From assembly GCA_947380375.1 (NCBI GenBank), contig CANCQX010000001.1:1-64000 (forward strand): 64,000 nt of DNA. Direction: 5' to 3'. Shown here piece by piece: positions 1-64,000 of this stretch (positions are counted from its first letter, which is position 1; each line of letters opens with the position of its first letter). Made by a program: the position numbers and the translations under genes. The notes under the pieces are model-generated. The model was not told the origin of the DNA. It saw only the letters and a list, made by a program, of their open reading frames with translations, and made no database searches. Origin of the DNA: Flavobacteriales bacterium. GTDB taxonomy: Bacteria; Bacteroidota; Bacteroidia; Flavobacteriales_D; Crocinitomicaceae.

Positions 1-699
1 GCTGATCCTCAAGCAAATGCAACTTCAGGATTAGGCTTTGACCCGAAGAGTACAAAAAACATTTATGATTGTTTAATAAATGGTGTTCATCCTAAGGAAT
101 TAATCCTTCAAACTCAAAATCCAAATTTAGATTTACTTCCTTCACATATTGATTTAGTGGGTGCTGAAATTGAAATGATTGATTTACCCAATCGTGAATA
201 TATGCTTAAAATAGCATTGGAAAAAATTAAAGATGACTACGATTTTATTATAATTGATTGCTCACCTTCATTGGGTTTAATTACAGTAAATGCATTAACG
301 GCTTCTGATTCAGTTTTAATTCCTGTACAATGTGAATATTTCGCATTAGAAGGATTAGGAAAACTTTTAAATACTATTAAAATTGTTCAAGGCAGACTAA
401 ACGAATCTTTAGAAATTGAAGGAATTGTTTTAACGATGTATGATTCTCGTTTACGTTTAGCGAATCAAGTAGTTGATGAAGTTAAAACTCATTTTCAAGA
501 ATTAGTTTTTGATACTGTAATACATAGAAACACGAAATTAGGAGAAGCTCCAAGTTTTGGCGAAACTATTATTATGCACGATGCTTCAAGTAAAGGCTCT
601 ATTAATTATCTTAATTTTGCTCGAGAAGTACTTCAAAAAAACAATGTAACAAAAATAAGTAACGACACTAAAAAAATTGAATTAGACAATGAACTCTAA
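1..699 (+). CDS. parA: Chromosome partitioning ATPase ParA (5' end outside window)
   Basis: ParA/Soj ATPase that works with ParB to segregate the chromosome; it binds DNA non-specifically as an ATP dimer. The reading frame is open from base 1 and starts inside the conserved DADPQ(A/G)NAT motif, so the deviant Walker A and about 25 N-terminal residues lie upstream. Walker B is visible as DFIIIDCSPSLG, and the late motif RNTKLGEAPSFGE matches the family. A GTG at 157 could be mistaken for a start, but the conserved sequence before it shows the gene is longer. It overlaps parB by 11 bases, so the two are translationally coupled. Confidence 0.95.
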   Translation, partial: ADPQANATSGLGFDPKSTKNIYDCLINGVHPKELILQTQNPNLDLLPSHIDLVGAEIEMIDLPNREYMLKIALEKIKDDYDFIIIDCSPSLGLITVNALTASDSVLIPVQCEYFALEGLGKLLNTIKIVQGRLNESLEIEGIVLTMYDSRLRLANQVVDEVKTHFQELVFDTVIHRNTKLGEAPSFGETIIMHDASSKGSINYLNFAREVLQKNNVTKISNDTKKIELDNEL

Positions 700-1609
700 T
701 ACTAAAAAACGTTCAGCTCTTGGAAAAGGTTTAAGTGCTTTACTAGAGAATGCAAATACAGATATTACAACAAAAAACACATCAACTGATGTTGTAGGGT
801 CAACGGCAATGCTACCAATTGAAAATATTGAAGCAAATCCTTTTAATCCAAGAACAAATTTTGAAAAGGAGGCATTAGAAGAATTAAGTCAATCTATTGC
901 AATTCATGGGATTATACAGCCGTTAACAGTTAGAAAATTAGGAAGAGATAAATACCAATTAATTTCAGGTGAACGTCGTTTTAGAGCTTCACAATTAGCT
1001 GGTTTAACCGAAGTCCCTGCTTATATAAGAATAGCAAATGATCAATCGATGTTAGAAATGGCATTGGTGGAAAATATTCAGAGAGAAGATTTAAATTCAA
1101 TTGAAGTTGCGATTTCTTACCAACGATTAATTGATGAATGTTCATTAACTCAAGATCAACTCAGTCAAAAAATTTCTAAAAGTCGTTCAAGTATTACAAA
1201 TCATATTCGATTATTGAAATTACCTGCTGATATTCAAGCTGGTGTAAGAGATAATTTGATTTCTATGGGCCACGCTAGAGCTTTAGTTTCTGCTGGAGAT
1301 GAATCTTTGCAATTAGCTATTTTTAATAAAATATTACTTGAAAGTTTGTCAGTAAGAGATGTAGAGATTCTGATTAGACAAGGGCATTTAAAACCTGAAA
1401 ATAGTGAGGATATTGAAGATAAAAAAAATAAAAAGACCACTATAGAAACCGAATTATCTGGTGTTCAAGCTATTTTTAAAGAACATTTAACCGATAAATT
1501 AGCTTCAAAAATAGAAGTTAGTAAAACAGTTAATGGAGCAGGGAAAATTATAATTAATTTCAATTCGGAAGTTGATTTTAATCGCATTATCGAAATTTTA
1601 AATAAATAA
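689..1609 (+). CDS. parB: Chromosome partitioning protein ParB
   Basis: ParB/Spo0J, the centromere-binding CTPase clamp that loads at parS and stimulates ParA. The 306 residues show the N-terminal GLGKGLSALL patch (11-19), the arginine motif GERRFRA (94-100) that binds CTP, the ENIQR box (128-132), a helix-turn-helix at about 150-180 (KSRSSITNHIRLLKLP) and a C-terminal dimerisation domain after about 250. Length is normal for the family. The start lies inside parA, and its stop overlaps the next start in a TAATG junction. No parS site was recognised in the window. Confidence 0.96.
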   Translation: MNSNTKKRSALGKGLSALLENANTDITTKNTSTDVVGSTAMLPIENIEANPFNPRTNFEKEALEELSQSIAIHGIIQPLTVRKLGRDKYQLISGERRFRASQLAGLTEVPAYIRIANDQSMLEMALVENIQREDLNSIEVAISYQRLIDECSLTQDQLSQKISKSRSSITNHIRLLKLPADIQAGVRDNLISMGHARALVSAGDESLQLAIFNKILLESLSVRDVEILIRQGHLKPENSEDIEDKKNKKTTIETELSGVQAIFKEHLTDKLASKIEVSKTVNGAGKIIINFNSEVDFNRIIEILNK

Positions 1610-2205
1610 TGAAACTGCGTTTACTAATCGCACTTCTATTATTTAGTAAACTTTTGTTTTCACAAGAGAAAGACAGTCTTGCTCTAGATTCCATTCCACA
1701 ACATTCTATAAAAAAAGCCGTAATATTTTCTACTATACTCCCTTCCTCTGGACAGATTTATAATTCATTCAATATGGAAAAAGGGACTAAAGGAAAAAAT
1801 AAAGTTTTTTGGAAAGTACCATTGATTTATACAGCACTGGGGGCAACAGGTTTTTTATTAATAAAAAACCAAAATTCACAACATTCAATTAAAACAGAAT
1901 TCAAGGATAGATATATAACTAATTCTACTTCATTAAATGAGAATTGGAAAAATTATGACTCATTAGGATTAGTTTCACTTTATAATAAGTATTCTACTAG
2001 AAGAGATTTATCCATTTTATCATTTGGCGCTATTTATTTAATTCAAATAATAGATGCCGGAATTGAAGCTCATTTTGTGAAATTTGACTTATCTGAAGAC
2101 TTAACTTTTCAAATCAGACCTAAGTTTTACAACTATTCTTCTTATGGTTTAGGATTAAGTTTTAATTTTCACGAAAAGAATAGGTTAACAGACTTTAAAT
2201 TCTAA
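1609..2205 (+). CDS. DUF5683 family membrane protein
   Basis: A 198-residue protein with an N-terminal signal peptide (MKLRLLIALLLFSKLLFSQ) and the LPSSGQIYN motif at about 45 typical of DUF5683, a Bacteroidota family of unknown function normally found between parB and dapB. A hydrophobic segment follows at about 72-88 and another at about 143-157. Its start overlaps the parB stop by one base, so translation is probably coupled. The family assignment rests on motif and synteny; I do not assign a biochemical role. Confidence 0.85.
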   Translation: MKLRLLIALLLFSKLLFSQEKDSLALDSIPQHSIKKAVIFSTILPSSGQIYNSFNMEKGTKGKNKVFWKVPLIYTALGATGFLLIKNQNSQHSIKTEFKDRYITNSTSLNENWKNYDSLGLVSLYNKYSTRRDLSILSFGAIYLIQIIDAGIEAHFVKFDLSEDLTFQIRPKFYNYSSYGLGLSFNFHEKNRLTDFKF

Positions 2206-2229
2206 TTTTGTTCAACTCAATAAAAAAGT

Positions 2230-2952
2230 ATGAATATAGCACTTATTGGATATGGTAAAATGGGAAAGGCAATTGAAAAAATTGCTGAAGAACGTGGTCA
2301 TAAAATTGTATTAATTTGCAACAGTGAAGTTGGTGTAACTCATGCAGATTTCACAAAAGTTGATCTTGCAATCGAATTCACGCAACCTAATTTGGCTGTA
2401 AATCATATTGAATTTTGCTTGGAGAATAAAATCCCGATTGTAGTAGGCACTACTGGATGGAATGACAAACTCGTAGATGTAGAGAAAAAAGTTGAAGTAC
2501 TAAATGGAAGCCTATTACATGCGTCGAATTTTAGTATTGGTGTAAATATTTTTTTTGAATTAAATAAAAAATTAGCTGAATTAATGTCTGGTAAAAATGG
2601 ATATTCAGCATCAATTGAGGAAATCCATCATATTCAAAAATTAGATTCACCTAGTGGAACTGCCATAGTATTAGCAGATGGTGTTTTAGAAAAAAATGAC
2701 GACTATATTTCTTGGGTCTTAGGAAAAGATGAAGTTCCTTACACAAATCCAAATCAACTTTCTTTAACTTCATTCAGACAACCGGATGTTCCGGGTACTC
2801 ATAGTGTGAAATATACTTCAACTATTGATACAATTGAAATTACACATGAAGCTCATAACCGAAAAGGTTTTGCTTTAGGAGCTGTAATTGCTGCAGAATG
2901 GCTTTTAGATAAAAAAGGTACTTTCAAAATGAACGATGTTTTAAACTTTTAA
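2230..2952 (+). CDS. dapB: 4-hydroxy-tetrahydrodipicolinate reductase DapB
   Basis: Catalyses the NAD(P)H-dependent reduction in the diaminopimelate/lysine pathway, supplying DAP for peptidoglycan. The nucleotide-binding motif GYGKMG sits at 7-12, VGTTGW at 72-77, ASNFSIGVN at 98-106, and the catalytic and substrate signature EIHHIQKLDSPSGTA at 131-145 contains His133, His134, Lys137 and the SGT loop. At 240 residues it is slightly shorter than the E. coli enzyme (273), which is usual in this phylum. It lies 24 bases after the DUF5683 gene and 3 bases before lepB, in one transcription unit. Confidence 0.97.
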   Translation: MNIALIGYGKMGKAIEKIAEERGHKIVLICNSEVGVTHADFTKVDLAIEFTQPNLAVNHIEFCLENKIPIVVGTTGWNDKLVDVEKKVEVLNGSLLHASNFSIGVNIFFELNKKLAELMSGKNGYSASIEEIHHIQKLDSPSGTAIVLADGVLEKNDDYISWVLGKDEVPYTNPNQLSLTSFRQPDVPGTHSVKYTSTIDTIEITHEAHNRKGFALGAVIAAEWLLDKKGTFKMNDVLNF

Positions 2953-2955
2953 TAT

Positions 2956-4824
2956 ATGAATGCATTATATTTCTATTTATTTTTATTAGTTCACCCCTAT
3001 TTTGCAATGTGGTGGAAAAGTTTCAATCAATCAGGACATAAGTCTTGGGAAGCTCTTGTTCCTGGATACAACTATTATATTGCTTTTAAAATTGGTTGTA
3101 AAAAACCTTGGTGGTCTTTGTTGCTCGTTTTTCCTGGTGTTCATTTAGTAATGTGGTCAGTTGTAAATACAAGCTATATACGTCGTTTTGGATATTTTTC
3201 ATTAACCGACACTTTGCAAGGAATATTTTTTCCGTATATTATTCTAGCTAAAATAGCTATGTCTGAAAGCGATATCTTACCAGAAACAAATTGGATGAAT
3301 GGTAAAGAAGTTCACGATAGAGCTTGGGGAGATCATTTAGCATTATTTCTCTCATTACCAATTATTGGGCACGCTATTGCACTTGGATTGAATGCTATTT
3401 CAAGAGAAAAACCTGGACATAAAACTAAAGTAAAAGAATGGGGCGATTCGATAATGTTTGCTTTAGTTGCTGCAAGTATTATTAGAACTTACGTATTTGA
3501 ACCATTTCAAATACCAACTGGGTCAATGGAAAAAACTTTATTAGTAGGCGATTTTTTATTCGTAAATAAATTAGCTTATGGCCCTAAAGTACCTGTTACT
3601 CCATTATCTTTCCCATTAGTTCACAATACTATACCTTGGGTAACAGTAAAATCTTATTCGGGATTAGAAACTGTAAATTACACTCGCTTACCAGGACTTT
3701 CAAAAGTTACTAGAAATGATGTTGTGGTTTTCAATTACCCTTCTGGAGATACAGCTGTATATGACCCAAGAATGCCAGATGGTTTAATGGGGCACGATTA
3801 TCATAAAATTTTAAACGAAGAGGCATTTTTTCTTTTTCAAAGCGATCCTCAAACTGGACAAAAATACCAAGTGGTTCAAAAATATTTTAACGATAGCCTT
3901 AACAAAGTTGGTACTCCAAACGAGACATTAGCAAATTCTCTTGCAAATGATTACTTGCTAAGTCAATTTATCACAAATATTTCCAAATGGAAAAAAAGTG
4001 CTAAAAAAATGCTTTCTGAAGAGAAAATTGCTCATCAAGGTCAGGCTATAATTAACCATTATGGATTAATCTATAGACCAGTAGATAAGCGTGAAAATTA
4101 CATTAAAAGATGTGTTGCAATTGCTGGAGATTGGATAGAAATTAAAAAATCGGTCCTATATATAAATGATAAACCAGCTTTTGTTCCTGATTTTCAAAAT
4201 CTTCAATATATTGTTTCAAACATCTCAACTATTTCAGATTCAAAAATGTTTGAGATGGGATTAGAAAAAGAACGAAATGATTATTACCCTGGTGAAGCTA
4301 ATACTTGGGTAATGAATTTGACAAAATCACAATTGACACAATTAAAAAGATCAAATCCTAAAGCAACTTTTGATGTAAAAATTGAACCACAATATTCAGA
4401 CACATCAAATTCAAAACCAACTGGCACACAAATGTTAATGAATCTAGGTATGTTTCCGAAAGATCCATACATAAATAATACGACTACAGATTTTACAAGA
4501 TTTCAAATCCCAAGAAAAGGGCAAACTATTAATATTGATGGATCAAACATAGCTTGGTATAGAAGAATAATTACTGCATATGAAGGTCACGATTTAAAAG
4601 AGTCAAAAAACGGAATTTTTATAGATGGTAAAAAAGCTACAAGTTATACTTTTGGAATGAATTATTATTGGTTAATGGGAGATAATCGTTATAATTCAGC
4701 AGATTCAAGAGTTTGGGGATGTGTTCCAGAAGATCACGTTGTTGGTAGAGCTTCAATGGTTTGGTTTTCAAAAAGTGCTTACGCAGGAATTCGTTGGGAA
4801 CGTTTGTTTAATATTATCAAGTAA
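2956..4824 (+). CDS. lepB: Signal peptidase I, long Bacteroidota form
   Basis: Membrane serine protease that removes signal peptides from exported proteins. Box B gives the nucleophile Ser190 in PTGSMEKTL, box D gives the general base Lys384 in YIKRCVAIAGD, and box E is GDNRYNSADSRVWG at 575-588. The N-terminal 185 residues hold several hydrophobic segments (about 1-20, 50-70, 130-148 and 165-182), more than the two of E. coli LepB. At 622 residues it is nearly twice the E. coli length, with a long insert between boxes B and D and another before box E. It follows dapB by 3 bases and precedes the WbqC gene by 9. Confidence 0.96.
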   Translation: MNALYFYLFLLVHPYFAMWWKSFNQSGHKSWEALVPGYNYYIAFKIGCKKPWWSLLLVFPGVHLVMWSVVNTSYIRRFGYFSLTDTLQGIFFPYIILAKIAMSESDILPETNWMNGKEVHDRAWGDHLALFLSLPIIGHAIALGLNAISREKPGHKTKVKEWGDSIMFALVAASIIRTYVFEPFQIPTGSMEKTLLVGDFLFVNKLAYGPKVPVTPLSFPLVHNTIPWVTVKSYSGLETVNYTRLPGLSKVTRNDVVVFNYPSGDTAVYDPRMPDGLMGHDYHKILNEEAFFLFQSDPQTGQKYQVVQKYFNDSLNKVGTPNETLANSLANDYLLSQFITNISKWKKSAKKMLSEEKIAHQGQAIINHYGLIYRPVDKRENYIKRCVAIAGDWIEIKKSVLYINDKPAFVPDFQNLQYIVSNISTISDSKMFEMGLEKERNDYYPGEANTWVMNLTKSQLTQLKRSNPKATFDVKIEPQYSDTSNSKPTGTQMLMNLGMFPKDPYINNTTTDFTRFQIPRKGQTINIDGSNIAWYRRIITAYEGHDLKESKNGIFIDGKKATSYTFGMNYYWLMGDNRYNSADSRVWGCVPEDHVVGRASMVWFSKSAYAGIRWERLFNIIK

Positions 4825-4833
4825 TAATTTATA

Positions 4834-5412
4834 ATGATTTCAGTATTTCCAACTTCCTATTTTGGAAATATTAGTTACTATAGTTCTATTTTAAAACACG
4901 ATAAAATAGTACTAGAAGCTAAAGAAAATTTTATTAAACAAACATTTAGAAATCGTTGTGAAATATTAACTGGAAATGGAGTTCAACAATTATCTATACC
5001 AGTTATTAAAAAAAATGGTTCAAAGACGAGTATAGATGAAGTTGAAATTTCATACGATACAGATTGGAGAAAAGATCATTGGAAAGCAATAGAAAGCGCT
5101 TATTCAAACTCCCCTTATTTTGACCATTATGGAATTGAAGTAAGAGAATTAATTTACTTTAACGAATCGAATTTATTAAAATTTAACGAAAATATTCATA
5201 CTAGAATATGTAAATGGTTAGGTATTGACACTTCATTTTCTTATTCCAAGGAATATCTACTATTAAACTCAAATCGTTATAACTTCGAAATAAATCCAAA
5301 TCTTAAAAAATATATTCAAGTATTTGGGAATCAAAGTTCATTTGAACCAAATATCTCTATACTAGATGCTGTATTTTGTTTAGGTCCAATGGCAAGAGTT
5401 CAAATTAATTGA
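4834..5412 (+). CDS. WbqC family protein
   Basis: A 192-residue protein of the WbqC-like family, members of which occur in polysaccharide loci and, in Bacteroidota, next to lepB. The N-terminal PTSYFGNISYYSSI, the basic NRCEILTGNGVQQLSIPV segment and the DWRKDHWKAIESAYSNSPYFDHY core at about 70-90 are the family hallmarks. The biochemical role is not established. It is the last gene of the parA-lepB run and the last gene of the window that lies outside the inverted repeat. No strong terminator follows in the 155 bases before the next gene. Confidence 0.85.
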   Translation: MISVFPTSYFGNISYYSSILKHDKIVLEAKENFIKQTFRNRCEILTGNGVQQLSIPVIKKNGSKTSIDEVEISYDTDWRKDHWKAIESAYSNSPYFDHYGIEVRELIYFNESNLLKFNENIHTRICKWLGIDTSFSYSKEYLLLNSNRYNFEINPNLKKYIQVFGNQSSFEPNISILDAVFCLGPMARVQIN

Positions 5413-5532
5413 TAATTTATTTTAATCTAAAAAAACGGTTTTTAAACTAAATCGATTAAATAGATTTGGTTATTGACAAACAATCTGTTTATAAAACAAA
5501 CAAACCCTTCTCTTTTAATGAGTAGTTAAGTT

Positions 5533-5540
5533 TAACTTTG
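5533..5540 (+). promoter_or_regulatory. Bacteroidota -7 box upstream of the GH3 lipoprotein gene
   Basis: TAACTTTG matches TAnnTTTG exactly and lies 27 bases before the ATG at 5568. No TTTG is visible at the expected -33 distance, so the call rests on the -7 box alone. This box is outside the duplicated arms visible here. Confidence 0.5.
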
Positions 5541-5567
5541 AAAAAATATTAATTCAAGACTTTAAAA

Positions 5568-6707
5568 ATGACAAAACTTTCACTAATTAGTGTAATCGCA
5601 CTCTTCTTATTTCAAGCGTGTGCTCAAGAAACAAAAACTGGTCAAAAGAAAATCAATCTTCCAAAACATGAAAGTACATTTTCTTTGAATGATTATTTAA
5701 AAGAAAATAGTGATCTAGATAAAGAAGTAGAGGCAATTTTTGCAGCTTTAGATGATACTGCTATTGTAGCTCAATTAATAATGCCTGCAGTAGGAAAATA
5801 TGGTCAAACAGAAGAATTAATAAAACAACACATCAAAGAAAGAGTTATAGGTGGGGTTTTGATGTTAAATGGAACAAAAGTTGGTTTCACAAAATTGATT
5901 CAACAGTTTGAAAAAATGAATGATAGTATTGGTAATATTCCTTTTTTATATTCTGCAGATGCTGAGCCAAGTTTAGTAAATAACAAAATTAAAGGTTCGA
6001 CAATAGTTAAAAAAGCAAATGAAATTAAAACGATTGAAGAAGTTATGGCTTGTGCTAAAACAATTTCTACGGATTTAAATTCAATAGGTATCAATTACAA
6101 TTTCTCCCCTGTTGTAGATATGTCTTCTAATTCAACTGTAGGTTATAGAGGTTTTGGATCAAATCCAGCAAATATTATTCCTTGGTCGAATGCATTTATA
6201 CAAGAAACTCAAAATAAGAATATTATAGCAACAGCAAAACATTTTCCAGGTCATGGTTTGGTAACTGGTGACACTCACAAGTCGCTTCAAGTTATAGATG
6301 GTGAGTTAAAAGAAATTCACAACTATCCTGAATTGATTGAAAAAGGAGTTTTATCGATAATGGTTGCTCACATAGCAGTTAAAAACAACCCTAAATTTGA
6401 CACAAAAGGATTACCTTCTACCCTTTCCGAAACAATTGTAAAACAATTATTAAGAGATAGTTTAGGGTTTAAAGGTTTAATAGTTACCGATGCAATGAAT
6501 ATGGGAGGTGTAGTTAGTGTACCTGAATCTGCTTATAAAGCTGTAAATGCTGGTTGCGATATATTACTAATGCCTGTTGATGCAAAAAAATCACATTCTG
6601 AACTATTAAAAAAATACAAATCTAATCCTGAGTTTAAAGCAAAAGTAAATGCTTCTGCAAAACGTATAATTAGAATGAAAGTGTGTGCAGGATTATTGAA
6701 AAAATAA
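5568..6707 (+). CDS. Glycoside hydrolase family 3 lipoprotein, NagZ-like beta-N-acetylhexosaminidase
   Basis: Likely cleaves N-acetylglucosamine from peptidoglycan fragments. The signal peptide ends in a lipobox FQAC with Cys18, so the protein is a lipoprotein facing the periplasm or outer membrane, unlike cytoplasmic E. coli NagZ. The family signature KHFPGHG is at 224-230, followed by the Asp235/His237 dyad that acts in acid-base catalysis in NagZ enzymes; the probable nucleophile is Asp308 in VTDAMNM. At 379 residues it has only the catalytic barrel, without the beta-lactamase-like fusion seen in many Bacteroidota homologues. Substrate is inferred from the family; murQ lies 17 kb away. Confidence 0.9.
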   Translation: MTKLSLISVIALFLFQACAQETKTGQKKINLPKHESTFSLNDYLKENSDLDKEVEAIFAALDDTAIVAQLIMPAVGKYGQTEELIKQHIKERVIGGVLMLNGTKVGFTKLIQQFEKMNDSIGNIPFLYSADAEPSLVNNKIKGSTIVKKANEIKTIEEVMACAKTISTDLNSIGINYNFSPVVDMSSNSTVGYRGFGSNPANIIPWSNAFIQETQNKNIIATAKHFPGHGLVTGDTHKSLQVIDGELKEIHNYPELIEKGVLSIMVAHIAVKNNPKFDTKGLPSTLSETIVKQLLRDSLGFKGLIVTDAMNMGGVVSVPESAYKAVNAGCDILLMPVDAKKSHSELLKKYKSNPEFKAKVNASAKRIIRMKVCAGLLKK

Positions 6708-6726
6708 ACTAAACGTTAATTAAAAT

Positions 6727-6760
6727 AAAAAGCTCAGGATAATAATTCTGAGCTTTTTTT
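6727..6760. terminator. Bidirectional intrinsic terminator between GH3 gene and purT
   Basis: Stem AAAAGCTCAG (6727-6736) pairs with CTGAGCTTTT (6748-6757) followed by a T run; the A run on the other side serves the convergent purT gene. Confidence 0.85.
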
Positions 6761-6831
6761 GATATAAAATTGTACCTAAATAAAATAAGTTGATAACTAT
6801 AAACCTATTTTAATTGGTAGCTAATTTATTT

Positions 6832-7992
6832 TTATTGTACAGAAATCATCTCTGCAACCGATTTTGCTTTTTCGACTAATTCTTTAACATCTTCTTTTCC
6901 AAACGCTAGTGCAACAGCCATTCTTCTATAAGGTCTTGTTGATGGTTTACCAAAAATTTTGAAATCTGTATTTGAAATAATTGCTGCTTTGTCTAATCCT
7001 TTAAAAATAGGAAGACTACTATTTTCTTTTTCTGCCAATATTACAGCACTAGCTCCATTTTTTTCAAGTACAACTTCCTTTATAGGAATACCTAAAATAG
7101 CTCTTGCATGCAATTCAAATTCAGATAAATTTTGAGTATTACCTAAAGTAACCATACCAGTATCATGAGGTCTAGGGGATAATTCTGAAAAATAAACACC
7201 ATCTTTCGCTACAAAAAATTCTACTCCCCACAATCCTGATCCTCCTAAAGCTTTTGTAACATCAGCAGCCATTTGTTGCGCCTCTTTTAAATGTTGAGGA
7301 TTCATAGGCATAGGTTGCCAACTTTCTTGATAATCTCCTCGTTCTTGTCGATGTCCTATAGGTGGACAAAACAAAGTATTACCATCATTTTGAGTTACAG
7401 TTAAAAGCGTTATTTCATATTCAAAATCTACAAAACCTTCTACTATTACCTCTAATAAATCTCCTCTTGAACCTTCTAAAGCATAATTCCAAGCTTTCTC
7501 AATATCAGCTTCTGATTTAATAACCGATTGTCCTTTACCAGAACTAGACATTAACGGCTTCACTACACATGGAATTCCAGTAACTTTTACACCTTCTTTT
7601 AATTCTTCATAAGAAGTTGCATATCTATATGTTGCTGTCTTAACTCCCACTTCTTTAGCAGCCAAATCTCTTATAGCTTTTCTATTCATCGTGAAATTCG
7701 CAGCTTTTGCACTAGGAACTACTTGAATTCCTTGTTTTTCGTAATCATAAAAACGTTCTGTACGAATAGCTTCTATTTCTGGAACTATAAAATCTGGTTT
7801 ATGTTTAGATACAATTTCATCTAAAGCATTTCCATCCAACATATCTATAACTTCAAATTCGTGAGCAACTTGCATAGCTGGTGCGTTTGAGTAACTATCA
7901 ACTGCAATTACATATTGACCTAAACGTTGGCAAGCAATAACAAACTCTCTTCCAAGTTCACCTGAACCTAATAAAAGTATCTTTTTTCTCAT
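6832..7992 (-). CDS. purT: Formate-dependent phosphoribosylglycinamide formyltransferase PurT
   Basis: ATP-grasp enzyme that makes formylglycinamide ribonucleotide from GAR, formate and ATP in purine synthesis. The N-terminal GSGELGRE is at 9-16, the ATP-binding segment [12 protein letters not shown] at 145-156, the metal-binding core [20 protein letters not shown] at 255-274, then PHDTGMVTL. At 386 residues it has the family length. It converges on the GH3 gene across a shared terminator. Upstream, TATCTTTA on the minus strand (7997-8004) is one base off the -7 consensus and 4 bases from the ATG. Confidence 0.96.
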
Positions 7993-8172
7993 TTTGTAAA
8001 GATAATTTAAGAATTTTAATTTGAAAACAGAATACGATCTTTTTAATCAAAAAAGGGTGAAATGAAAACATAACTAATTTGAAAAAAATAAAAAATCTTT
8101 AAGTATTCTGATTTTCATCCTATTAAATTAATCTCTAAACTCAGAACTTAGCTTGATTATTTGAAATATTAA

Positions 8173-8802
8173 ATGAATATAAAAAATAAAATATGGTTAC
8201 TTATTCCAACTTTTGGGGCATTTTGTTTTGTTGTTTTATATATAGTTAGCACTTTTTTATATCCTGGTGGTTCTCAATTAAATACAAAATCAGAAGGATT
8301 CAGTTGGGCAAATAATTATTGGTGCAACCTTTTATATAAAAATGCTGTAAATGGGAAAAAAAATCCAGCGCGACCTTTTGCCCTAACTGGTATGATAATT
8401 CTATCTAGTACAATTTCATATTTTTGGTTTCTATTTCCGGTTCAAATAAAAACAACCAAATATAGAAGAATAATTATCCAAGTTTCGGGTTCACTTTCTA
8501 TGATATTTGCTATGTTTTTATATACCGAAATACATGATGAAATGATTAATACGGCAGGTTTCTTTGGTGCCATAGCCTTCATTGGAACTTTTATAGGCTT
8601 ATATCAAATAAAATGGTACGGTCTTTTTATTTTGGGAATAATAAACCTTACACTTTTATTATTGAATAGTTTTATTTACCACTTTGAAAATTTAATCGTT
8701 TATCTTCCAATTATTCAAAAAATTAGTTTTGCTACTTTTTTAATTTGGATTTGCTCTATCGATTTAATATTTTTTTTAACAAAAAAAACCAGTAAACATT
8801 AG
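8173..8802 (+). CDS. Multi-pass membrane protein, DUF998-like
   Basis: A 209-residue protein with about six hydrophobic segments (near 8-30, 72-90, 100-118, 127-145, 147-168 and 180-202). The layout and the early FLYPGG segment resemble DUF998 membrane proteins, whose function is unknown. The assignment is by general resemblance only. It stands alone between purT (divergent, 180 bases away) and fabG (convergent), and a terminator overlaps its stop codon. Confidence 0.6.
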   Translation: MNIKNKIWLLIPTFGAFCFVVLYIVSTFLYPGGSQLNTKSEGFSWANNYWCNLLYKNAVNGKKNPARPFALTGMIILSSTISYFWFLFPVQIKTTKYRRIIIQVSGSLSMIFAMFLYTEIHDEMINTAGFFGAIAFIGTFIGLYQIKWYGLFILGIINLTLLLLNSFIYHFENLIVYLPIIQKISFATFLIWICSIDLIFFLTKKTSKH

Positions 8803-8813
8803 TTAACTGGTTT
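8786..8813. terminator. Terminator hairpin overlapping the stop of the membrane protein gene
   Basis: AAACCAGT (8786-8793) pairs with ACTGGTTT (8806-8813) across a 12-base loop; the left A run gives a T run for minus-strand transcription, so it may also serve fabG readthrough. Confidence 0.65.
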
Positions 8814-8858
8814 CTAATTTTTGAATTATCCCTTAATTTTTAATTTTCAAAATGTCAT

Positions 8859-9605
8859 TTACATCAACATTCCGCCGCAAACATTAATAGTTTGACCTGT
8901 AATATAAGCCGACATATCTGAACCTAAAAAGACTGTCAAATTAGCTACATCTTTTGGGGAACCACCTCTTTTTAAAGGAATTGATTTTCTCCATTCTTCA
9001 ACAACATTCTGATCTAAAGCTGCTGTCATTTCTGTTTCGATAAACCCCGGAGCAATTGCATTGCAACGAATATTTCGTGAACCTAATTCTTGAGCAATTG
9101 ATTTTGTAAAACCAATTAGTCCAGCTTTTGATGCTGCATAATTTGATTGACCTGCATTTCCACTAACACCTACTACTGAAGACATGTTAATAATAGAACC
9201 TTTTTTAGCCTTTAACATTGGACGTTGAACTGCTTTTGTTAAATTAAATACCGATTTTAAATTCGTATTCATCACTTCATCCCATTGCTCTTCAGTCATT
9301 CTCATCAAAAGTGTATCTCGCGTAATACCAGCATTATTAACTAAAACATCAATTGTACCAAAGGCTGCTACAACATCATCAACTAGAGTTTGAGCTTCAT
9401 CATATTTTGCAGCATCAGATTTAAAACCTTTTGCAACTCCACCGTTTGCTGATAATTCAATTTCTAAAGCTTTTGCTTTTTCTTCTGATGATAAATAAGT
9501 AAATGCAACAATAGCTCCTTGTTTTACACATTCTTCAGCTATTGACTTACCAATTCCTCTTGAAGCACCAGTTATCAATATTACTTTATCTTGCAATAAT
9601 TTCAT
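8859..9605 (-). CDS. fabG: 3-oxoacyl-ACP reductase FabG
   Basis: Short-chain dehydrogenase that reduces beta-ketoacyl-ACP in fatty-acid elongation. TGASRGIG is at 12-19, NNAG at 90-93, and the tetrad Asn115, Ser143, Tyr156 and Lys160 (SNYAASK) is complete; the C-terminal segment ITGQTINVCGGM is typical. The frame stays open to an ATG at 9638, but I use the ATG at 9605 because the protein then has the usual 248 residues beginning MKLLQDKV, and because a -7 box lies between the two ATGs. There is no Shine-Dalgarno; the leader is A-rich. Confidence 0.95.
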   Translation of the reverse strand: MKLLQDKVILITGASRGIGKSIAEECVKQGAIVAFTYLSSEEKAKALEIELSANGGVAKGFKSDAAKYDEAQTLVDDVVAAFGTIDVLVNNAGITRDTLLMRMTEEQWDEVMNTNLKSVFNLTKAVQRPMLKAKKGSIINMSSVVGVSGNAGQSNYAASKAGLIGFTKSIAQELGSRNIRCNAIAPGFIETEMTAALDQNVVEEWRKSIPLKRGGSPKDVANLTVFLGSDMSAYITGQTINVCGGMLM

Positions 9606-9625
9606 TTTTCTAATTTTTATTAGCT

Positions 9626-9633
9626 CAAATATA
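9626..9633 (-). promoter_or_regulatory. -7 box of fabG
   Basis: TATATTTG on the minus strand matches TAnnTTTG, 20 bases before the chosen ATG at 9605. It places the transcript start downstream of the alternative ATG at 9638. A TTG lies 25 bases further up, longer than usual. Confidence 0.5.
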
Positions 9634-9767
9634 GTCAATCATCTAAAAAGAATACTGGCAATTTTAACAATTTTATTGAGAGGCTTTTGTTAAAAGTTTT
9701 TTTAAGCTAATAACAACTATTTATATATTTAAAATAGTTTCTTAAATTCGAACCAAATACTTTATGA

Positions 9768-10733
9768 ATGCTAGAATCAAATAAAAGTCAAATTCTATTA
9801 GCCCCACTTCAAGGGTTGACCGATTTTAGATTTAGAAATGCTTTCAATTTATATTTTAAAGGAATTGATCAGTATTACTCTCCTTGGATTTGTCTCTCTC
9901 ATTCCAAAGAAATGAAAAAATCTCATATTATTGATGTTCAACCTAAAAACAACATTGGTTATAATGTCATTCCTCAAATAATGACAAATGATATAGATGA
10001 TTTTATTTTTTTAGCAAATTATCTCACTGATTTAGGTCATAAAGAAATGAATTGGAATTTAGGCTGCCCATACCCAATGGTCGCAAAAAAAGGAATGGGG
10101 TCAGGTATGTTATGTCAACCATTAAAAGTAGTAGAAATACTTGAAAATGTTCTGCCGAAAATAAATATTAAAGTTTCAATGAAAATGAGACTTGGATATG
10201 AAAATAATACTGAAACTTCTGATCTAATTCCTCACTTAAATCAATTTCCTTTAACTGAAATAATAATACACGGACGAACTGCAAAACAAATGTATACAGG
10301 AAAAGTAGACCAAGATGCTTTTGAAAGGTGCTTAGAAAACTCAAAACATAGTATGGTTTATAATGGGGATATTACTACTTACATTCAACTTTCATTACTA
10401 CAAGAAAAATTTCCAACTGTAAAAAAATGGATGATTGGTAGAGGAATTATAGCAAACCCTTTTTTACTAGAGATGATTGCTAATCAGAATGATCGATATC
10501 CTGAAAATTCAGCAGAACTTTTTATGAAATTTCACGATACTCTTTTATATAATTATGCTCAACAACTTTCTGGAGATAAGCATTTATTAATGAAGATGGA
10601 ATCCTTTTGGGAGTACTTTTCAAAATCATTTAGTGATCCACACACAATTCTTAAAAGAGTTAAAAAAGCTAAAAATAAGAACATGTATGACGATGCTGTT
10701 GCTAGAAATTTAGCCGAAGGATTTGGTAGTTAA
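9768..10733 (+). CDS. tRNA-dihydrouridine synthase family protein
   Basis: Flavin enzyme reducing uridines to dihydrouridine in tRNA. The FMN barrel starts with LLAPLQGLTDFRFR at 10-23; the catalytic cysteine is Cys100 in NWNLGCP, and MKMRLGYE (138-145) and IIIHGRTAKQMYTG (166-179) carry the FMN- and substrate-contacting Lys139, His168 and Arg170. IGRGIIANPFL follows near 220. At 321 residues it fits bacterial Dus enzymes, but I cannot say which position it modifies. An ATG 4 bases upstream is in another frame and closes at once. Its stop overlaps the convergent neighbour by 4 bases. Confidence 0.92.
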   Translation: MLESNKSQILLAPLQGLTDFRFRNAFNLYFKGIDQYYSPWICLSHSKEMKKSHIIDVQPKNNIGYNVIPQIMTNDIDDFIFLANYLTDLGHKEMNWNLGCPYPMVAKKGMGSGMLCQPLKVVEILENVLPKINIKVSMKMRLGYENNTETSDLIPHLNQFPLTEIIIHGRTAKQMYTGKVDQDAFERCLENSKHSMVYNGDITTYIQLSLLQEKFPTVKKWMIGRGIIANPFLLEMIANQNDRYPENSAELFMKFHDTLLYNYAQQLSGDKHLLMKMESFWEYFSKSFSDPHTILKRVKKAKNKNMYDDAVARNLAEGFGS

Positions 10734-11215
10734 TTTAATACCTCCATAGCTATTTCTATCTCTTCACTATAATCAAATTGAATATCTTCGTGTAATTTTT
10801 CAAGCGCTTTGTTTATTGAATTTATCTGCCTACTGTAAATATTATATATTACAGGATTTCTATTTATTGCCGTTTTATAAAATCTTAATTTTTCGCAAAA
10901 AAACAAAAGTAATTCAATTTCTGTCTTAGGATTTATAGAGAATTTTATATATTTTTTTAATAATCGTAAAATTCGTTGAATTGGTTTTTTCATTGTTTTC
11001 CAACTTCTTGAATCTAAACCTTTAAATTCTTCAACGATTTCTTCTTTAATTTTCTCAATATAGTTTTCTTCAAAATCACTTTCAAGTAACAAATAATGAA
11101 CAAATTCTTTATTCTCTTTGTTAAATTTTATCAATTTATTCAATAGCTCAACCAAATCCTCTCTAGAAAGATGATTAAATTCCTTTTTCAACTCTGTAAC
11201 GCTTGCAATTTTCAT
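10730..11215 (-). CDS. Conserved hypothetical alpha-helical protein
   Basis: A 161-residue protein that I do not recognise. It has no signal peptide or membrane segment and looks almost wholly helical, with a charged Glu/Lys/Ile/Leu composition and coiled-coil-like stretches at about 45-70 and 130-150. The N-terminus (SVTELKKEFNHLSREDLVELL) resembles a small helical binding domain. It overlaps dus by 4 bases tail to tail. Coding character is supported by length and amino-acid composition. Confidence 0.65.
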   Translation of the reverse strand: MKIASVTELKKEFNHLSREDLVELLNKLIKFNKENKEFVHYLLLESDFEENYIEKIKEEIVEEFKGLDSRSWKTMKKPIQRILRLLKKYIKFSINPKTEIELLLFFCEKLRFYKTAINRNPVIYNIYSRQINSINKALEKLHEDIQFDYSEEIEIAMEVLN

Positions 11216-11320
11216 TTTAATAAAGGATTTAGTAAACTATTTTTCGATCGTTTAATTAATTATTTGTTCATTATTGGTACACTTATTGACAATTATCATT
11301 TAAGTCAAAACCTAGAAATT

Positions 11321-11461
11321 ATGAAAACTAAAATGTCAACTTCGAAAGGTAATTCAAAAAATATAATTTTAATAAATAAGAAATCTTTTAATTTTGATTC
11401 CGCACTTTTAAACTTAGGAATTAAAGTTATACCTGCAAAAATTGAGGAAGCTCATAAATAA
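11321..11461 (+). CDS. Possible small protein, 46 residues
   Basis: An open frame begins further up at 11171, but that part overlaps the start of the divergent helical-protein gene. The ATG at 11321 gives a compact, basic 46-residue product that begins MKTKMSTSKGN and lies entirely between neighbours. No -7 box was found upstream and no family is recognised. It could be non-coding. Confidence 0.3.
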   Translation: MKTKMSTSKGNSKNIILINKKSFNFDSALLNLGIKVIPAKIEEAHK

Positions 11462-11471
11462 AATTATTAAA

Positions 11472-13943
11472 TTAATAATCCATTCCTCCCCCATCGTTAA
11501 CTGCTTTTTTATGGGGCATTTCTAATTTACCAAATTTATAGCTTACTGTGAAGTAAAATCTTCTAGTTAGCCATTTATATTCTGAAGTTTGAATAATTGA
11601 AGGTTGCACAACTCTAAAAGAAAAACCTTGTTTATCAAAAATATCTGTAACTCTAATACCAATTGACCATTTCCCTTCCTTTAAACTTTTTTCAGTTGAA
11701 AAATCTACCGAACCTCTTCGTTGTGCTTTTCCTTGAGCTGTTACCATAGGAGCTATGTAATTTACATTCAATTGCGCTGTCATACTCTTTTTCCAAAAAT
11801 CAATCGAACTAATATATTTAAACCCCCAAGTAAAACCACTATTGTTGTAATTAAAATTAACCGTATTATCTGTGTATTTAATTCCACTTCCATTAACTGA
11901 AACAACATTTTTCCACCATTTAACAGGCTTATATATAGCGACAAGCTCTACTCCAACACTTTGACTTTTATCGATATTTGCAAATGTTACCGCTGAAGTA
12001 TTATCCTCATTATAAATTTTAATTCTTTGAATTACATCAGAAGTCTGTCTAAAATATAAACTTGAAGTGACCGTTAATTTTGATTTTTCAATCGAATAAC
12101 CAAGATCAAATGAATTTATATATTCAGGTTTTAAACTAGGATTTCCCATTCTTAAATTAAACGGATCAGAAAAATTAGTAAATGGATTCATATCGCTTGA
12201 TGAAGCTCTATTTATTCTTCTACTATAGCTTAAACTCCATTCTGTATTTTGATTTTTATTGTATTTTATGTGACCAGATGGGTAAATATTAAAATAATTA
12301 TTTAAAAACTTTTGATTACTCGAAACTAAATAAGGTGTCTGGATTGCTTGCTCTATTCTTACACCTACTTGGTATTTAATTTTACCTTTTTGTTGCCCGA
12401 AAATACCATAAGCAGCATAAACTTGCTCATTATATTTGTAAATAAAGTTTGCTAAGGTATCTGGATTAAACAAACTTGTGGTGGTATCTAACTTTTCAGA
12501 TCGAGTATCAACTCCAAGATTTCTCACGATCGACTTAACTCCTGCCTCAAATCTAGAATTTGATTTTAAAAAAGTTCGAGAATAATCCATTTGAGCAGTC
12601 GAAACATTATTTTTTTCAAGATTAAACAAATTCTGATTTAAATCCATTTTTGAACTAGGGGTACCATCTAAATTTAAATATTTCTCATCATAAATACCTT
12701 TAATATTATCTGTTCCTAAAGATTGAGTAACATCTGTTGTTAGAGTTCCTTTATCATTTTTAAAATCAATTTTATAATTCAAATTTAAATCCATATTTTG
12801 TTGTGAAGTCGGATCTGAAGAAATCCTATTCCAAGTTTTAATCAAATTCGAATTACCATCATATAAATTATTTTTTAAATCTCCAGTTCTATTTCGGATT
12901 CCATCATTTCCAGTAACTGAAAATCCAATTGTTTGATTTGATTTAACGTAAAAATCTGTTCCAAAACGAATTGTATGACCAGTATTTAAATCACCACCTG
13001 TTCTATTTTGATCTAAAAGAGAAGTCACATTATTACTTGTAATTTGCTCTAATTTTCCATAATTATTTCTATAGCCTTCACTATATCTATATGTATAATT
13101 TACATACGTATTCAATTTAGAATTTCTAAAGCTAAAACTAGCAGATCCATTAAATAAATTACCAGTTGCTCCTGTTGAACTAATCATTCCGTTAGTTCCT
13201 CTTAACTTATTCTTTTTCAATACCACATTAATAATTCCAGATGTTCCGTCTGGAGAATAACTTGCTGACGGATTTGTTATAATTTCTATCCTCTCAATCG
13301 AACTTGCTGGAATAGCATCTAATAAACTTTTACCATTTCCACCTGAAAAAGAACTAGGTCTTCCATCTATTAAAATTGTAACATTACCATCCCCTCTTAA
13401 TGAAATTTTCCCATCTTGATCAACTCCAACAGATGGCACTTTATTTAAAACATCATTCGCAGTTCCTCCTTTCGAAGATAAATCTTCTGCAACATTGAAA
13501 ACTTTTTTATCAATCCCCGTTTTAAAAATATCAAGTTTACCAATAACCTTTACTTCTTGTAAACCAATTTGATTTTCAGAGATCAAATTTATATCACCTA
13601 AATCGATTTTATTTTGCTGTTGAGAAATTGAGATATTATGAATAAATTTTGTTGAATAACCTAAAAAAAACAGTTTGACAATAAATTTCCCATTCGGTAA
13701 TTTTGTTAATTCAATTTCACCCTTTTCATTCGAATAAATACCACTTACAATAGATGAATCTATAGCAGAAAGTAATTTTATTTGAACATATTCTAATGGT
13801 TTTAAACTTACAGAATCTTTAATTCGACCTTTTAAAACACCGACAAACGTTTCATTATCTTTAACAATTTGACTATGTATATCTAAAGGAAATAAAGAGC
13901 TAATTACTAGAAATAAAGCGAACTTAACTAGTTTTAATTTCAT
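11472..13943 (-). CDS. TonB-dependent outer-membrane receptor with CarboxypepD_reg-like domain
   Basis: Outer-membrane beta-barrel that takes up a substrate using TonB energy. Residues 1-25 are a signal peptide; about 34-115 form a CarboxypepD_reg-like/peptidase-associated fold; about 140-245 are the plug (VLNKVPSVGVDQDGKISLRG, IERIEIITNPSASYSPDGTS); the rest is a barrel of the outer-membrane beta-barrel family common in Bacteroidota. At 823 residues it is full length. It starts 3 bases after the marR stop, so the two are one operon. No SusD-like gene is nearby, which argues against a classical polysaccharide locus. The substrate is unknown. Confidence 0.92.
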   Translation of the reverse strand: MKLKLVKFALFLVISSLFPLDIHSQIVKDNETFVGVLKGRIKDSVSLKPLEYVQIKLLSAIDSSIVSGIYSNEKGEIELTKLPNGKFIVKLFFLGYSTKFIHNISISQQQNKIDLGDINLISENQIGLQEVKVIGKLDIFKTGIDKKVFNVAEDLSSKGGTANDVLNKVPSVGVDQDGKISLRGDGNVTILIDGRPSSFSGGNGKSLLDAIPASSIERIEIITNPSASYSPDGTSGIINVVLKKNKLRGTNGMISSTGATGNLFNGSASFSFRNSKLNTYVNYTYRYSEGYRNNYGKLEQITSNNVTSLLDQNRTGGDLNTGHTIRFGTDFYVKSNQTIGFSVTGNDGIRNRTGDLKNNLYDGNSNLIKTWNRISSDPTSQQNMDLNLNYKIDFKNDKGTLTTDVTQSLGTDNIKGIYDEKYLNLDGTPSSKMDLNQNLFNLEKNNVSTAQMDYSRTFLKSNSRFEAGVKSIVRNLGVDTRSEKLDTTTSLFNPDTLANFIYKYNEQVYAAYGIFGQQKGKIKYQVGVRIEQAIQTPYLVSSNQKFLNNYFNIYPSGHIKYNKNQNTEWSLSYSRRINRASSSDMNPFTNFSDPFNLRMGNPSLKPEYINSFDLGYSIEKSKLTVTSSLYFRQTSDVIQRIKIYNEDNTSAVTFANIDKSQSVGVELVAIYKPVKWWKNVVSVNGSGIKYTDNTVNFNYNNSGFTWGFKYISSIDFWKKSMTAQLNVNYIAPMVTAQGKAQRRGSVDFSTEKSLKEGKWSIGIRVTDIFDKQGFSFRVVQPSIIQTSEYKWLTRRFYFTVSYKFGKLEMPHKKAVNDGGGMDY

Positions 13944-13946
13944 AAT

Positions 13947-14396
13947 TTAAAGTGAATTTCTTATCTTATCCAATAAGTAACTTAACTGCTCTGCTTCATC
14001 ATCTGTAAGGTTTTGAGGAAACAAATTTATTTTCTCCATCTTAACATCTATTTTCTGTAATAATTCTAAACCTTTTTCATTAATCTCAATAAAAACAGCT
14101 CTTCTATCATCATTACATTGAAACCTTTTAATTAAATCTTTCGAAACTAATTTATCCATTATTCTAGTTAAATTTGGGGATCTCTCAACCATTCTTTCTT
14201 TAACAGAATTTACACTTAAAGAATCTTTGGCACCTCTTAAAATTCTTAAAATATTAAATTGAGGCATCGTTAAATCGAATTCAAGCATAAAGGAATTCTG
14301 GAAATTAATAAAATAATTAGCAGTGAATCTTAGGTTGACAATTGCTTTTTGCTGAGGTGTTTTAAAATTAGTTTTTATAATTTCATCAATTTTCAT
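13947..14396 (-). CDS. MarR-family transcriptional regulator
   Basis: A 149-residue winged-helix regulator. The HTH and wing lie at about 44-110 (LTMPQFNILRILRG, SPNLTRIMDKLVSKDLIKR, then CNDDRRAVFIEINEKGLELL), flanked by dimerisation helices. It is the first gene of an operon with the TonB-dependent receptor, which suggests it controls that receptor and itself. A perfect 12-base palindrome sits inside its own promoter. The predicted transcript begins at or within a few bases of the ATG. The ligand is unknown. Confidence 0.92.
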   Translation of the reverse strand: MKIDEIIKTNFKTPQQKAIVNLRFTANYFINFQNSFMLEFDLTMPQFNILRILRGAKDSLSVNSVKERMVERSPNLTRIMDKLVSKDLIKRFQCNDDRRAVFIEINEKGLELLQKIDVKMEKINLFPQNLTDDEAEQLSYLLDKIRNSL

Positions 14397-14400
14397 ACAA

Positions 14401-14431
14401 CAAAGATAGTTACCTAGGTAATAGTTTCAAA
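14401..14431 (-). promoter_or_regulatory. marR-receptor operon promoter with palindromic operator
   Basis: On the minus strand TTTG (14428-14431), a 19-base spacer and TATCTTTG (14401-14408) form a full Bacteroidota promoter. The spacer contains the perfect palindrome TTACCTAGGTAA (14410-14421), an ideal place for a MarR dimer to block transcription. The -7 box ends 4 bases before the ATG. Confidence 0.75.
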
Positions 14432-14480
14432 TTAAAATATCTAATAAACTTTAAAAATTAGATATTCAATCCTATTATTC

Positions 14481-14530
14481 GTGTAACTTTATTCATATAT
14501 ACTAGTATATTTGGAGTTAGAGTTACACGT
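14481..14530 (+). promoter_or_regulatory. OmpA-like gene promoter with nested inverted repeats
   Basis: The -7 box TATATTTG (14506-14513) overlaps the perfect palindrome ATATACTAGTATAT (14497-14510). Around it, GTGTAACT (14481-14488) and AGTTACAC (14523-14530) form an outer perfect inverted repeat. The ATG follows at 14558. No clear -33 TTTG is present, consistent with a regulated or activator-dependent promoter. Confidence 0.55.
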
Positions 14531-14557
14531 TAATTTGAACTAGTAAATGAATATTAA

Positions 14558-16444
14558 ATGAATCGTCTGATTTTAGTTGCTTTTCTATCTTTATTTTCAA
14601 CTTGTTTATTATCTCAAGTAAAAGAGATGTTGCATGTAAAATCATTCTATTACGATATAGATAATTTTAGCTTAACATCTGAATCTATGGAAGTTCTAAA
14701 AGAATTTGTATATGAAATTAAAACTAAACCAATAGAAATTATTGAAATTGTTGGTTATGTAGAAAAAAATGGATCACCCGTTTATAATCAAATTAGATCT
14801 AAAAAAAGAATGAATTCAATTAAAGGATCTATAGATTCGGCTATAGTTATTCACCAGTATAAACCAACGAATTTAGATTATCCACCTTCATTTTTATATT
14901 CCTACACTGATGGATTTAATTGGAGGCGTGTTGATATAAAATATAGATACAAAGATCCAATTATACTACTACCTTCAAAAGACACTGAAAACGAAGATCC
15001 ATTCAATACTAAAGTTATTTCACCTGAATTAATGTCTACAGAAAATTCAAAAATTTTAACAAACACAATTCAAATTGAAACTGAACTTATAGAAGATATA
15101 TTAATTTCAAGTGAAAGTGAAACCAACATTTCATCTACATCGGATACAGCTCACTATAATCAGGTTGCTAAAATTTATGAATCTAAACAAAAACAAGAAA
15201 AAACATTTATTGAAAAAGATAAAATCAATCGAAGTAATAGTTTAGATTCTATTTCTAAAAATGAAATATCGATAGATAAAATTGATAATAAAATTAATAA
15301 AGAAATAATTGAAAACCCTCTTGATAATTCCGAAAAAATTTCAATTGAAGGAAAAACTCAAGATCAAATAGATAGAATAGTCATAAAAGAAAAATCCTCA
15401 ACAAATAATAAACTAGGGGTAAAAAACCACCCCGATTTAGGAATGAGATTATCAAAAATACGAATTCAAGATTTGGATAAATCCATTATTTTATTAAATA
15501 TGAATCTTGAATTTGTAGGAGATGAACCAATTATTACAGCTTCATCTTTGTTAGAGATGGATGACTTACTTAATTTCCTTTTAAAAAACAATTCAGTTGA
15601 TGCATTTATAAGAGGTCATGTTTGCTGTGGAGACGAAATGCCTCTGAGTAAAAAAAGAGCTAAACATGTTTATAATGAATTAATTAGAAGAGGAGTTCAG
15701 GAAGATCGATTGAGATATCAAGGATTTAGTAATACATTATTAATGGTCTCACCAGAATTAACAGAAAGAGACAGAAGTAAAAACAGAAGAGTTGATATTA
15801 TTTTTTCAAAAAACAATTCTAGAAGCAATGATCCTGTTATTATTAAAAAAGAAGAAGTGGAAAATAGCACTATTGAAGATACTGTAATTGAAAAAATTGA
15901 TGAAAATCAAATGATTCAATTTGAAATGGATGAAGATGGAAATACCGAATTTAACACTTCAGGAAAATCTCAAAATCAAATAGATAATTTAATTGTAAGG
16001 GAAAAATCATCGAATAAAAATCCATCTAAATACAAGTTTATTGAAATGGATAAAAAACTCAGTAATATAAATGTCGAAAATTTAAAAAATTCGGTAGCCC
16101 TAGTTATTATGGGAGCGCAATTTGAAGGTATCGATCCAATTATAAACCAAAGTTCCATAAAAGAAATGGATGATTTATTTAATTTTTTAAATAAAAACAA
16201 TCAAATAAATGCTTTTATTAGAGGTCATGTTTGTTGTGGTGATGATTTGAAACTAAGTAGAAAAAGAGCAAAATACGTTTATTCTGAATTAATAAAAAAA
16301 GGAATAGATGCTAAAAGATTGAGATTTCAAGGATTTAGTAATTCACTCTTATTAGTTAGTCCTGAGAAAACAGATGCCGATAGAGCAAAAAACAGACGTG
16401 TTGATGTAATATTTTCGGTGAAATCTGTTCAATCTGATAAATAA
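14558..16444 (+). CDS. OmpA-like repeat protein with two tandem C-terminal-type modules
   Basis: Exported 628-residue protein (signal peptide 1-19, FSTCLLSQ). Two homologous modules at about 264-417 and 468-620 each end in an OmpA-like fold: GHVCCGD (354 and 557 are the His), LS(K/R)KRAK, then a GFSN turn and KNRRVD. A weaker related segment lies at about 25-130. Linkers between are Ser/Glu/Lys-rich and low complexity. In both modules the peptidoglycan-contacting Asp of the usual GHTD motif is replaced by cysteine and the loop is shortened, while the conserved Arg of the LSxxRA helix stays. The role is probably surface or peptidoglycan associated; true DAP binding is doubtful. It is divergent from marR. 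Confidence 0.85.
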   Translation: MNRLILVAFLSLFSTCLLSQVKEMLHVKSFYYDIDNFSLTSESMEVLKEFVYEIKTKPIEIIEIVGYVEKNGSPVYNQIRSKKRMNSIKGSIDSAIVIHQYKPTNLDYPPSFLYSYTDGFNWRRVDIKYRYKDPIILLPSKDTENEDPFNTKVISPELMSTENSKILTNTIQIETELIEDILISSESETNISSTSDTAHYNQVAKIYESKQKQEKTFIEKDKINRSNSLDSISKNEISIDKIDNKINKEIIENPLDNSEKISIEGKTQDQIDRIVIKEKSSTNNKLGVKNHPDLGMRLSKIRIQDLDKSIILLNMNLEFVGDEPIITASSLLEMDDLLNFLLKNNSVDAFIRGHVCCGDEMPLSKKRAKHVYNELIRRGVQEDRLRYQGFSNTLLMVSPELTERDRSKNRRVDIIFSKNNSRSNDPVIIKKEEVENSTIEDTVIEKIDENQMIQFEMDEDGNTEFNTSGKSQNQIDNLIVREKSSNKNPSKYKFIEMDKKLSNINVENLKNSVALVIMGAQFEGIDPIINQSSIKEMDDLFNFLNKNNQINAFIRGHVCCGDDLKLSRKRAKYVYSELIKKGIDAKRLRFQGFSNSLLLVSPEKTDADRAKNRRVDVIFSVKSVQSDK

Positions 16445-16468
16445 AGTTTGTATGACAAAAAGAAAATT

Positions 16469-16705
16469 TCAACTCATTTCATTCCATTCTTTTTCAGAAG
16501 ATTCTAGATAGTTTTCATTTGTCAAATTTAGCATATCATCGATTTTTAAAATTTCAGGATATTGATTAGCATTTATTTTAAAGAATTTTTTTATTGATCC
16601 TATAAGTTGAATTTCCTCAAAATTTCTAGAATCAATTATTTTATAATACGCTTTTTCGTTAACTAATTTTCGATATTGAGGAAAGACTCTATCTTTGTTA
16701 TTCAT
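16469..16705 (-). CDS. Small conserved hypothetical protein
   Basis: A 78-residue soluble protein with no signal peptide, rich in Lys, Asn, Glu and Ile. I do not recognise the family. The central FEEIQLIGSIKKFFKINAN segment looks like a short sheet-helix unit. A -7 box TACTTTTG (16733-16740, minus strand) stands 27 bases before its ATG, supporting expression. It is divergent from nth and converges on the OmpA-like gene with 24 bases between. Confidence 0.6.
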   Translation of the reverse strand: MNNKDRVFPQYRKLVNEKAYYKIIDSRNFEEIQLIGSIKKFFKINANQYPEILKIDDMLNLTNENYLESSEKEWNEMS

Positions 16706-16732
16706 ATTCTAATTTTAGAAAGGTAAAAAATA

Positions 16733-16740
16733 CAAAAGTA
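16733..16740 (-). promoter_or_regulatory. -7 box of the 78-residue protein gene
   Basis: TACTTTTG on the minus strand fits TAnnTTTG and lies in the 47-base gap between the divergent small gene and nth. Confidence 0.45.
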
Positions 16741-16752
16741 AATTAAGTATAT

Positions 16753-17400
16753 ATGTTAAAAGTAGAAAAAGGAAAATATATTATTCAAGAATTAGAAAAA
16801 TTATACCCCACTACACCTGTTCCTTTGGATCATACAGACTCATATACTTTACTTATATCTGTTTTATTATCCGCACAATGTACAGATGTTATGGTTAATA
16901 GGGTTACTCCTACTCTATTTAAACTAGCAAACAATCCATTTGACATGATAAAATTATCTCCCGATGAAATTCGTGAAATAATTAAACCATGTGGATTATC
17001 TCCAAAAAAATCGCGCGCAATTTATAATTTATCACACATTTTAATAGATAAATACAATGGTAATGTACCTGAAAATATGGAGTTACTAGAAGAGCTCCCA
17101 GGTGTTGGACATAAAACCGCTTCAGTAGTAATGTCTCAAGCATTTGGAGTTCCCGCATTTCCTGTTGATACTCACATACATCGATTACTTATAAGATGGG
17201 GAATTACAAAAGGTAAAAATGTAATTGAAACAGAAAAAGATGCTAAAAAACTTTTCCCTAAAAAACTTTGGAACAAACTTCATCTCCAAATAATATTCTA
17301 TGGAAGAGAATACTCTCCTGCAAGGAATCCAAAATTTGAAAAAGATTTTATAACTAGAAATATAGGAACAAAAAAAGCTTTAGAAGAACTAAATCACTAA
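16753..17400 (+). CDS. nth: Endonuclease III (Nth), iron-sulfur cluster cysteines absent
   Basis: Base-excision repair DNA glycosylase/AP lyase acting on oxidised pyrimidines. The helix-hairpin-helix ELPGVGHKTA holds the catalytic Lys121, and VDTHIHR holds the catalytic Asp139; AQCTD near 41-45 is also conserved. The C-terminus keeps the YGREYSPARNP segment, but none of the four cysteines of the usual C-x6-C-x2-C-x5-C 4Fe-4S loop is there; the only cysteines are 43 and 80. At 215 residues it has the normal length, so this is substitution and not truncation. It heads a run of four plus-strand genes. Confidence 0.94.
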   Translation: MLKVEKGKYIIQELEKLYPTTPVPLDHTDSYTLLISVLLSAQCTDVMVNRVTPTLFKLANNPFDMIKLSPDEIREIIKPCGLSPKKSRAIYNLSHILIDKYNGNVPENMELLEELPGVGHKTASVVMSQAFGVPAFPVDTHIHRLLIRWGITKGKNVIETEKDAKKLFPKKLWNKLHLQIIFYGREYSPARNPKFEKDFITRNIGTKKALEELNH

Positions 17401-17440
17401 TTAAAGCGTTGTTAAAATTAATAAAAATCAAAAAATTAAA

Positions 17441-18028
17441 ATGAGATATAATTTATCCGAAATAACAGAATTAATTAAAAATAGACGAACAATTTATCCT
17501 GAGCAATTTAGTGATAGAAAAGTTCATAAAGAACAGATTGAATTGTTATTAAATAATGCTCAATGGGCACCCACACATGGAAATACTCAACCATGGAGAT
17601 TTAAAGTTTTTACTGAAAAAGGAACTCAAAAATTAAGCGATTTTTTAGGGAAGACATATTTAGATGAAACAAAAAAAGAAGATCAAAATGATCTTAAATT
17701 AGCTAAATTAATAACTCGACCATTAAAATCTTCAGTAGTAATAGCTATTTGTATGGAAAGGCAAAAAGAAGAAAAAATACTTGAAATTGAAGAAATTGAA
17801 GCAGTTGCTTGTGCTATACAAAATCTACATTTATCTTGTACAGCTTATGGATTAGGTGGTTTTTGGGCAACACCAAAAATAATTTATAGTCAAAAAACAA
17901 ATGCTTTTTTGGGTTTAGGAGAAAAAGACAAATGTCTAGGTTTATTTTATATTGGTTACCCTTCTATTGAATGGCCAAAGTCTCACAGAAAACCCCTAGA
18001 ATATTCAACAGAATGGATTAATCAATAA
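17441..18028 (+). CDS. Nitroreductase family protein
   Basis: FMN-dependent NAD(P)H oxidoreductase fold, 195 residues. The N-terminal KNRRTIYPEQFSDRKV and the following LLNNAQWAPTHGNTQPWRF are the FMN-phosphate binding region of nitroreductases, and AYGLGGFWATP at about 136-146 is the second conserved loop. The natural substrate cannot be told from sequence. It lies 40 bases after nth and 43 before the next gene on the same strand, so co-transcription is likely. Confidence 0.9.
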   Translation: MRYNLSEITELIKNRRTIYPEQFSDRKVHKEQIELLLNNAQWAPTHGNTQPWRFKVFTEKGTQKLSDFLGKTYLDETKKEDQNDLKLAKLITRPLKSSVVIAICMERQKEEKILEIEEIEAVACAIQNLHLSCTAYGLGGFWATPKIIYSQKTNAFLGLGEKDKCLGLFYIGYPSIEWPKSHRKPLEYSTEWINQ

Positions 18029-18071
18029 TTTCAAATCTACTATTAATTTTACTGATTCGTTTATAAATTTC

Positions 18072-18824
18072 ATGAGATTATTTTTATCATTTATATTAGT
18101 TTTTATATCCATTTTTTCTTTTTCACAAAGAGAGAAATTTCCTTCTTATTTTGGAGTTCAAATCAGACCACTCTTCCCTACTTCTTTTGGTGGAAGTAAA
18201 GGTATCAATTTGGAAAGTGAAAATTTTTCTCTCAATTTAACTCAAACTTTAGGATATTCTTTTGGTGGAACAATTAGAAAAGGAATCACAAAATTAATTG
18301 CATTTGAGTCAGGATTAAATTTCACGCAACGAAATTATAATCTAACTATGTCATTAACAGATACAAATGTTTCTGTTAGCGATGACTTTTCATTCATAAG
18401 TTATGAAATCCCGATTAATGGATTGGTTTATATACAATTAGGGCAACAAATATTCATGAACACATCAATGGGTTTAGCATTAAGATTTAGTCCTACTGAT
18501 ATAAAAAAAATAACAGAAACAGGTGGTAGTCATTCTTTTACAAACTATGGTTATTATTCAAATAAAATAGGTCTAAATATCAATGCGAATATTGGTTTTG
18601 AATACAGAACTTCAAAATATGGTTTCTTTTATTTTGGAGGATCAATTTGCGTCCCTCTTAATCAAATAATAGACTTAAAATCAATTCATTATGTATCTAA
18701 ACAAACGCATTCTACCTTATTATTTGGAAAAGTAGAAGGTAATTATTTATCGCTTGATTTGAAATATTTTTTTCCAACAATAAGAACACAGGGAGAGCAA
18801 CCTTTAAAAGGACCAATTGAATAA
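18072..18824 (+). CDS. Outer-membrane beta-barrel protein, PorT-like
   Basis: A 250-residue exported protein with signal peptide MRLFLSFILVFISIFSFSQ. The rest alternates short hydrophobic and polar strands (LTQTLGYSFGGTIRKG, AFESGLNFTQRNY, GLVYIQLGQQIFMNTSMGLALRF, NANIGFEYRTSKYGFFYFGG), the pattern of a small outer-membrane barrel such as the PorT-like family. Its function is unknown. It lies in the nth-nitroreductase-cupin run. Confidence 0.7.
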   Translation: MRLFLSFILVFISIFSFSQREKFPSYFGVQIRPLFPTSFGGSKGINLESENFSLNLTQTLGYSFGGTIRKGITKLIAFESGLNFTQRNYNLTMSLTDTNVSVSDDFSFISYEIPINGLVYIQLGQQIFMNTSMGLALRFSPTDIKKITETGGSHSFTNYGYYSNKIGLNINANIGFEYRTSKYGFFYFGGSICVPLNQIIDLKSIHYVSKQTHSTLLFGKVEGNYLSLDLKYFFPTIRTQGEQPLKGPIE

Positions 18825-18834
18825 ATAAAACACT

Positions 18835-19302
18835 ATGAACATTGAATCTATAGTAAAGAAATTAAATTTACTTCCTCATCCAGAAGGTGGATTTTATTCG
18901 GAAATATACCGATCTGAAATAACAATTCCTGGCAAGGATAGAAAATTAATGACATCAATCTATTTTTTATTGACATCAGAAAATGTATCAAAATTTCACA
19001 GAATTAAAAGTGATGAATTGTGGTTTTTCCACGACGGTAGCCCTTTATTAGTTCATACTTTAAATGAAAATGGTCATATTCAAACTAAAGTAGGAAATAA
19101 TATATTTGAAAATGAAACTCCCTATTTTTTAGTGCCGAAAGATACAATATTTGGATCATCCGTATTTGATGATAATTCATATTCACTAGTTTCATGTGTT
19201 GTTTCGCCTGGATTTGAGTTTTCTGATTTTGAATTATTCTCTTTCAACGATCTAATTAAAATTTTCCCTTTAAATGAAGAGATTGTTAGAAAACTAACCT
19301 AA
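18835..19302 (+). CDS. Cupin domain protein (DUF985 family)
   Basis: A 155-residue cupin of the DUF985 type. The opening LLPHPEGGFYSEIYRS and the SKFHRIKSDELWFFHDGSPL core at about 53-72 are family signatures; the fold is a jelly roll and the residues resemble those of small-molecule-binding cupins. The substrate is unknown. It begins 10 bases after the barrel-protein stop and closes this run; no strong terminator follows. Confidence 0.85.
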   Translation: MNIESIVKKLNLLPHPEGGFYSEIYRSEITIPGKDRKLMTSIYFLLTSENVSKFHRIKSDELWFFHDGSPLLVHTLNENGHIQTKVGNNIFENETPYFLVPKDTIFGSSVFDDNSYSLVSCVVSPGFEFSDFELFSFNDLIKIFPLNEEIVRKLT

Positions 19303-19417
19303 ATCAATTTAAATTAAAGTTCTAAAATACAATAGAATAAACGAATAATAAACTCATCAAACTGAAACGAATCGGAAGTCTTTTAACTTTGTAGAAGTGG
19401 CTTTAATCTAAATTGAT

Positions 19418-19425
19418 TATATTTG
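19418..19425 (+). promoter_or_regulatory. -7 box abutting the BatA-type gene
   Basis: TATATTTG ends 4 bases before the ATG at 19430, the same spacing as at marR, so a transcript from here would be leaderless. A second match, TAACTTTG, lies at 19384-19391 and would give a leader of about 30 bases. Neither has a well-spaced -33 TTTG. Confidence 0.5.
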
Positions 19426-19429
19426 AAAC

Positions 19430-21487
19430 ATGAAGTTTGTATATCCTCAATTTCTTTGGGCTTTTGGTGTACTGATAATACCAATAATAATTCATTTGTT
19501 CAATTTTAGAAAGTATAAAACACTATACTTTTCTACCTTAAAGTTTATTCAATTTGTGGATCAACAAACTCGATCTACACAAAAACTTAAACATCTACTA
19601 ATCCTTATTTCTCGAATATTATTTTTTTCATTTTTAGTAATTTCATTTGCACAACCTTATATCCCAATTTCTTCCGATTCTTCAAAAGGTGGAAAACCTA
19701 TAATCGCCATTTACATAGATAATTCATTTTCTATGTCTATGAAAGGAACTGAAGGTGAATTGATTTCTGAAGCTAGAGAAATGGCAAGAAAAATCATCAC
19801 TGATGCCAATCTAGATACCCGATTTATTTTAGTTACAAATGAAATGAGTGGAATTGAACAACGTGTTGTTTCAAAGCTTGACGCATTAGAAAGACTAGAT
19901 AAAATTGATATTAGTCCAATTTCTAGAAATATTTCAACGATTATTGAATGGGAGAAAAATACAATTAAAAAAGAACATGAAACAAACAATAAAATTGGAA
20001 ATCAACAATTTATAATTCTATCCGATTTTCAAAAAAACAGTACTGATTTATCAAAATTAAAAAGTGATCAAGAATCTTACTATTATCCTATCAAGTTAAC
20101 TCCTCAAGAATCATCAAATATATTAATAGACTCTGTTTGGTTTTCGTCACCTATACAAAAAATTGGAGAAAATAATGAGTTAAATGTTCGAGTTAAAAAT
20201 TTCAGTAAAAATAATAGTACAAACACTGAATTACATTTAGAAATAGGTAATATCAAACGAGATGTTTTTATTGATGTGAAAGCAAATGATAACATAATAA
20301 CTACAATTAATTTTATTGAATCTAAAGCAGGATTTAAAAGAGGAAAAGTAAGTGTGAATGACAAGCAATTTTATTACGATGATGAATATTTCTTTAGCTA
20401 TTTAGTTTCAAAAAAATCAGAAATTTTAATTATAAATGGAGAAAATTCTATAAATAATATTTCATTAGTTTATAGTTTAGATAATTTTTATCAAGTTACT
20501 GAAGTCAATCAATCTAGTTTAACATCAGAATATTTAAAAAACAAAGACCTAGTAGTAATAAATGGCAGTAAAGAAATAACATCCGGATTAGCAGATGAGC
20601 TATATGATTACGCTTCAAATGGTGGCTCATTAGCTTTATTTCCTGGAGAAGACATTGAACCAAATAATAGTGGGTGGAATACTTTTTTAAATTCACTAAA
20701 AATGCCTTCTCTTGGAAATTCTTTTACTGAAGGAGTGAAAATTAAAAACTTAAATTTTGATGATGACTTTTTTAAATCAGTTTTTGAGAAAAATCCAGGA
20801 AAACTAAATTTACCTACAATCGCAAAAGCATATAAATCAAATACTACAACAAAAACACATTCTATAGGATTGATTCAACTTCAAAATGGTTCTCCATTAT
20901 ATAGCAGATCATTAAGTAATTTCAATGTGTTTTTATTCTCAAGTTCACTTTCACCTAATTATGGAAGTTTTTCTTCAAACGCACTTTTCAGTACTATTTT
21001 ATTAAGAACCGCTGAATTAAGCAAACGTAAAACACCTATTTCATTGACAATTGGGGAAGATTCTAAATTTCCTATTTACTCAAAGTCAAAAAGTGAATTA
21101 CCAATTCATATTAAAAATGATGAAATAGATTTTATACCATTAATAATTCAAAAAGAAACAATTTCATACCTTTCTTTAGGAGGTTTAGAAGTAATAGAAA
21201 AATTAAAGTCAGGTACTTACCAAATTATTGATGAATCACCTAAAGGTTTTATATCACTGAATTACAATAGAATAGAATCTAATATTAGCTACCTCACTCC
21301 TACTGAAATTAATACTATGTTCGAAAATCAAGGTATAAAGCATATTTTATTTTCTGAAATTTCTGAAGGACAAACATTAACGAAAGTTGATTTAAAAAAA
21401 CCTTATGAATACTGGAAATTATTTTTAATTTTTGCACTTTTATTTTTGATTATTGAAATGGTACTATTAAAATTTTGGAAAAAATAA
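19430..21487 (+). CDS. BatA-domain / von Willebrand factor A membrane protein
   Basis: A 685-residue inner-membrane protein. Residues 1-80 are the aerotolerance-regulator (BatA) N-terminal domain with two membrane segments (about 8-25 and 55-78) and the FLWAFGVLIIPIIIHLFNFR signature. A VWA domain follows with an intact MIDAS motif Asp97, Ser99 and Ser101. A large periplasmic region leads to a C-terminal membrane helix (about 660-680). Such proteins are common in Bacteroidota, but their role is poorly defined. It starts a plus-strand unit that continues into the dihydroorotase-like gene 21 bases on. Confidence 0.88.
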   Translation: MKFVYPQFLWAFGVLIIPIIIHLFNFRKYKTLYFSTLKFIQFVDQQTRSTQKLKHLLILISRILFFSFLVISFAQPYIPISSDSSKGGKPIIAIYIDNSFSMSMKGTEGELISEAREMARKIITDANLDTRFILVTNEMSGIEQRVVSKLDALERLDKIDISPISRNISTIIEWEKNTIKKEHETNNKIGNQQFIILSDFQKNSTDLSKLKSDQESYYYPIKLTPQESSNILIDSVWFSSPIQKIGENNELNVRVKNFSKNNSTNTELHLEIGNIKRDVFIDVKANDNIITTINFIESKAGFKRGKVSVNDKQFYYDDEYFFSYLVSKKSEILIINGENSINNISLVYSLDNFYQVTEVNQSSLTSEYLKNKDLVVINGSKEITSGLADELYDYASNGGSLALFPGEDIEPNNSGWNTFLNSLKMPSLGNSFTEGVKIKNLNFDDDFFKSVFEKNPGKLNLPTIAKAYKSNTTTKTHSIGLIQLQNGSPLYSRSLSNFNVFLFSSSLSPNYGSFSSNALFSTILLRTAELSKRKTPISLTIGEDSKFPIYSKSKSELPIHIKNDEIDFIPLIIQKETISYLSLGGLEVIEKLKSGTYQIIDESPKGFISLNYNRIESNISYLTPTEINTMFENQGIKHILFSEISEGQTLTKVDLKKPYEYWKLFLIFALLFLIIEMVLLKFWKK

Positions 21488-21508
21488 TTAGAGGAAAATA
21501 TATTAAAC

Positions 21509-22768
21509 ATGAAAATTCTTATTAAAAAGGCTATAATTGTTGATTCTAATTCATCTTTTGATGGAAAAAAAATGGACTTATTAATTGAAAATGGAATCAT
21601 TACAAAAATAAGCGAAACAATAGTAAATAGTGAAGCAAAAATAATTGAAAGTGAAAATCTTCATGTTTCTCAAGGTTGGGTAGATCTAAAAGCAAGTTTT
21701 TGTGACCCTGGAGAGGAACATAAGGAAACTATAGAAACTGGACTTCAAGCAGCAGCTTTCGGAGGATATACACATGTTGCAATCTTACCATCAACAAACC
21801 CTGTTATTGATGGTAAATCTCAAATTTATTACGCCTTAAAAAAAGCAGAAAATGAAATTACAAATCTTCATGTTTTAGGAGCGATTACTGAAAAAATGGA
21901 AGGGCATAATCTTTCAGAAATGTTTGACATGTATCAATCTGGAGTTCGCTTATTTACTGATGATTTAGTCCCTGTTAATTCAGGAATTATGTACAGAGCT
22001 TTGCTATATAGTAAGAATTTTGGTGGTAAAATAATTGCATTTTCTCGTGATAATTCAATGGCAGGAAATGGTATTGTAAATGAAGGGGAAGCATCTACAA
22101 AAACTGGATTAAAAGCGGACCCTACTATTGCCGAAATAATACAAGTAGAAAGAAATATTAGACTTTTGGAATACACAGAAGGAACAATACACTTAACGGG
22201 AATATCATGTGCTGAAAGTGTAAATTTAATTCGAGAAGCTAAGAAAAAAGGATTGTCGATTACTTCAGATGTTCACGCTTCTCATTTAGTATTTAATGAA
22301 AAAGATGTTCTTGATTTTGATTCAAATTTCAAATTAATGCCTCCTTTAAGAAGAGAATCTGATAGGATTGCACTTTGGGAAGGACTTAAAGATGGAACAA
22401 TTGACACAATTGTTTCAGATCACAGACCTTACGACAAAGAGGAAAAAGATGTTGAGTTTGATAACGCATCATTCGGAAACATTTCTCTTCAAACTGTTTT
22501 TAGCTCATTAAAAAATGCGAAAGAATTTGATTTACACACTGTTTTAAAAGCATTAACAATAAATGCTAGAAATATTTTAGGAATTGAAAATTCACCTATA
22601 AATGAAAATTCAGTTGCTGATTTAACAGTTTTTGACCCTAATAAAAAATGGGTTTTCAAAAAATCAGATGTTATTTCATCTACAACAAACTCACCTTTTA
22701 TTGATACTGAATTAACAGGTAATGTTATAGCAATCATAAATAACGGTAACTTAGCAATAAAAGATTAA
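21509..22768 (+). CDS. Dihydroorotase-like protein lacking zinc ligands
   Basis: Amidohydrolase of the dihydroorotase family, 419 residues with typical spacing. Recognisable segments are [19 protein letters not shown] (57-75), STNP (95-98), HASHL (256-260), [10 protein letters not shown] (277-286), [14 protein letters not shown] (292-305) and FGNISLQT (322-329). The usual metal motif DxHxHxR is DxKxSxC (residues 61, 63 and 65), the second His of HxxH near 228 is Gly, and the DHAPH motif reads DHRPY. It should not bind the catalytic zincs, so it is probably a non-catalytic pyrC homologue, like the pseudo-dihydroorotases that support aspartate transcarbamoylase in some bacteria. Automated annotation would call it PyrC. 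Confidence 0.88.
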
Positions 22769-22772
22769 AGGA

Positions 22773-23333
22773 ATGCCGAAGAAGCGCTCATTCATAAAAC
22801 AGTTTTGGAAGGATAAAAAAATGGTTGGTTCGGTTCGTCCAAGCTCTCGTTTTTTGGCTGAAAAAATGTTGAAAAACATAGACTTTAAAAATGATAAAAT
22901 CATAATCGAACTTGGTCCTGGAACTGGCGTTTTCACTGATTTAATCATAGAAAGAATGTCACCTGATGCTAAATTATTAGTATTTGAATTAAATAAAACT
23001 TTCATTCGAAATCTTAAAAAAAAGATAAAAGATGAAAGAGTAATATTAATTAACGACAGTGCTGAAAAAATCAAAGAATATTTAGAAATTAATAATTTAA
23101 ATAAAGCAGATATTATTCTTTCATCTCTTCCATTATCAAATTTCCCTTTAAAATTAAAAGAAACTATCATTGAGAATTCTCATCAAGCTCTTCATGATTC
23201 TGGTAAATTTATTCAGTTTCAATATTCACTGAATTCAAAGAAAATGTTTAAATCAATTTTTAATCGTGTTTCAATAACTTTTACACTATTAAATTTTCCG
23301 CCAGCATTTGTTTATACATGTGAAAAGAAATAA
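22773..23333 (+). CDS. Class I SAM-dependent methyltransferase, phospholipid methyltransferase-like
   Basis: A 186-residue methyltransferase. The SAM-binding motif I is IIIELGPGTGVFTDL at 44-58, and the preceding MVGSVRPSSRFLAEKM is typical of the phosphatidylethanolamine N-methyltransferase/rRNA dimethylase-like group. A motif IV-like SSLPLSNFP is near 116-124. Whether its substrate is lipid, nucleic acid or protein is unclear. It begins 4 bases after the dihydroorotase-like stop, so translational coupling is likely. Confidence 0.78.
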   Translation: MPKKRSFIKQFWKDKKMVGSVRPSSRFLAEKMLKNIDFKNDKIIIELGPGTGVFTDLIIERMSPDAKLLVFELNKTFIRNLKKKIKDERVILINDSAEKIKEYLEINNLNKADIILSSLPLSNFPLKLKETIIENSHQALHDSGKFIQFQYSLNSKKMFKSIFNRVSITFTLLNFPPAFVYTCEKK

Positions 23334-23379
23334 TTTTATTCTAAGAAAATAGAAAGTGTTTTTCTAAAAATCCAAAAAA

Positions 23380-23874
23380 ATGCAAGTAATACTAAGTCAA
23401 CTAGAAATAGATCAGAAAATCACTCGATTGGCTCATCAAATAATTGAAAATACTTTTGAACAAGAAACACTTTACATTGGTGGAATTTGTGGTAATGGTA
23501 TTCAATTAGCAGAAAAAATAAAGGAAATTATTTTAAATCATTCTTCTCAAAAAATTATTGTTTTTGAAATTACATTAAATAAATCAGAGCCTTGGTCAGA
23601 ACCTATTTCATTATCTGTTCCCCAAGAGACTTTAAAAAATGGATATATATTATTAGTTGATGATGTAATTAATTCAGGTAAAACAATGCAATATGCGTTG
23701 GTTAAATTACTTGAACAAGCAACTAAAGCAATAAAAACTGTTGCTTTAGTTGATAGACAGCACAGAAGATATCCTATTAAAGCAGACTTTGTTGGAATAA
23801 GTTTATCAACAACTTTGAAAGAAAGAGTTGAAGTAGAACTTTCTGATAAAAATTCACATGCATTTTTAAAATAA
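23380..23874 (+). CDS. Phosphoribosyltransferase, PyrR-like
   Basis: Type I phosphoribosyltransferase fold, 164 residues. The PRPP-binding motif is LVDDVINSGKTMQ at 92-104 with the acidic pair Asp94/Asp95, and a basic DRQHRRYPIKADFVG segment near 127-141 is shared with PyrR and hypoxanthine-type enzymes. It could regulate or salvage pyrimidines. Its position after a dihydroorotase-like gene fits, but substrate is not proven. It lies 46 bases after the methyltransferase gene and 20 before murQ. Confidence 0.83.
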   Translation: MQVILSQLEIDQKITRLAHQIIENTFEQETLYIGGICGNGIQLAEKIKEIILNHSSQKIIVFEITLNKSEPWSEPISLSVPQETLKNGYILLVDDVINSGKTMQYALVKLLEQATKAIKTVALVDRQHRRYPIKADFVGISLSTTLKERVEVELSDKNSHAFLK

Positions 23875-23894
23875 TTCTTTAAAAAACAATTCAA

Positions 23895-24701
23895 ATGAAA
23901 AAAACAACCGAATCTTCTTCAGTTTATAATTCACTTGAGACTATGTCTACATTGGATTTATTGTCTAATATGAATAATGAAGATAAGTCTGTTCCATTAG
24001 CAATTGAAAAGGAAATTCCAAAAATTCATTTATTCATTGACACGTGTTTTGCACGTATGAAAAATGGAGGTAGATTGTTTTACATTGGAGCTGGAACAAG
24101 CGGAAGATTAGGAATTGTTGATGCAAGTGAATGTCCACCAACTTTTGGTGTTGCTCAAGGTGTTGTTGTAGGAATAATAGCTGGTGGGGATTCAGCAATT
24201 CGAAAAGCTGTTGAATTTGCTGAAGACGATACTGAACAAGGCTGGATAGATTTACAAAATTATTCAATTAACCCTAATGATACTTTAGTTGGAATTGCAG
24301 CTTCTGGAAGTACACCCTATGTATTAGGAGCTATCGAAAAAGCGAAAGAAATGGGTGTTTTAACTGCAGGAATATCATGTAATCCAGATAGTCCACTTTC
24401 ATTATCAGTAGACTTTCCTATAACACCTGAAGTTGGACCTGAGTTTGTGACAGGAAGCACTCGAATGAAATCTGGAACTGCTCAAAAATTAGTTCTAAAT
24501 ATGATTTCAACATCTCTAATGATAAAACTTGGTCATGTAAAAGGAAACCGAATGGTAGATATGCAACTGAGCAACAACAAATTAATTGATCGAGGTGTAA
24601 GAATGATTTTAGAAGTTTTGGATATTTCTTACGAAGAAGCTGAAGAATTACTTAAGGTAAATGGAAGTGTGAGAAAATCAATTGAAAGCTACAAAGCTTA
24701 G
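23895..24701 (+). CDS. murQ: N-acetylmuramic acid 6-phosphate etherase MurQ
   Basis: Cleaves the lactyl ether of MurNAc-6-phosphate to give GlcNAc-6-phosphate and lactate in cell-wall recycling. The SIS-domain signature FYIGAGTSGRLG is at 62-73, ASECPPTFG at 77-85 contains Glu79, and Glu110 in the FAEDDTEQG segment matches the second catalytic Glu of E. coli MurQ. TGSTRMKSGTAQK is also family specific. At 268 residues it is slightly shorter than E. coli MurQ (298) but complete. It converges on the next gene with 7 bases between and no visible terminator. Confidence 0.96.
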   Translation: MKKTTESSSVYNSLETMSTLDLLSNMNNEDKSVPLAIEKEIPKIHLFIDTCFARMKNGGRLFYIGAGTSGRLGIVDASECPPTFGVAQGVVVGIIAGGDSAIRKAVEFAEDDTEQGWIDLQNYSINPNDTLVGIAASGSTPYVLGAIEKAKEMGVLTAGISCNPDSPLSLSVDFPITPEVGPEFVTGSTRMKSGTAQKLVLNMISTSLMIKLGHVKGNRMVDMQLSNNKLIDRGVRMILEVLDISYEEAEELLKVNGSVRKSIESYKA

Positions 24702-24708
24702 CAATTTA

Positions 24709-25569
24709 TCATTCTTTTTTAATCCATCCAAAAACATGAACATCTGAAAAATTATCAGGATTAATTGCTGATGTGCTTTTTTTAGATTTTAAAGGGACTT
24801 CATAAAATAATACGTAATTCCATTTTCTATTTGAAAATAAAACTTTATAAGGAGCTTTCTCAGGATAAAATGCAATTATATTTTCATTCAAAAAATTTCC
24901 TGTTTTTTTAGAAGGTTTATTTGAAGAACATCGAAGTTTTGTTTCTTTCGTTAAATAATGAAATTTAATATCATAATGAACAGATTTAGGAATAAAAATT
25001 GATTTCAAAATTTCAGTGTTTCCTATAAAATATTTTTTTCTAAGTTTAATTTTTCCATTTAGAACTCTTATCATATCTATGTTATTACTTTTAGAAGAAC
25101 AACAAGGAAATTTATGATGAAATAAAACTAATTCTTTTGTGTTTTTATGAATTTTATAAGCGAAAATAGCTCCCGATTCCCTGTAAATTAACTTGAATTG
25201 ATTATTCTTTTTTACATATAATTCTGTGAGACTATATAAATCAGGTTTTCCTGAAGGATTTGAAAGAAATAGGAGCTCATTTATTTTATCGTTATTTAAA
25301 TCTATAAAATGCCAATTCATTTTATTTTTTGACCAATAAAATTCAAAATCAGCATCTGTGTCATATGCTCTTGTATATTCATGATCTAAAAAATCTTTAT
25401 TAAATAAAATTTCAATATTCTCCTTTAGATTTTCAGATTCATTATAAATTTTAGTTAAATCTGTTTTTCCATTATTTACAAATGTAAGCGAATTGATTTC
25501 AATCGAATTAACATTTGAAAATGATAAATTTGCTGAAATTAAAGAAATAAGTATAAATAAATGTTTCAT
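24709..25569 (-). CDS. Secreted hypothetical protein
   Basis: A 286-residue protein with signal peptide MKHLFILISLISANLSFS. I do not recognise the family. A DLNNDKINELLFLS segment near 95-108 resembles the calcium-binding loop of FG-GAP/VCBS-type repeats, and KFPCCSSKSNN near 153-163 holds paired cysteines. It starts 4 bases after the T run of the clpC terminator, so expression needs read-through or a promoter inside clpC. Confidence 0.7.
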   Translation of the reverse strand: MKHLFILISLISANLSFSNVNSIEINSLTFVNNGKTDLTKIYNESENLKENIEILFNKDFLDHEYTRAYDTDADFEFYWSKNKMNWHFIDLNNDKINELLFLSNPSGKPDLYSLTELYVKKNNQFKLIYRESGAIFAYKIHKNTKELVLFHHKFPCCSSKSNNIDMIRVLNGKIKLRKKYFIGNTEILKSIFIPKSVHYDIKFHYLTKETKLRCSSNKPSKKTGNFLNENIIAFYPEKAPYKVLFSNRKWNYVLFYEVPLKSKKSTSAINPDNFSDVHVFGWIKKE

Positions 25570-25573
25570 AAAT

Positions 25574-25596
25574 AAAAAAAGGGGGACGAATCCCCC
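25574..25596 (-). terminator. clpC terminator with a UUCG loop
   Basis: On the minus strand GGGGGA, the loop TTCG and TCCCCC are followed by seven T. The G side extends to a run of nine G (plus-strand C 25592-25600). The T run ends 4 bases before the next ATG (25569). Confidence 0.85.
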
Positions 25597-25620
25597 CCCC
25601 TTAAATTTTTAAATAATAAA

Positions 25621-28134
25621 TTATTTTGCTTTCGTTTTTTTAGGCTTTTCAATTGTAACTTTTAGTTCTTGTTGACCTTCTTCAATATCAAGTAGAATTT
25701 TGTCTCCTTCACTTAAACTAGCCTTTACAATTTGCTCTGCTAATGGATCTTCAATATATTTTTGAATAGCACGTTTCAATGGACGAGCACCAAATTTTTC
25801 ATCGTAACCTTTGTCGCATATGAAATCTTTTGCTTTTTCAGTCATTTCAATTGAATAACCAAGATTTCTAATTCTTCCGTATAATTTGGCCAATTCTAAA
25901 TCAATAATTTTATGAATATCCTCACGTTTTAACGAATGAAAAATAATCATATCATCTACACGATTTAAGAACTCTGGAGCAAAAGCTTTACGAAGAGCAT
26001 TTTGAATAACTACTTTTGAATTTTCTACAACTTGATCAGCTTGAGATTTAGTTCCAAAACCAACACCTGTTCCAAATTCAGCCAATTGACGAGCCCCAAT
26101 ATTTGATGTCATTATGATGATCGTATTTTTAAAATCTATCTTACGACCTAAACCATCTGTCATATGTCCGTCATCTAAAACTTGTAACAACAAGTTAAAT
26201 ACATCAGGATGTGCTTTTTCTATTTCATCTAATAATACTATAGAGTATGGTTTTCTTCTAACTTTTTCAGTTAATTGACCACCTTCTTCATAACCAACAT
26301 ATCCCGGAGGAGCTCCTACCAAACGTGAGATAGAGAATTTCTCCATAAATTCAGACATATCTATTCGAATCAAAGAATCTTCTGAATCAAATAAATATTT
26401 AGAAAGAACTTTTGCTAATTGTGTTTTACCAACACCAGTAGGCCCTAGGAAAAAGAAAGACCCGATTGGCTTATTTGGATCTTTTAAACCAGCCCTACTT
26501 CTTTGAATAGCTTTAACAACTTTCAATACAGCTTCATCTTGACCGATAACTTTACCTGTTAATTCAGCTGCCATATTTGCAAGTTTACCACTTTCTCCAG
26601 CTGTAATTTTAGTAACAGGGATTCCACACATCATAGAAACTACTTCAGCTACATTTTCTTCAGTAACTAAAACTCTATTTGATTTAGATTCATCATCCCA
26701 TTTTTTATTAGCAACTTCTAATTGCTCTTGAAGTTTACGCTCATTATCTCTTAATTCCGCAGCTTTTTCATACTGTTGAGACTTGATAACTTCATTTTTT
26801 AAATCCTTTAATTCTTCAATGCTTTTTTCAATTGAAGTAATTTCTGAAGGAACATTAATATTTGTTATATGAACTCTAGATCCAACTTCATCCATAGCAT
26901 CAATCGCTTTGTCAGGAAGATGTCTGTCAGTGATATATCTCTCTGTCAATTTGACACAAGCTTCAATAGCCTCTGGAGTATAAGTTACAGAATGATGCGC
27001 TTCATAACGCTCTTTTATATTATTTAAAATCTGAATAGTCTCTTCTTCAGTTGTTGGTTCTATCAATACTTTTTGGAAACGACGAACTAATGCTCCATCT
27101 TTCTCTATATATTGGCGGTATTCATCAAGTGTTGTTGCACCAATTGCTTGTAACTCACCTCTAGCTAAAGCTGGTTTAAACATATTAGCAGCATCTAAAG
27201 ATCCACTTGCACCGCCAGCCCCTATAATGGTATGAATTTCATCAATGAATAAAATAATATCGGGATTTTTTTCAATCTCCTGCATTACAGCCTTCATTCT
27301 TTCTTCAAACTGACCTCTATATTTAGTACCAGCAACTAGAGAAGCTAAATCAAGAGAAACAACTCTTTTGTTAAATAGTACCCTTGAAACTTTTCTTTGA
27401 ACAATTCTTAAAGCCAAACCTTCAGCAACTGCACTTTTCCCAACTCCAGGTTCACCAATTAAAATTGGATTATTTTTCTTTCTTCTTGAAAGAATTTGAC
27501 TTACACGTTCTATTTCTTTATCACGACCAACAATAGGATCTAATTTTCCCATTTCTGCCATTTTAGTCAAATCACGACCGAAATTATCTAAAACAGGAGT
27601 CTTAGACTTCGGGTCAGTTGGTTTCTTTTGAGCTGCAAAAGATTCGCTCTCTTCTTCTGATCCACCAGGAAATTCAGCTCTAGGGGTTGTTTTTTCGTCT
27701 CTCATATTTTCTAATTCGTCTTTCACATTATCATAAATCACTCCATACTTATTTAATATTCTGCAAGCAACATTATCTTCATCCTTTAAAATTGACAATA
27801 ACAAATGTTCTGTACCAATCATTGGACTTTTAAATAATTTAGCTTCTAAATAAGTAAATTTCAATACTTTTTCTGCCTGCTTCACTAATGGTATATTCGT
27901 CATAGAAGGATTTGACTTCTTTGTAGACTTAGTAATACTTTTTTCCACTTCATCTCTAACATTAACCAAATCTAAATGAAACTCTTTTAATATTTTTATT
28001 GCAGTACCATCCCCTTCTCTTAATAAACCTAATAGCAAATGCTCAACACCTATAAAATCGTTACCTAAACGCAACGCTTCCTCACGACTAAAACTAATCA
28101 CATCTTTTACTCTTGGTGAAAATTTTGCTTCCAT
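25621..28134 (-). CDS. clpC: ATP-dependent Clp protease ATP-binding subunit ClpC
   Basis: AAA+ unfoldase that feeds substrates to ClpP. Residues 1-145 are the two Clp N repeats; the first AAA module has Walker A GEPGVGKS (227-234) and Walker B ILFIDE (294-299); the UVR/M-domain segment SQQYEKAAELRDNERKLQEQ is near 445-465; the second module has Walker A GPTGVGKT (564-571). The loop VGFG at 691-694 is the ClpP-docking tripeptide, so it should pair with ClpP. At 837 residues it is full length with a Lys-rich tail. It is divergent from gyrA and has its own promoter. Confidence 0.97.
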   Translation of the reverse strand: MEAKFSPRVKDVISFSREEALRLGNDFIGVEHLLLGLLREGDGTAIKILKEFHLDLVNVRDEVEKSITKSTKKSNPSMTNIPLVKQAEKVLKFTYLEAKLFKSPMIGTEHLLLSILKDEDNVACRILNKYGVIYDNVKDELENMRDEKTTPRAEFPGGSEEESESFAAQKKPTDPKSKTPVLDNFGRDLTKMAEMGKLDPIVGRDKEIERVSQILSRRKKNNPILIGEPGVGKSAVAEGLALRIVQRKVSRVLFNKRVVSLDLASLVAGTKYRGQFEERMKAVMQEIEKNPDIILFIDEIHTIIGAGGASGSLDAANMFKPALARGELQAIGATTLDEYRQYIEKDGALVRRFQKVLIEPTTEEETIQILNNIKERYEAHHSVTYTPEAIEACVKLTERYITDRHLPDKAIDAMDEVGSRVHITNINVPSEITSIEKSIEELKDLKNEVIKSQQYEKAAELRDNERKLQEQLEVANKKWDDESKSNRVLVTEENVAEVVSMMCGIPVTKITAGESGKLANMAAELTGKVIGQDEAVLKVVKAIQRSRAGLKDPNKPIGSFFFLGPTGVGKTQLAKVLSKYLFDSEDSLIRIDMSEFMEKFSISRLVGAPPGYVGYEEGGQLTEKVRRKPYSIVLLDEIEKAHPDVFNLLLQVLDDGHMTDGLGRKIDFKNTIIIMTSNIGARQLAEFGTGVGFGTKSQADQVVENSKVVIQNALRKAFAPEFLNRVDDMIIFHSLKREDIHKIIDLELAKLYGRIRNLGYSIEMTEKAKDFICDKGYDEKFGARPLKRAIQKYIEDPLAEQIVKASLSEGDKILLDIEEGQQELKVTIEKPKKTKAK

Positions 28135-28182
28135 ACGCTTAACATTAAACTTGCTACTAATTAAACACTAATTAACAGATTA

Positions 28183-28211
28183 CAAATATAAAACTAATAA
28201 AATGTTAACAA
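28183..28211 (-). promoter_or_regulatory. clpC promoter
   Basis: On the minus strand TTG (28209-28211), an 18-base spacer and TATATTTG (28183-28190) form a good Bacteroidota promoter, with the ATG 48 bases downstream at 28134. No CIRCE element (TTAGCACTC inverted repeat) was seen. Confidence 0.65.
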
Positions 28212-28228
28212 CTTCCAATAATAAGCAA

Positions 28229-28237
28229 TTTTCCACA
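28229..28237 (+). other. Single DnaA-box-like sequence between clpC and gyrA
   Basis: TTTTCCACA fits TTWTNCACA. It is the only copy noticed in this gap, so it is not an origin by itself; it could be chance in an AT-rich spacer. Confidence 0.25.
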
Positions 28238-28353
28238 GATTTTTGTTAGTAAAAATGGAAAACTACTCTAATCAACTAGGTTTATTATAACTACTTTCGT
28301 TGCTTGAAATAACTTCGTACAAATACTGTGCTCTAAAAAATAAAAGTGACAAT

Positions 28354-30945
28354 ATGGCTGATGGTGAAAGAATAATCCAGATTAATATTGAAGATGAAAT
28401 GAAATCTGCTTACATTGATTATGCAATGTCAGTTATCGTTTCACGTGCCCTTCCTGATGCGCGAGATGGTTTAAAACCAGTTCATAGACGTGTGTTATAT
28501 GGTATGCAAGATTTAGGTTTACAATCTAATCGTCCTCATAAAAAATCAGCAAGAATTGTTGGTGAAGTACTTGGAAAGTATCATCCACATGGTGACACAT
28601 CTGTTTATGACGCTATGGTAAGGATGGCGCAACCATGGTCTTTACGCTATCCTTTAGTAGATGGGCAGGGTAACTTTGGTTCTGTCGATGGAGATAGTCC
28701 AGCAGCTATGCGTTATACTGAAGCAAGATTGAAAAAGATTGCTGAAGAAATGTTAGAAGATCTTGACAAAGAAACAGTTGATTTCACACCTAACTTTGAT
28801 GAGAGTTTATCAGAACCTTCTGTAATGCCTTCTAAAATACCTGCCCTTCTTATGAATGGTGCAAGTGGTATTGCTGTTGGTATGGCTACAAATATGGCTC
28901 CTCATAATTTATCAGAAATTATTGATGGTACAATAGCTTATGTTAACAATCAAGATATTGAAATTGAAGAATTATTACAACATGTAAAAGCACCTGATTT
29001 CCCTACAGGTGGTATAATTTACGGATACGAAGGTGTTCGCGACGCGTTATTAACGGGTCGTGGAAGAATAGTAATGCGTGCAAAAGCAGAAATCGAAGAA
29101 GTTGGAGGGAGAGAACAAATAATTGTAACTGAAATTCCATACCAAGTTAACAAAGCTGATATGATCAAGAAAACAGCTGACTTGGTTAATGATAAAAAAA
29201 TTGAAGGTATTTCTGATATTAGAGATGAATCTGATAGAAATGGAATGCGTATCGTTTATGAATTAAAACGTGACGCAATACCAAATGTAGTCTTAAATAA
29301 ATTATTTAAATTTACAGCTCTACAAACTTCATTTTCAGTTAATAACATCTGTCTAGTTGATGGTAAGCCACAATTGTTAAACTTAAAGCAATTGATAGCT
29401 GTATTTGTTGATTTCAGACATGAGGTTATTAATAGACGTACTATTTTTGAATTAAGAAAAGCAGAAGAAAGAGCACATATATTAGAAGGTTTAATTATTG
29501 CTTCCGACAATATTGACGAAGTGATACAAATCATAAGAGCTTCTAAAAGCCCTGAAGAAGCACGTGAAAATTTAATAGCACGTTTTGCTTTATCAGATAT
29601 TCAATCTAGAGCAATTGTTGAAATGCGTCTTCGTCATTTAACAGGACTAGAGCAAGATAAATTAAGAGCTGAATTTAACGATTTAATGCTTTTAATAACT
29701 GACTTAAAAGATATTCTTGCACGTGTTGAACGTAGAATGCAAATTATAATTGACGAATTAACTGTAATTAAAGAAAAATATGGTGATGCTCGTCGTTCTA
29801 TAATTGAATATTCTGCTACAGAAATGAGAATGGAAGATTTAATTGCTGACGAAGAAGTAATTATAACTATTTCTCATGCTGGATATATTAAACGTACTAG
29901 TTTAACTGAATTTAAAGTTCAAAACAGAGGTGGAATGGGATCAAAAGGTTCTACCACTAGAGATAAAGATTTCTTAGAGCAATTATTCGTTGCTACAAAT
30001 CACAATTACTTATTGATATTTACAGAAAAAGGAAGATGTTTTTGGATGCGTGTTTATGAAATTCCTGAAGGAAGTAAAACTGCAAAAGGTAGAGCAATTC
30101 AAAACTTATTAAATATTGAACAAGATGATAAAGTTAAAGCTTATGTCAAAGTTCAAGATTTAACAGATAAAGAATATGTTGAGAATAACTTCATAATAAT
30201 GTGTACTAAACAAGGAATCATTAAGAAAACTTCTTTAGCTGCCTACTCTCGACCAAGAACAAATGGTATAAATGCTATTTCAATTCGTGAAAACGATGAA
30301 TTATTAGAAGCTAAATTAACTAATGGTTCTCATGAAATCGTTTTAGCAACTACAAACGGAAGAGCTATTCGTTTCAATGAATCTAAAGTTAGACCAATGG
30401 GTAGAAATGCTTCAGGAGTTCGTGGAGTTACGTTGACTTCTGAAACAGATGAAGTTATAGGAATGATCTGTGCAGAAGATATCCACTCAACAATTTTAGT
30501 AGTATCCGAAAAAGGATATGGGAAACGAACTTATCTAAATGATCCTGAAGATAATGAACCTGTTTATAGAGTTACTAATCGTGGAGGAAAAGGTGTTAAA
30601 ACTTTAAATATCACGGATAAAACAGGTCCTTTACTTGCTATTAAAAACGTATCGAATGAAGATGATTTAATGATTATTACAAAATCAGGAATTACAATTC
30701 GTATGCACGTGGACACTTTAAGAACAATGGGTAGAGCTGCGCAAGGAGTTCGTTTAATAAATCTTAAAGGTACTGCAGCAATTGCAGCTGTAGCAAGAGT
30801 TCCAAGAAGTGAAGATGAGGAAGAAATTGAATTTGATGAAGAAGGAAATCCAATAGTACCAATTATTGATATAGATAACGGCACAGATATTGAGAATGAA
30901 TTACCAACTGATTCTGATGAAACTGAAAGTGATTCTGTGGAATAA
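28354..30945 (+). CDS. gyrA: DNA gyrase subunit A
   Basis: Breakage-reunion subunit of gyrase. The catalytic tyrosine is Tyr121 in [10 protein letters not shown]; the quinolone-determining region reads [12 protein letters not shown] with Thr82 and Asp86 at the positions of E. coli Ser83 and Asp87, and the GyrA box QNRGGMG is at 523-529. The beta-pinwheel repeats follow, then an acidic tail rich in Glu/Asp. The frame stays open to a TTG at 28300, but I use the ATG at 28354, which begins [16 protein letters not shown] as in other GyrA proteins; 863 residues is normal. Thr82 is a natural variant position and not by itself evidence of resistance. Confidence 0.97.
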
Positions 30946-30979
30946 TTAATATGATTGCATCTAATTGAAAACGAAAAGT

Positions 30980-32188
30980 ATGAAAAACAATTTAATAAAA
31001 TCAACTCTTTTAGTTGGGACTATTCTTGTGTCGAATATTTCTATTTCTCAAAAAAAGAATGAAACTTCGGCTGCTGTAGCGTATAAGAACACTTATTCAT
31101 CTGCAATTTCAAATAATAATTTACCAGGAGCTAAAAAAGCTTTAGCTGATGCTAAACGATATATAGATGAAGCTGCTGCGAATATTGAGACAAAGGAAAG
31201 CCCCAAAACTCAAATGTTAAAAGGTAGTATTTATTCAACTATTTATTTACTAGGAACTGATTTAAAAGATACCTCCTTATTAAATAGTGTTGGACCTTCA
31301 GCTTTGCATATTGCAGCTATTTCATTCAAAACTGGCTACAATATCAATGATAAATTCAAAAGTGATATCAAAGATGTTGTTATTGAAAAACATACTGCTA
31401 TAGAATCATTATCTATGGCGTTTTACAATAGTAACAATTTCAAAGAAGCGGCTGAAATGTACACTAATCAAGTTGAATTGTATGACGCTATAAACTTGTT
31501 AGATACAAATTCTCTCTTCAATTCTGCCTTATGTTATGATAAATCAGGTGACAATGCTAATGCAGCTTTAACATTTGAAAGACTAGCAAAATCAGGTTAT
31601 AAAGGTGCTTTAACGTATGCTTTAGCTTCAAATTCATATAGAAAAAACAAACAAATAGCAGAAGCAAAAGCAATTGTAGCTGAAGGAAGAATAAAGTATC
31701 CTCAAGACAAAGATATTTTATTAGAAGCAGTTAACACTTGTTTAGAAGGTAATGATCCACAAGGTGCAGAATCATTACTAACTGAAGCGATTTCAAAAGA
31801 TCCTAAAAATAAGTTACTACACTTAACAATTGGATCTATTTATATCGATTTAAAACAAAATGAGAAAGCAGAAGCATCAATTAATAATGCTTTAGCAATA
31901 GATCCCGAGTATGAAGATGCTTTGTATCAATTGGGAGCACATCTTGTTACATGGGCAGGATCTTTAATTGCACAAACAAATAATCTAAAATACAATGATC
32001 CAAAACTAAAAACTTTAGAAAAACAAGCTATGGAGATATACAATAGAGCAATAACACCGCTTGAAAAATACATTGTAAAATCCCCAAATGACAAAAATGT
32101 ATTAACTATACTTTCACAATTAAATAGAAGTATTGGTAATATGGAGAAATCTGATCAATACAAAGAAAGAGCTAAAGCGATTAAATAA
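30980..32188 (+). CDS. Tetratricopeptide-repeat exported protein
   Basis: A 402-residue protein with an N-terminal signal-like segment (NLIKSTLLVGTILVSNISIS) and several TPR-like helix pairs, clearest at about 175-200, 260-320 (KLLHLTIGSIYIDLKQNEKAEASINNALAIDPE, in two parts) and 365-395. TPR proteins scaffold partners; this one is probably periplasmic or lipid-free and secreted. The frame opens at a TTG at 30965, but the ATG at 30980 is preferred. It follows gyrA by 34 bases and has its own terminator. Confidence 0.82.
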   Translation: MKNNLIKSTLLVGTILVSNISISQKKNETSAAVAYKNTYSSAISNNNLPGAKKALADAKRYIDEAAANIETKESPKTQMLKGSIYSTIYLLGTDLKDTSLLNSVGPSALHIAAISFKTGYNINDKFKSDIKDVVIEKHTAIESLSMAFYNSNNFKEAAEMYTNQVELYDAINLLDTNSLFNSALCYDKSGDNANAALTFERLAKSGYKGALTYALASNSYRKNKQIAEAKAIVAEGRIKYPQDKDILLEAVNTCLEGNDPQGAESLLTEAISKDPKNKLLHLTIGSIYIDLKQNEKAEASINNALAIDPEYEDALYQLGAHLVTWAGSLIAQTNNLKYNDPKLKTLEKQAMEIYNRAITPLEKYIVKSPNDKNVLTILSQLNRSIGNMEKSDQYKERAKAIK

Positions 32189-32209
32189 TTTTAATAAAAA
32201 TAGTTTATT

Positions 32210-32242
32210 AAAAGGTTATCAAATTATTTGATAACCTTTTTT
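32210..32242 (+). terminator. Near-perfectly palindromic terminator after the TPR gene
   Basis: AAAAGGTTATCAAAT (32210-32224) and ATTTGATAACCTTTT (32226-32240) pair fully around a single central T, followed by more T. It shows that terminators in this genome can be almost loopless palindromes, like the one at the axis. Confidence 0.85.
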
Positions 32243-32261
32243 ATTTAATAAATAAATTTTA

Positions 32262-32294
32262 TTTGTAAAGTGAAAAATAAAATCATTAACTTTG
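32262..32294 (+). promoter_or_regulatory. rpsA promoter
   Basis: TTTG (32262-32265), a 21-base spacer and TAACTTTG (32287-32294) form a consensus promoter. The expected leader before the ATG at 32388 is about 85 bases, long for this genome. Confidence 0.7.
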
Positions 32295-32342
32295 TAAAGT
32301 ATGGCTGTAAACTTTATTTTCATACGGCTAAATATTAATCAC

Positions 32343-32369
32343 TTTCGAGATTTATAAAGTTACTCGAAA
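32343..32369 (+). promoter_or_regulatory. Hairpin in the rpsA mRNA leader
   Basis: TTTCGAG (32343-32349) pairs with CTCGAAA (32363-32369) across 13 bases, ending 18 bases before the rpsA ATG. It could be a translational control element; this is inferred from position only. Confidence 0.4.
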
Positions 32370-32387
32370 TACAATTTAAAAAGCCAA

Positions 32388-34193
32388 ATGGCAGAAAACA
32401 AAATTACAGGTCAAGGAAGTGCTGATTTCGATTGGGACGCATTATCATTAGATGGTTATTCTTTAGCACAACGTTCAGAATTATCTGATGTTTACGAAAA
32501 CACATTAACTTCAATCAATGAGAAAGAAGTAATTGAAGGAACAGTTATCGCAATTACTAAAAGAGAAGTTGTTGTAAACATTGGTTTTAAATCTGAAGGA
32601 GTAATCCAAAACGGAGAATTCCGTTACAATCCAGATTTAGCTGTTGGAGACAAAGTAGACGTTTTTGTAGAATGTCAAGAAGACCGTTTTGGTCAATTGG
32701 TTATTTCTCACAAAACTGCTCGTATGCACAAAGCATGGATTCATGTTAATGATGTATTACGTACGGGTGAAGTTATTACTGGTTTCGTTAAATGTCGAAC
32801 AAAAGGTGGTTTAATTGTTGATGTTTTTGGAATTGAAGCATTCTTGCCAGGTTCTCAAATTGACGTTAAACCAATTCGTGACTATGATGTTTACGTTGGT
32901 AAAAACATGGAATTCAAAGTTGTTAAAATCAACCAAGAATTTAGAAATGTTGTTGTTTCTCACAAAGCACTTATTGAGGCTGAATTAGAAGAACAGAAAA
33001 AATTAATTATCTCAGGTCTTGAAAAAGGTCAAGTATTAGAAGGTACAGTTAAAAACATTACTTCTTACGGTGTATTCATCGATTTAGGTGGTGTTGATGG
33101 ACTTATCCATATTACAGATCTTTCTTGGGGACGTGTTAATCACCCAGATGAGATTCTTGAATTAGATCAAAAATTAAATGTTGTAATTTTAGACTTCGAT
33201 GACGATAAAAAACGTATCGCTCTTGGTTTAAAACAATTACAACCTCACCCATGGGATGCTCTAGATATGGCATTAAACATTGGTGATACATTAGAAGGTA
33301 AAGTTGTTGTTATGGCTGACTATGGTGCATTCGTTGAAATTGCTCCAGGTGTAGAAGGTTTAATCCACGTTTCAGAAATGAGCTGGTCACAACACTTACG
33401 TTCTGCTCAAGATTTCATGTCAGTTGGTGATACAGTGAAAGCTGTTATCTTAACATTAGATAGAGAAGATCGTAAAATGTCATTAGGAATTAAACAATTA
33501 ATGCCAGATCCATGGGAAGTTGTTGAAGCGAAATATACAGTTGCGTCTAAACACACAGCAAAAGTTCGTAACTTCACAAACTTTGGTGTTTTTGTTGAAT
33601 TAGAAGAAGGAGTTGACGGATTAATTCATATCTCTGACTTATCATGGCAGAAAAAAATCAAACATCCTTCTGAATTCTGTAAAGTTGGTGACGAATTAAA
33701 CGTAGTAGTTTTAGAAATCGATAGAGAAAATCGTCGTATTTCTTTAGGTCACAAACAACTTGAAGAAAATCCATGGGATGTATTTGAAACTATTTTTGGA
33801 GAAGGATCTGTTCACCAAGGAACTATCATTGAAAACAAAGATAAATCTGGTATCGTAACTTTACCTTATGGTGTTGAAGGAATTTGTCCTGCAAAACATT
33901 TACGTAAAGCAGATGGATCTAACGCTAAAATCGAAGAAACTTTAGATTTCAAAGTAATTGAATTTAATAAAGAATCTAAGAAAATCGTTGTATCTCATAC
34001 ACGTACTTTCGAAGAAGGTGAAGATAAACCAACTACTTCTGCACCAATAAAAGAGAAATCTTCTAGTAAAAAAGGAGCTGGTGATTCTCAAGCATCACAA
34101 GTTGCTAAATCTAATAATCAAAATGCAGAGAAATCTACATTGGGTGACTTAGATGCTTTAGTTGCATTAAAAGAAAAAATGAACAAAGGTTAG
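32388..34193 (+). CDS. rpsA: 30S ribosomal protein S1
   Basis: S1 helps bring mRNA to the 30S subunit. Six S1 OB-fold domains are visible, starting near residues 48 (GTVIAITKREVVVNIGF), 130 (TGFVKCRTKGGLIVDVFG), 217 (GTVKNITSYGVFIDLGG), 303 (GKVVVMADYGAFVEIAPG), 388 (AKVRNFTNFGVFVELEEG) and 475 (GTIIENKDKSGIVTLP). The last is the most divergent. A Ser/Lys-rich tail follows; 601 residues is typical for Bacteroidota. It has its own promoter with a long leader and a strong terminator. Confidence 0.97.
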   Translation: MAENKITGQGSADFDWDALSLDGYSLAQRSELSDVYENTLTSINEKEVIEGTVIAITKREVVVNIGFKSEGVIQNGEFRYNPDLAVGDKVDVFVECQEDRFGQLVISHKTARMHKAWIHVNDVLRTGEVITGFVKCRTKGGLIVDVFGIEAFLPGSQIDVKPIRDYDVYVGKNMEFKVVKINQEFRNVVVSHKALIEAELEEQKKLIISGLEKGQVLEGTVKNITSYGVFIDLGGVDGLIHITDLSWGRVNHPDEILELDQKLNVVILDFDDDKKRIALGLKQLQPHPWDALDMALNIGDTLEGKVVVMADYGAFVEIAPGVEGLIHVSEMSWSQHLRSAQDFMSVGDTVKAVILTLDREDRKMSLGIKQLMPDPWEVVEAKYTVASKHTAKVRNFTNFGVFVELEEGVDGLIHISDLSWQKKIKHPSEFCKVGDELNVVVLEIDRENRRISLGHKQLEENPWDVFETIFGEGSVHQGTIIENKDKSGIVTLPYGVEGICPAKHLRKADGSNAKIEETLDFKVIEFNKESKKIVVSHTRTFEEGEDKPTTSAPIKEKSSSKKGAGDSQASQVAKSNNQNAEKSTLGDLDALVALKEKMNKG

Positions 34194-34217
34194 AAAATAT
34201 CTTTTTTAATATTTTTT

Positions 34218-34252
34218 AAACAGGCTTTCGTAATGAAAGCCTGTTTTTTTTT
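34218..34252 (+). terminator. rpsA terminator
   Basis: AAACAGGCTTTC (34218-34229) and GAAAGCCTGTTT (34235-34246) form a 12-base stem with a GTAAT loop and a T run. Confidence 0.92.
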
Positions 34253-34262
34253 GAATAATGAT

Positions 34263-34270
34263 TATATTTG
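34263..34270 (+). promoter_or_regulatory. -7 box of the axis-proximal lipoprotein gene
   Basis: TATATTTG fits TAnnTTTG and lies 21 bases before the ATG at 34292, just after the rpsA terminator. The -33 element is not clear. Confidence 0.45.
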
Positions 34271-34291
34271 TTTAAGTAACAATATAAAGAC

Positions 34292-34753
34292 ATGATTATG
34301 AATTTTAAAAGATTAATTAAATCAATACATCTTCTTGCAATATTATCAGTATTCACTATTCTTTTATCTTGTAAAAAAGAAGGTTCTATAACATATCCTA
34401 CATCAACAAATTATGGTGATAATATATTCACAATTTTAGATGGGAAATTAATTTCAGAAGAAAGTTATAGCTTTGAAGCTAACCTAACTAAAAATGCAAC
34501 ATTAACTGTTGAAATAACAAATTTATCTGAAAAAGTAACTGATCCATTTAAACAAAAACCAACTTGGGGATTTGATTTTGTAAAAGGATGGAAAGCTGGA
34601 AACTATATTAATGAAACTCAAACATTTGAAACAGTGCAAGTAGGGAAAAATGATTTTAAAATTGTTTTTGTTGGAACAAATGGTGCTTGTATAATGAAAG
34701 TATTTGAGAATGGATCTCTTGACCCTGCAATTATTAAAAATTTCACATGGTAA
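34292..34753 (+). CDS. Hypothetical lipoprotein
   Basis: A 153-residue protein with a lipoprotein signal peptide ending in LLSC (Cys27) followed by KKEGS. The mature part looks like a small beta-sandwich (SFEANLTKNATLTVEITNLSEK, NDFKIVFVGTNGACIMKVFENG). No family is recognised. A second ATG two codons on is equally possible as start. Its stop is 30 bases from the palindrome axis, so it sits tail to tail with its own copy. Confidence 0.75.
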   Translation: MIMNFKRLIKSIHLLAILSVFTILLSCKKEGSITYPTSTNYGDNIFTILDGKLISEESYSFEANLTKNATLTVEITNLSEKVTDPFKQKPTWGFDFVKGWKAGNYINETQTFETVQVGKNDFKIVFVGTNGACIMKVFENGSLDPAIIKNFTW

Positions 34754-34763
34754 GAAATTTAAA

Positions 34764-34803
34764 CCAAAAAAAGCTGTTAAATTAATTTAACAGCTTTTTT
34801 TGG
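34764..34803. terminator. Intrinsic terminator at the axis of the inverted repeat
   Basis: A run of A, GCTGTTAAATT, AATTTAACAGC and a run of T form a perfect loopless palindrome centred between 34783 and 34784. It reads as a terminator for the lipoprotein gene on either side. How much of it is native cannot be judged, since the sequence beyond the axis is a copy. Confidence 0.75.
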
Positions 34804-34813
34804 TTTAAATTTC

Positions 34814-35275
34814 TTACCATGTGAAATTTTTAATAATTGCAGGGTCAAGAGATCCATTCTCAAATACTTTCATTATACAAGCACCATTTGTTCCAACAAA
34901 AACAATTTTAAAATCATTTTTCCCTACTTGCACTGTTTCAAATGTTTGAGTTTCATTAATATAGTTTCCAGCTTTCCATCCTTTTACAAAATCAAATCCC
35001 CAAGTTGGTTTTTGTTTAAATGGATCAGTTACTTTTTCAGATAAATTTGTTATTTCAACAGTTAATGTTGCATTTTTAGTTAGGTTAGCTTCAAAGCTAT
35101 AACTTTCTTCTGAAATTAATTTCCCATCTAAAATTGTGAATATATTATCACCATAATTTGTTGATGTAGGATATGTTATAGAACCTTCTTTTTTACAAGA
35201 TAAAAGAATAGTGAATACTGATAATATTGCAAGAAGATGTATTGATTTAATTAATCTTTTAAAATTCATAATCAT
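34814..35275 (-). CDS. Hypothetical lipoprotein (copy of 34292-34753)
   Basis: Identical 153-residue lipoprotein with lipobox LLSC. It is the first gene on this side of the axis and shares the axis terminator with its partner. The mature domain is unrecognised. Confidence 0.72.
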   Translation of the reverse strand: MIMNFKRLIKSIHLLAILSVFTILLSCKKEGSITYPTSTNYGDNIFTILDGKLISEESYSFEANLTKNATLTVEITNLSEKVTDPFKQKPTWGFDFVKGWKAGNYINETQTFETVQVGKNDFKIVFVGTNGACIMKVFENGSLDPAIIKNFTW

Positions 35276-35314
35276 GTCTTTATATTGTTACTTAAACAAA
35301 TATAATCATTATTC

Positions 35315-35349
35315 AAAAAAAAACAGGCTTTCATTACGAAAGCCTGTTT
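35315..35349 (-). terminator. rpsA-copy terminator
   Basis: Same 12-base stem with GTAAT loop as at 34218-34252. Confidence 0.85.
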
Positions 35350-35373
35350 AAAAAATATTAAAAAAGATATTTT

Positions 35374-37179
35374 CTAACCTTTGTTCATTTTTTCTTTTAA
35401 TGCAACTAAAGCATCTAAGTCACCCAATGTAGATTTCTCTGCATTTTGATTATTAGATTTAGCAACTTGTGATGCTTGAGAATCACCAGCTCCTTTTTTA
35501 CTAGAAGATTTCTCTTTTATTGGTGCAGAAGTAGTTGGTTTATCTTCACCTTCTTCGAAAGTACGTGTATGAGATACAACGATTTTCTTAGATTCTTTAT
35601 TAAATTCAATTACTTTGAAATCTAAAGTTTCTTCGATTTTAGCGTTAGATCCATCTGCTTTACGTAAATGTTTTGCAGGACAAATTCCTTCAACACCATA
35701 AGGTAAAGTTACGATACCAGATTTATCTTTGTTTTCAATGATAGTTCCTTGGTGAACAGATCCTTCTCCAAAAATAGTTTCAAATACATCCCATGGATTT
35801 TCTTCAAGTTGTTTGTGACCTAAAGAAATACGACGATTTTCTCTATCGATTTCTAAAACTACTACGTTTAATTCGTCACCAACTTTACAGAATTCAGAAG
35901 GATGTTTGATTTTTTTCTGCCATGATAAGTCAGAGATATGAATTAATCCGTCAACTCCTTCTTCTAATTCAACAAAAACACCAAAGTTTGTGAAGTTACG
36001 AACTTTTGCTGTGTGTTTAGACGCAACTGTATATTTCGCTTCAACAACTTCCCATGGATCTGGCATTAATTGTTTAATTCCTAATGACATTTTACGATCT
36101 TCTCTATCTAATGTTAAGATAACAGCTTTCACTGTATCACCAACTGACATGAAATCTTGAGCAGAACGTAAGTGTTGTGACCAGCTCATTTCTGAAACGT
36201 GGATTAAACCTTCTACACCTGGAGCAATTTCAACGAATGCACCATAGTCAGCCATAACAACAACTTTACCTTCTAATGTATCACCAATGTTTAATGCCAT
36301 ATCTAGAGCATCCCATGGGTGAGGTTGTAATTGTTTTAAACCAAGAGCGATACGTTTTTTATCGTCATCGAAGTCTAAAATTACAACATTTAATTTTTGA
36401 TCTAATTCAAGAATCTCATCTGGGTGATTAACACGTCCCCAAGAAAGATCTGTAATATGGATAAGTCCATCAACACCACCTAAATCGATGAATACACCGT
36501 AAGAAGTAATGTTTTTAACTGTACCTTCTAATACTTGACCTTTTTCAAGACCTGAGATAATTAATTTTTTCTGTTCTTCTAATTCAGCCTCAATAAGTGC
36601 TTTGTGAGAAACAACAACATTTCTAAATTCTTGGTTGATTTTAACAACTTTGAATTCCATGTTTTTACCAACGTAAACATCATAGTCACGAATTGGTTTA
36701 ACGTCAATTTGAGAACCTGGCAAGAATGCTTCAATTCCAAAAACATCAACAATTAAACCACCTTTTGTTCGACATTTAACGAAACCAGTAATAACTTCAC
36801 CCGTACGTAATACATCATTAACATGAATCCATGCTTTGTGCATACGAGCAGTTTTGTGAGAAATAACCAATTGACCAAAACGGTCTTCTTGACATTCTAC
36901 AAAAACGTCTACTTTGTCTCCAACAGCTAAATCTGGATTGTAACGGAATTCTCCGTTTTGGATTACTCCTTCAGATTTAAAACCAATGTTTACAACAACT
37001 TCTCTTTTAGTAATTGCGATAACTGTTCCTTCAATTACTTCTTTCTCATTGATTGAAGTTAATGTGTTTTCGTAAACATCAGATAATTCTGAACGTTGTG
37101 CTAAAGAATAACCATCTAATGATAATGCGTCCCAATCGAAATCAGCACTTCCTTGACCTGTAATTTTGTTTTCTGCCAT
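35374..37179 (-). CDS. rpsA: 30S ribosomal protein S1 (copy of 32388-34193)
   Basis: Identical 601-residue S1 with six S1 domains. Two full identical rpsA genes facing each other around a terminator is not a known bacterial arrangement. The copied control region includes the promoter TTTG 37302-37305 / TAACTTTG 37273-37280 and the leader hairpin 37198-37224. Confidence 0.9.
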   Translation of the reverse strand: MAENKITGQGSADFDWDALSLDGYSLAQRSELSDVYENTLTSINEKEVIEGTVIAITKREVVVNIGFKSEGVIQNGEFRYNPDLAVGDKVDVFVECQEDRFGQLVISHKTARMHKAWIHVNDVLRTGEVITGFVKCRTKGGLIVDVFGIEAFLPGSQIDVKPIRDYDVYVGKNMEFKVVKINQEFRNVVVSHKALIEAELEEQKKLIISGLEKGQVLEGTVKNITSYGVFIDLGGVDGLIHITDLSWGRVNHPDEILELDQKLNVVILDFDDDKKRIALGLKQLQPHPWDALDMALNIGDTLEGKVVVMADYGAFVEIAPGVEGLIHVSEMSWSQHLRSAQDFMSVGDTVKAVILTLDREDRKMSLGIKQLMPDPWEVVEAKYTVASKHTAKVRNFTNFGVFVELEEGVDGLIHISDLSWQKKIKHPSEFCKVGDELNVVVLEIDRENRRISLGHKQLEENPWDVFETIFGEGSVHQGTIIENKDKSGIVTLPYGVEGICPAKHLRKADGSNAKIEETLDFKVIEFNKESKKIVVSHTRTFEEGEDKPTTSAPIKEKSSSKKGAGDSQASQVAKSNNQNAEKSTLGDLDALVALKEKMNKG

Positions 37180-37197
37180 TTGGCTTTTTAAATTGTA

Positions 37198-37224
37198 TTT
37201 CGAGTAACTTTATAAATCTCGAAA
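37198..37224 (-). promoter_or_regulatory. Leader hairpin of the rpsA copy
   Basis: Same TTTCGAG/CTCGAAA stem as in the left arm, 18 bases before the start codon. Confidence 0.35.
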
Positions 37225-37272
37225 GTGATTAATATTTAGCCGTATGAAAATAAAGTTTACAGCCATACTTTA

Positions 37273-37305
37273 CAAAGTTAATGATTTTATTTTTCACTTT
37301 ACAAA
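37273..37305 (-). promoter_or_regulatory. Promoter of the rpsA copy
   Basis: TTTG-N21-TAACTTTG on the minus strand. Confidence 0.6.
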
Positions 37306-37324
37306 TAAAATTTATTTATTAAAT

Positions 37325-37357
37325 AAAAAAGGTTATCAAATAATTTGATAACCTTTT
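37325..37357 (-). terminator. Terminator of the TPR-gene copy
   Basis: Palindromic stem around one central base, as at 32210-32242. Confidence 0.8.
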
Positions 37358-37378
37358 AATAAACTATTTTTATTAAAA

Positions 37379-38587
37379 TTATTTAATCGCTTTAGCTCTT
37401 TCTTTGTATTGATCAGATTTCTCCATATTACCAATACTTCTATTTAATTGTGAAAGTATAGTTAATACATTTTTGTCATTTGGGGATTTTACAATGTATT
37501 TTTCAAGCGGTGTTATTGCTCTATTGTATATCTCCATAGCTTGTTTTTCTAAAGTTTTTAGTTTTGGATCATTGTATTTTAGATTATTTGTTTGTGCAAT
37601 TAAAGATCCTGCCCATGTAACAAGATGTGCTCCCAATTGATACAAAGCATCTTCATACTCGGGATCTATTGCTAAAGCATTATTAATTGATGCTTCTGCT
37701 TTCTCATTTTGTTTTAAATCGATATAAATAGATCCAATTGTTAAGTGTAGTAACTTATTTTTAGGATCTTTTGAAATCGCTTCAGTTAGTAATGATTCTG
37801 CACCTTGTGGATCATTACCTTCTAAACAAGTGTTAACTGCTTCTAATAAAATATCTTTGTCTTGAGGATACTTTATTCTTCCTTCAGCTACAATTGCTTT
37901 TGCTTCTGCTATTTGTTTGTTTTTTCTATATGAATTTGAAGCTAAAGCATACGTTAAAGCACCTTTATAACCTGATTTTGCTAGTCTTTCAAATGTTAAA
38001 GCTGCATTAGCATTGTCACCTGATTTATCATAACATAAGGCAGAATTGAAGAGAGAATTTGTATCTAACAAGTTTATAGCGTCATACAATTCAACTTGAT
38101 TAGTGTACATTTCAGCCGCTTCTTTGAAATTGTTACTATTGTAAAACGCCATAGATAATGATTCTATAGCAGTATGTTTTTCAATAACAACATCTTTGAT
38201 ATCACTTTTGAATTTATCATTGATATTGTAGCCAGTTTTGAATGAAATAGCTGCAATATGCAAAGCTGAAGGTCCAACACTATTTAATAAGGAGGTATCT
38301 TTTAAATCAGTTCCTAGTAAATAAATAGTTGAATAAATACTACCTTTTAACATTTGAGTTTTGGGGCTTTCCTTTGTCTCAATATTCGCAGCAGCTTCAT
38401 CTATATATCGTTTAGCATCAGCTAAAGCTTTTTTAGCTCCTGGTAAATTATTATTTGAAATTGCAGATGAATAAGTGTTCTTATACGCTACAGCAGCCGA
38501 AGTTTCATTCTTTTTTTGAGAAATAGAAATATTCGACACAAGAATAGTCCCAACTAAAAGAGTTGATTTTATTAAATTGTTTTTCAT
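37379..38587 (-). CDS. Tetratricopeptide-repeat exported protein (copy of 30980-32188)
   Basis: Same 402-residue TPR protein with signal-like N-terminus, again 34 bases after gyrA on its strand. Start chosen at the ATG and not the TTG five codons earlier. Confidence 0.78.
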   Translation of the reverse strand: MKNNLIKSTLLVGTILVSNISISQKKNETSAAVAYKNTYSSAISNNNLPGAKKALADAKRYIDEAAANIETKESPKTQMLKGSIYSTIYLLGTDLKDTSLLNSVGPSALHIAAISFKTGYNINDKFKSDIKDVVIEKHTAIESLSMAFYNSNNFKEAAEMYTNQVELYDAINLLDTNSLFNSALCYDKSGDNANAALTFERLAKSGYKGALTYALASNSYRKNKQIAEAKAIVAEGRIKYPQDKDILLEAVNTCLEGNDPQGAESLLTEAISKDPKNKLLHLTIGSIYIDLKQNEKAEASINNALAIDPEYEDALYQLGAHLVTWAGSLIAQTNNLKYNDPKLKTLEKQAMEIYNRAITPLEKYIVKSPNDKNVLTILSQLNRSIGNMEKSDQYKERAKAIK

Positions 38588-38621
38588 ACTTTTCGTTTTC
38601 AATTAGATGCAATCATATTAA

Positions 38622-41213
38622 TTATTCCACAGAATCACTTTCAGTTTCATCAGAATCAGTTGGTAATTCATTCTCAATATCTGTGCCGTTATCTATATCA
38701 ATAATTGGTACTATTGGATTTCCTTCTTCATCAAATTCAATTTCTTCCTCATCTTCACTTCTTGGAACTCTTGCTACAGCTGCAATTGCTGCAGTACCTT
38801 TAAGATTTATTAAACGAACTCCTTGCGCAGCTCTACCCATTGTTCTTAAAGTGTCCACGTGCATACGAATTGTAATTCCTGATTTTGTAATAATCATTAA
38901 ATCATCTTCATTCGATACGTTTTTAATAGCAAGTAAAGGACCTGTTTTATCCGTGATATTTAAAGTTTTAACACCTTTTCCTCCACGATTAGTAACTCTA
39001 TAAACAGGTTCATTATCTTCAGGATCATTTAGATAAGTTCGTTTCCCATATCCTTTTTCGGATACTACTAAAATTGTTGAGTGGATATCTTCTGCACAGA
39101 TCATTCCTATAACTTCATCTGTTTCAGAAGTCAACGTAACTCCACGAACTCCTGAAGCATTTCTACCCATTGGTCTAACTTTAGATTCATTGAAACGAAT
39201 AGCTCTTCCGTTTGTAGTTGCTAAAACGATTTCATGAGAACCATTAGTTAATTTAGCTTCTAATAATTCATCGTTTTCACGAATTGAAATAGCATTTATA
39301 CCATTTGTTCTTGGTCGAGAGTAGGCAGCTAAAGAAGTTTTCTTAATGATTCCTTGTTTAGTACACATTATTATGAAGTTATTCTCAACATATTCTTTAT
39401 CTGTTAAATCTTGAACTTTGACATAAGCTTTAACTTTATCATCTTGTTCAATATTTAATAAGTTTTGAATTGCTCTACCTTTTGCAGTTTTACTTCCTTC
39501 AGGAATTTCATAAACACGCATCCAAAAACATCTTCCTTTTTCTGTAAATATCAATAAGTAATTGTGATTTGTAGCAACGAATAATTGCTCTAAGAAATCT
39601 TTATCTCTAGTGGTAGAACCTTTTGATCCCATTCCACCTCTGTTTTGAACTTTAAATTCAGTTAAACTAGTACGTTTAATATATCCAGCATGAGAAATAG
39701 TTATAATTACTTCTTCGTCAGCAATTAAATCTTCCATTCTCATTTCTGTAGCAGAATATTCAATTATAGAACGACGAGCATCACCATATTTTTCTTTAAT
39801 TACAGTTAATTCGTCAATTATAATTTGCATTCTACGTTCAACACGTGCAAGAATATCTTTTAAGTCAGTTATTAAAAGCATTAAATCGTTAAATTCAGCT
39901 CTTAATTTATCTTGCTCTAGTCCTGTTAAATGACGAAGACGCATTTCAACAATTGCTCTAGATTGAATATCTGATAAAGCAAAACGTGCTATTAAATTTT
40001 CACGTGCTTCTTCAGGGCTTTTAGAAGCTCTTATGATTTGTATCACTTCGTCAATATTGTCGGAAGCAATAATTAAACCTTCTAATATATGTGCTCTTTC
40101 TTCTGCTTTTCTTAATTCAAAAATAGTACGTCTATTAATAACCTCATGTCTGAAATCAACAAATACAGCTATCAATTGCTTTAAGTTTAACAATTGTGGC
40201 TTACCATCAACTAGACAGATGTTATTAACTGAAAATGAAGTTTGTAGAGCTGTAAATTTAAATAATTTATTTAAGACTACATTTGGTATTGCGTCACGTT
40301 TTAATTCATAAACGATACGCATTCCATTTCTATCAGATTCATCTCTAATATCAGAAATACCTTCAATTTTTTTATCATTAACCAAGTCAGCTGTTTTCTT
40401 GATCATATCAGCTTTGTTAACTTGGTATGGAATTTCAGTTACAATTATTTGTTCTCTCCCTCCAACTTCTTCGATTTCTGCTTTTGCACGCATTACTATT
40501 CTTCCACGACCCGTTAATAACGCGTCGCGAACACCTTCGTATCCGTAAATTATACCACCTGTAGGGAAATCAGGTGCTTTTACATGTTGTAATAATTCTT
40601 CAATTTCAATATCTTGATTGTTAACATAAGCTATTGTACCATCAATAATTTCTGATAAATTATGAGGAGCCATATTTGTAGCCATACCAACAGCAATACC
40701 ACTTGCACCATTCATAAGAAGGGCAGGTATTTTAGAAGGCATTACAGAAGGTTCTGATAAACTCTCATCAAAGTTAGGTGTGAAATCAACTGTTTCTTTG
40801 TCAAGATCTTCTAACATTTCTTCAGCAATCTTTTTCAATCTTGCTTCAGTATAACGCATAGCTGCTGGACTATCTCCATCGACAGAACCAAAGTTACCCT
40901 GCCCATCTACTAAAGGATAGCGTAAAGACCATGGTTGCGCCATCCTTACCATAGCGTCATAAACAGATGTGTCACCATGTGGATGATACTTTCCAAGTAC
41001 TTCACCAACAATTCTTGCTGATTTTTTATGAGGACGATTAGATTGTAAACCTAAATCTTGCATACCATATAACACACGTCTATGAACTGGTTTTAAACCA
41101 TCTCGCGCATCAGGAAGGGCACGTGAAACGATAACTGACATTGCATAATCAATGTAAGCAGATTTCATTTCATCTTCAATATTAATCTGGATTATTCTTT
41201 CACCATCAGCCAT
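38622..41213 (-). CDS. gyrA: DNA gyrase subunit A (copy of 28354-30945)
   Basis: Identical GyrA with Tyr121, the GyrA box and the acidic tail. A second intact gyrA of identical sequence is not expected in one genome. The minus-strand frame extends past the ATG to 41267 as in the left arm. Confidence 0.9.
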
Positions 41214-41329
41214 ATTGTCACTTTTATTTTTTAGAGCACAGTATTTGTACGAAGTTATTTCAAGCAACGAAAGTAGTTATAATAAACCTAGTTGATTAGA
41301 GTAGTTTTCCATTTTTACTAACAAAAATC

Positions 41330-41338
41330 TGTGGAAAA
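41330..41338 (-). other. DnaA-box-like sequence (copy)
   Basis: TTTTCCACA on the minus strand; same weak status as at 28229-28237. Confidence 0.2.
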
Positions 41339-41355
41339 TTGCTTATTATTGGAAG

Positions 41356-41384
41356 TTGTTAACATTTTATTAGTTTTATATTTG
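41356..41384 (+). promoter_or_regulatory. Promoter of the clpC copy
   Basis: TTG (41356-41358), 18 bases, TATATTTG (41377-41384), then ATG at 41433. Confidence 0.55.
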
Positions 41385-41432
41385 TAATCTGTTAATTAGT
41401 GTTTAATTAGTAGCAAGTTTAATGTTAAGCGT

Positions 41433-43946
41433 ATGGAAGCAAAATTTTCACCAAGAGTAAAAGATGTGATTAGTTTTAGTCGTGAGGAAGCGTTGCGTTT
41501 AGGTAACGATTTTATAGGTGTTGAGCATTTGCTATTAGGTTTATTAAGAGAAGGGGATGGTACTGCAATAAAAATATTAAAAGAGTTTCATTTAGATTTG
41601 GTTAATGTTAGAGATGAAGTGGAAAAAAGTATTACTAAGTCTACAAAGAAGTCAAATCCTTCTATGACGAATATACCATTAGTGAAGCAGGCAGAAAAAG
41701 TATTGAAATTTACTTATTTAGAAGCTAAATTATTTAAAAGTCCAATGATTGGTACAGAACATTTGTTATTGTCAATTTTAAAGGATGAAGATAATGTTGC
41801 TTGCAGAATATTAAATAAGTATGGAGTGATTTATGATAATGTGAAAGACGAATTAGAAAATATGAGAGACGAAAAAACAACCCCTAGAGCTGAATTTCCT
41901 GGTGGATCAGAAGAAGAGAGCGAATCTTTTGCAGCTCAAAAGAAACCAACTGACCCGAAGTCTAAGACTCCTGTTTTAGATAATTTCGGTCGTGATTTGA
42001 CTAAAATGGCAGAAATGGGAAAATTAGATCCTATTGTTGGTCGTGATAAAGAAATAGAACGTGTAAGTCAAATTCTTTCAAGAAGAAAGAAAAATAATCC
42101 AATTTTAATTGGTGAACCTGGAGTTGGGAAAAGTGCAGTTGCTGAAGGTTTGGCTTTAAGAATTGTTCAAAGAAAAGTTTCAAGGGTACTATTTAACAAA
42201 AGAGTTGTTTCTCTTGATTTAGCTTCTCTAGTTGCTGGTACTAAATATAGAGGTCAGTTTGAAGAAAGAATGAAGGCTGTAATGCAGGAGATTGAAAAAA
42301 ATCCCGATATTATTTTATTCATTGATGAAATTCATACCATTATAGGGGCTGGCGGTGCAAGTGGATCTTTAGATGCTGCTAATATGTTTAAACCAGCTTT
42401 AGCTAGAGGTGAGTTACAAGCAATTGGTGCAACAACACTTGATGAATACCGCCAATATATAGAGAAAGATGGAGCATTAGTTCGTCGTTTCCAAAAAGTA
42501 TTGATAGAACCAACAACTGAAGAAGAGACTATTCAGATTTTAAATAATATAAAAGAGCGTTATGAAGCGCATCATTCTGTAACTTATACTCCAGAGGCTA
42601 TTGAAGCTTGTGTCAAATTGACAGAGAGATATATCACTGACAGACATCTTCCTGACAAAGCGATTGATGCTATGGATGAAGTTGGATCTAGAGTTCATAT
42701 AACAAATATTAATGTTCCTTCAGAAATTACTTCAATTGAAAAAAGCATTGAAGAATTAAAGGATTTAAAAAATGAAGTTATCAAGTCTCAACAGTATGAA
42801 AAAGCTGCGGAATTAAGAGATAATGAGCGTAAACTTCAAGAGCAATTAGAAGTTGCTAATAAAAAATGGGATGATGAATCTAAATCAAATAGAGTTTTAG
42901 TTACTGAAGAAAATGTAGCTGAAGTAGTTTCTATGATGTGTGGAATCCCTGTTACTAAAATTACAGCTGGAGAAAGTGGTAAACTTGCAAATATGGCAGC
43001 TGAATTAACAGGTAAAGTTATCGGTCAAGATGAAGCTGTATTGAAAGTTGTTAAAGCTATTCAAAGAAGTAGGGCTGGTTTAAAAGATCCAAATAAGCCA
43101 ATCGGGTCTTTCTTTTTCCTAGGGCCTACTGGTGTTGGTAAAACACAATTAGCAAAAGTTCTTTCTAAATATTTATTTGATTCAGAAGATTCTTTGATTC
43201 GAATAGATATGTCTGAATTTATGGAGAAATTCTCTATCTCACGTTTGGTAGGAGCTCCTCCGGGATATGTTGGTTATGAAGAAGGTGGTCAATTAACTGA
43301 AAAAGTTAGAAGAAAACCATACTCTATAGTATTATTAGATGAAATAGAAAAAGCACATCCTGATGTATTTAACTTGTTGTTACAAGTTTTAGATGACGGA
43401 CATATGACAGATGGTTTAGGTCGTAAGATAGATTTTAAAAATACGATCATCATAATGACATCAAATATTGGGGCTCGTCAATTGGCTGAATTTGGAACAG
43501 GTGTTGGTTTTGGAACTAAATCTCAAGCTGATCAAGTTGTAGAAAATTCAAAAGTAGTTATTCAAAATGCTCTTCGTAAAGCTTTTGCTCCAGAGTTCTT
43601 AAATCGTGTAGATGATATGATTATTTTTCATTCGTTAAAACGTGAGGATATTCATAAAATTATTGATTTAGAATTGGCCAAATTATACGGAAGAATTAGA
43701 AATCTTGGTTATTCAATTGAAATGACTGAAAAAGCAAAAGATTTCATATGCGACAAAGGTTACGATGAAAAATTTGGTGCTCGTCCATTGAAACGTGCTA
43801 TTCAAAAATATATTGAAGATCCATTAGCAGAGCAAATTGTAAAGGCTAGTTTAAGTGAAGGAGACAAAATTCTACTTGATATTGAAGAAGGTCAACAAGA
43901 ACTAAAAGTTACAATTGAAAAGCCTAAAAAAACGAAAGCAAAATAA
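41433..43946 (+). CDS. clpC: ClpC ATPase subunit (copy of 25621-28134)
   Basis: Identical 837-residue ClpC with both AAA modules, the UVR segment and the ClpP-docking VGFG loop. In this orientation the second Walker A codons begin at 43122 and the VGFG codons at 43503. Confidence 0.9.
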   Translation: MEAKFSPRVKDVISFSREEALRLGNDFIGVEHLLLGLLREGDGTAIKILKEFHLDLVNVRDEVEKSITKSTKKSNPSMTNIPLVKQAEKVLKFTYLEAKLFKSPMIGTEHLLLSILKDEDNVACRILNKYGVIYDNVKDELENMRDEKTTPRAEFPGGSEEESESFAAQKKPTDPKSKTPVLDNFGRDLTKMAEMGKLDPIVGRDKEIERVSQILSRRKKNNPILIGEPGVGKSAVAEGLALRIVQRKVSRVLFNKRVVSLDLASLVAGTKYRGQFEERMKAVMQEIEKNPDIILFIDEIHTIIGAGGASGSLDAANMFKPALARGELQAIGATTLDEYRQYIEKDGALVRRFQKVLIEPTTEEETIQILNNIKERYEAHHSVTYTPEAIEACVKLTERYITDRHLPDKAIDAMDEVGSRVHITNINVPSEITSIEKSIEELKDLKNEVIKSQQYEKAAELRDNERKLQEQLEVANKKWDDESKSNRVLVTEENVAEVVSMMCGIPVTKITAGESGKLANMAAELTGKVIGQDEAVLKVVKAIQRSRAGLKDPNKPIGSFFFLGPTGVGKTQLAKVLSKYLFDSEDSLIRIDMSEFMEKFSISRLVGAPPGYVGYEEGGQLTEKVRRKPYSIVLLDEIEKAHPDVFNLLLQVLDDGHMTDGLGRKIDFKNTIIIMTSNIGARQLAEFGTGVGFGTKSQADQVVENSKVVIQNALRKAFAPEFLNRVDDMIIFHSLKREDIHKIIDLELAKLYGRIRNLGYSIEMTEKAKDFICDKGYDEKFGARPLKRAIQKYIEDPLAEQIVKASLSEGDKILLDIEEGQQELKVTIEKPKKTKAK

Positions 43947-43970
43947 TTTATTATTTAAAAATTTAAGGGG

Positions 43971-43993
43971 GGGGGATTCGTCCCCCTTTTTTT
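43971..43993 (+). terminator. UUCG-loop terminator of the clpC copy
   Basis: GGGGGA-TTCG-TCCCCC plus seven T, 4 bases before the ATG of the next gene; the run of nine G (43967-43975) has the same length as in the left arm. Confidence 0.8.
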
Positions 43994-43997
43994 ATTT

Positions 43998-44858
43998 ATG
44001 AAACATTTATTTATACTTATTTCTTTAATTTCAGCAAATTTATCATTTTCAAATGTTAATTCGATTGAAATCAATTCGCTTACATTTGTAAATAATGGAA
44101 AAACAGATTTAACTAAAATTTATAATGAATCTGAAAATCTAAAGGAGAATATTGAAATTTTATTTAATAAAGATTTTTTAGATCATGAATATACAAGAGC
44201 ATATGACACAGATGCTGATTTTGAATTTTATTGGTCAAAAAATAAAATGAATTGGCATTTTATAGATTTAAATAACGATAAAATAAATGAGCTCCTATTT
44301 CTTTCAAATCCTTCAGGAAAACCTGATTTATATAGTCTCACAGAATTATATGTAAAAAAGAATAATCAATTCAAGTTAATTTACAGGGAATCGGGAGCTA
44401 TTTTCGCTTATAAAATTCATAAAAACACAAAAGAATTAGTTTTATTTCATCATAAATTTCCTTGTTGTTCTTCTAAAAGTAATAACATAGATATGATAAG
44501 AGTTCTAAATGGAAAAATTAAACTTAGAAAAAAATATTTTATAGGAAACACTGAAATTTTGAAATCAATTTTTATTCCTAAATCTGTTCATTATGATATT
44601 AAATTTCATTATTTAACGAAAGAAACAAAACTTCGATGTTCTTCAAATAAACCTTCTAAAAAAACAGGAAATTTTTTGAATGAAAATATAATTGCATTTT
44701 ATCCTGAGAAAGCTCCTTATAAAGTTTTATTTTCAAATAGAAAATGGAATTACGTATTATTTTATGAAGTCCCTTTAAAATCTAAAAAAAGCACATCAGC
44801 AATTAATCCTGATAATTTTTCAGATGTTCATGTTTTTGGATGGATTAAAAAAGAATGA
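43998..44858 (+). CDS. Secreted hypothetical protein (copy of 24709-25569)
   Basis: Identical 286-residue exported protein with the DLNNDKINE loop and paired cysteines. Family unrecognised. Confidence 0.66.
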   Translation: MKHLFILISLISANLSFSNVNSIEINSLTFVNNGKTDLTKIYNESENLKENIEILFNKDFLDHEYTRAYDTDADFEFYWSKNKMNWHFIDLNNDKINELLFLSNPSGKPDLYSLTELYVKKNNQFKLIYRESGAIFAYKIHKNTKELVLFHHKFPCCSSKSNNIDMIRVLNGKIKLRKKYFIGNTEILKSIFIPKSVHYDIKFHYLTKETKLRCSSNKPSKKTGNFLNENIIAFYPEKAPYKVLFSNRKWNYVLFYEVPLKSKKSTSAINPDNFSDVHVFGWIKKE

Positions 44859-44865
44859 TAAATTG

Positions 44866-45672
44866 CTAAGCTTTGTAGCTTTCAATTGATTTTCTCACAC
44901 TTCCATTTACCTTAAGTAATTCTTCAGCTTCTTCGTAAGAAATATCCAAAACTTCTAAAATCATTCTTACACCTCGATCAATTAATTTGTTGTTGCTCAG
45001 TTGCATATCTACCATTCGGTTTCCTTTTACATGACCAAGTTTTATCATTAGAGATGTTGAAATCATATTTAGAACTAATTTTTGAGCAGTTCCAGATTTC
45101 ATTCGAGTGCTTCCTGTCACAAACTCAGGTCCAACTTCAGGTGTTATAGGAAAGTCTACTGATAATGAAAGTGGACTATCTGGATTACATGATATTCCTG
45201 CAGTTAAAACACCCATTTCTTTCGCTTTTTCGATAGCTCCTAATACATAGGGTGTACTTCCAGAAGCTGCAATTCCAACTAAAGTATCATTAGGGTTAAT
45301 TGAATAATTTTGTAAATCTATCCAGCCTTGTTCAGTATCGTCTTCAGCAAATTCAACAGCTTTTCGAATTGCTGAATCCCCACCAGCTATTATTCCTACA
45401 ACAACACCTTGAGCAACACCAAAAGTTGGTGGACATTCACTTGCATCAACAATTCCTAATCTTCCGCTTGTTCCAGCTCCAATGTAAAACAATCTACCTC
45501 CATTTTTCATACGTGCAAAACACGTGTCAATGAATAAATGAATTTTTGGAATTTCCTTTTCAATTGCTAATGGAACAGACTTATCTTCATTATTCATATT
45601 AGACAATAAATCCAATGTAGACATAGTCTCAAGTGAATTATAAACTGAAGAAGATTCGGTTGTTTTTTTCAT
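44866..45672 (-). CDS. murQ: MurNAc-6-phosphate etherase (copy of 23895-24701)
   Basis: Identical 268-residue MurQ with the SIS motif FYIGAGTSGRLG and catalytic Glu79/Glu110; cell-wall sugar recycling. Confidence 0.9.
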   Translation of the reverse strand: MKKTTESSSVYNSLETMSTLDLLSNMNNEDKSVPLAIEKEIPKIHLFIDTCFARMKNGGRLFYIGAGTSGRLGIVDASECPPTFGVAQGVVVGIIAGGDSAIRKAVEFAEDDTEQGWIDLQNYSINPNDTLVGIAASGSTPYVLGAIEKAKEMGVLTAGISCNPDSPLSLSVDFPITPEVGPEFVTGSTRMKSGTAQKLVLNMISTSLMIKLGHVKGNRMVDMQLSNNKLIDRGVRMILEVLDISYEEAEELLKVNGSVRKSIESYKA

Positions 45673-45692
45673 TTGAATTGTTTTTTAAAGAA

Positions 45693-46187
45693 TTATTTTA
45701 AAAATGCATGTGAATTTTTATCAGAAAGTTCTACTTCAACTCTTTCTTTCAAAGTTGTTGATAAACTTATTCCAACAAAGTCTGCTTTAATAGGATATCT
45801 TCTGTGCTGTCTATCAACTAAAGCAACAGTTTTTATTGCTTTAGTTGCTTGTTCAAGTAATTTAACCAACGCATATTGCATTGTTTTACCTGAATTAATT
45901 ACATCATCAACTAATAATATATATCCATTTTTTAAAGTCTCTTGGGGAACAGATAATGAAATAGGTTCTGACCAAGGCTCTGATTTATTTAATGTAATTT
46001 CAAAAACAATAATTTTTTGAGAAGAATGATTTAAAATAATTTCCTTTATTTTTTCTGCTAATTGAATACCATTACCACAAATTCCACCAATGTAAAGTGT
46101 TTCTTGTTCAAAAGTATTTTCAATTATTTGATGAGCCAATCGAGTGATTTTCTGATCTATTTCTAGTTGACTTAGTATTACTTGCAT
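45693..46187 (-). CDS. PyrR-like phosphoribosyltransferase (copy of 23380-23874)
   Basis: Identical 164-residue protein with the PRPP loop LVDDVINSGKT; 20 bases upstream of the murQ copy on the same strand. Confidence 0.78.
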   Translation of the reverse strand: MQVILSQLEIDQKITRLAHQIIENTFEQETLYIGGICGNGIQLAEKIKEIILNHSSQKIIVFEITLNKSEPWSEPISLSVPQETLKNGYILLVDDVINSGKTMQYALVKLLEQATKAIKTVALVDRQHRRYPIKADFVGISLSTTLKERVEVELSDKNSHAFLK

Positions 46188-46233
46188 TTTTTTGGATTTT
46201 TAGAAAAACACTTTCTATTTTCTTAGAATAAAA

Positions 46234-46794
46234 TTATTTCTTTTCACATGTATAAACAAATGCTGGCGGAAAATTTAATAGTGTAAAAGTTATTGAAACA
46301 CGATTAAAAATTGATTTAAACATTTTCTTTGAATTCAGTGAATATTGAAACTGAATAAATTTACCAGAATCATGAAGAGCTTGATGAGAATTCTCAATGA
46401 TAGTTTCTTTTAATTTTAAAGGGAAATTTGATAATGGAAGAGATGAAAGAATAATATCTGCTTTATTTAAATTATTAATTTCTAAATATTCTTTGATTTT
46501 TTCAGCACTGTCGTTAATTAATATTACTCTTTCATCTTTTATCTTTTTTTTAAGATTTCGAATGAAAGTTTTATTTAATTCAAATACTAATAATTTAGCA
46601 TCAGGTGACATTCTTTCTATGATTAAATCAGTGAAAACGCCAGTTCCAGGACCAAGTTCGATTATGATTTTATCATTTTTAAAGTCTATGTTTTTCAACA
46701 TTTTTTCAGCCAAAAAACGAGAGCTTGGACGAACCGAACCAACCATTTTTTTATCCTTCCAAAACTGTTTTATGAATGAGCGCTTCTTCGGCAT
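46234..46794 (-). CDS. SAM-dependent methyltransferase (copy of 22773-23333)
   Basis: Identical 186-residue protein with motif I ELGPGTG. An open frame on the opposite strand (46397-46816) is only its shadow. Confidence 0.73.
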   Translation of the reverse strand: MPKKRSFIKQFWKDKKMVGSVRPSSRFLAEKMLKNIDFKNDKIIIELGPGTGVFTDLIIERMSPDAKLLVFELNKTFIRNLKKKIKDERVILINDSAEKIKEYLEINNLNKADIILSSLPLSNFPLKLKETIIENSHQALHDSGKFIQFQYSLNSKKMFKSIFNRVSITFTLLNFPPAFVYTCEKK

Positions 46795-46798
46795 TCCT

Positions 46799-48058
46799 TT
46801 AATCTTTTATTGCTAAGTTACCGTTATTTATGATTGCTATAACATTACCTGTTAATTCAGTATCAATAAAAGGTGAGTTTGTTGTAGATGAAATAACATC
46901 TGATTTTTTGAAAACCCATTTTTTATTAGGGTCAAAAACTGTTAAATCAGCAACTGAATTTTCATTTATAGGTGAATTTTCAATTCCTAAAATATTTCTA
47001 GCATTTATTGTTAATGCTTTTAAAACAGTGTGTAAATCAAATTCTTTCGCATTTTTTAATGAGCTAAAAACAGTTTGAAGAGAAATGTTTCCGAATGATG
47101 CGTTATCAAACTCAACATCTTTTTCCTCTTTGTCGTAAGGTCTGTGATCTGAAACAATTGTGTCAATTGTTCCATCTTTAAGTCCTTCCCAAAGTGCAAT
47201 CCTATCAGATTCTCTTCTTAAAGGAGGCATTAATTTGAAATTTGAATCAAAATCAAGAACATCTTTTTCATTAAATACTAAATGAGAAGCGTGAACATCT
47301 GAAGTAATCGACAATCCTTTTTTCTTAGCTTCTCGAATTAAATTTACACTTTCAGCACATGATATTCCCGTTAAGTGTATTGTTCCTTCTGTGTATTCCA
47401 AAAGTCTAATATTTCTTTCTACTTGTATTATTTCGGCAATAGTAGGGTCCGCTTTTAATCCAGTTTTTGTAGATGCTTCCCCTTCATTTACAATACCATT
47501 TCCTGCCATTGAATTATCACGAGAAAATGCAATTATTTTACCACCAAAATTCTTACTATATAGCAAAGCTCTGTACATAATTCCTGAATTAACAGGGACT
47601 AAATCATCAGTAAATAAGCGAACTCCAGATTGATACATGTCAAACATTTCTGAAAGATTATGCCCTTCCATTTTTTCAGTAATCGCTCCTAAAACATGAA
47701 GATTTGTAATTTCATTTTCTGCTTTTTTTAAGGCGTAATAAATTTGAGATTTACCATCAATAACAGGGTTTGTTGATGGTAAGATTGCAACATGTGTATA
47801 TCCTCCGAAAGCTGCTGCTTGAAGTCCAGTTTCTATAGTTTCCTTATGTTCCTCTCCAGGGTCACAAAAACTTGCTTTTAGATCTACCCAACCTTGAGAA
47901 ACATGAAGATTTTCACTTTCAATTATTTTTGCTTCACTATTTACTATTGTTTCGCTTATTTTTGTAATGATTCCATTTTCAATTAATAAGTCCATTTTTT
48001 TTCCATCAAAAGATGAATTAGAATCAACAATTATAGCCTTTTTAATAAGAATTTTCAT
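46799..48058 (-). CDS. Dihydroorotase-like protein lacking zinc ligands (copy of 21509-22768)
   Basis: Identical 419-residue protein; Lys61, Ser63 and Cys65 stand where an active enzyme has His, His and Arg. Confidence 0.82.
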
Positions 48059-48079
48059 GTTTAATATATTTTCCTCTAA

Positions 48080-50137
48080 TTATTTTTTCCAAAATTTTAA
48101 TAGTACCATTTCAATAATCAAAAATAAAAGTGCAAAAATTAAAAATAATTTCCAGTATTCATAAGGTTTTTTTAAATCAACTTTCGTTAATGTTTGTCCT
48201 TCAGAAATTTCAGAAAATAAAATATGCTTTATACCTTGATTTTCGAACATAGTATTAATTTCAGTAGGAGTGAGGTAGCTAATATTAGATTCTATTCTAT
48301 TGTAATTCAGTGATATAAAACCTTTAGGTGATTCATCAATAATTTGGTAAGTACCTGACTTTAATTTTTCTATTACTTCTAAACCTCCTAAAGAAAGGTA
48401 TGAAATTGTTTCTTTTTGAATTATTAATGGTATAAAATCTATTTCATCATTTTTAATATGAATTGGTAATTCACTTTTTGACTTTGAGTAAATAGGAAAT
48501 TTAGAATCTTCCCCAATTGTCAATGAAATAGGTGTTTTACGTTTGCTTAATTCAGCGGTTCTTAATAAAATAGTACTGAAAAGTGCGTTTGAAGAAAAAC
48601 TTCCATAATTAGGTGAAAGTGAACTTGAGAATAAAAACACATTGAAATTACTTAATGATCTGCTATATAATGGAGAACCATTTTGAAGTTGAATCAATCC
48701 TATAGAATGTGTTTTTGTTGTAGTATTTGATTTATATGCTTTTGCGATTGTAGGTAAATTTAGTTTTCCTGGATTTTTCTCAAAAACTGATTTAAAAAAG
48801 TCATCATCAAAATTTAAGTTTTTAATTTTCACTCCTTCAGTAAAAGAATTTCCAAGAGAAGGCATTTTTAGTGAATTTAAAAAAGTATTCCACCCACTAT
48901 TATTTGGTTCAATGTCTTCTCCAGGAAATAAAGCTAATGAGCCACCATTTGAAGCGTAATCATATAGCTCATCTGCTAATCCGGATGTTATTTCTTTACT
49001 GCCATTTATTACTACTAGGTCTTTGTTTTTTAAATATTCTGATGTTAAACTAGATTGATTGACTTCAGTAACTTGATAAAAATTATCTAAACTATAAACT
49101 AATGAAATATTATTTATAGAATTTTCTCCATTTATAATTAAAATTTCTGATTTTTTTGAAACTAAATAGCTAAAGAAATATTCATCATCGTAATAAAATT
49201 GCTTGTCATTCACACTTACTTTTCCTCTTTTAAATCCTGCTTTAGATTCAATAAAATTAATTGTAGTTATTATGTTATCATTTGCTTTCACATCAATAAA
49301 AACATCTCGTTTGATATTACCTATTTCTAAATGTAATTCAGTGTTTGTACTATTATTTTTACTGAAATTTTTAACTCGAACATTTAACTCATTATTTTCT
49401 CCAATTTTTTGTATAGGTGACGAAAACCAAACAGAGTCTATTAATATATTTGATGATTCTTGAGGAGTTAACTTGATAGGATAATAGTAAGATTCTTGAT
49501 CACTTTTTAATTTTGATAAATCAGTACTGTTTTTTTGAAAATCGGATAGAATTATAAATTGTTGATTTCCAATTTTATTGTTTGTTTCATGTTCTTTTTT
49601 AATTGTATTTTTCTCCCATTCAATAATCGTTGAAATATTTCTAGAAATTGGACTAATATCAATTTTATCTAGTCTTTCTAATGCGTCAAGCTTTGAAACA
49701 ACACGTTGTTCAATTCCACTCATTTCATTTGTAACTAAAATAAATCGGGTATCTAGATTGGCATCAGTGATGATTTTTCTTGCCATTTCTCTAGCTTCAG
49801 AAATCAATTCACCTTCAGTTCCTTTCATAGACATAGAAAATGAATTATCTATGTAAATGGCGATTATAGGTTTTCCACCTTTTGAAGAATCGGAAGAAAT
49901 TGGGATATAAGGTTGTGCAAATGAAATTACTAAAAATGAAAAAAATAATATTCGAGAAATAAGGATTAGTAGATGTTTAAGTTTTTGTGTAGATCGAGTT
50001 TGTTGATCCACAAATTGAATAAACTTTAAGGTAGAAAAGTATAGTGTTTTATACTTTCTAAAATTGAACAAATGAATTATTATTGGTATTATCAGTACAC
50101 CAAAAGCCCAAAGAAATTGAGGATATACAAACTTCAT
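48080..50137 (-). CDS. BatA/VWA membrane protein (copy of 19430-21487)
   Basis: Identical 685-residue protein with BatA N-terminus, MIDAS DxSxS at 97-101 and a C-terminal membrane helix. The adjacent -7 box is at 50142-50149. Confidence 0.82.
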   Translation of the reverse strand: MKFVYPQFLWAFGVLIIPIIIHLFNFRKYKTLYFSTLKFIQFVDQQTRSTQKLKHLLILISRILFFSFLVISFAQPYIPISSDSSKGGKPIIAIYIDNSFSMSMKGTEGELISEAREMARKIITDANLDTRFILVTNEMSGIEQRVVSKLDALERLDKIDISPISRNISTIIEWEKNTIKKEHETNNKIGNQQFIILSDFQKNSTDLSKLKSDQESYYYPIKLTPQESSNILIDSVWFSSPIQKIGENNELNVRVKNFSKNNSTNTELHLEIGNIKRDVFIDVKANDNIITTINFIESKAGFKRGKVSVNDKQFYYDDEYFFSYLVSKKSEILIINGENSINNISLVYSLDNFYQVTEVNQSSLTSEYLKNKDLVVINGSKEITSGLADELYDYASNGGSLALFPGEDIEPNNSGWNTFLNSLKMPSLGNSFTEGVKIKNLNFDDDFFKSVFEKNPGKLNLPTIAKAYKSNTTTKTHSIGLIQLQNGSPLYSRSLSNFNVFLFSSSLSPNYGSFSSNALFSTILLRTAELSKRKTPISLTIGEDSKFPIYSKSKSELPIHIKNDEIDFIPLIIQKETISYLSLGGLEVIEKLKSGTYQIIDESPKGFISLNYNRIESNISYLTPTEINTMFENQGIKHILFSEISEGQTLTKVDLKKPYEYWKLFLIFALLFLIIEMVLLKFWKK

Positions 50138-50141
50138 GTTT

Positions 50142-50149
50142 CAAATATA
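50142..50149 (-). promoter_or_regulatory. -7 box at the BatA-gene copy
   Basis: TATATTTG on the minus strand, 4 bases before the ATG. Confidence 0.4.
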
Positions 50150-50264
50150 ATCAATTTAGATTAAAGCCACTTCTACAAAGTTAAAAGACTTCCGATTCGT
50201 TTCAGTTTGATGAGTTTATTATTCGTTTATTCTATTGTATTTTAGAACTTTAATTTAAATTGAT

Positions 50265-50732
50265 TTAGGTTAGTTTTCTAACAATCTCTTCATTTAAAGG
50301 GAAAATTTTAATTAGATCGTTGAAAGAGAATAATTCAAAATCAGAAAACTCAAATCCAGGCGAAACAACACATGAAACTAGTGAATATGAATTATCATCA
50401 AATACGGATGATCCAAATATTGTATCTTTCGGCACTAAAAAATAGGGAGTTTCATTTTCAAATATATTATTTCCTACTTTAGTTTGAATATGACCATTTT
50501 CATTTAAAGTATGAACTAATAAAGGGCTACCGTCGTGGAAAAACCACAATTCATCACTTTTAATTCTGTGAAATTTTGATACATTTTCTGATGTCAATAA
50601 AAAATAGATTGATGTCATTAATTTTCTATCCTTGCCAGGAATTGTTATTTCAGATCGGTATATTTCCGAATAAAATCCACCTTCTGGATGAGGAAGTAAA
50701 TTTAATTTCTTTACTATAGATTCAATGTTCAT
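50265..50732 (-). CDS. DUF985 cupin (copy of 18835-19302)
   Basis: Identical 155-residue cupin beginning with the HPEGGFYSE signature. Confidence 0.8.
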   Translation of the reverse strand: MNIESIVKKLNLLPHPEGGFYSEIYRSEITIPGKDRKLMTSIYFLLTSENVSKFHRIKSDELWFFHDGSPLLVHTLNENGHIQTKVGNNIFENETPYFLVPKDTIFGSSVFDDNSYSLVSCVVSPGFEFSDFELFSFNDLIKIFPLNEEIVRKLT

Positions 50733-50742
50733 AGTGTTTTAT

Positions 50743-51495
50743 TTATTCAATTGGTCCTTTTAAAGGTTGCTCTCCCTGTGTTCTTATTGTTGGAAAAAAA
50801 TATTTCAAATCAAGCGATAAATAATTACCTTCTACTTTTCCAAATAATAAGGTAGAATGCGTTTGTTTAGATACATAATGAATTGATTTTAAGTCTATTA
50901 TTTGATTAAGAGGGACGCAAATTGATCCTCCAAAATAAAAGAAACCATATTTTGAAGTTCTGTATTCAAAACCAATATTCGCATTGATATTTAGACCTAT
51001 TTTATTTGAATAATAACCATAGTTTGTAAAAGAATGACTACCACCTGTTTCTGTTATTTTTTTTATATCAGTAGGACTAAATCTTAATGCTAAACCCATT
51101 GATGTGTTCATGAATATTTGTTGCCCTAATTGTATATAAACCAATCCATTAATCGGGATTTCATAACTTATGAATGAAAAGTCATCGCTAACAGAAACAT
51201 TTGTATCTGTTAATGACATAGTTAGATTATAATTTCGTTGCGTGAAATTTAATCCTGACTCAAATGCAATTAATTTTGTGATTCCTTTTCTAATTGTTCC
51301 ACCAAAAGAATATCCTAAAGTTTGAGTTAAATTGAGAGAAAAATTTTCACTTTCCAAATTGATACCTTTACTTCCACCAAAAGAAGTAGGGAAGAGTGGT
51401 CTGATTTGAACTCCAAAATAAGAAGGAAATTTCTCTCTTTGTGAAAAAGAAAAAATGGATATAAAAACTAATATAAATGATAAAAATAATCTCAT
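50743..51495 (-). CDS. Outer-membrane beta-barrel protein (copy of 18072-18824)
   Basis: Identical 250-residue exported barrel-like protein, 10 bases upstream of the cupin copy. Confidence 0.66.
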   Translation of the reverse strand: MRLFLSFILVFISIFSFSQREKFPSYFGVQIRPLFPTSFGGSKGINLESENFSLNLTQTLGYSFGGTIRKGITKLIAFESGLNFTQRNYNLTMSLTDTNVSVSDDFSFISYEIPINGLVYIQLGQQIFMNTSMGLALRFSPTDIKKITETGGSHSFTNYGYYSNKIGLNINANIGFEYRTSKYGFFYFGGSICVPLNQIIDLKSIHYVSKQTHSTLLFGKVEGNYLSLDLKYFFPTIRTQGEQPLKGPIE

Positions 51496-51538
51496 GAAAT
51501 TTATAAACGAATCAGTAAAATTAATAGTAGATTTGAAA

Positions 51539-52126
51539 TTATTGATTAATCCATTCTGTTGAATATTCTAGGGGTTTTCTGTGAGACTTTGGCCATTCAA
51601 TAGAAGGGTAACCAATATAAAATAAACCTAGACATTTGTCTTTTTCTCCTAAACCCAAAAAAGCATTTGTTTTTTGACTATAAATTATTTTTGGTGTTGC
51701 CCAAAAACCACCTAATCCATAAGCTGTACAAGATAAATGTAGATTTTGTATAGCACAAGCAACTGCTTCAATTTCTTCAATTTCAAGTATTTTTTCTTCT
51801 TTTTGCCTTTCCATACAAATAGCTATTACTACTGAAGATTTTAATGGTCGAGTTATTAATTTAGCTAATTTAAGATCATTTTGATCTTCTTTTTTTGTTT
51901 CATCTAAATATGTCTTCCCTAAAAAATCGCTTAATTTTTGAGTTCCTTTTTCAGTAAAAACTTTAAATCTCCATGGTTGAGTATTTCCATGTGTGGGTGC
52001 CCATTGAGCATTATTTAATAACAATTCAATCTGTTCTTTATGAACTTTTCTATCACTAAATTGCTCAGGATAAATTGTTCGTCTATTTTTAATTAATTCT
52101 GTTATTTCGGATAAATTATATCTCAT
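51539..52126 (-). CDS. Nitroreductase family protein (copy of 17441-18028)
   Basis: Identical 195-residue flavin oxidoreductase with the NRRTIYPEQ and AYGLGGFWATP motifs. Confidence 0.84.
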   Translation of the reverse strand: MRYNLSEITELIKNRRTIYPEQFSDRKVHKEQIELLLNNAQWAPTHGNTQPWRFKVFTEKGTQKLSDFLGKTYLDETKKEDQNDLKLAKLITRPLKSSVVIAICMERQKEEKILEIEEIEAVACAIQNLHLSCTAYGLGGFWATPKIIYSQKTNAFLGLGEKDKCLGLFYIGYPSIEWPKSHRKPLEYSTEWINQ

Positions 52127-52166
52127 TTTAATTTTTTGATTTTTATTAATTTTAACAACGCTTTAA

Positions 52167-52814
52167 TTAGTGATTTAGTTCTTCTAAAGCTTTTTTTGTT
52201 CCTATATTTCTAGTTATAAAATCTTTTTCAAATTTTGGATTCCTTGCAGGAGAGTATTCTCTTCCATAGAATATTATTTGGAGATGAAGTTTGTTCCAAA
52301 GTTTTTTAGGGAAAAGTTTTTTAGCATCTTTTTCTGTTTCAATTACATTTTTACCTTTTGTAATTCCCCATCTTATAAGTAATCGATGTATGTGAGTATC
52401 AACAGGAAATGCGGGAACTCCAAATGCTTGAGACATTACTACTGAAGCGGTTTTATGTCCAACACCTGGGAGCTCTTCTAGTAACTCCATATTTTCAGGT
52501 ACATTACCATTGTATTTATCTATTAAAATGTGTGATAAATTATAAATTGCGCGCGATTTTTTTGGAGATAATCCACATGGTTTAATTATTTCACGAATTT
52601 CATCGGGAGATAATTTTATCATGTCAAATGGATTGTTTGCTAGTTTAAATAGAGTAGGAGTAACCCTATTAACCATAACATCTGTACATTGTGCGGATAA
52701 TAAAACAGATATAAGTAAAGTATATGAGTCTGTATGATCCAAAGGAACAGGTGTAGTGGGGTATAATTTTTCTAATTCTTGAATAATATATTTTCCTTTT
52801 TCTACTTTTAACAT
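52167..52814 (-). CDS. nth: Endonuclease III without 4Fe-4S cysteines (copy of 16753-17400)
   Basis: Identical 215-residue Nth with Lys121 and Asp139 but no C-terminal cysteines. The substitution appears in both arms, so it is not a local base-calling error in one of them. Confidence 0.88.
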   Translation of the reverse strand: MLKVEKGKYIIQELEKLYPTTPVPLDHTDSYTLLISVLLSAQCTDVMVNRVTPTLFKLANNPFDMIKLSPDEIREIIKPCGLSPKKSRAIYNLSHILIDKYNGNVPENMELLEELPGVGHKTASVVMSQAFGVPAFPVDTHIHRLLIRWGITKGKNVIETEKDAKKLFPKKLWNKLHLQIIFYGREYSPARNPKFEKDFITRNIGTKKALEELNH

Positions 52815-52826
52815 ATATACTTAATT

Positions 52827-52834
52827 TACTTTTG
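52827..52834 (+). promoter_or_regulatory. -7 box of the 78-residue gene copy
   Basis: TACTTTTG on the plus strand, 27 bases before the ATG at 52862. Confidence 0.4.
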
Positions 52835-52861
52835 TATTTTTTACCTTTCTAAAATTAGAAT

Positions 52862-53098
52862 ATGAATAACAAAGATAGAGTCTTTCCTCAATATCGAAAA
52901 TTAGTTAACGAAAAAGCGTATTATAAAATAATTGATTCTAGAAATTTTGAGGAAATTCAACTTATAGGATCAATAAAAAAATTCTTTAAAATAAATGCTA
53001 ATCAATATCCTGAAATTTTAAAAATCGATGATATGCTAAATTTGACAAATGAAAACTATCTAGAATCTTCTGAAAAAGAATGGAATGAAATGAGTTGA
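52862..53098 (+). CDS. Small conserved hypothetical protein (copy of 16469-16705)
   Basis: Identical 78-residue soluble protein of unknown family, divergent from the nth copy. Confidence 0.55.
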   Translation: MNNKDRVFPQYRKLVNEKAYYKIIDSRNFEEIQLIGSIKKFFKINANQYPEILKIDDMLNLTNENYLESSEKEWNEMS

Positions 53099-53122
53099 AA
53101 TTTTCTTTTTGTCATACAAACT

Positions 53123-55009
53123 TTATTTATCAGATTGAACAGATTTCACCGAAAATATTACATCAACACGTCTGTTTTTTGCTCTATCGGCATCTGTTTT
53201 CTCAGGACTAACTAATAAGAGTGAATTACTAAATCCTTGAAATCTCAATCTTTTAGCATCTATTCCTTTTTTTATTAATTCAGAATAAACGTATTTTGCT
53301 CTTTTTCTACTTAGTTTCAAATCATCACCACAACAAACATGACCTCTAATAAAAGCATTTATTTGATTGTTTTTATTTAAAAAATTAAATAAATCATCCA
53401 TTTCTTTTATGGAACTTTGGTTTATAATTGGATCGATACCTTCAAATTGCGCTCCCATAATAACTAGGGCTACCGAATTTTTTAAATTTTCGACATTTAT
53501 ATTACTGAGTTTTTTATCCATTTCAATAAACTTGTATTTAGATGGATTTTTATTCGATGATTTTTCCCTTACAATTAAATTATCTATTTGATTTTGAGAT
53601 TTTCCTGAAGTGTTAAATTCGGTATTTCCATCTTCATCCATTTCAAATTGAATCATTTGATTTTCATCAATTTTTTCAATTACAGTATCTTCAATAGTGC
53701 TATTTTCCACTTCTTCTTTTTTAATAATAACAGGATCATTGCTTCTAGAATTGTTTTTTGAAAAAATAATATCAACTCTTCTGTTTTTACTTCTGTCTCT
53801 TTCTGTTAATTCTGGTGAGACCATTAATAATGTATTACTAAATCCTTGATATCTCAATCGATCTTCCTGAACTCCTCTTCTAATTAATTCATTATAAACA
53901 TGTTTAGCTCTTTTTTTACTCAGAGGCATTTCGTCTCCACAGCAAACATGACCTCTTATAAATGCATCAACTGAATTGTTTTTTAAAAGGAAATTAAGTA
54001 AGTCATCCATCTCTAACAAAGATGAAGCTGTAATAATTGGTTCATCTCCTACAAATTCAAGATTCATATTTAATAAAATAATGGATTTATCCAAATCTTG
54101 AATTCGTATTTTTGATAATCTCATTCCTAAATCGGGGTGGTTTTTTACCCCTAGTTTATTATTTGTTGAGGATTTTTCTTTTATGACTATTCTATCTATT
54201 TGATCTTGAGTTTTTCCTTCAATTGAAATTTTTTCGGAATTATCAAGAGGGTTTTCAATTATTTCTTTATTAATTTTATTATCAATTTTATCTATCGATA
54301 TTTCATTTTTAGAAATAGAATCTAAACTATTACTTCGATTGATTTTATCTTTTTCAATAAATGTTTTTTCTTGTTTTTGTTTAGATTCATAAATTTTAGC
54401 AACCTGATTATAGTGAGCTGTATCCGATGTAGATGAAATGTTGGTTTCACTTTCACTTGAAATTAATATATCTTCTATAAGTTCAGTTTCAATTTGAATT
54501 GTGTTTGTTAAAATTTTTGAATTTTCTGTAGACATTAATTCAGGTGAAATAACTTTAGTATTGAATGGATCTTCGTTTTCAGTGTCTTTTGAAGGTAGTA
54601 GTATAATTGGATCTTTGTATCTATATTTTATATCAACACGCCTCCAATTAAATCCATCAGTGTAGGAATATAAAAATGAAGGTGGATAATCTAAATTCGT
54701 TGGTTTATACTGGTGAATAACTATAGCCGAATCTATAGATCCTTTAATTGAATTCATTCTTTTTTTAGATCTAATTTGATTATAAACGGGTGATCCATTT
54801 TTTTCTACATAACCAACAATTTCAATAATTTCTATTGGTTTAGTTTTAATTTCATATACAAATTCTTTTAGAACTTCCATAGATTCAGATGTTAAGCTAA
54901 AATTATCTATATCGTAATAGAATGATTTTACATGCAACATCTCTTTTACTTGAGATAATAAACAAGTTGAAAATAAAGATAGAAAAGCAACTAAAATCAG
55001 ACGATTCAT
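53123..55009 (-). CDS. OmpA-like two-module protein (copy of 14558-16444)
   Basis: Identical 628-residue exported protein with two GHVCCGD modules. The operator-like promoter is copied at 55037-55086. Confidence 0.8.
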   Translation of the reverse strand: MNRLILVAFLSLFSTCLLSQVKEMLHVKSFYYDIDNFSLTSESMEVLKEFVYEIKTKPIEIIEIVGYVEKNGSPVYNQIRSKKRMNSIKGSIDSAIVIHQYKPTNLDYPPSFLYSYTDGFNWRRVDIKYRYKDPIILLPSKDTENEDPFNTKVISPELMSTENSKILTNTIQIETELIEDILISSESETNISSTSDTAHYNQVAKIYESKQKQEKTFIEKDKINRSNSLDSISKNEISIDKIDNKINKEIIENPLDNSEKISIEGKTQDQIDRIVIKEKSSTNNKLGVKNHPDLGMRLSKIRIQDLDKSIILLNMNLEFVGDEPIITASSLLEMDDLLNFLLKNNSVDAFIRGHVCCGDEMPLSKKRAKHVYNELIRRGVQEDRLRYQGFSNTLLMVSPELTERDRSKNRRVDIIFSKNNSRSNDPVIIKKEEVENSTIEDTVIEKIDENQMIQFEMDEDGNTEFNTSGKSQNQIDNLIVREKSSNKNPSKYKFIEMDKKLSNINVENLKNSVALVIMGAQFEGIDPIINQSSIKEMDDLFNFLNKNNQINAFIRGHVCCGDDLKLSRKRAKYVYSELIKKGIDAKRLRFQGFSNSLLLVSPEKTDADRAKNRRVDVIFSVKSVQSDK

Positions 55010-55036
55010 TTAATATTCATTTACTAGTTCAAATTA

Positions 55037-55086
55037 ACGTGTAACTCTAACTCCAAATATACTAGTATATATGAATAAAGTTACAC
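55037..55086 (-). promoter_or_regulatory. Nested-repeat promoter of the OmpA-like copy
   Basis: GTGTAACT/AGTTACAC outer repeat, 14-base palindrome at 55057-55070 and -7 box at 55054-55061. Confidence 0.45.
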
Positions 55087-55135
55087 GAATAATAGGATTG
55101 AATATCTAATTTTTAAAGTTTATTAGATATTTTAA

Positions 55136-55166
55136 TTTGAAACTATTACCTAGGTAACTATCTTTG
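55136..55166 (+). promoter_or_regulatory. marR-operon promoter and operator (copy)
   Basis: TTTG (55136-55139), TTACCTAGGTAA (55146-55157) and TATCTTTG (55159-55166), 4 bases before the ATG at 55171. Confidence 0.65.
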
Positions 55167-55170
55167 TTGT

Positions 55171-55620
55171 ATGAAAATTGATGAAATTATAAAAACTAAT
55201 TTTAAAACACCTCAGCAAAAAGCAATTGTCAACCTAAGATTCACTGCTAATTATTTTATTAATTTCCAGAATTCCTTTATGCTTGAATTCGATTTAACGA
55301 TGCCTCAATTTAATATTTTAAGAATTTTAAGAGGTGCCAAAGATTCTTTAAGTGTAAATTCTGTTAAAGAAAGAATGGTTGAGAGATCCCCAAATTTAAC
55401 TAGAATAATGGATAAATTAGTTTCGAAAGATTTAATTAAAAGGTTTCAATGTAATGATGATAGAAGAGCTGTTTTTATTGAGATTAATGAAAAAGGTTTA
55501 GAATTATTACAGAAAATAGATGTTAAGATGGAGAAAATAAATTTGTTTCCTCAAAACCTTACAGATGATGAAGCAGAGCAGTTAAGTTACTTATTGGATA
55601 AGATAAGAAATTCACTTTAA
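55171..55620 (+). CDS. MarR-family regulator (copy of 13947-14396)
   Basis: Identical 149-residue winged-helix regulator, 3 bases before the receptor gene. This plus-strand copy shows the promoter-operator-start order most directly to the eye. Confidence 0.86.
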   Translation: MKIDEIIKTNFKTPQQKAIVNLRFTANYFINFQNSFMLEFDLTMPQFNILRILRGAKDSLSVNSVKERMVERSPNLTRIMDKLVSKDLIKRFQCNDDRRAVFIEINEKGLELLQKIDVKMEKINLFPQNLTDDEAEQLSYLLDKIRNSL

Positions 55621-55623
55621 ATT

Positions 55624-58095
55624 ATGAAATTAAAACTAGTTAAGTTCGCTTTATTTCTAGTAATTAGCTCTTTATTTCCTTTAGATATACATAGTCAAAT
55701 TGTTAAAGATAATGAAACGTTTGTCGGTGTTTTAAAAGGTCGAATTAAAGATTCTGTAAGTTTAAAACCATTAGAATATGTTCAAATAAAATTACTTTCT
55801 GCTATAGATTCATCTATTGTAAGTGGTATTTATTCGAATGAAAAGGGTGAAATTGAATTAACAAAATTACCGAATGGGAAATTTATTGTCAAACTGTTTT
55901 TTTTAGGTTATTCAACAAAATTTATTCATAATATCTCAATTTCTCAACAGCAAAATAAAATCGATTTAGGTGATATAAATTTGATCTCTGAAAATCAAAT
56001 TGGTTTACAAGAAGTAAAGGTTATTGGTAAACTTGATATTTTTAAAACGGGGATTGATAAAAAAGTTTTCAATGTTGCAGAAGATTTATCTTCGAAAGGA
56101 GGAACTGCGAATGATGTTTTAAATAAAGTGCCATCTGTTGGAGTTGATCAAGATGGGAAAATTTCATTAAGAGGGGATGGTAATGTTACAATTTTAATAG
56201 ATGGAAGACCTAGTTCTTTTTCAGGTGGAAATGGTAAAAGTTTATTAGATGCTATTCCAGCAAGTTCGATTGAGAGGATAGAAATTATAACAAATCCGTC
56301 AGCAAGTTATTCTCCAGACGGAACATCTGGAATTATTAATGTGGTATTGAAAAAGAATAAGTTAAGAGGAACTAACGGAATGATTAGTTCAACAGGAGCA
56401 ACTGGTAATTTATTTAATGGATCTGCTAGTTTTAGCTTTAGAAATTCTAAATTGAATACGTATGTAAATTATACATATAGATATAGTGAAGGCTATAGAA
56501 ATAATTATGGAAAATTAGAGCAAATTACAAGTAATAATGTGACTTCTCTTTTAGATCAAAATAGAACAGGTGGTGATTTAAATACTGGTCATACAATTCG
56601 TTTTGGAACAGATTTTTACGTTAAATCAAATCAAACAATTGGATTTTCAGTTACTGGAAATGATGGAATCCGAAATAGAACTGGAGATTTAAAAAATAAT
56701 TTATATGATGGTAATTCGAATTTGATTAAAACTTGGAATAGGATTTCTTCAGATCCGACTTCACAACAAAATATGGATTTAAATTTGAATTATAAAATTG
56801 ATTTTAAAAATGATAAAGGAACTCTAACAACAGATGTTACTCAATCTTTAGGAACAGATAATATTAAAGGTATTTATGATGAGAAATATTTAAATTTAGA
56901 TGGTACCCCTAGTTCAAAAATGGATTTAAATCAGAATTTGTTTAATCTTGAAAAAAATAATGTTTCGACTGCTCAAATGGATTATTCTCGAACTTTTTTA
57001 AAATCAAATTCTAGATTTGAGGCAGGAGTTAAGTCGATCGTGAGAAATCTTGGAGTTGATACTCGATCTGAAAAGTTAGATACCACCACAAGTTTGTTTA
57101 ATCCAGATACCTTAGCAAACTTTATTTACAAATATAATGAGCAAGTTTATGCTGCTTATGGTATTTTCGGGCAACAAAAAGGTAAAATTAAATACCAAGT
57201 AGGTGTAAGAATAGAGCAAGCAATCCAGACACCTTATTTAGTTTCGAGTAATCAAAAGTTTTTAAATAATTATTTTAATATTTACCCATCTGGTCACATA
57301 AAATACAATAAAAATCAAAATACAGAATGGAGTTTAAGCTATAGTAGAAGAATAAATAGAGCTTCATCAAGCGATATGAATCCATTTACTAATTTTTCTG
57401 ATCCGTTTAATTTAAGAATGGGAAATCCTAGTTTAAAACCTGAATATATAAATTCATTTGATCTTGGTTATTCGATTGAAAAATCAAAATTAACGGTCAC
57501 TTCAAGTTTATATTTTAGACAGACTTCTGATGTAATTCAAAGAATTAAAATTTATAATGAGGATAATACTTCAGCGGTAACATTTGCAAATATCGATAAA
57601 AGTCAAAGTGTTGGAGTAGAGCTTGTCGCTATATATAAGCCTGTTAAATGGTGGAAAAATGTTGTTTCAGTTAATGGAAGTGGAATTAAATACACAGATA
57701 ATACGGTTAATTTTAATTACAACAATAGTGGTTTTACTTGGGGGTTTAAATATATTAGTTCGATTGATTTTTGGAAAAAGAGTATGACAGCGCAATTGAA
57801 TGTAAATTACATAGCTCCTATGGTAACAGCTCAAGGAAAAGCACAACGAAGAGGTTCGGTAGATTTTTCAACTGAAAAAAGTTTAAAGGAAGGGAAATGG
57901 TCAATTGGTATTAGAGTTACAGATATTTTTGATAAACAAGGTTTTTCTTTTAGAGTTGTGCAACCTTCAATTATTCAAACTTCAGAATATAAATGGCTAA
58001 CTAGAAGATTTTACTTCACAGTAAGCTATAAATTTGGTAAATTAGAAATGCCCCATAAAAAAGCAGTTAACGATGGGGGAGGAATGGATTATTAA
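55624..58095 (+). CDS. TonB-dependent receptor (copy of 11472-13943)
   Basis: Identical 823-residue outer-membrane receptor with signal peptide, CarboxypepD_reg-like domain, plug and barrel. Confidence 0.86.
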   Translation: MKLKLVKFALFLVISSLFPLDIHSQIVKDNETFVGVLKGRIKDSVSLKPLEYVQIKLLSAIDSSIVSGIYSNEKGEIELTKLPNGKFIVKLFFLGYSTKFIHNISISQQQNKIDLGDINLISENQIGLQEVKVIGKLDIFKTGIDKKVFNVAEDLSSKGGTANDVLNKVPSVGVDQDGKISLRGDGNVTILIDGRPSSFSGGNGKSLLDAIPASSIERIEIITNPSASYSPDGTSGIINVVLKKNKLRGTNGMISSTGATGNLFNGSASFSFRNSKLNTYVNYTYRYSEGYRNNYGKLEQITSNNVTSLLDQNRTGGDLNTGHTIRFGTDFYVKSNQTIGFSVTGNDGIRNRTGDLKNNLYDGNSNLIKTWNRISSDPTSQQNMDLNLNYKIDFKNDKGTLTTDVTQSLGTDNIKGIYDEKYLNLDGTPSSKMDLNQNLFNLEKNNVSTAQMDYSRTFLKSNSRFEAGVKSIVRNLGVDTRSEKLDTTTSLFNPDTLANFIYKYNEQVYAAYGIFGQQKGKIKYQVGVRIEQAIQTPYLVSSNQKFLNNYFNIYPSGHIKYNKNQNTEWSLSYSRRINRASSSDMNPFTNFSDPFNLRMGNPSLKPEYINSFDLGYSIEKSKLTVTSSLYFRQTSDVIQRIKIYNEDNTSAVTFANIDKSQSVGVELVAIYKPVKWWKNVVSVNGSGIKYTDNTVNFNYNNSGFTWGFKYISSIDFWKKSMTAQLNVNYIAPMVTAQGKAQRRGSVDFSTEKSLKEGKWSIGIRVTDIFDKQGFSFRVVQPSIIQTSEYKWLTRRFYFTVSYKFGKLEMPHKKAVNDGGGMDY

Positions 58096-58105
58096 TTTAA
58101 TAATT

Positions 58106-58246
58106 TTATTTATGAGCTTCCTCAATTTTTGCAGGTATAACTTTAATTCCTAAGTTTAAAAGTGCGGAATCAAAATTAAAAGATTTCTTATTTATTAAAA
58201 TTATATTTTTTGAATTACCTTTCGAAGTTGACATTTTAGTTTTCAT
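58106..58246 (-). CDS. Possible 46-residue protein (copy of 11321-11461)
   Basis: Same short basic frame beginning MKTKMSTSKGN; coding status is as uncertain as in the left arm. Confidence 0.25.
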   Translation of the reverse strand: MKTKMSTSKGNSKNIILINKKSFNFDSALLNLGIKVIPAKIEEAHK

Positions 58247-58351
58247 AATTTCTAGGTTTTGACTTAAATGATAATTGTCAATAAGTGTACCAATAATGAA
58301 CAAATAATTAATTAAACGATCGAAAAATAGTTTACTAAATCCTTTATTAAA

Positions 58352-58837
58352 ATGAAAATTGCAAGCGTTACAGAGTTGAAAAAGGAATTTAATCATCTTT
58401 CTAGAGAGGATTTGGTTGAGCTATTGAATAAATTGATAAAATTTAACAAAGAGAATAAAGAATTTGTTCATTATTTGTTACTTGAAAGTGATTTTGAAGA
58501 AAACTATATTGAGAAAATTAAAGAAGAAATCGTTGAAGAATTTAAAGGTTTAGATTCAAGAAGTTGGAAAACAATGAAAAAACCAATTCAACGAATTTTA
58601 CGATTATTAAAAAAATATATAAAATTCTCTATAAATCCTAAGACAGAAATTGAATTACTTTTGTTTTTTTGCGAAAAATTAAGATTTTATAAAACGGCAA
58701 TAAATAGAAATCCTGTAATATATAATATTTACAGTAGGCAGATAAATTCAATAAACAAAGCGCTTGAAAAATTACACGAAGATATTCAATTTGATTATAG
58801 TGAAGAGATAGAAATAGCTATGGAGGTATTAAATTAA
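58352..58837 (+). CDS. Helical hypothetical protein (copy of 10730-11215)
   Basis: Identical 161-residue charged helical protein; overlaps the dus copy by 4 bases tail to tail. Confidence 0.6.
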   Translation: MKIASVTELKKEFNHLSREDLVELLNKLIKFNKENKEFVHYLLLESDFEENYIEKIKEEIVEEFKGLDSRSWKTMKKPIQRILRLLKKYIKFSINPKTEIELLLFFCEKLRFYKTAINRNPVIYNIYSRQINSINKALEKLHEDIQFDYSEEIEIAMEVLN

Positions 58838-59799
58838 CTACCAAATCCTTCGGCTAAATTTCTAGCAACAGCATCGTCATACATGTTCTTATTTTTAGCT
58901 TTTTTAACTCTTTTAAGAATTGTGTGTGGATCACTAAATGATTTTGAAAAGTACTCCCAAAAGGATTCCATCTTCATTAATAAATGCTTATCTCCAGAAA
59001 GTTGTTGAGCATAATTATATAAAAGAGTATCGTGAAATTTCATAAAAAGTTCTGCTGAATTTTCAGGATATCGATCATTCTGATTAGCAATCATCTCTAG
59101 TAAAAAAGGGTTTGCTATAATTCCTCTACCAATCATCCATTTTTTTACAGTTGGAAATTTTTCTTGTAGTAATGAAAGTTGAATGTAAGTAGTAATATCC
59201 CCATTATAAACCATACTATGTTTTGAGTTTTCTAAGCACCTTTCAAAAGCATCTTGGTCTACTTTTCCTGTATACATTTGTTTTGCAGTTCGTCCGTGTA
59301 TTATTATTTCAGTTAAAGGAAATTGATTTAAGTGAGGAATTAGATCAGAAGTTTCAGTATTATTTTCATATCCAAGTCTCATTTTCATTGAAACTTTAAT
59401 ATTTATTTTCGGCAGAACATTTTCAAGTATTTCTACTACTTTTAATGGTTGACATAACATACCTGACCCCATTCCTTTTTTTGCGACCATTGGGTATGGG
59501 CAGCCTAAATTCCAATTCATTTCTTTATGACCTAAATCAGTGAGATAATTTGCTAAAAAAATAAAATCATCTATATCATTTGTCATTATTTGAGGAATGA
59601 CATTATAACCAATGTTGTTTTTAGGTTGAACATCAATAATATGAGATTTTTTCATTTCTTTGGAATGAGAGAGACAAATCCAAGGAGAGTAATACTGATC
59701 AATTCCTTTAAAATATAAATTGAAAGCATTTCTAAATCTAAAATCGGTCAACCCTTGAAGTGGGGCTAATAGAATTTGACTTTTATTTGATTCTAGCAT
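58834..59799 (-). CDS. tRNA-dihydrouridine synthase family protein (copy of 9768-10733)
   Basis: Identical 321-residue Dus-family enzyme with Cys100 in NLGCP and the FMN-binding HGRT motif. Confidence 0.86.
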   Translation of the reverse strand: MLESNKSQILLAPLQGLTDFRFRNAFNLYFKGIDQYYSPWICLSHSKEMKKSHIIDVQPKNNIGYNVIPQIMTNDIDDFIFLANYLTDLGHKEMNWNLGCPYPMVAKKGMGSGMLCQPLKVVEILENVLPKINIKVSMKMRLGYENNTETSDLIPHLNQFPLTEIIIHGRTAKQMYTGKVDQDAFERCLENSKHSMVYNGDITTYIQLSLLQEKFPTVKKWMIGRGIIANPFLLEMIANQNDRYPENSAELFMKFHDTLLYNYAQQLSGDKHLLMKMESFWEYFSKSFSDPHTILKRVKKAKNKNMYDDAVARNLAEGFGS

Positions 59800-59933
59800 T
59801 CATAAAGTATTTGGTTCGAATTTAAGAAACTATTTTAAATATATAAATAGTTGTTATTAGCTTAAAAAAACTTTTAACAAAAGCCTCTCAATAAAATTGT
59901 TAAAATTGCCAGTATTCTTTTTAGATGATTGAC

Positions 59934-59941
59934 TATATTTG
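59934..59941 (+). promoter_or_regulatory. -7 box of the fabG copy
   Basis: TATATTTG, 20 bases before the ATG at 59962. Confidence 0.45.
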
Positions 59942-59961
59942 AGCTAATAAAAATTAGAAAA

Positions 59962-60708
59962 ATGAAATTATTGCAAGATAAAGTAATATTGATAACTGGT
60001 GCTTCAAGAGGAATTGGTAAGTCAATAGCTGAAGAATGTGTAAAACAAGGAGCTATTGTTGCATTTACTTATTTATCATCAGAAGAAAAAGCAAAAGCTT
60101 TAGAAATTGAATTATCAGCAAACGGTGGAGTTGCAAAAGGTTTTAAATCTGATGCTGCAAAATATGATGAAGCTCAAACTCTAGTTGATGATGTTGTAGC
60201 AGCCTTTGGTACAATTGATGTTTTAGTTAATAATGCTGGTATTACGCGAGATACACTTTTGATGAGAATGACTGAAGAGCAATGGGATGAAGTGATGAAT
60301 ACGAATTTAAAATCGGTATTTAATTTAACAAAAGCAGTTCAACGTCCAATGTTAAAGGCTAAAAAAGGTTCTATTATTAACATGTCTTCAGTAGTAGGTG
60401 TTAGTGGAAATGCAGGTCAATCAAATTATGCAGCATCAAAAGCTGGACTAATTGGTTTTACAAAATCAATTGCTCAAGAATTAGGTTCACGAAATATTCG
60501 TTGCAATGCAATTGCTCCGGGGTTTATCGAAACAGAAATGACAGCAGCTTTAGATCAGAATGTTGTTGAAGAATGGAGAAAATCAATTCCTTTAAAAAGA
60601 GGTGGTTCCCCAAAAGATGTAGCTAATTTGACAGTCTTTTTAGGTTCAGATATGTCGGCTTATATTACAGGTCAAACTATTAATGTTTGCGGCGGAATGT
60701 TGATGTAA
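59962..60708 (+). CDS. fabG: 3-oxoacyl-ACP reductase (copy of 8859-9605)
   Basis: Identical 248-residue FabG with Ser143, Tyr156 and Lys160; start placed at the second ATG, downstream of the -7 box. Confidence 0.89.
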   Translation: MKLLQDKVILITGASRGIGKSIAEECVKQGAIVAFTYLSSEEKAKALEIELSANGGVAKGFKSDAAKYDEAQTLVDDVVAAFGTIDVLVNNAGITRDTLLMRMTEEQWDEVMNTNLKSVFNLTKAVQRPMLKAKKGSIINMSSVVGVSGNAGQSNYAASKAGLIGFTKSIAQELGSRNIRCNAIAPGFIETEMTAALDQNVVEEWRKSIPLKRGGSPKDVANLTVFLGSDMSAYITGQTINVCGGMLM

Positions 60709-60753
60709 ATGACATTTTGAAAATTAAAAATTAAGGGATAATTCAAAAATTAG

Positions 60754-60781
60754 AAACCAGTTAACTAATGTTTACTGGTTT
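60754..60781. terminator. Terminator hairpin (copy of 8786-8813)
   Basis: AAACCAGT/ACTGGTTT stem followed by a T run in the plus direction, suited to the fabG copy. Confidence 0.6.
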
Positions 60782-61394
60782 TTTTTGTTAAAAAAAATAT
60801 TAAATCGATAGAGCAAATCCAAATTAAAAAAGTAGCAAAACTAATTTTTTGAATAATTGGAAGATAAACGATTAAATTTTCAAAGTGGTAAATAAAACTA
60901 TTCAATAATAAAAGTGTAAGGTTTATTATTCCCAAAATAAAAAGACCGTACCATTTTATTTGATATAAGCCTATAAAAGTTCCAATGAAGGCTATGGCAC
61001 CAAAGAAACCTGCCGTATTAATCATTTCATCATGTATTTCGGTATATAAAAACATAGCAAATATCATAGAAAGTGAACCCGAAACTTGGATAATTATTCT
61101 TCTATATTTGGTTGTTTTTATTTGAACCGGAAATAGAAACCAAAAATATGAAATTGTACTAGATAGAATTATCATACCAGTTAGGGCAAAAGGTCGCGCT
61201 GGATTTTTTTTCCCATTTACAGCATTTTTATATAAAAGGTTGCACCAATAATTATTTGCCCAACTGAATCCTTCTGATTTTGTATTTAATTGAGAACCAC
61301 CAGGATATAAAAAAGTGCTAACTATATATAAAACAACAAAACAAAATGCCCCAAAAGTTGGAATAAGTAACCATATTTTATTTTTTATATTCAT
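60765..61394 (-). CDS. DUF998-like membrane protein (copy of 8173-8802)
   Basis: Identical 209-residue protein with about six membrane segments. Confidence 0.55.
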   Translation of the reverse strand: MNIKNKIWLLIPTFGAFCFVVLYIVSTFLYPGGSQLNTKSEGFSWANNYWCNLLYKNAVNGKKNPARPFALTGMIILSSTISYFWFLFPVQIKTTKYRRIIIQVSGSLSMIFAMFLYTEIHDEMINTAGFFGAIAFIGTFIGLYQIKWYGLFILGIINLTLLLLNSFIYHFENLIVYLPIIQKISFATFLIWICSIDLIFFLTKKTSKH

Positions 61395-61574
61395 TTAATA
61401 TTTCAAATAATCAAGCTAAGTTCTGAGTTTAGAGATTAATTTAATAGGATGAAAATCAGAATACTTAAAGATTTTTTATTTTTTTCAAATTAGTTATGTT
61501 TTCATTTCACCCTTTTTTGATTAAAAAGATCGTATTCTGTTTTCAAATTAAAATTCTTAAATTATCTTTACAAA

Positions 61575-62735
61575 ATGAGAAAAAAGATACTTTTATTAGG
61601 TTCAGGTGAACTTGGAAGAGAGTTTGTTATTGCTTGCCAACGTTTAGGTCAATATGTAATTGCAGTTGATAGTTACTCAAACGCACCAGCTATGCAAGTT
61701 GCTCACGAATTTGAAGTTATAGATATGTTGGATGGAAATGCTTTAGATGAAATTGTATCTAAACATAAACCAGATTTTATAGTTCCAGAAATAGAAGCTA
61801 TTCGTACAGAACGTTTTTATGATTACGAAAAACAAGGAATTCAAGTAGTTCCTAGTGCAAAAGCTGCGAATTTCACGATGAATAGAAAAGCTATAAGAGA
61901 TTTGGCTGCTAAAGAAGTGGGAGTTAAGACAGCAACATATAGATATGCAACTTCTTATGAAGAATTAAAAGAAGGTGTAAAAGTTACTGGAATTCCATGT
62001 GTAGTGAAGCCGTTAATGTCTAGTTCTGGTAAAGGACAATCGGTTATTAAATCAGAAGCTGATATTGAGAAAGCTTGGAATTATGCTTTAGAAGGTTCAA
62101 GAGGAGATTTATTAGAGGTAATAGTAGAAGGTTTTGTAGATTTTGAATATGAAATAACGCTTTTAACTGTAACTCAAAATGATGGTAATACTTTGTTTTG
62201 TCCACCTATAGGACATCGACAAGAACGAGGAGATTATCAAGAAAGTTGGCAACCTATGCCTATGAATCCTCAACATTTAAAAGAGGCGCAACAAATGGCT
62301 GCTGATGTTACAAAAGCTTTAGGAGGATCAGGATTGTGGGGAGTAGAATTTTTTGTAGCGAAAGATGGTGTTTATTTTTCAGAATTATCCCCTAGACCTC
62401 ATGATACTGGTATGGTTACTTTAGGTAATACTCAAAATTTATCTGAATTTGAATTGCATGCAAGAGCTATTTTAGGTATTCCTATAAAGGAAGTTGTACT
62501 TGAAAAAAATGGAGCTAGTGCTGTAATATTGGCAGAAAAAGAAAATAGTAGTCTTCCTATTTTTAAAGGATTAGACAAAGCAGCAATTATTTCAAATACA
62601 GATTTCAAAATTTTTGGTAAACCATCAACAAGACCTTATAGAAGAATGGCTGTTGCACTAGCGTTTGGAAAAGAAGATGTTAAAGAATTAGTCGAAAAAG
62701 CAAAATCGGTTGCAGAGATGATTTCTGTACAATAA
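61575..62735 (+). CDS. purT: Formate-dependent GAR transformylase (copy of 6832-7992)
   Basis: Identical 386-residue PurT ATP-grasp enzyme of purine synthesis. Confidence 0.9.
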
Positions 62736-62806
62736 AAATAAATTAGCTACCAATTAAAATAGGTTTATAGTTATCAACTTATTTTATTTAGGTACAATTT
62801 TATATC

Positions 62807-62840
62807 AAAAAAAGCTCAGAATTATTATCCTGAGCTTTTT
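62807..62840. terminator. Bidirectional terminator (copy of 6727-6760)
   Basis: AAAAGCTCAG/CTGAGCTTTT stem with A and T runs on either side, between the purT and GH3 copies. Confidence 0.8.
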
Positions 62841-62859
62841 ATTTTAATTAACGTTTAGT

Positions 62860-63999
62860 TTATTTTTTCAATAATCCTGCACACACTTTCATTCTAATTA
62901 TACGTTTTGCAGAAGCATTTACTTTTGCTTTAAACTCAGGATTAGATTTGTATTTTTTTAATAGTTCAGAATGTGATTTTTTTGCATCAACAGGCATTAG
63001 TAATATATCGCAACCAGCATTTACAGCTTTATAAGCAGATTCAGGTACACTAACTACACCTCCCATATTCATTGCATCGGTAACTATTAAACCTTTAAAC
63101 CCTAAACTATCTCTTAATAATTGTTTTACAATTGTTTCGGAAAGGGTAGAAGGTAATCCTTTTGTGTCAAATTTAGGGTTGTTTTTAACTGCTATGTGAG
63201 CAACCATTATCGATAAAACTCCTTTTTCAATCAATTCAGGATAGTTGTGAATTTCTTTTAACTCACCATCTATAACTTGAAGCGACTTGTGAGTGTCACC
63301 AGTTACCAAACCATGACCTGGAAAATGTTTTGCTGTTGCTATAATATTCTTATTTTGAGTTTCTTGTATAAATGCATTCGACCAAGGAATAATATTTGCT
63401 GGATTTGATCCAAAACCTCTATAACCTACAGTTGAATTAGAAGACATATCTACAACAGGGGAGAAATTGTAATTGATACCTATTGAATTTAAATCCGTAG
63501 AAATTGTTTTAGCACAAGCCATAACTTCTTCAATCGTTTTAATTTCATTTGCTTTTTTAACTATTGTCGAACCTTTAATTTTGTTATTTACTAAACTTGG
63601 CTCAGCATCTGCAGAATATAAAAAAGGAATATTACCAATACTATCATTCATTTTTTCAAACTGTTGAATCAATTTTGTGAAACCAACTTTTGTTCCATTT
63701 AACATCAAAACCCCACCTATAACTCTTTCTTTGATGTGTTGTTTTATTAATTCTTCTGTTTGACCATATTTTCCTACTGCAGGCATTATTAATTGAGCTA
63801 CAATAGCAGTATCATCTAAAGCTGCAAAAATTGCCTCTACTTCTTTATCTAGATCACTATTTTCTTTTAAATAATCATTCAAAGAAAATGTACTTTCATG
63901 TTTTGGAAGATTGATTTTCTTTTGACCAGTTTTTGTTTCTTGAGCACACGCTTGAAATAAGAAGAGTGCGATTACACTAATTAGTGAAAGTTTTGTCAT
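62860..63999 (-). CDS. GH3 NagZ-like lipoprotein (copy of 5568-6707)
   Basis: Identical 379-residue lipoprotein glycosidase. The gene is complete, with its ATG one base from the window end, so the promoter of this copy is not visible. Confidence 0.84.
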   Translation of the reverse strand: MTKLSLISVIALFLFQACAQETKTGQKKINLPKHESTFSLNDYLKENSDLDKEVEAIFAALDDTAIVAQLIMPAVGKYGQTEELIKQHIKERVIGGVLMLNGTKVGFTKLIQQFEKMNDSIGNIPFLYSADAEPSLVNNKIKGSTIVKKANEIKTIEEVMACAKTISTDLNSIGINYNFSPVVDMSSNSTVGYRGFGSNPANIIPWSNAFIQETQNKNIIATAKHFPGHGLVTGDTHKSLQVIDGELKEIHNYPELIEKGVLSIMVAHIAVKNNPKFDTKGLPSTLSETIVKQLLRDSLGFKGLIVTDAMNMGGVVSVPESAYKAVNAGCDILLMPVDAKKSHSELLKKYKSNPEFKAKVNASAKRIIRMKVCAGLLKK

Positions 64000-64000
64000 T

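Follow-up and report, generated by a model that had tools for sequence, protein, structure and literature searches.

A self-complementary contig in a Flavobacteriales draft genome, very probably turned by the assembly at a terminator hairpin

Introduction

The contig C1 of a 3.05-Mb Flavobacteriales draft genome (202 contigs) reads the same on both strands, which raises the question of whether its two arms exist in the organism or were written from one arm during assembly, and why the sequence turns where it does. C1 has 69,566 bp, exceeding every other contig looked at, and the window analysed here is the 64,000-base stretch at its positions 1-64000. The original prediction, made from the sequence of this window, was that the turning point is the centre of an intrinsic terminator, and that a hairpin or a self-complementary k-mer could have sent a polymerase or an assembler onto the other strand.

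Results

The axis of symmetry lies between positions 34783 and 34784, at the junction of AAAAAAAGCTGTTAAATT and AATTTAACAGCTTTTTTT, and among all the axes tested nearby it is the sole one with 100% complementarity. Inside the window 29,217 of 29,217 pairs across the axis are complementary, with zero mismatches, and the entire contig, which is of even length, is identical to its own reverse complement (34,783 pairs, 0 mismatches). The two ends of C1 are, therefore, one and the same place and its information content is 34,783 bases. The gene order on the native arm is parA-parB ... gyrA-TPR-S1-lipoprotein, which is partly common to the related genome G001. The features of the contig are collected in Table 1.

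Table 1 Features of contig C1, in window coordinates
Feature	Position	Strand	Remarks
Outer end of C1	1..149	+	exact 149-base overlap with C161 inside parA
Native arm	5567..34783	+	zero mismatches against the mirror; 1-34783 on the contig, 5567 being the limit of the in-window partner
Terminator, 15-bp arms around a single base	32210..32240	+	cannot be self-complementary at even length
Ribosomal protein S1 (rpsA)	32388..34193	+	two copies only through the mirror
Terminator 3' of rpsA	34218..34246	+	12-bp stem, 5-base loop
Small lipoprotein gene	34292..34753	+	153 aa, signal peptide, LSC lipobox; upstream of the axis terminator
Predicted intrinsic terminator, loopless 36-bp palindrome	34766..34801	.	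axis at its centre; homologous terminators in G001, G004 and G002
Mirror copy, almost certainly artefactual	34784..64000	-	C1 equals its own reverse complement; missing from relatives; runs on to 69566 (contig end)

The hairpin at the axis is a palindrome of 36 bp (40 bp counting the CC/GG) with no loop and with an A run and a T run at its flanks, and positions 34764-34803 fold at -21.2 kcal/mol (RNAfold). A stable stem is followed by a T run soon after a stop codon, as in an intrinsic terminator. The original prediction had placed the axis in the middle of ATTAAT, within a stem flanked by A and T runs and 30 bases after a stop codon, and all of this was borne out: the last base of the lipoprotein stop codon is 34753, 30 bases upstream of the axis. 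The A-run/stem/T-run arrangement is present on both strands, as in bidirectional intrinsic terminators between convergent genes, and from its sequence the hairpin probably works as one. The A run begins 10-14 bases past the stop codon, and the counterparts in related genomes sit between convergent genes. It differs from the usual intrinsic terminator in being loopless at base level over its 36 bp, a form shared with G001 and a few sites in this genome and nothing unusual. No second occurrence of the axis terminator sequence was found anywhere in the assembly.

A perfect stem alone proves nothing, as mirroring turns any axis into a perfect palindrome. The locus was, therefore, compared with its homologues. 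In three genomes of the same genus (G001, G004 and G002, in that order below) the S1 gene is followed by the lipoprotein gene, adjacent as here, the lipoproteins having 58, 43 and 40% identity with the 153-aa protein. After the lipoprotein stop each has a short spacer, an A run, a stem and a T run, with the hairpin axis 32, 27 and 28 bases past the stop, and a convergent gene follows 64-66 bases on. The hairpin of G001 is likewise loopless over 36 bp (AAAAAAAATCCCATTCAATTGAATGGGATTTTTTTT). The convergent gene encodes a branched-chain aminotransferase (BCAT) in G001 and a peptidyl-prolyl isomerase (PPIase) in G004 and G002. An inverted copy past the lipoprotein terminator is absent from all three. 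S1 occurs at a homologous score once in each of 12 relatives out of 12 (three of these copies being partial, on short contigs) and twice in the present assembly, both copies on C1.

The relatives thus have a terminator in the same place, a different next gene and no mirror, and this indicates that the hairpin, unlike the second arm, belongs to the native sequence. It is the outcome that had been anticipated, namely a similar terminator past the lipoprotein gene with another gene beyond it, and the inverted second copy in relatives that would have spoken against it is lacking in all three. The left half of the axis hairpin is native and the right half probably is too, being inseparable from the mirror here.

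The genome's own BCAT gene is on C122 in another context, with an unrelated gene alongside, and the best counterpart of the G004 and G002 PPIase is a match of only 47% inside a longer frame on C3. Neither was accepted as the true downstream neighbour of C1, given the other context and the 47% match. The recQ-BCAT pair is conserved between C122 (L031, 67-4759) and G001 (L032, G001:C71, 5224-8933). After BCAT comes the lipoprotein/S1 block in G001, whereas an unrelated gene follows in this genome, implying that the region has been rearranged within the genus. The public records of the relatives are of metagenome-assembled genomes (MAGs). Two MAG records that group with this genome in one genus (L091, CAMDMY010000071.1; L093, CAMDAO010000021.1) are titled 'Chryseobacterium gleum', and a third member of the group has just 'Flavobacteriales bacterium' as its title. 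The species label seems questionable.

The ends of the contigs give information on the assembler. The outer 149 bases of C1 are also the start of C161, in the opposite orientation, and joining the two contigs restores an intact ParA of 271 aa, so that the outer break of C1 falls within a normal gene and has one known neighbour. Among the visible contigs (those of at least 3 kb in this bin) the outer 149-mer occurs in C161 only. The other end of C161 shares exactly 149 bases with C117, and C67 and C88 begin with identical 149 bases. Such exact 149-base overlaps between contig ends point to a de Bruijn assembler with a final k of 149. To our knowledge the k of SPAdes does not reach 149, while that of MEGAHIT does, and MEGAHIT carries contigs built at low k into later rounds. 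The assembler thus appears to have been MEGAHIT or similar. The last contig of this assembly, C202, has 3,006 bases. MEGAHIT was the assembler in two published studies of freshwater MAGs, with 3 kb as the minimum length for binning; the k-mers were 29, 49 ... 149 in one (PMC9166423) and 49 ... 149 in the other (PMC9878933). The genome would seem to stem from such a project.

Turning at the hairpin was modelled in a toy de Bruijn graph, for which the input was the last 1,000 native bases and the T-run arm of the axis hairpin. When coverage ended at the hairpin, all the odd values of k tested from 21 up to 35 gave a single self-complementary unitig, its length exactly double that of the arm. When the far side was covered the path halted at a branch and no self-complementary contig was formed, and at k of 37 or more the 36-bp palindrome ceased to turn the path. 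The terminator at 32210-32240 gave no turning at any k tested. It had been cited, as 32210-32242, as a comparable terminator; its 15-bp arms and one-base centre are real and its end is at 32240. An odd-k graph can be turned only by an even, loopless palindrome, which a terminator with a one-base centre is not.

On these grounds a mechanism can be proposed. In the genome the lipoprotein gene would end in an ordinary terminator hairpin, with different, unassembled sequence beyond. Being palindromic over about 36-40 bp with no loop, this hairpin holds an even-length word equal to its own reverse complement, and at odd k a self-reverse-complementary edge of k+1 bases would join a node to its opposite strand. 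If the far side were uncovered or clipped at that k, the assembler could walk back along the other strand until it reached the break at which C1 begins, in parA at the C161 overlap, and would output X-P-rc(X). Besides the hairpin itself, turning probably also required that coverage was lost on its far side. As for the first k of the assembly, which we infer, a value of 29 fits directly, since the toy graph turns up to k = 35; were it 49, the turn would call for a native palindrome no shorter than 50 bp, or else for local assembly or fold-back reads.

That the hairpin is not sufficient by itself is apparent from the rest of the assembly. In 1.19 Mb of it there are nine further loopless palindromes, 34-52 bp in length and in several cases terminators with A/T flanks. 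This agrees with the suggestion that near-perfect terminators are native to this genome, and at none of the nine does the contig turn. The hairpin explanation is, therefore, supported in that a self-complementary k-mer can turn an assembler onto the other strand, as the toy graph reproduced the contig, and needs to be amended in that the far side must also be missing or clipped. The idea that other contigs might turn at terminators found no support: besides C1, there were no whole-palindrome contigs among the 62 examined across their midpoint (C2-C9, C11-C38, C50, C55-C94 by threes and eleven shorter ones, the midpoint of C10 being left out), partial turn-backs being excluded solely for contigs read whole.

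Several other palindromes were seen. The core TAGGTATAGGGCATGCCCTATACCTA is common to C73 (L077, 11690-11742) and C180 (L090, 1717-1755), where it sits in perfect palindromes of 52 and 38 bp respectively, and is possibly a small palindromic repeat family. The palindrome GAGACGCAAAATTTTGCGTCTC, with its variant AGACGTAAAATTTTACGTCT, recurs in C58 (L072, ~13883-13905) and C24 (L056, ~11407-11429 and ~12915-12935) and looks like another short palindromic repeat. In the window a perfect 22-bp palindrome, GGTTTTTTATTAATAAAAAACC, lies within an open reading frame at 1849-1870 and the contig passes straight through it. At 25575-25602, on the minus strand just 3' of a clpC-like gene, there is a terminator-like hairpin, AAGGGGGGGGGATTCGTCCCCCTTTTTT, whose stem is unusually G-rich for a genome of 29% GC.

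Discussion

The evidence makes it very probable that C1 is a native chromosomal segment of 34,783 bases, written forward and then reverse-complemented, and that the assembly turned at the terminator hairpin. What would be expected of an assembly palindrome was found: C1 is identical to its reverse complement from end to end, the relatives have a single copy with different sequence past the axis, and a single native neighbour, C161, adjoins both ends (among visible contigs).

A fold-back during library preparation, in which a single strand primed itself at the terminator hairpin and the assembler then followed the chimeric reads, would have the identical product, X-P-rc(X), and the hairpin is a strong one (-21.2 kcal/mol). 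The chimeric reads would, however, have to outcompete the genuine reads across the hairpin, and the toy graph gives the same contig without them, so this route is unlikely. A real, perfect inverted duplication of 34.8 kb or longer in this organism would fit the contig taken alone, because a true palindrome would collapse to the identical self-complementary path in a short-read graph. It should, however, have two different outer flanks or a copy in relatives; the outer 149-mer is in C161 only, continuing an intact parA, and no relative examined carries the duplication. Zero differences between the arms would also demand a very recent event, exactly at the centre of a terminator, and zero-spacer palindromes of about 34.8 kb are unstable in bacteria. 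Such a duplication is thus very improbable.

If a linear chromosome ended here in a covalently closed hairpin telomere, reading past it onto the opposite strand would likewise give X and then rc(X). A search for the telomere resolvase PF16684 found none in the genome while the same search gave a match in a control genome, the palindrome resembles an ordinary terminator, and in the relatives the sequence is continuous, with the convergent gene 64-66 bases further on. A hairpin telomere is accordingly the most far-fetched of the explanations. Taken together, two readings, a real and perfect inverted duplication (34.8 kb or more, zero-spacer) centred on the terminator and a chromosome end closed there by a hairpin, have a very slight chance of being correct; either would involve the core chromosome (gyrA, rpsA, parAB) in a freshwater Flavobacteriales lineage.

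Turning by the assembler at the terminator, the preferred reading, has parallels. According to the available text of the two reports, whole palindromic contigs, 81 of them in SPAdes assemblies of M. bovis (PMC9455707) and others in single-cell assemblies of Synechococcus (PMC12755884), were called likely assembly errors. As far as that text goes, C1 is like these contigs in that the whole contig is one palindrome whose second half is an exact mirror, and differs in that its turning point is an identified terminator hairpin whereas no location is given for theirs. The present assembly is, moreover, metagenomic and probably from MEGAHIT, not SPAdes. A literature search found nothing specific on MEGAHIT palindromic contigs. 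The kind of artefact that C1 very probably represents is already known, and in C1 the turning point is identified.

The mirror is almost certainly a data error for trimming and not a biological structure. It adds 34.8 kb to the genome size and probably accounts for part of the genome's 3.16% contamination estimate. A simple quality check would be to halve contigs equal to their own reverse complement and to see whether a loopless terminator of k+1 bases or more lies at the axis. In the public draft genome C1 doubles about 30 genes, including gyrA, rpsA, parA and parB, and this doubling could be mistaken for gene duplication or palindromic amplification in the organism.
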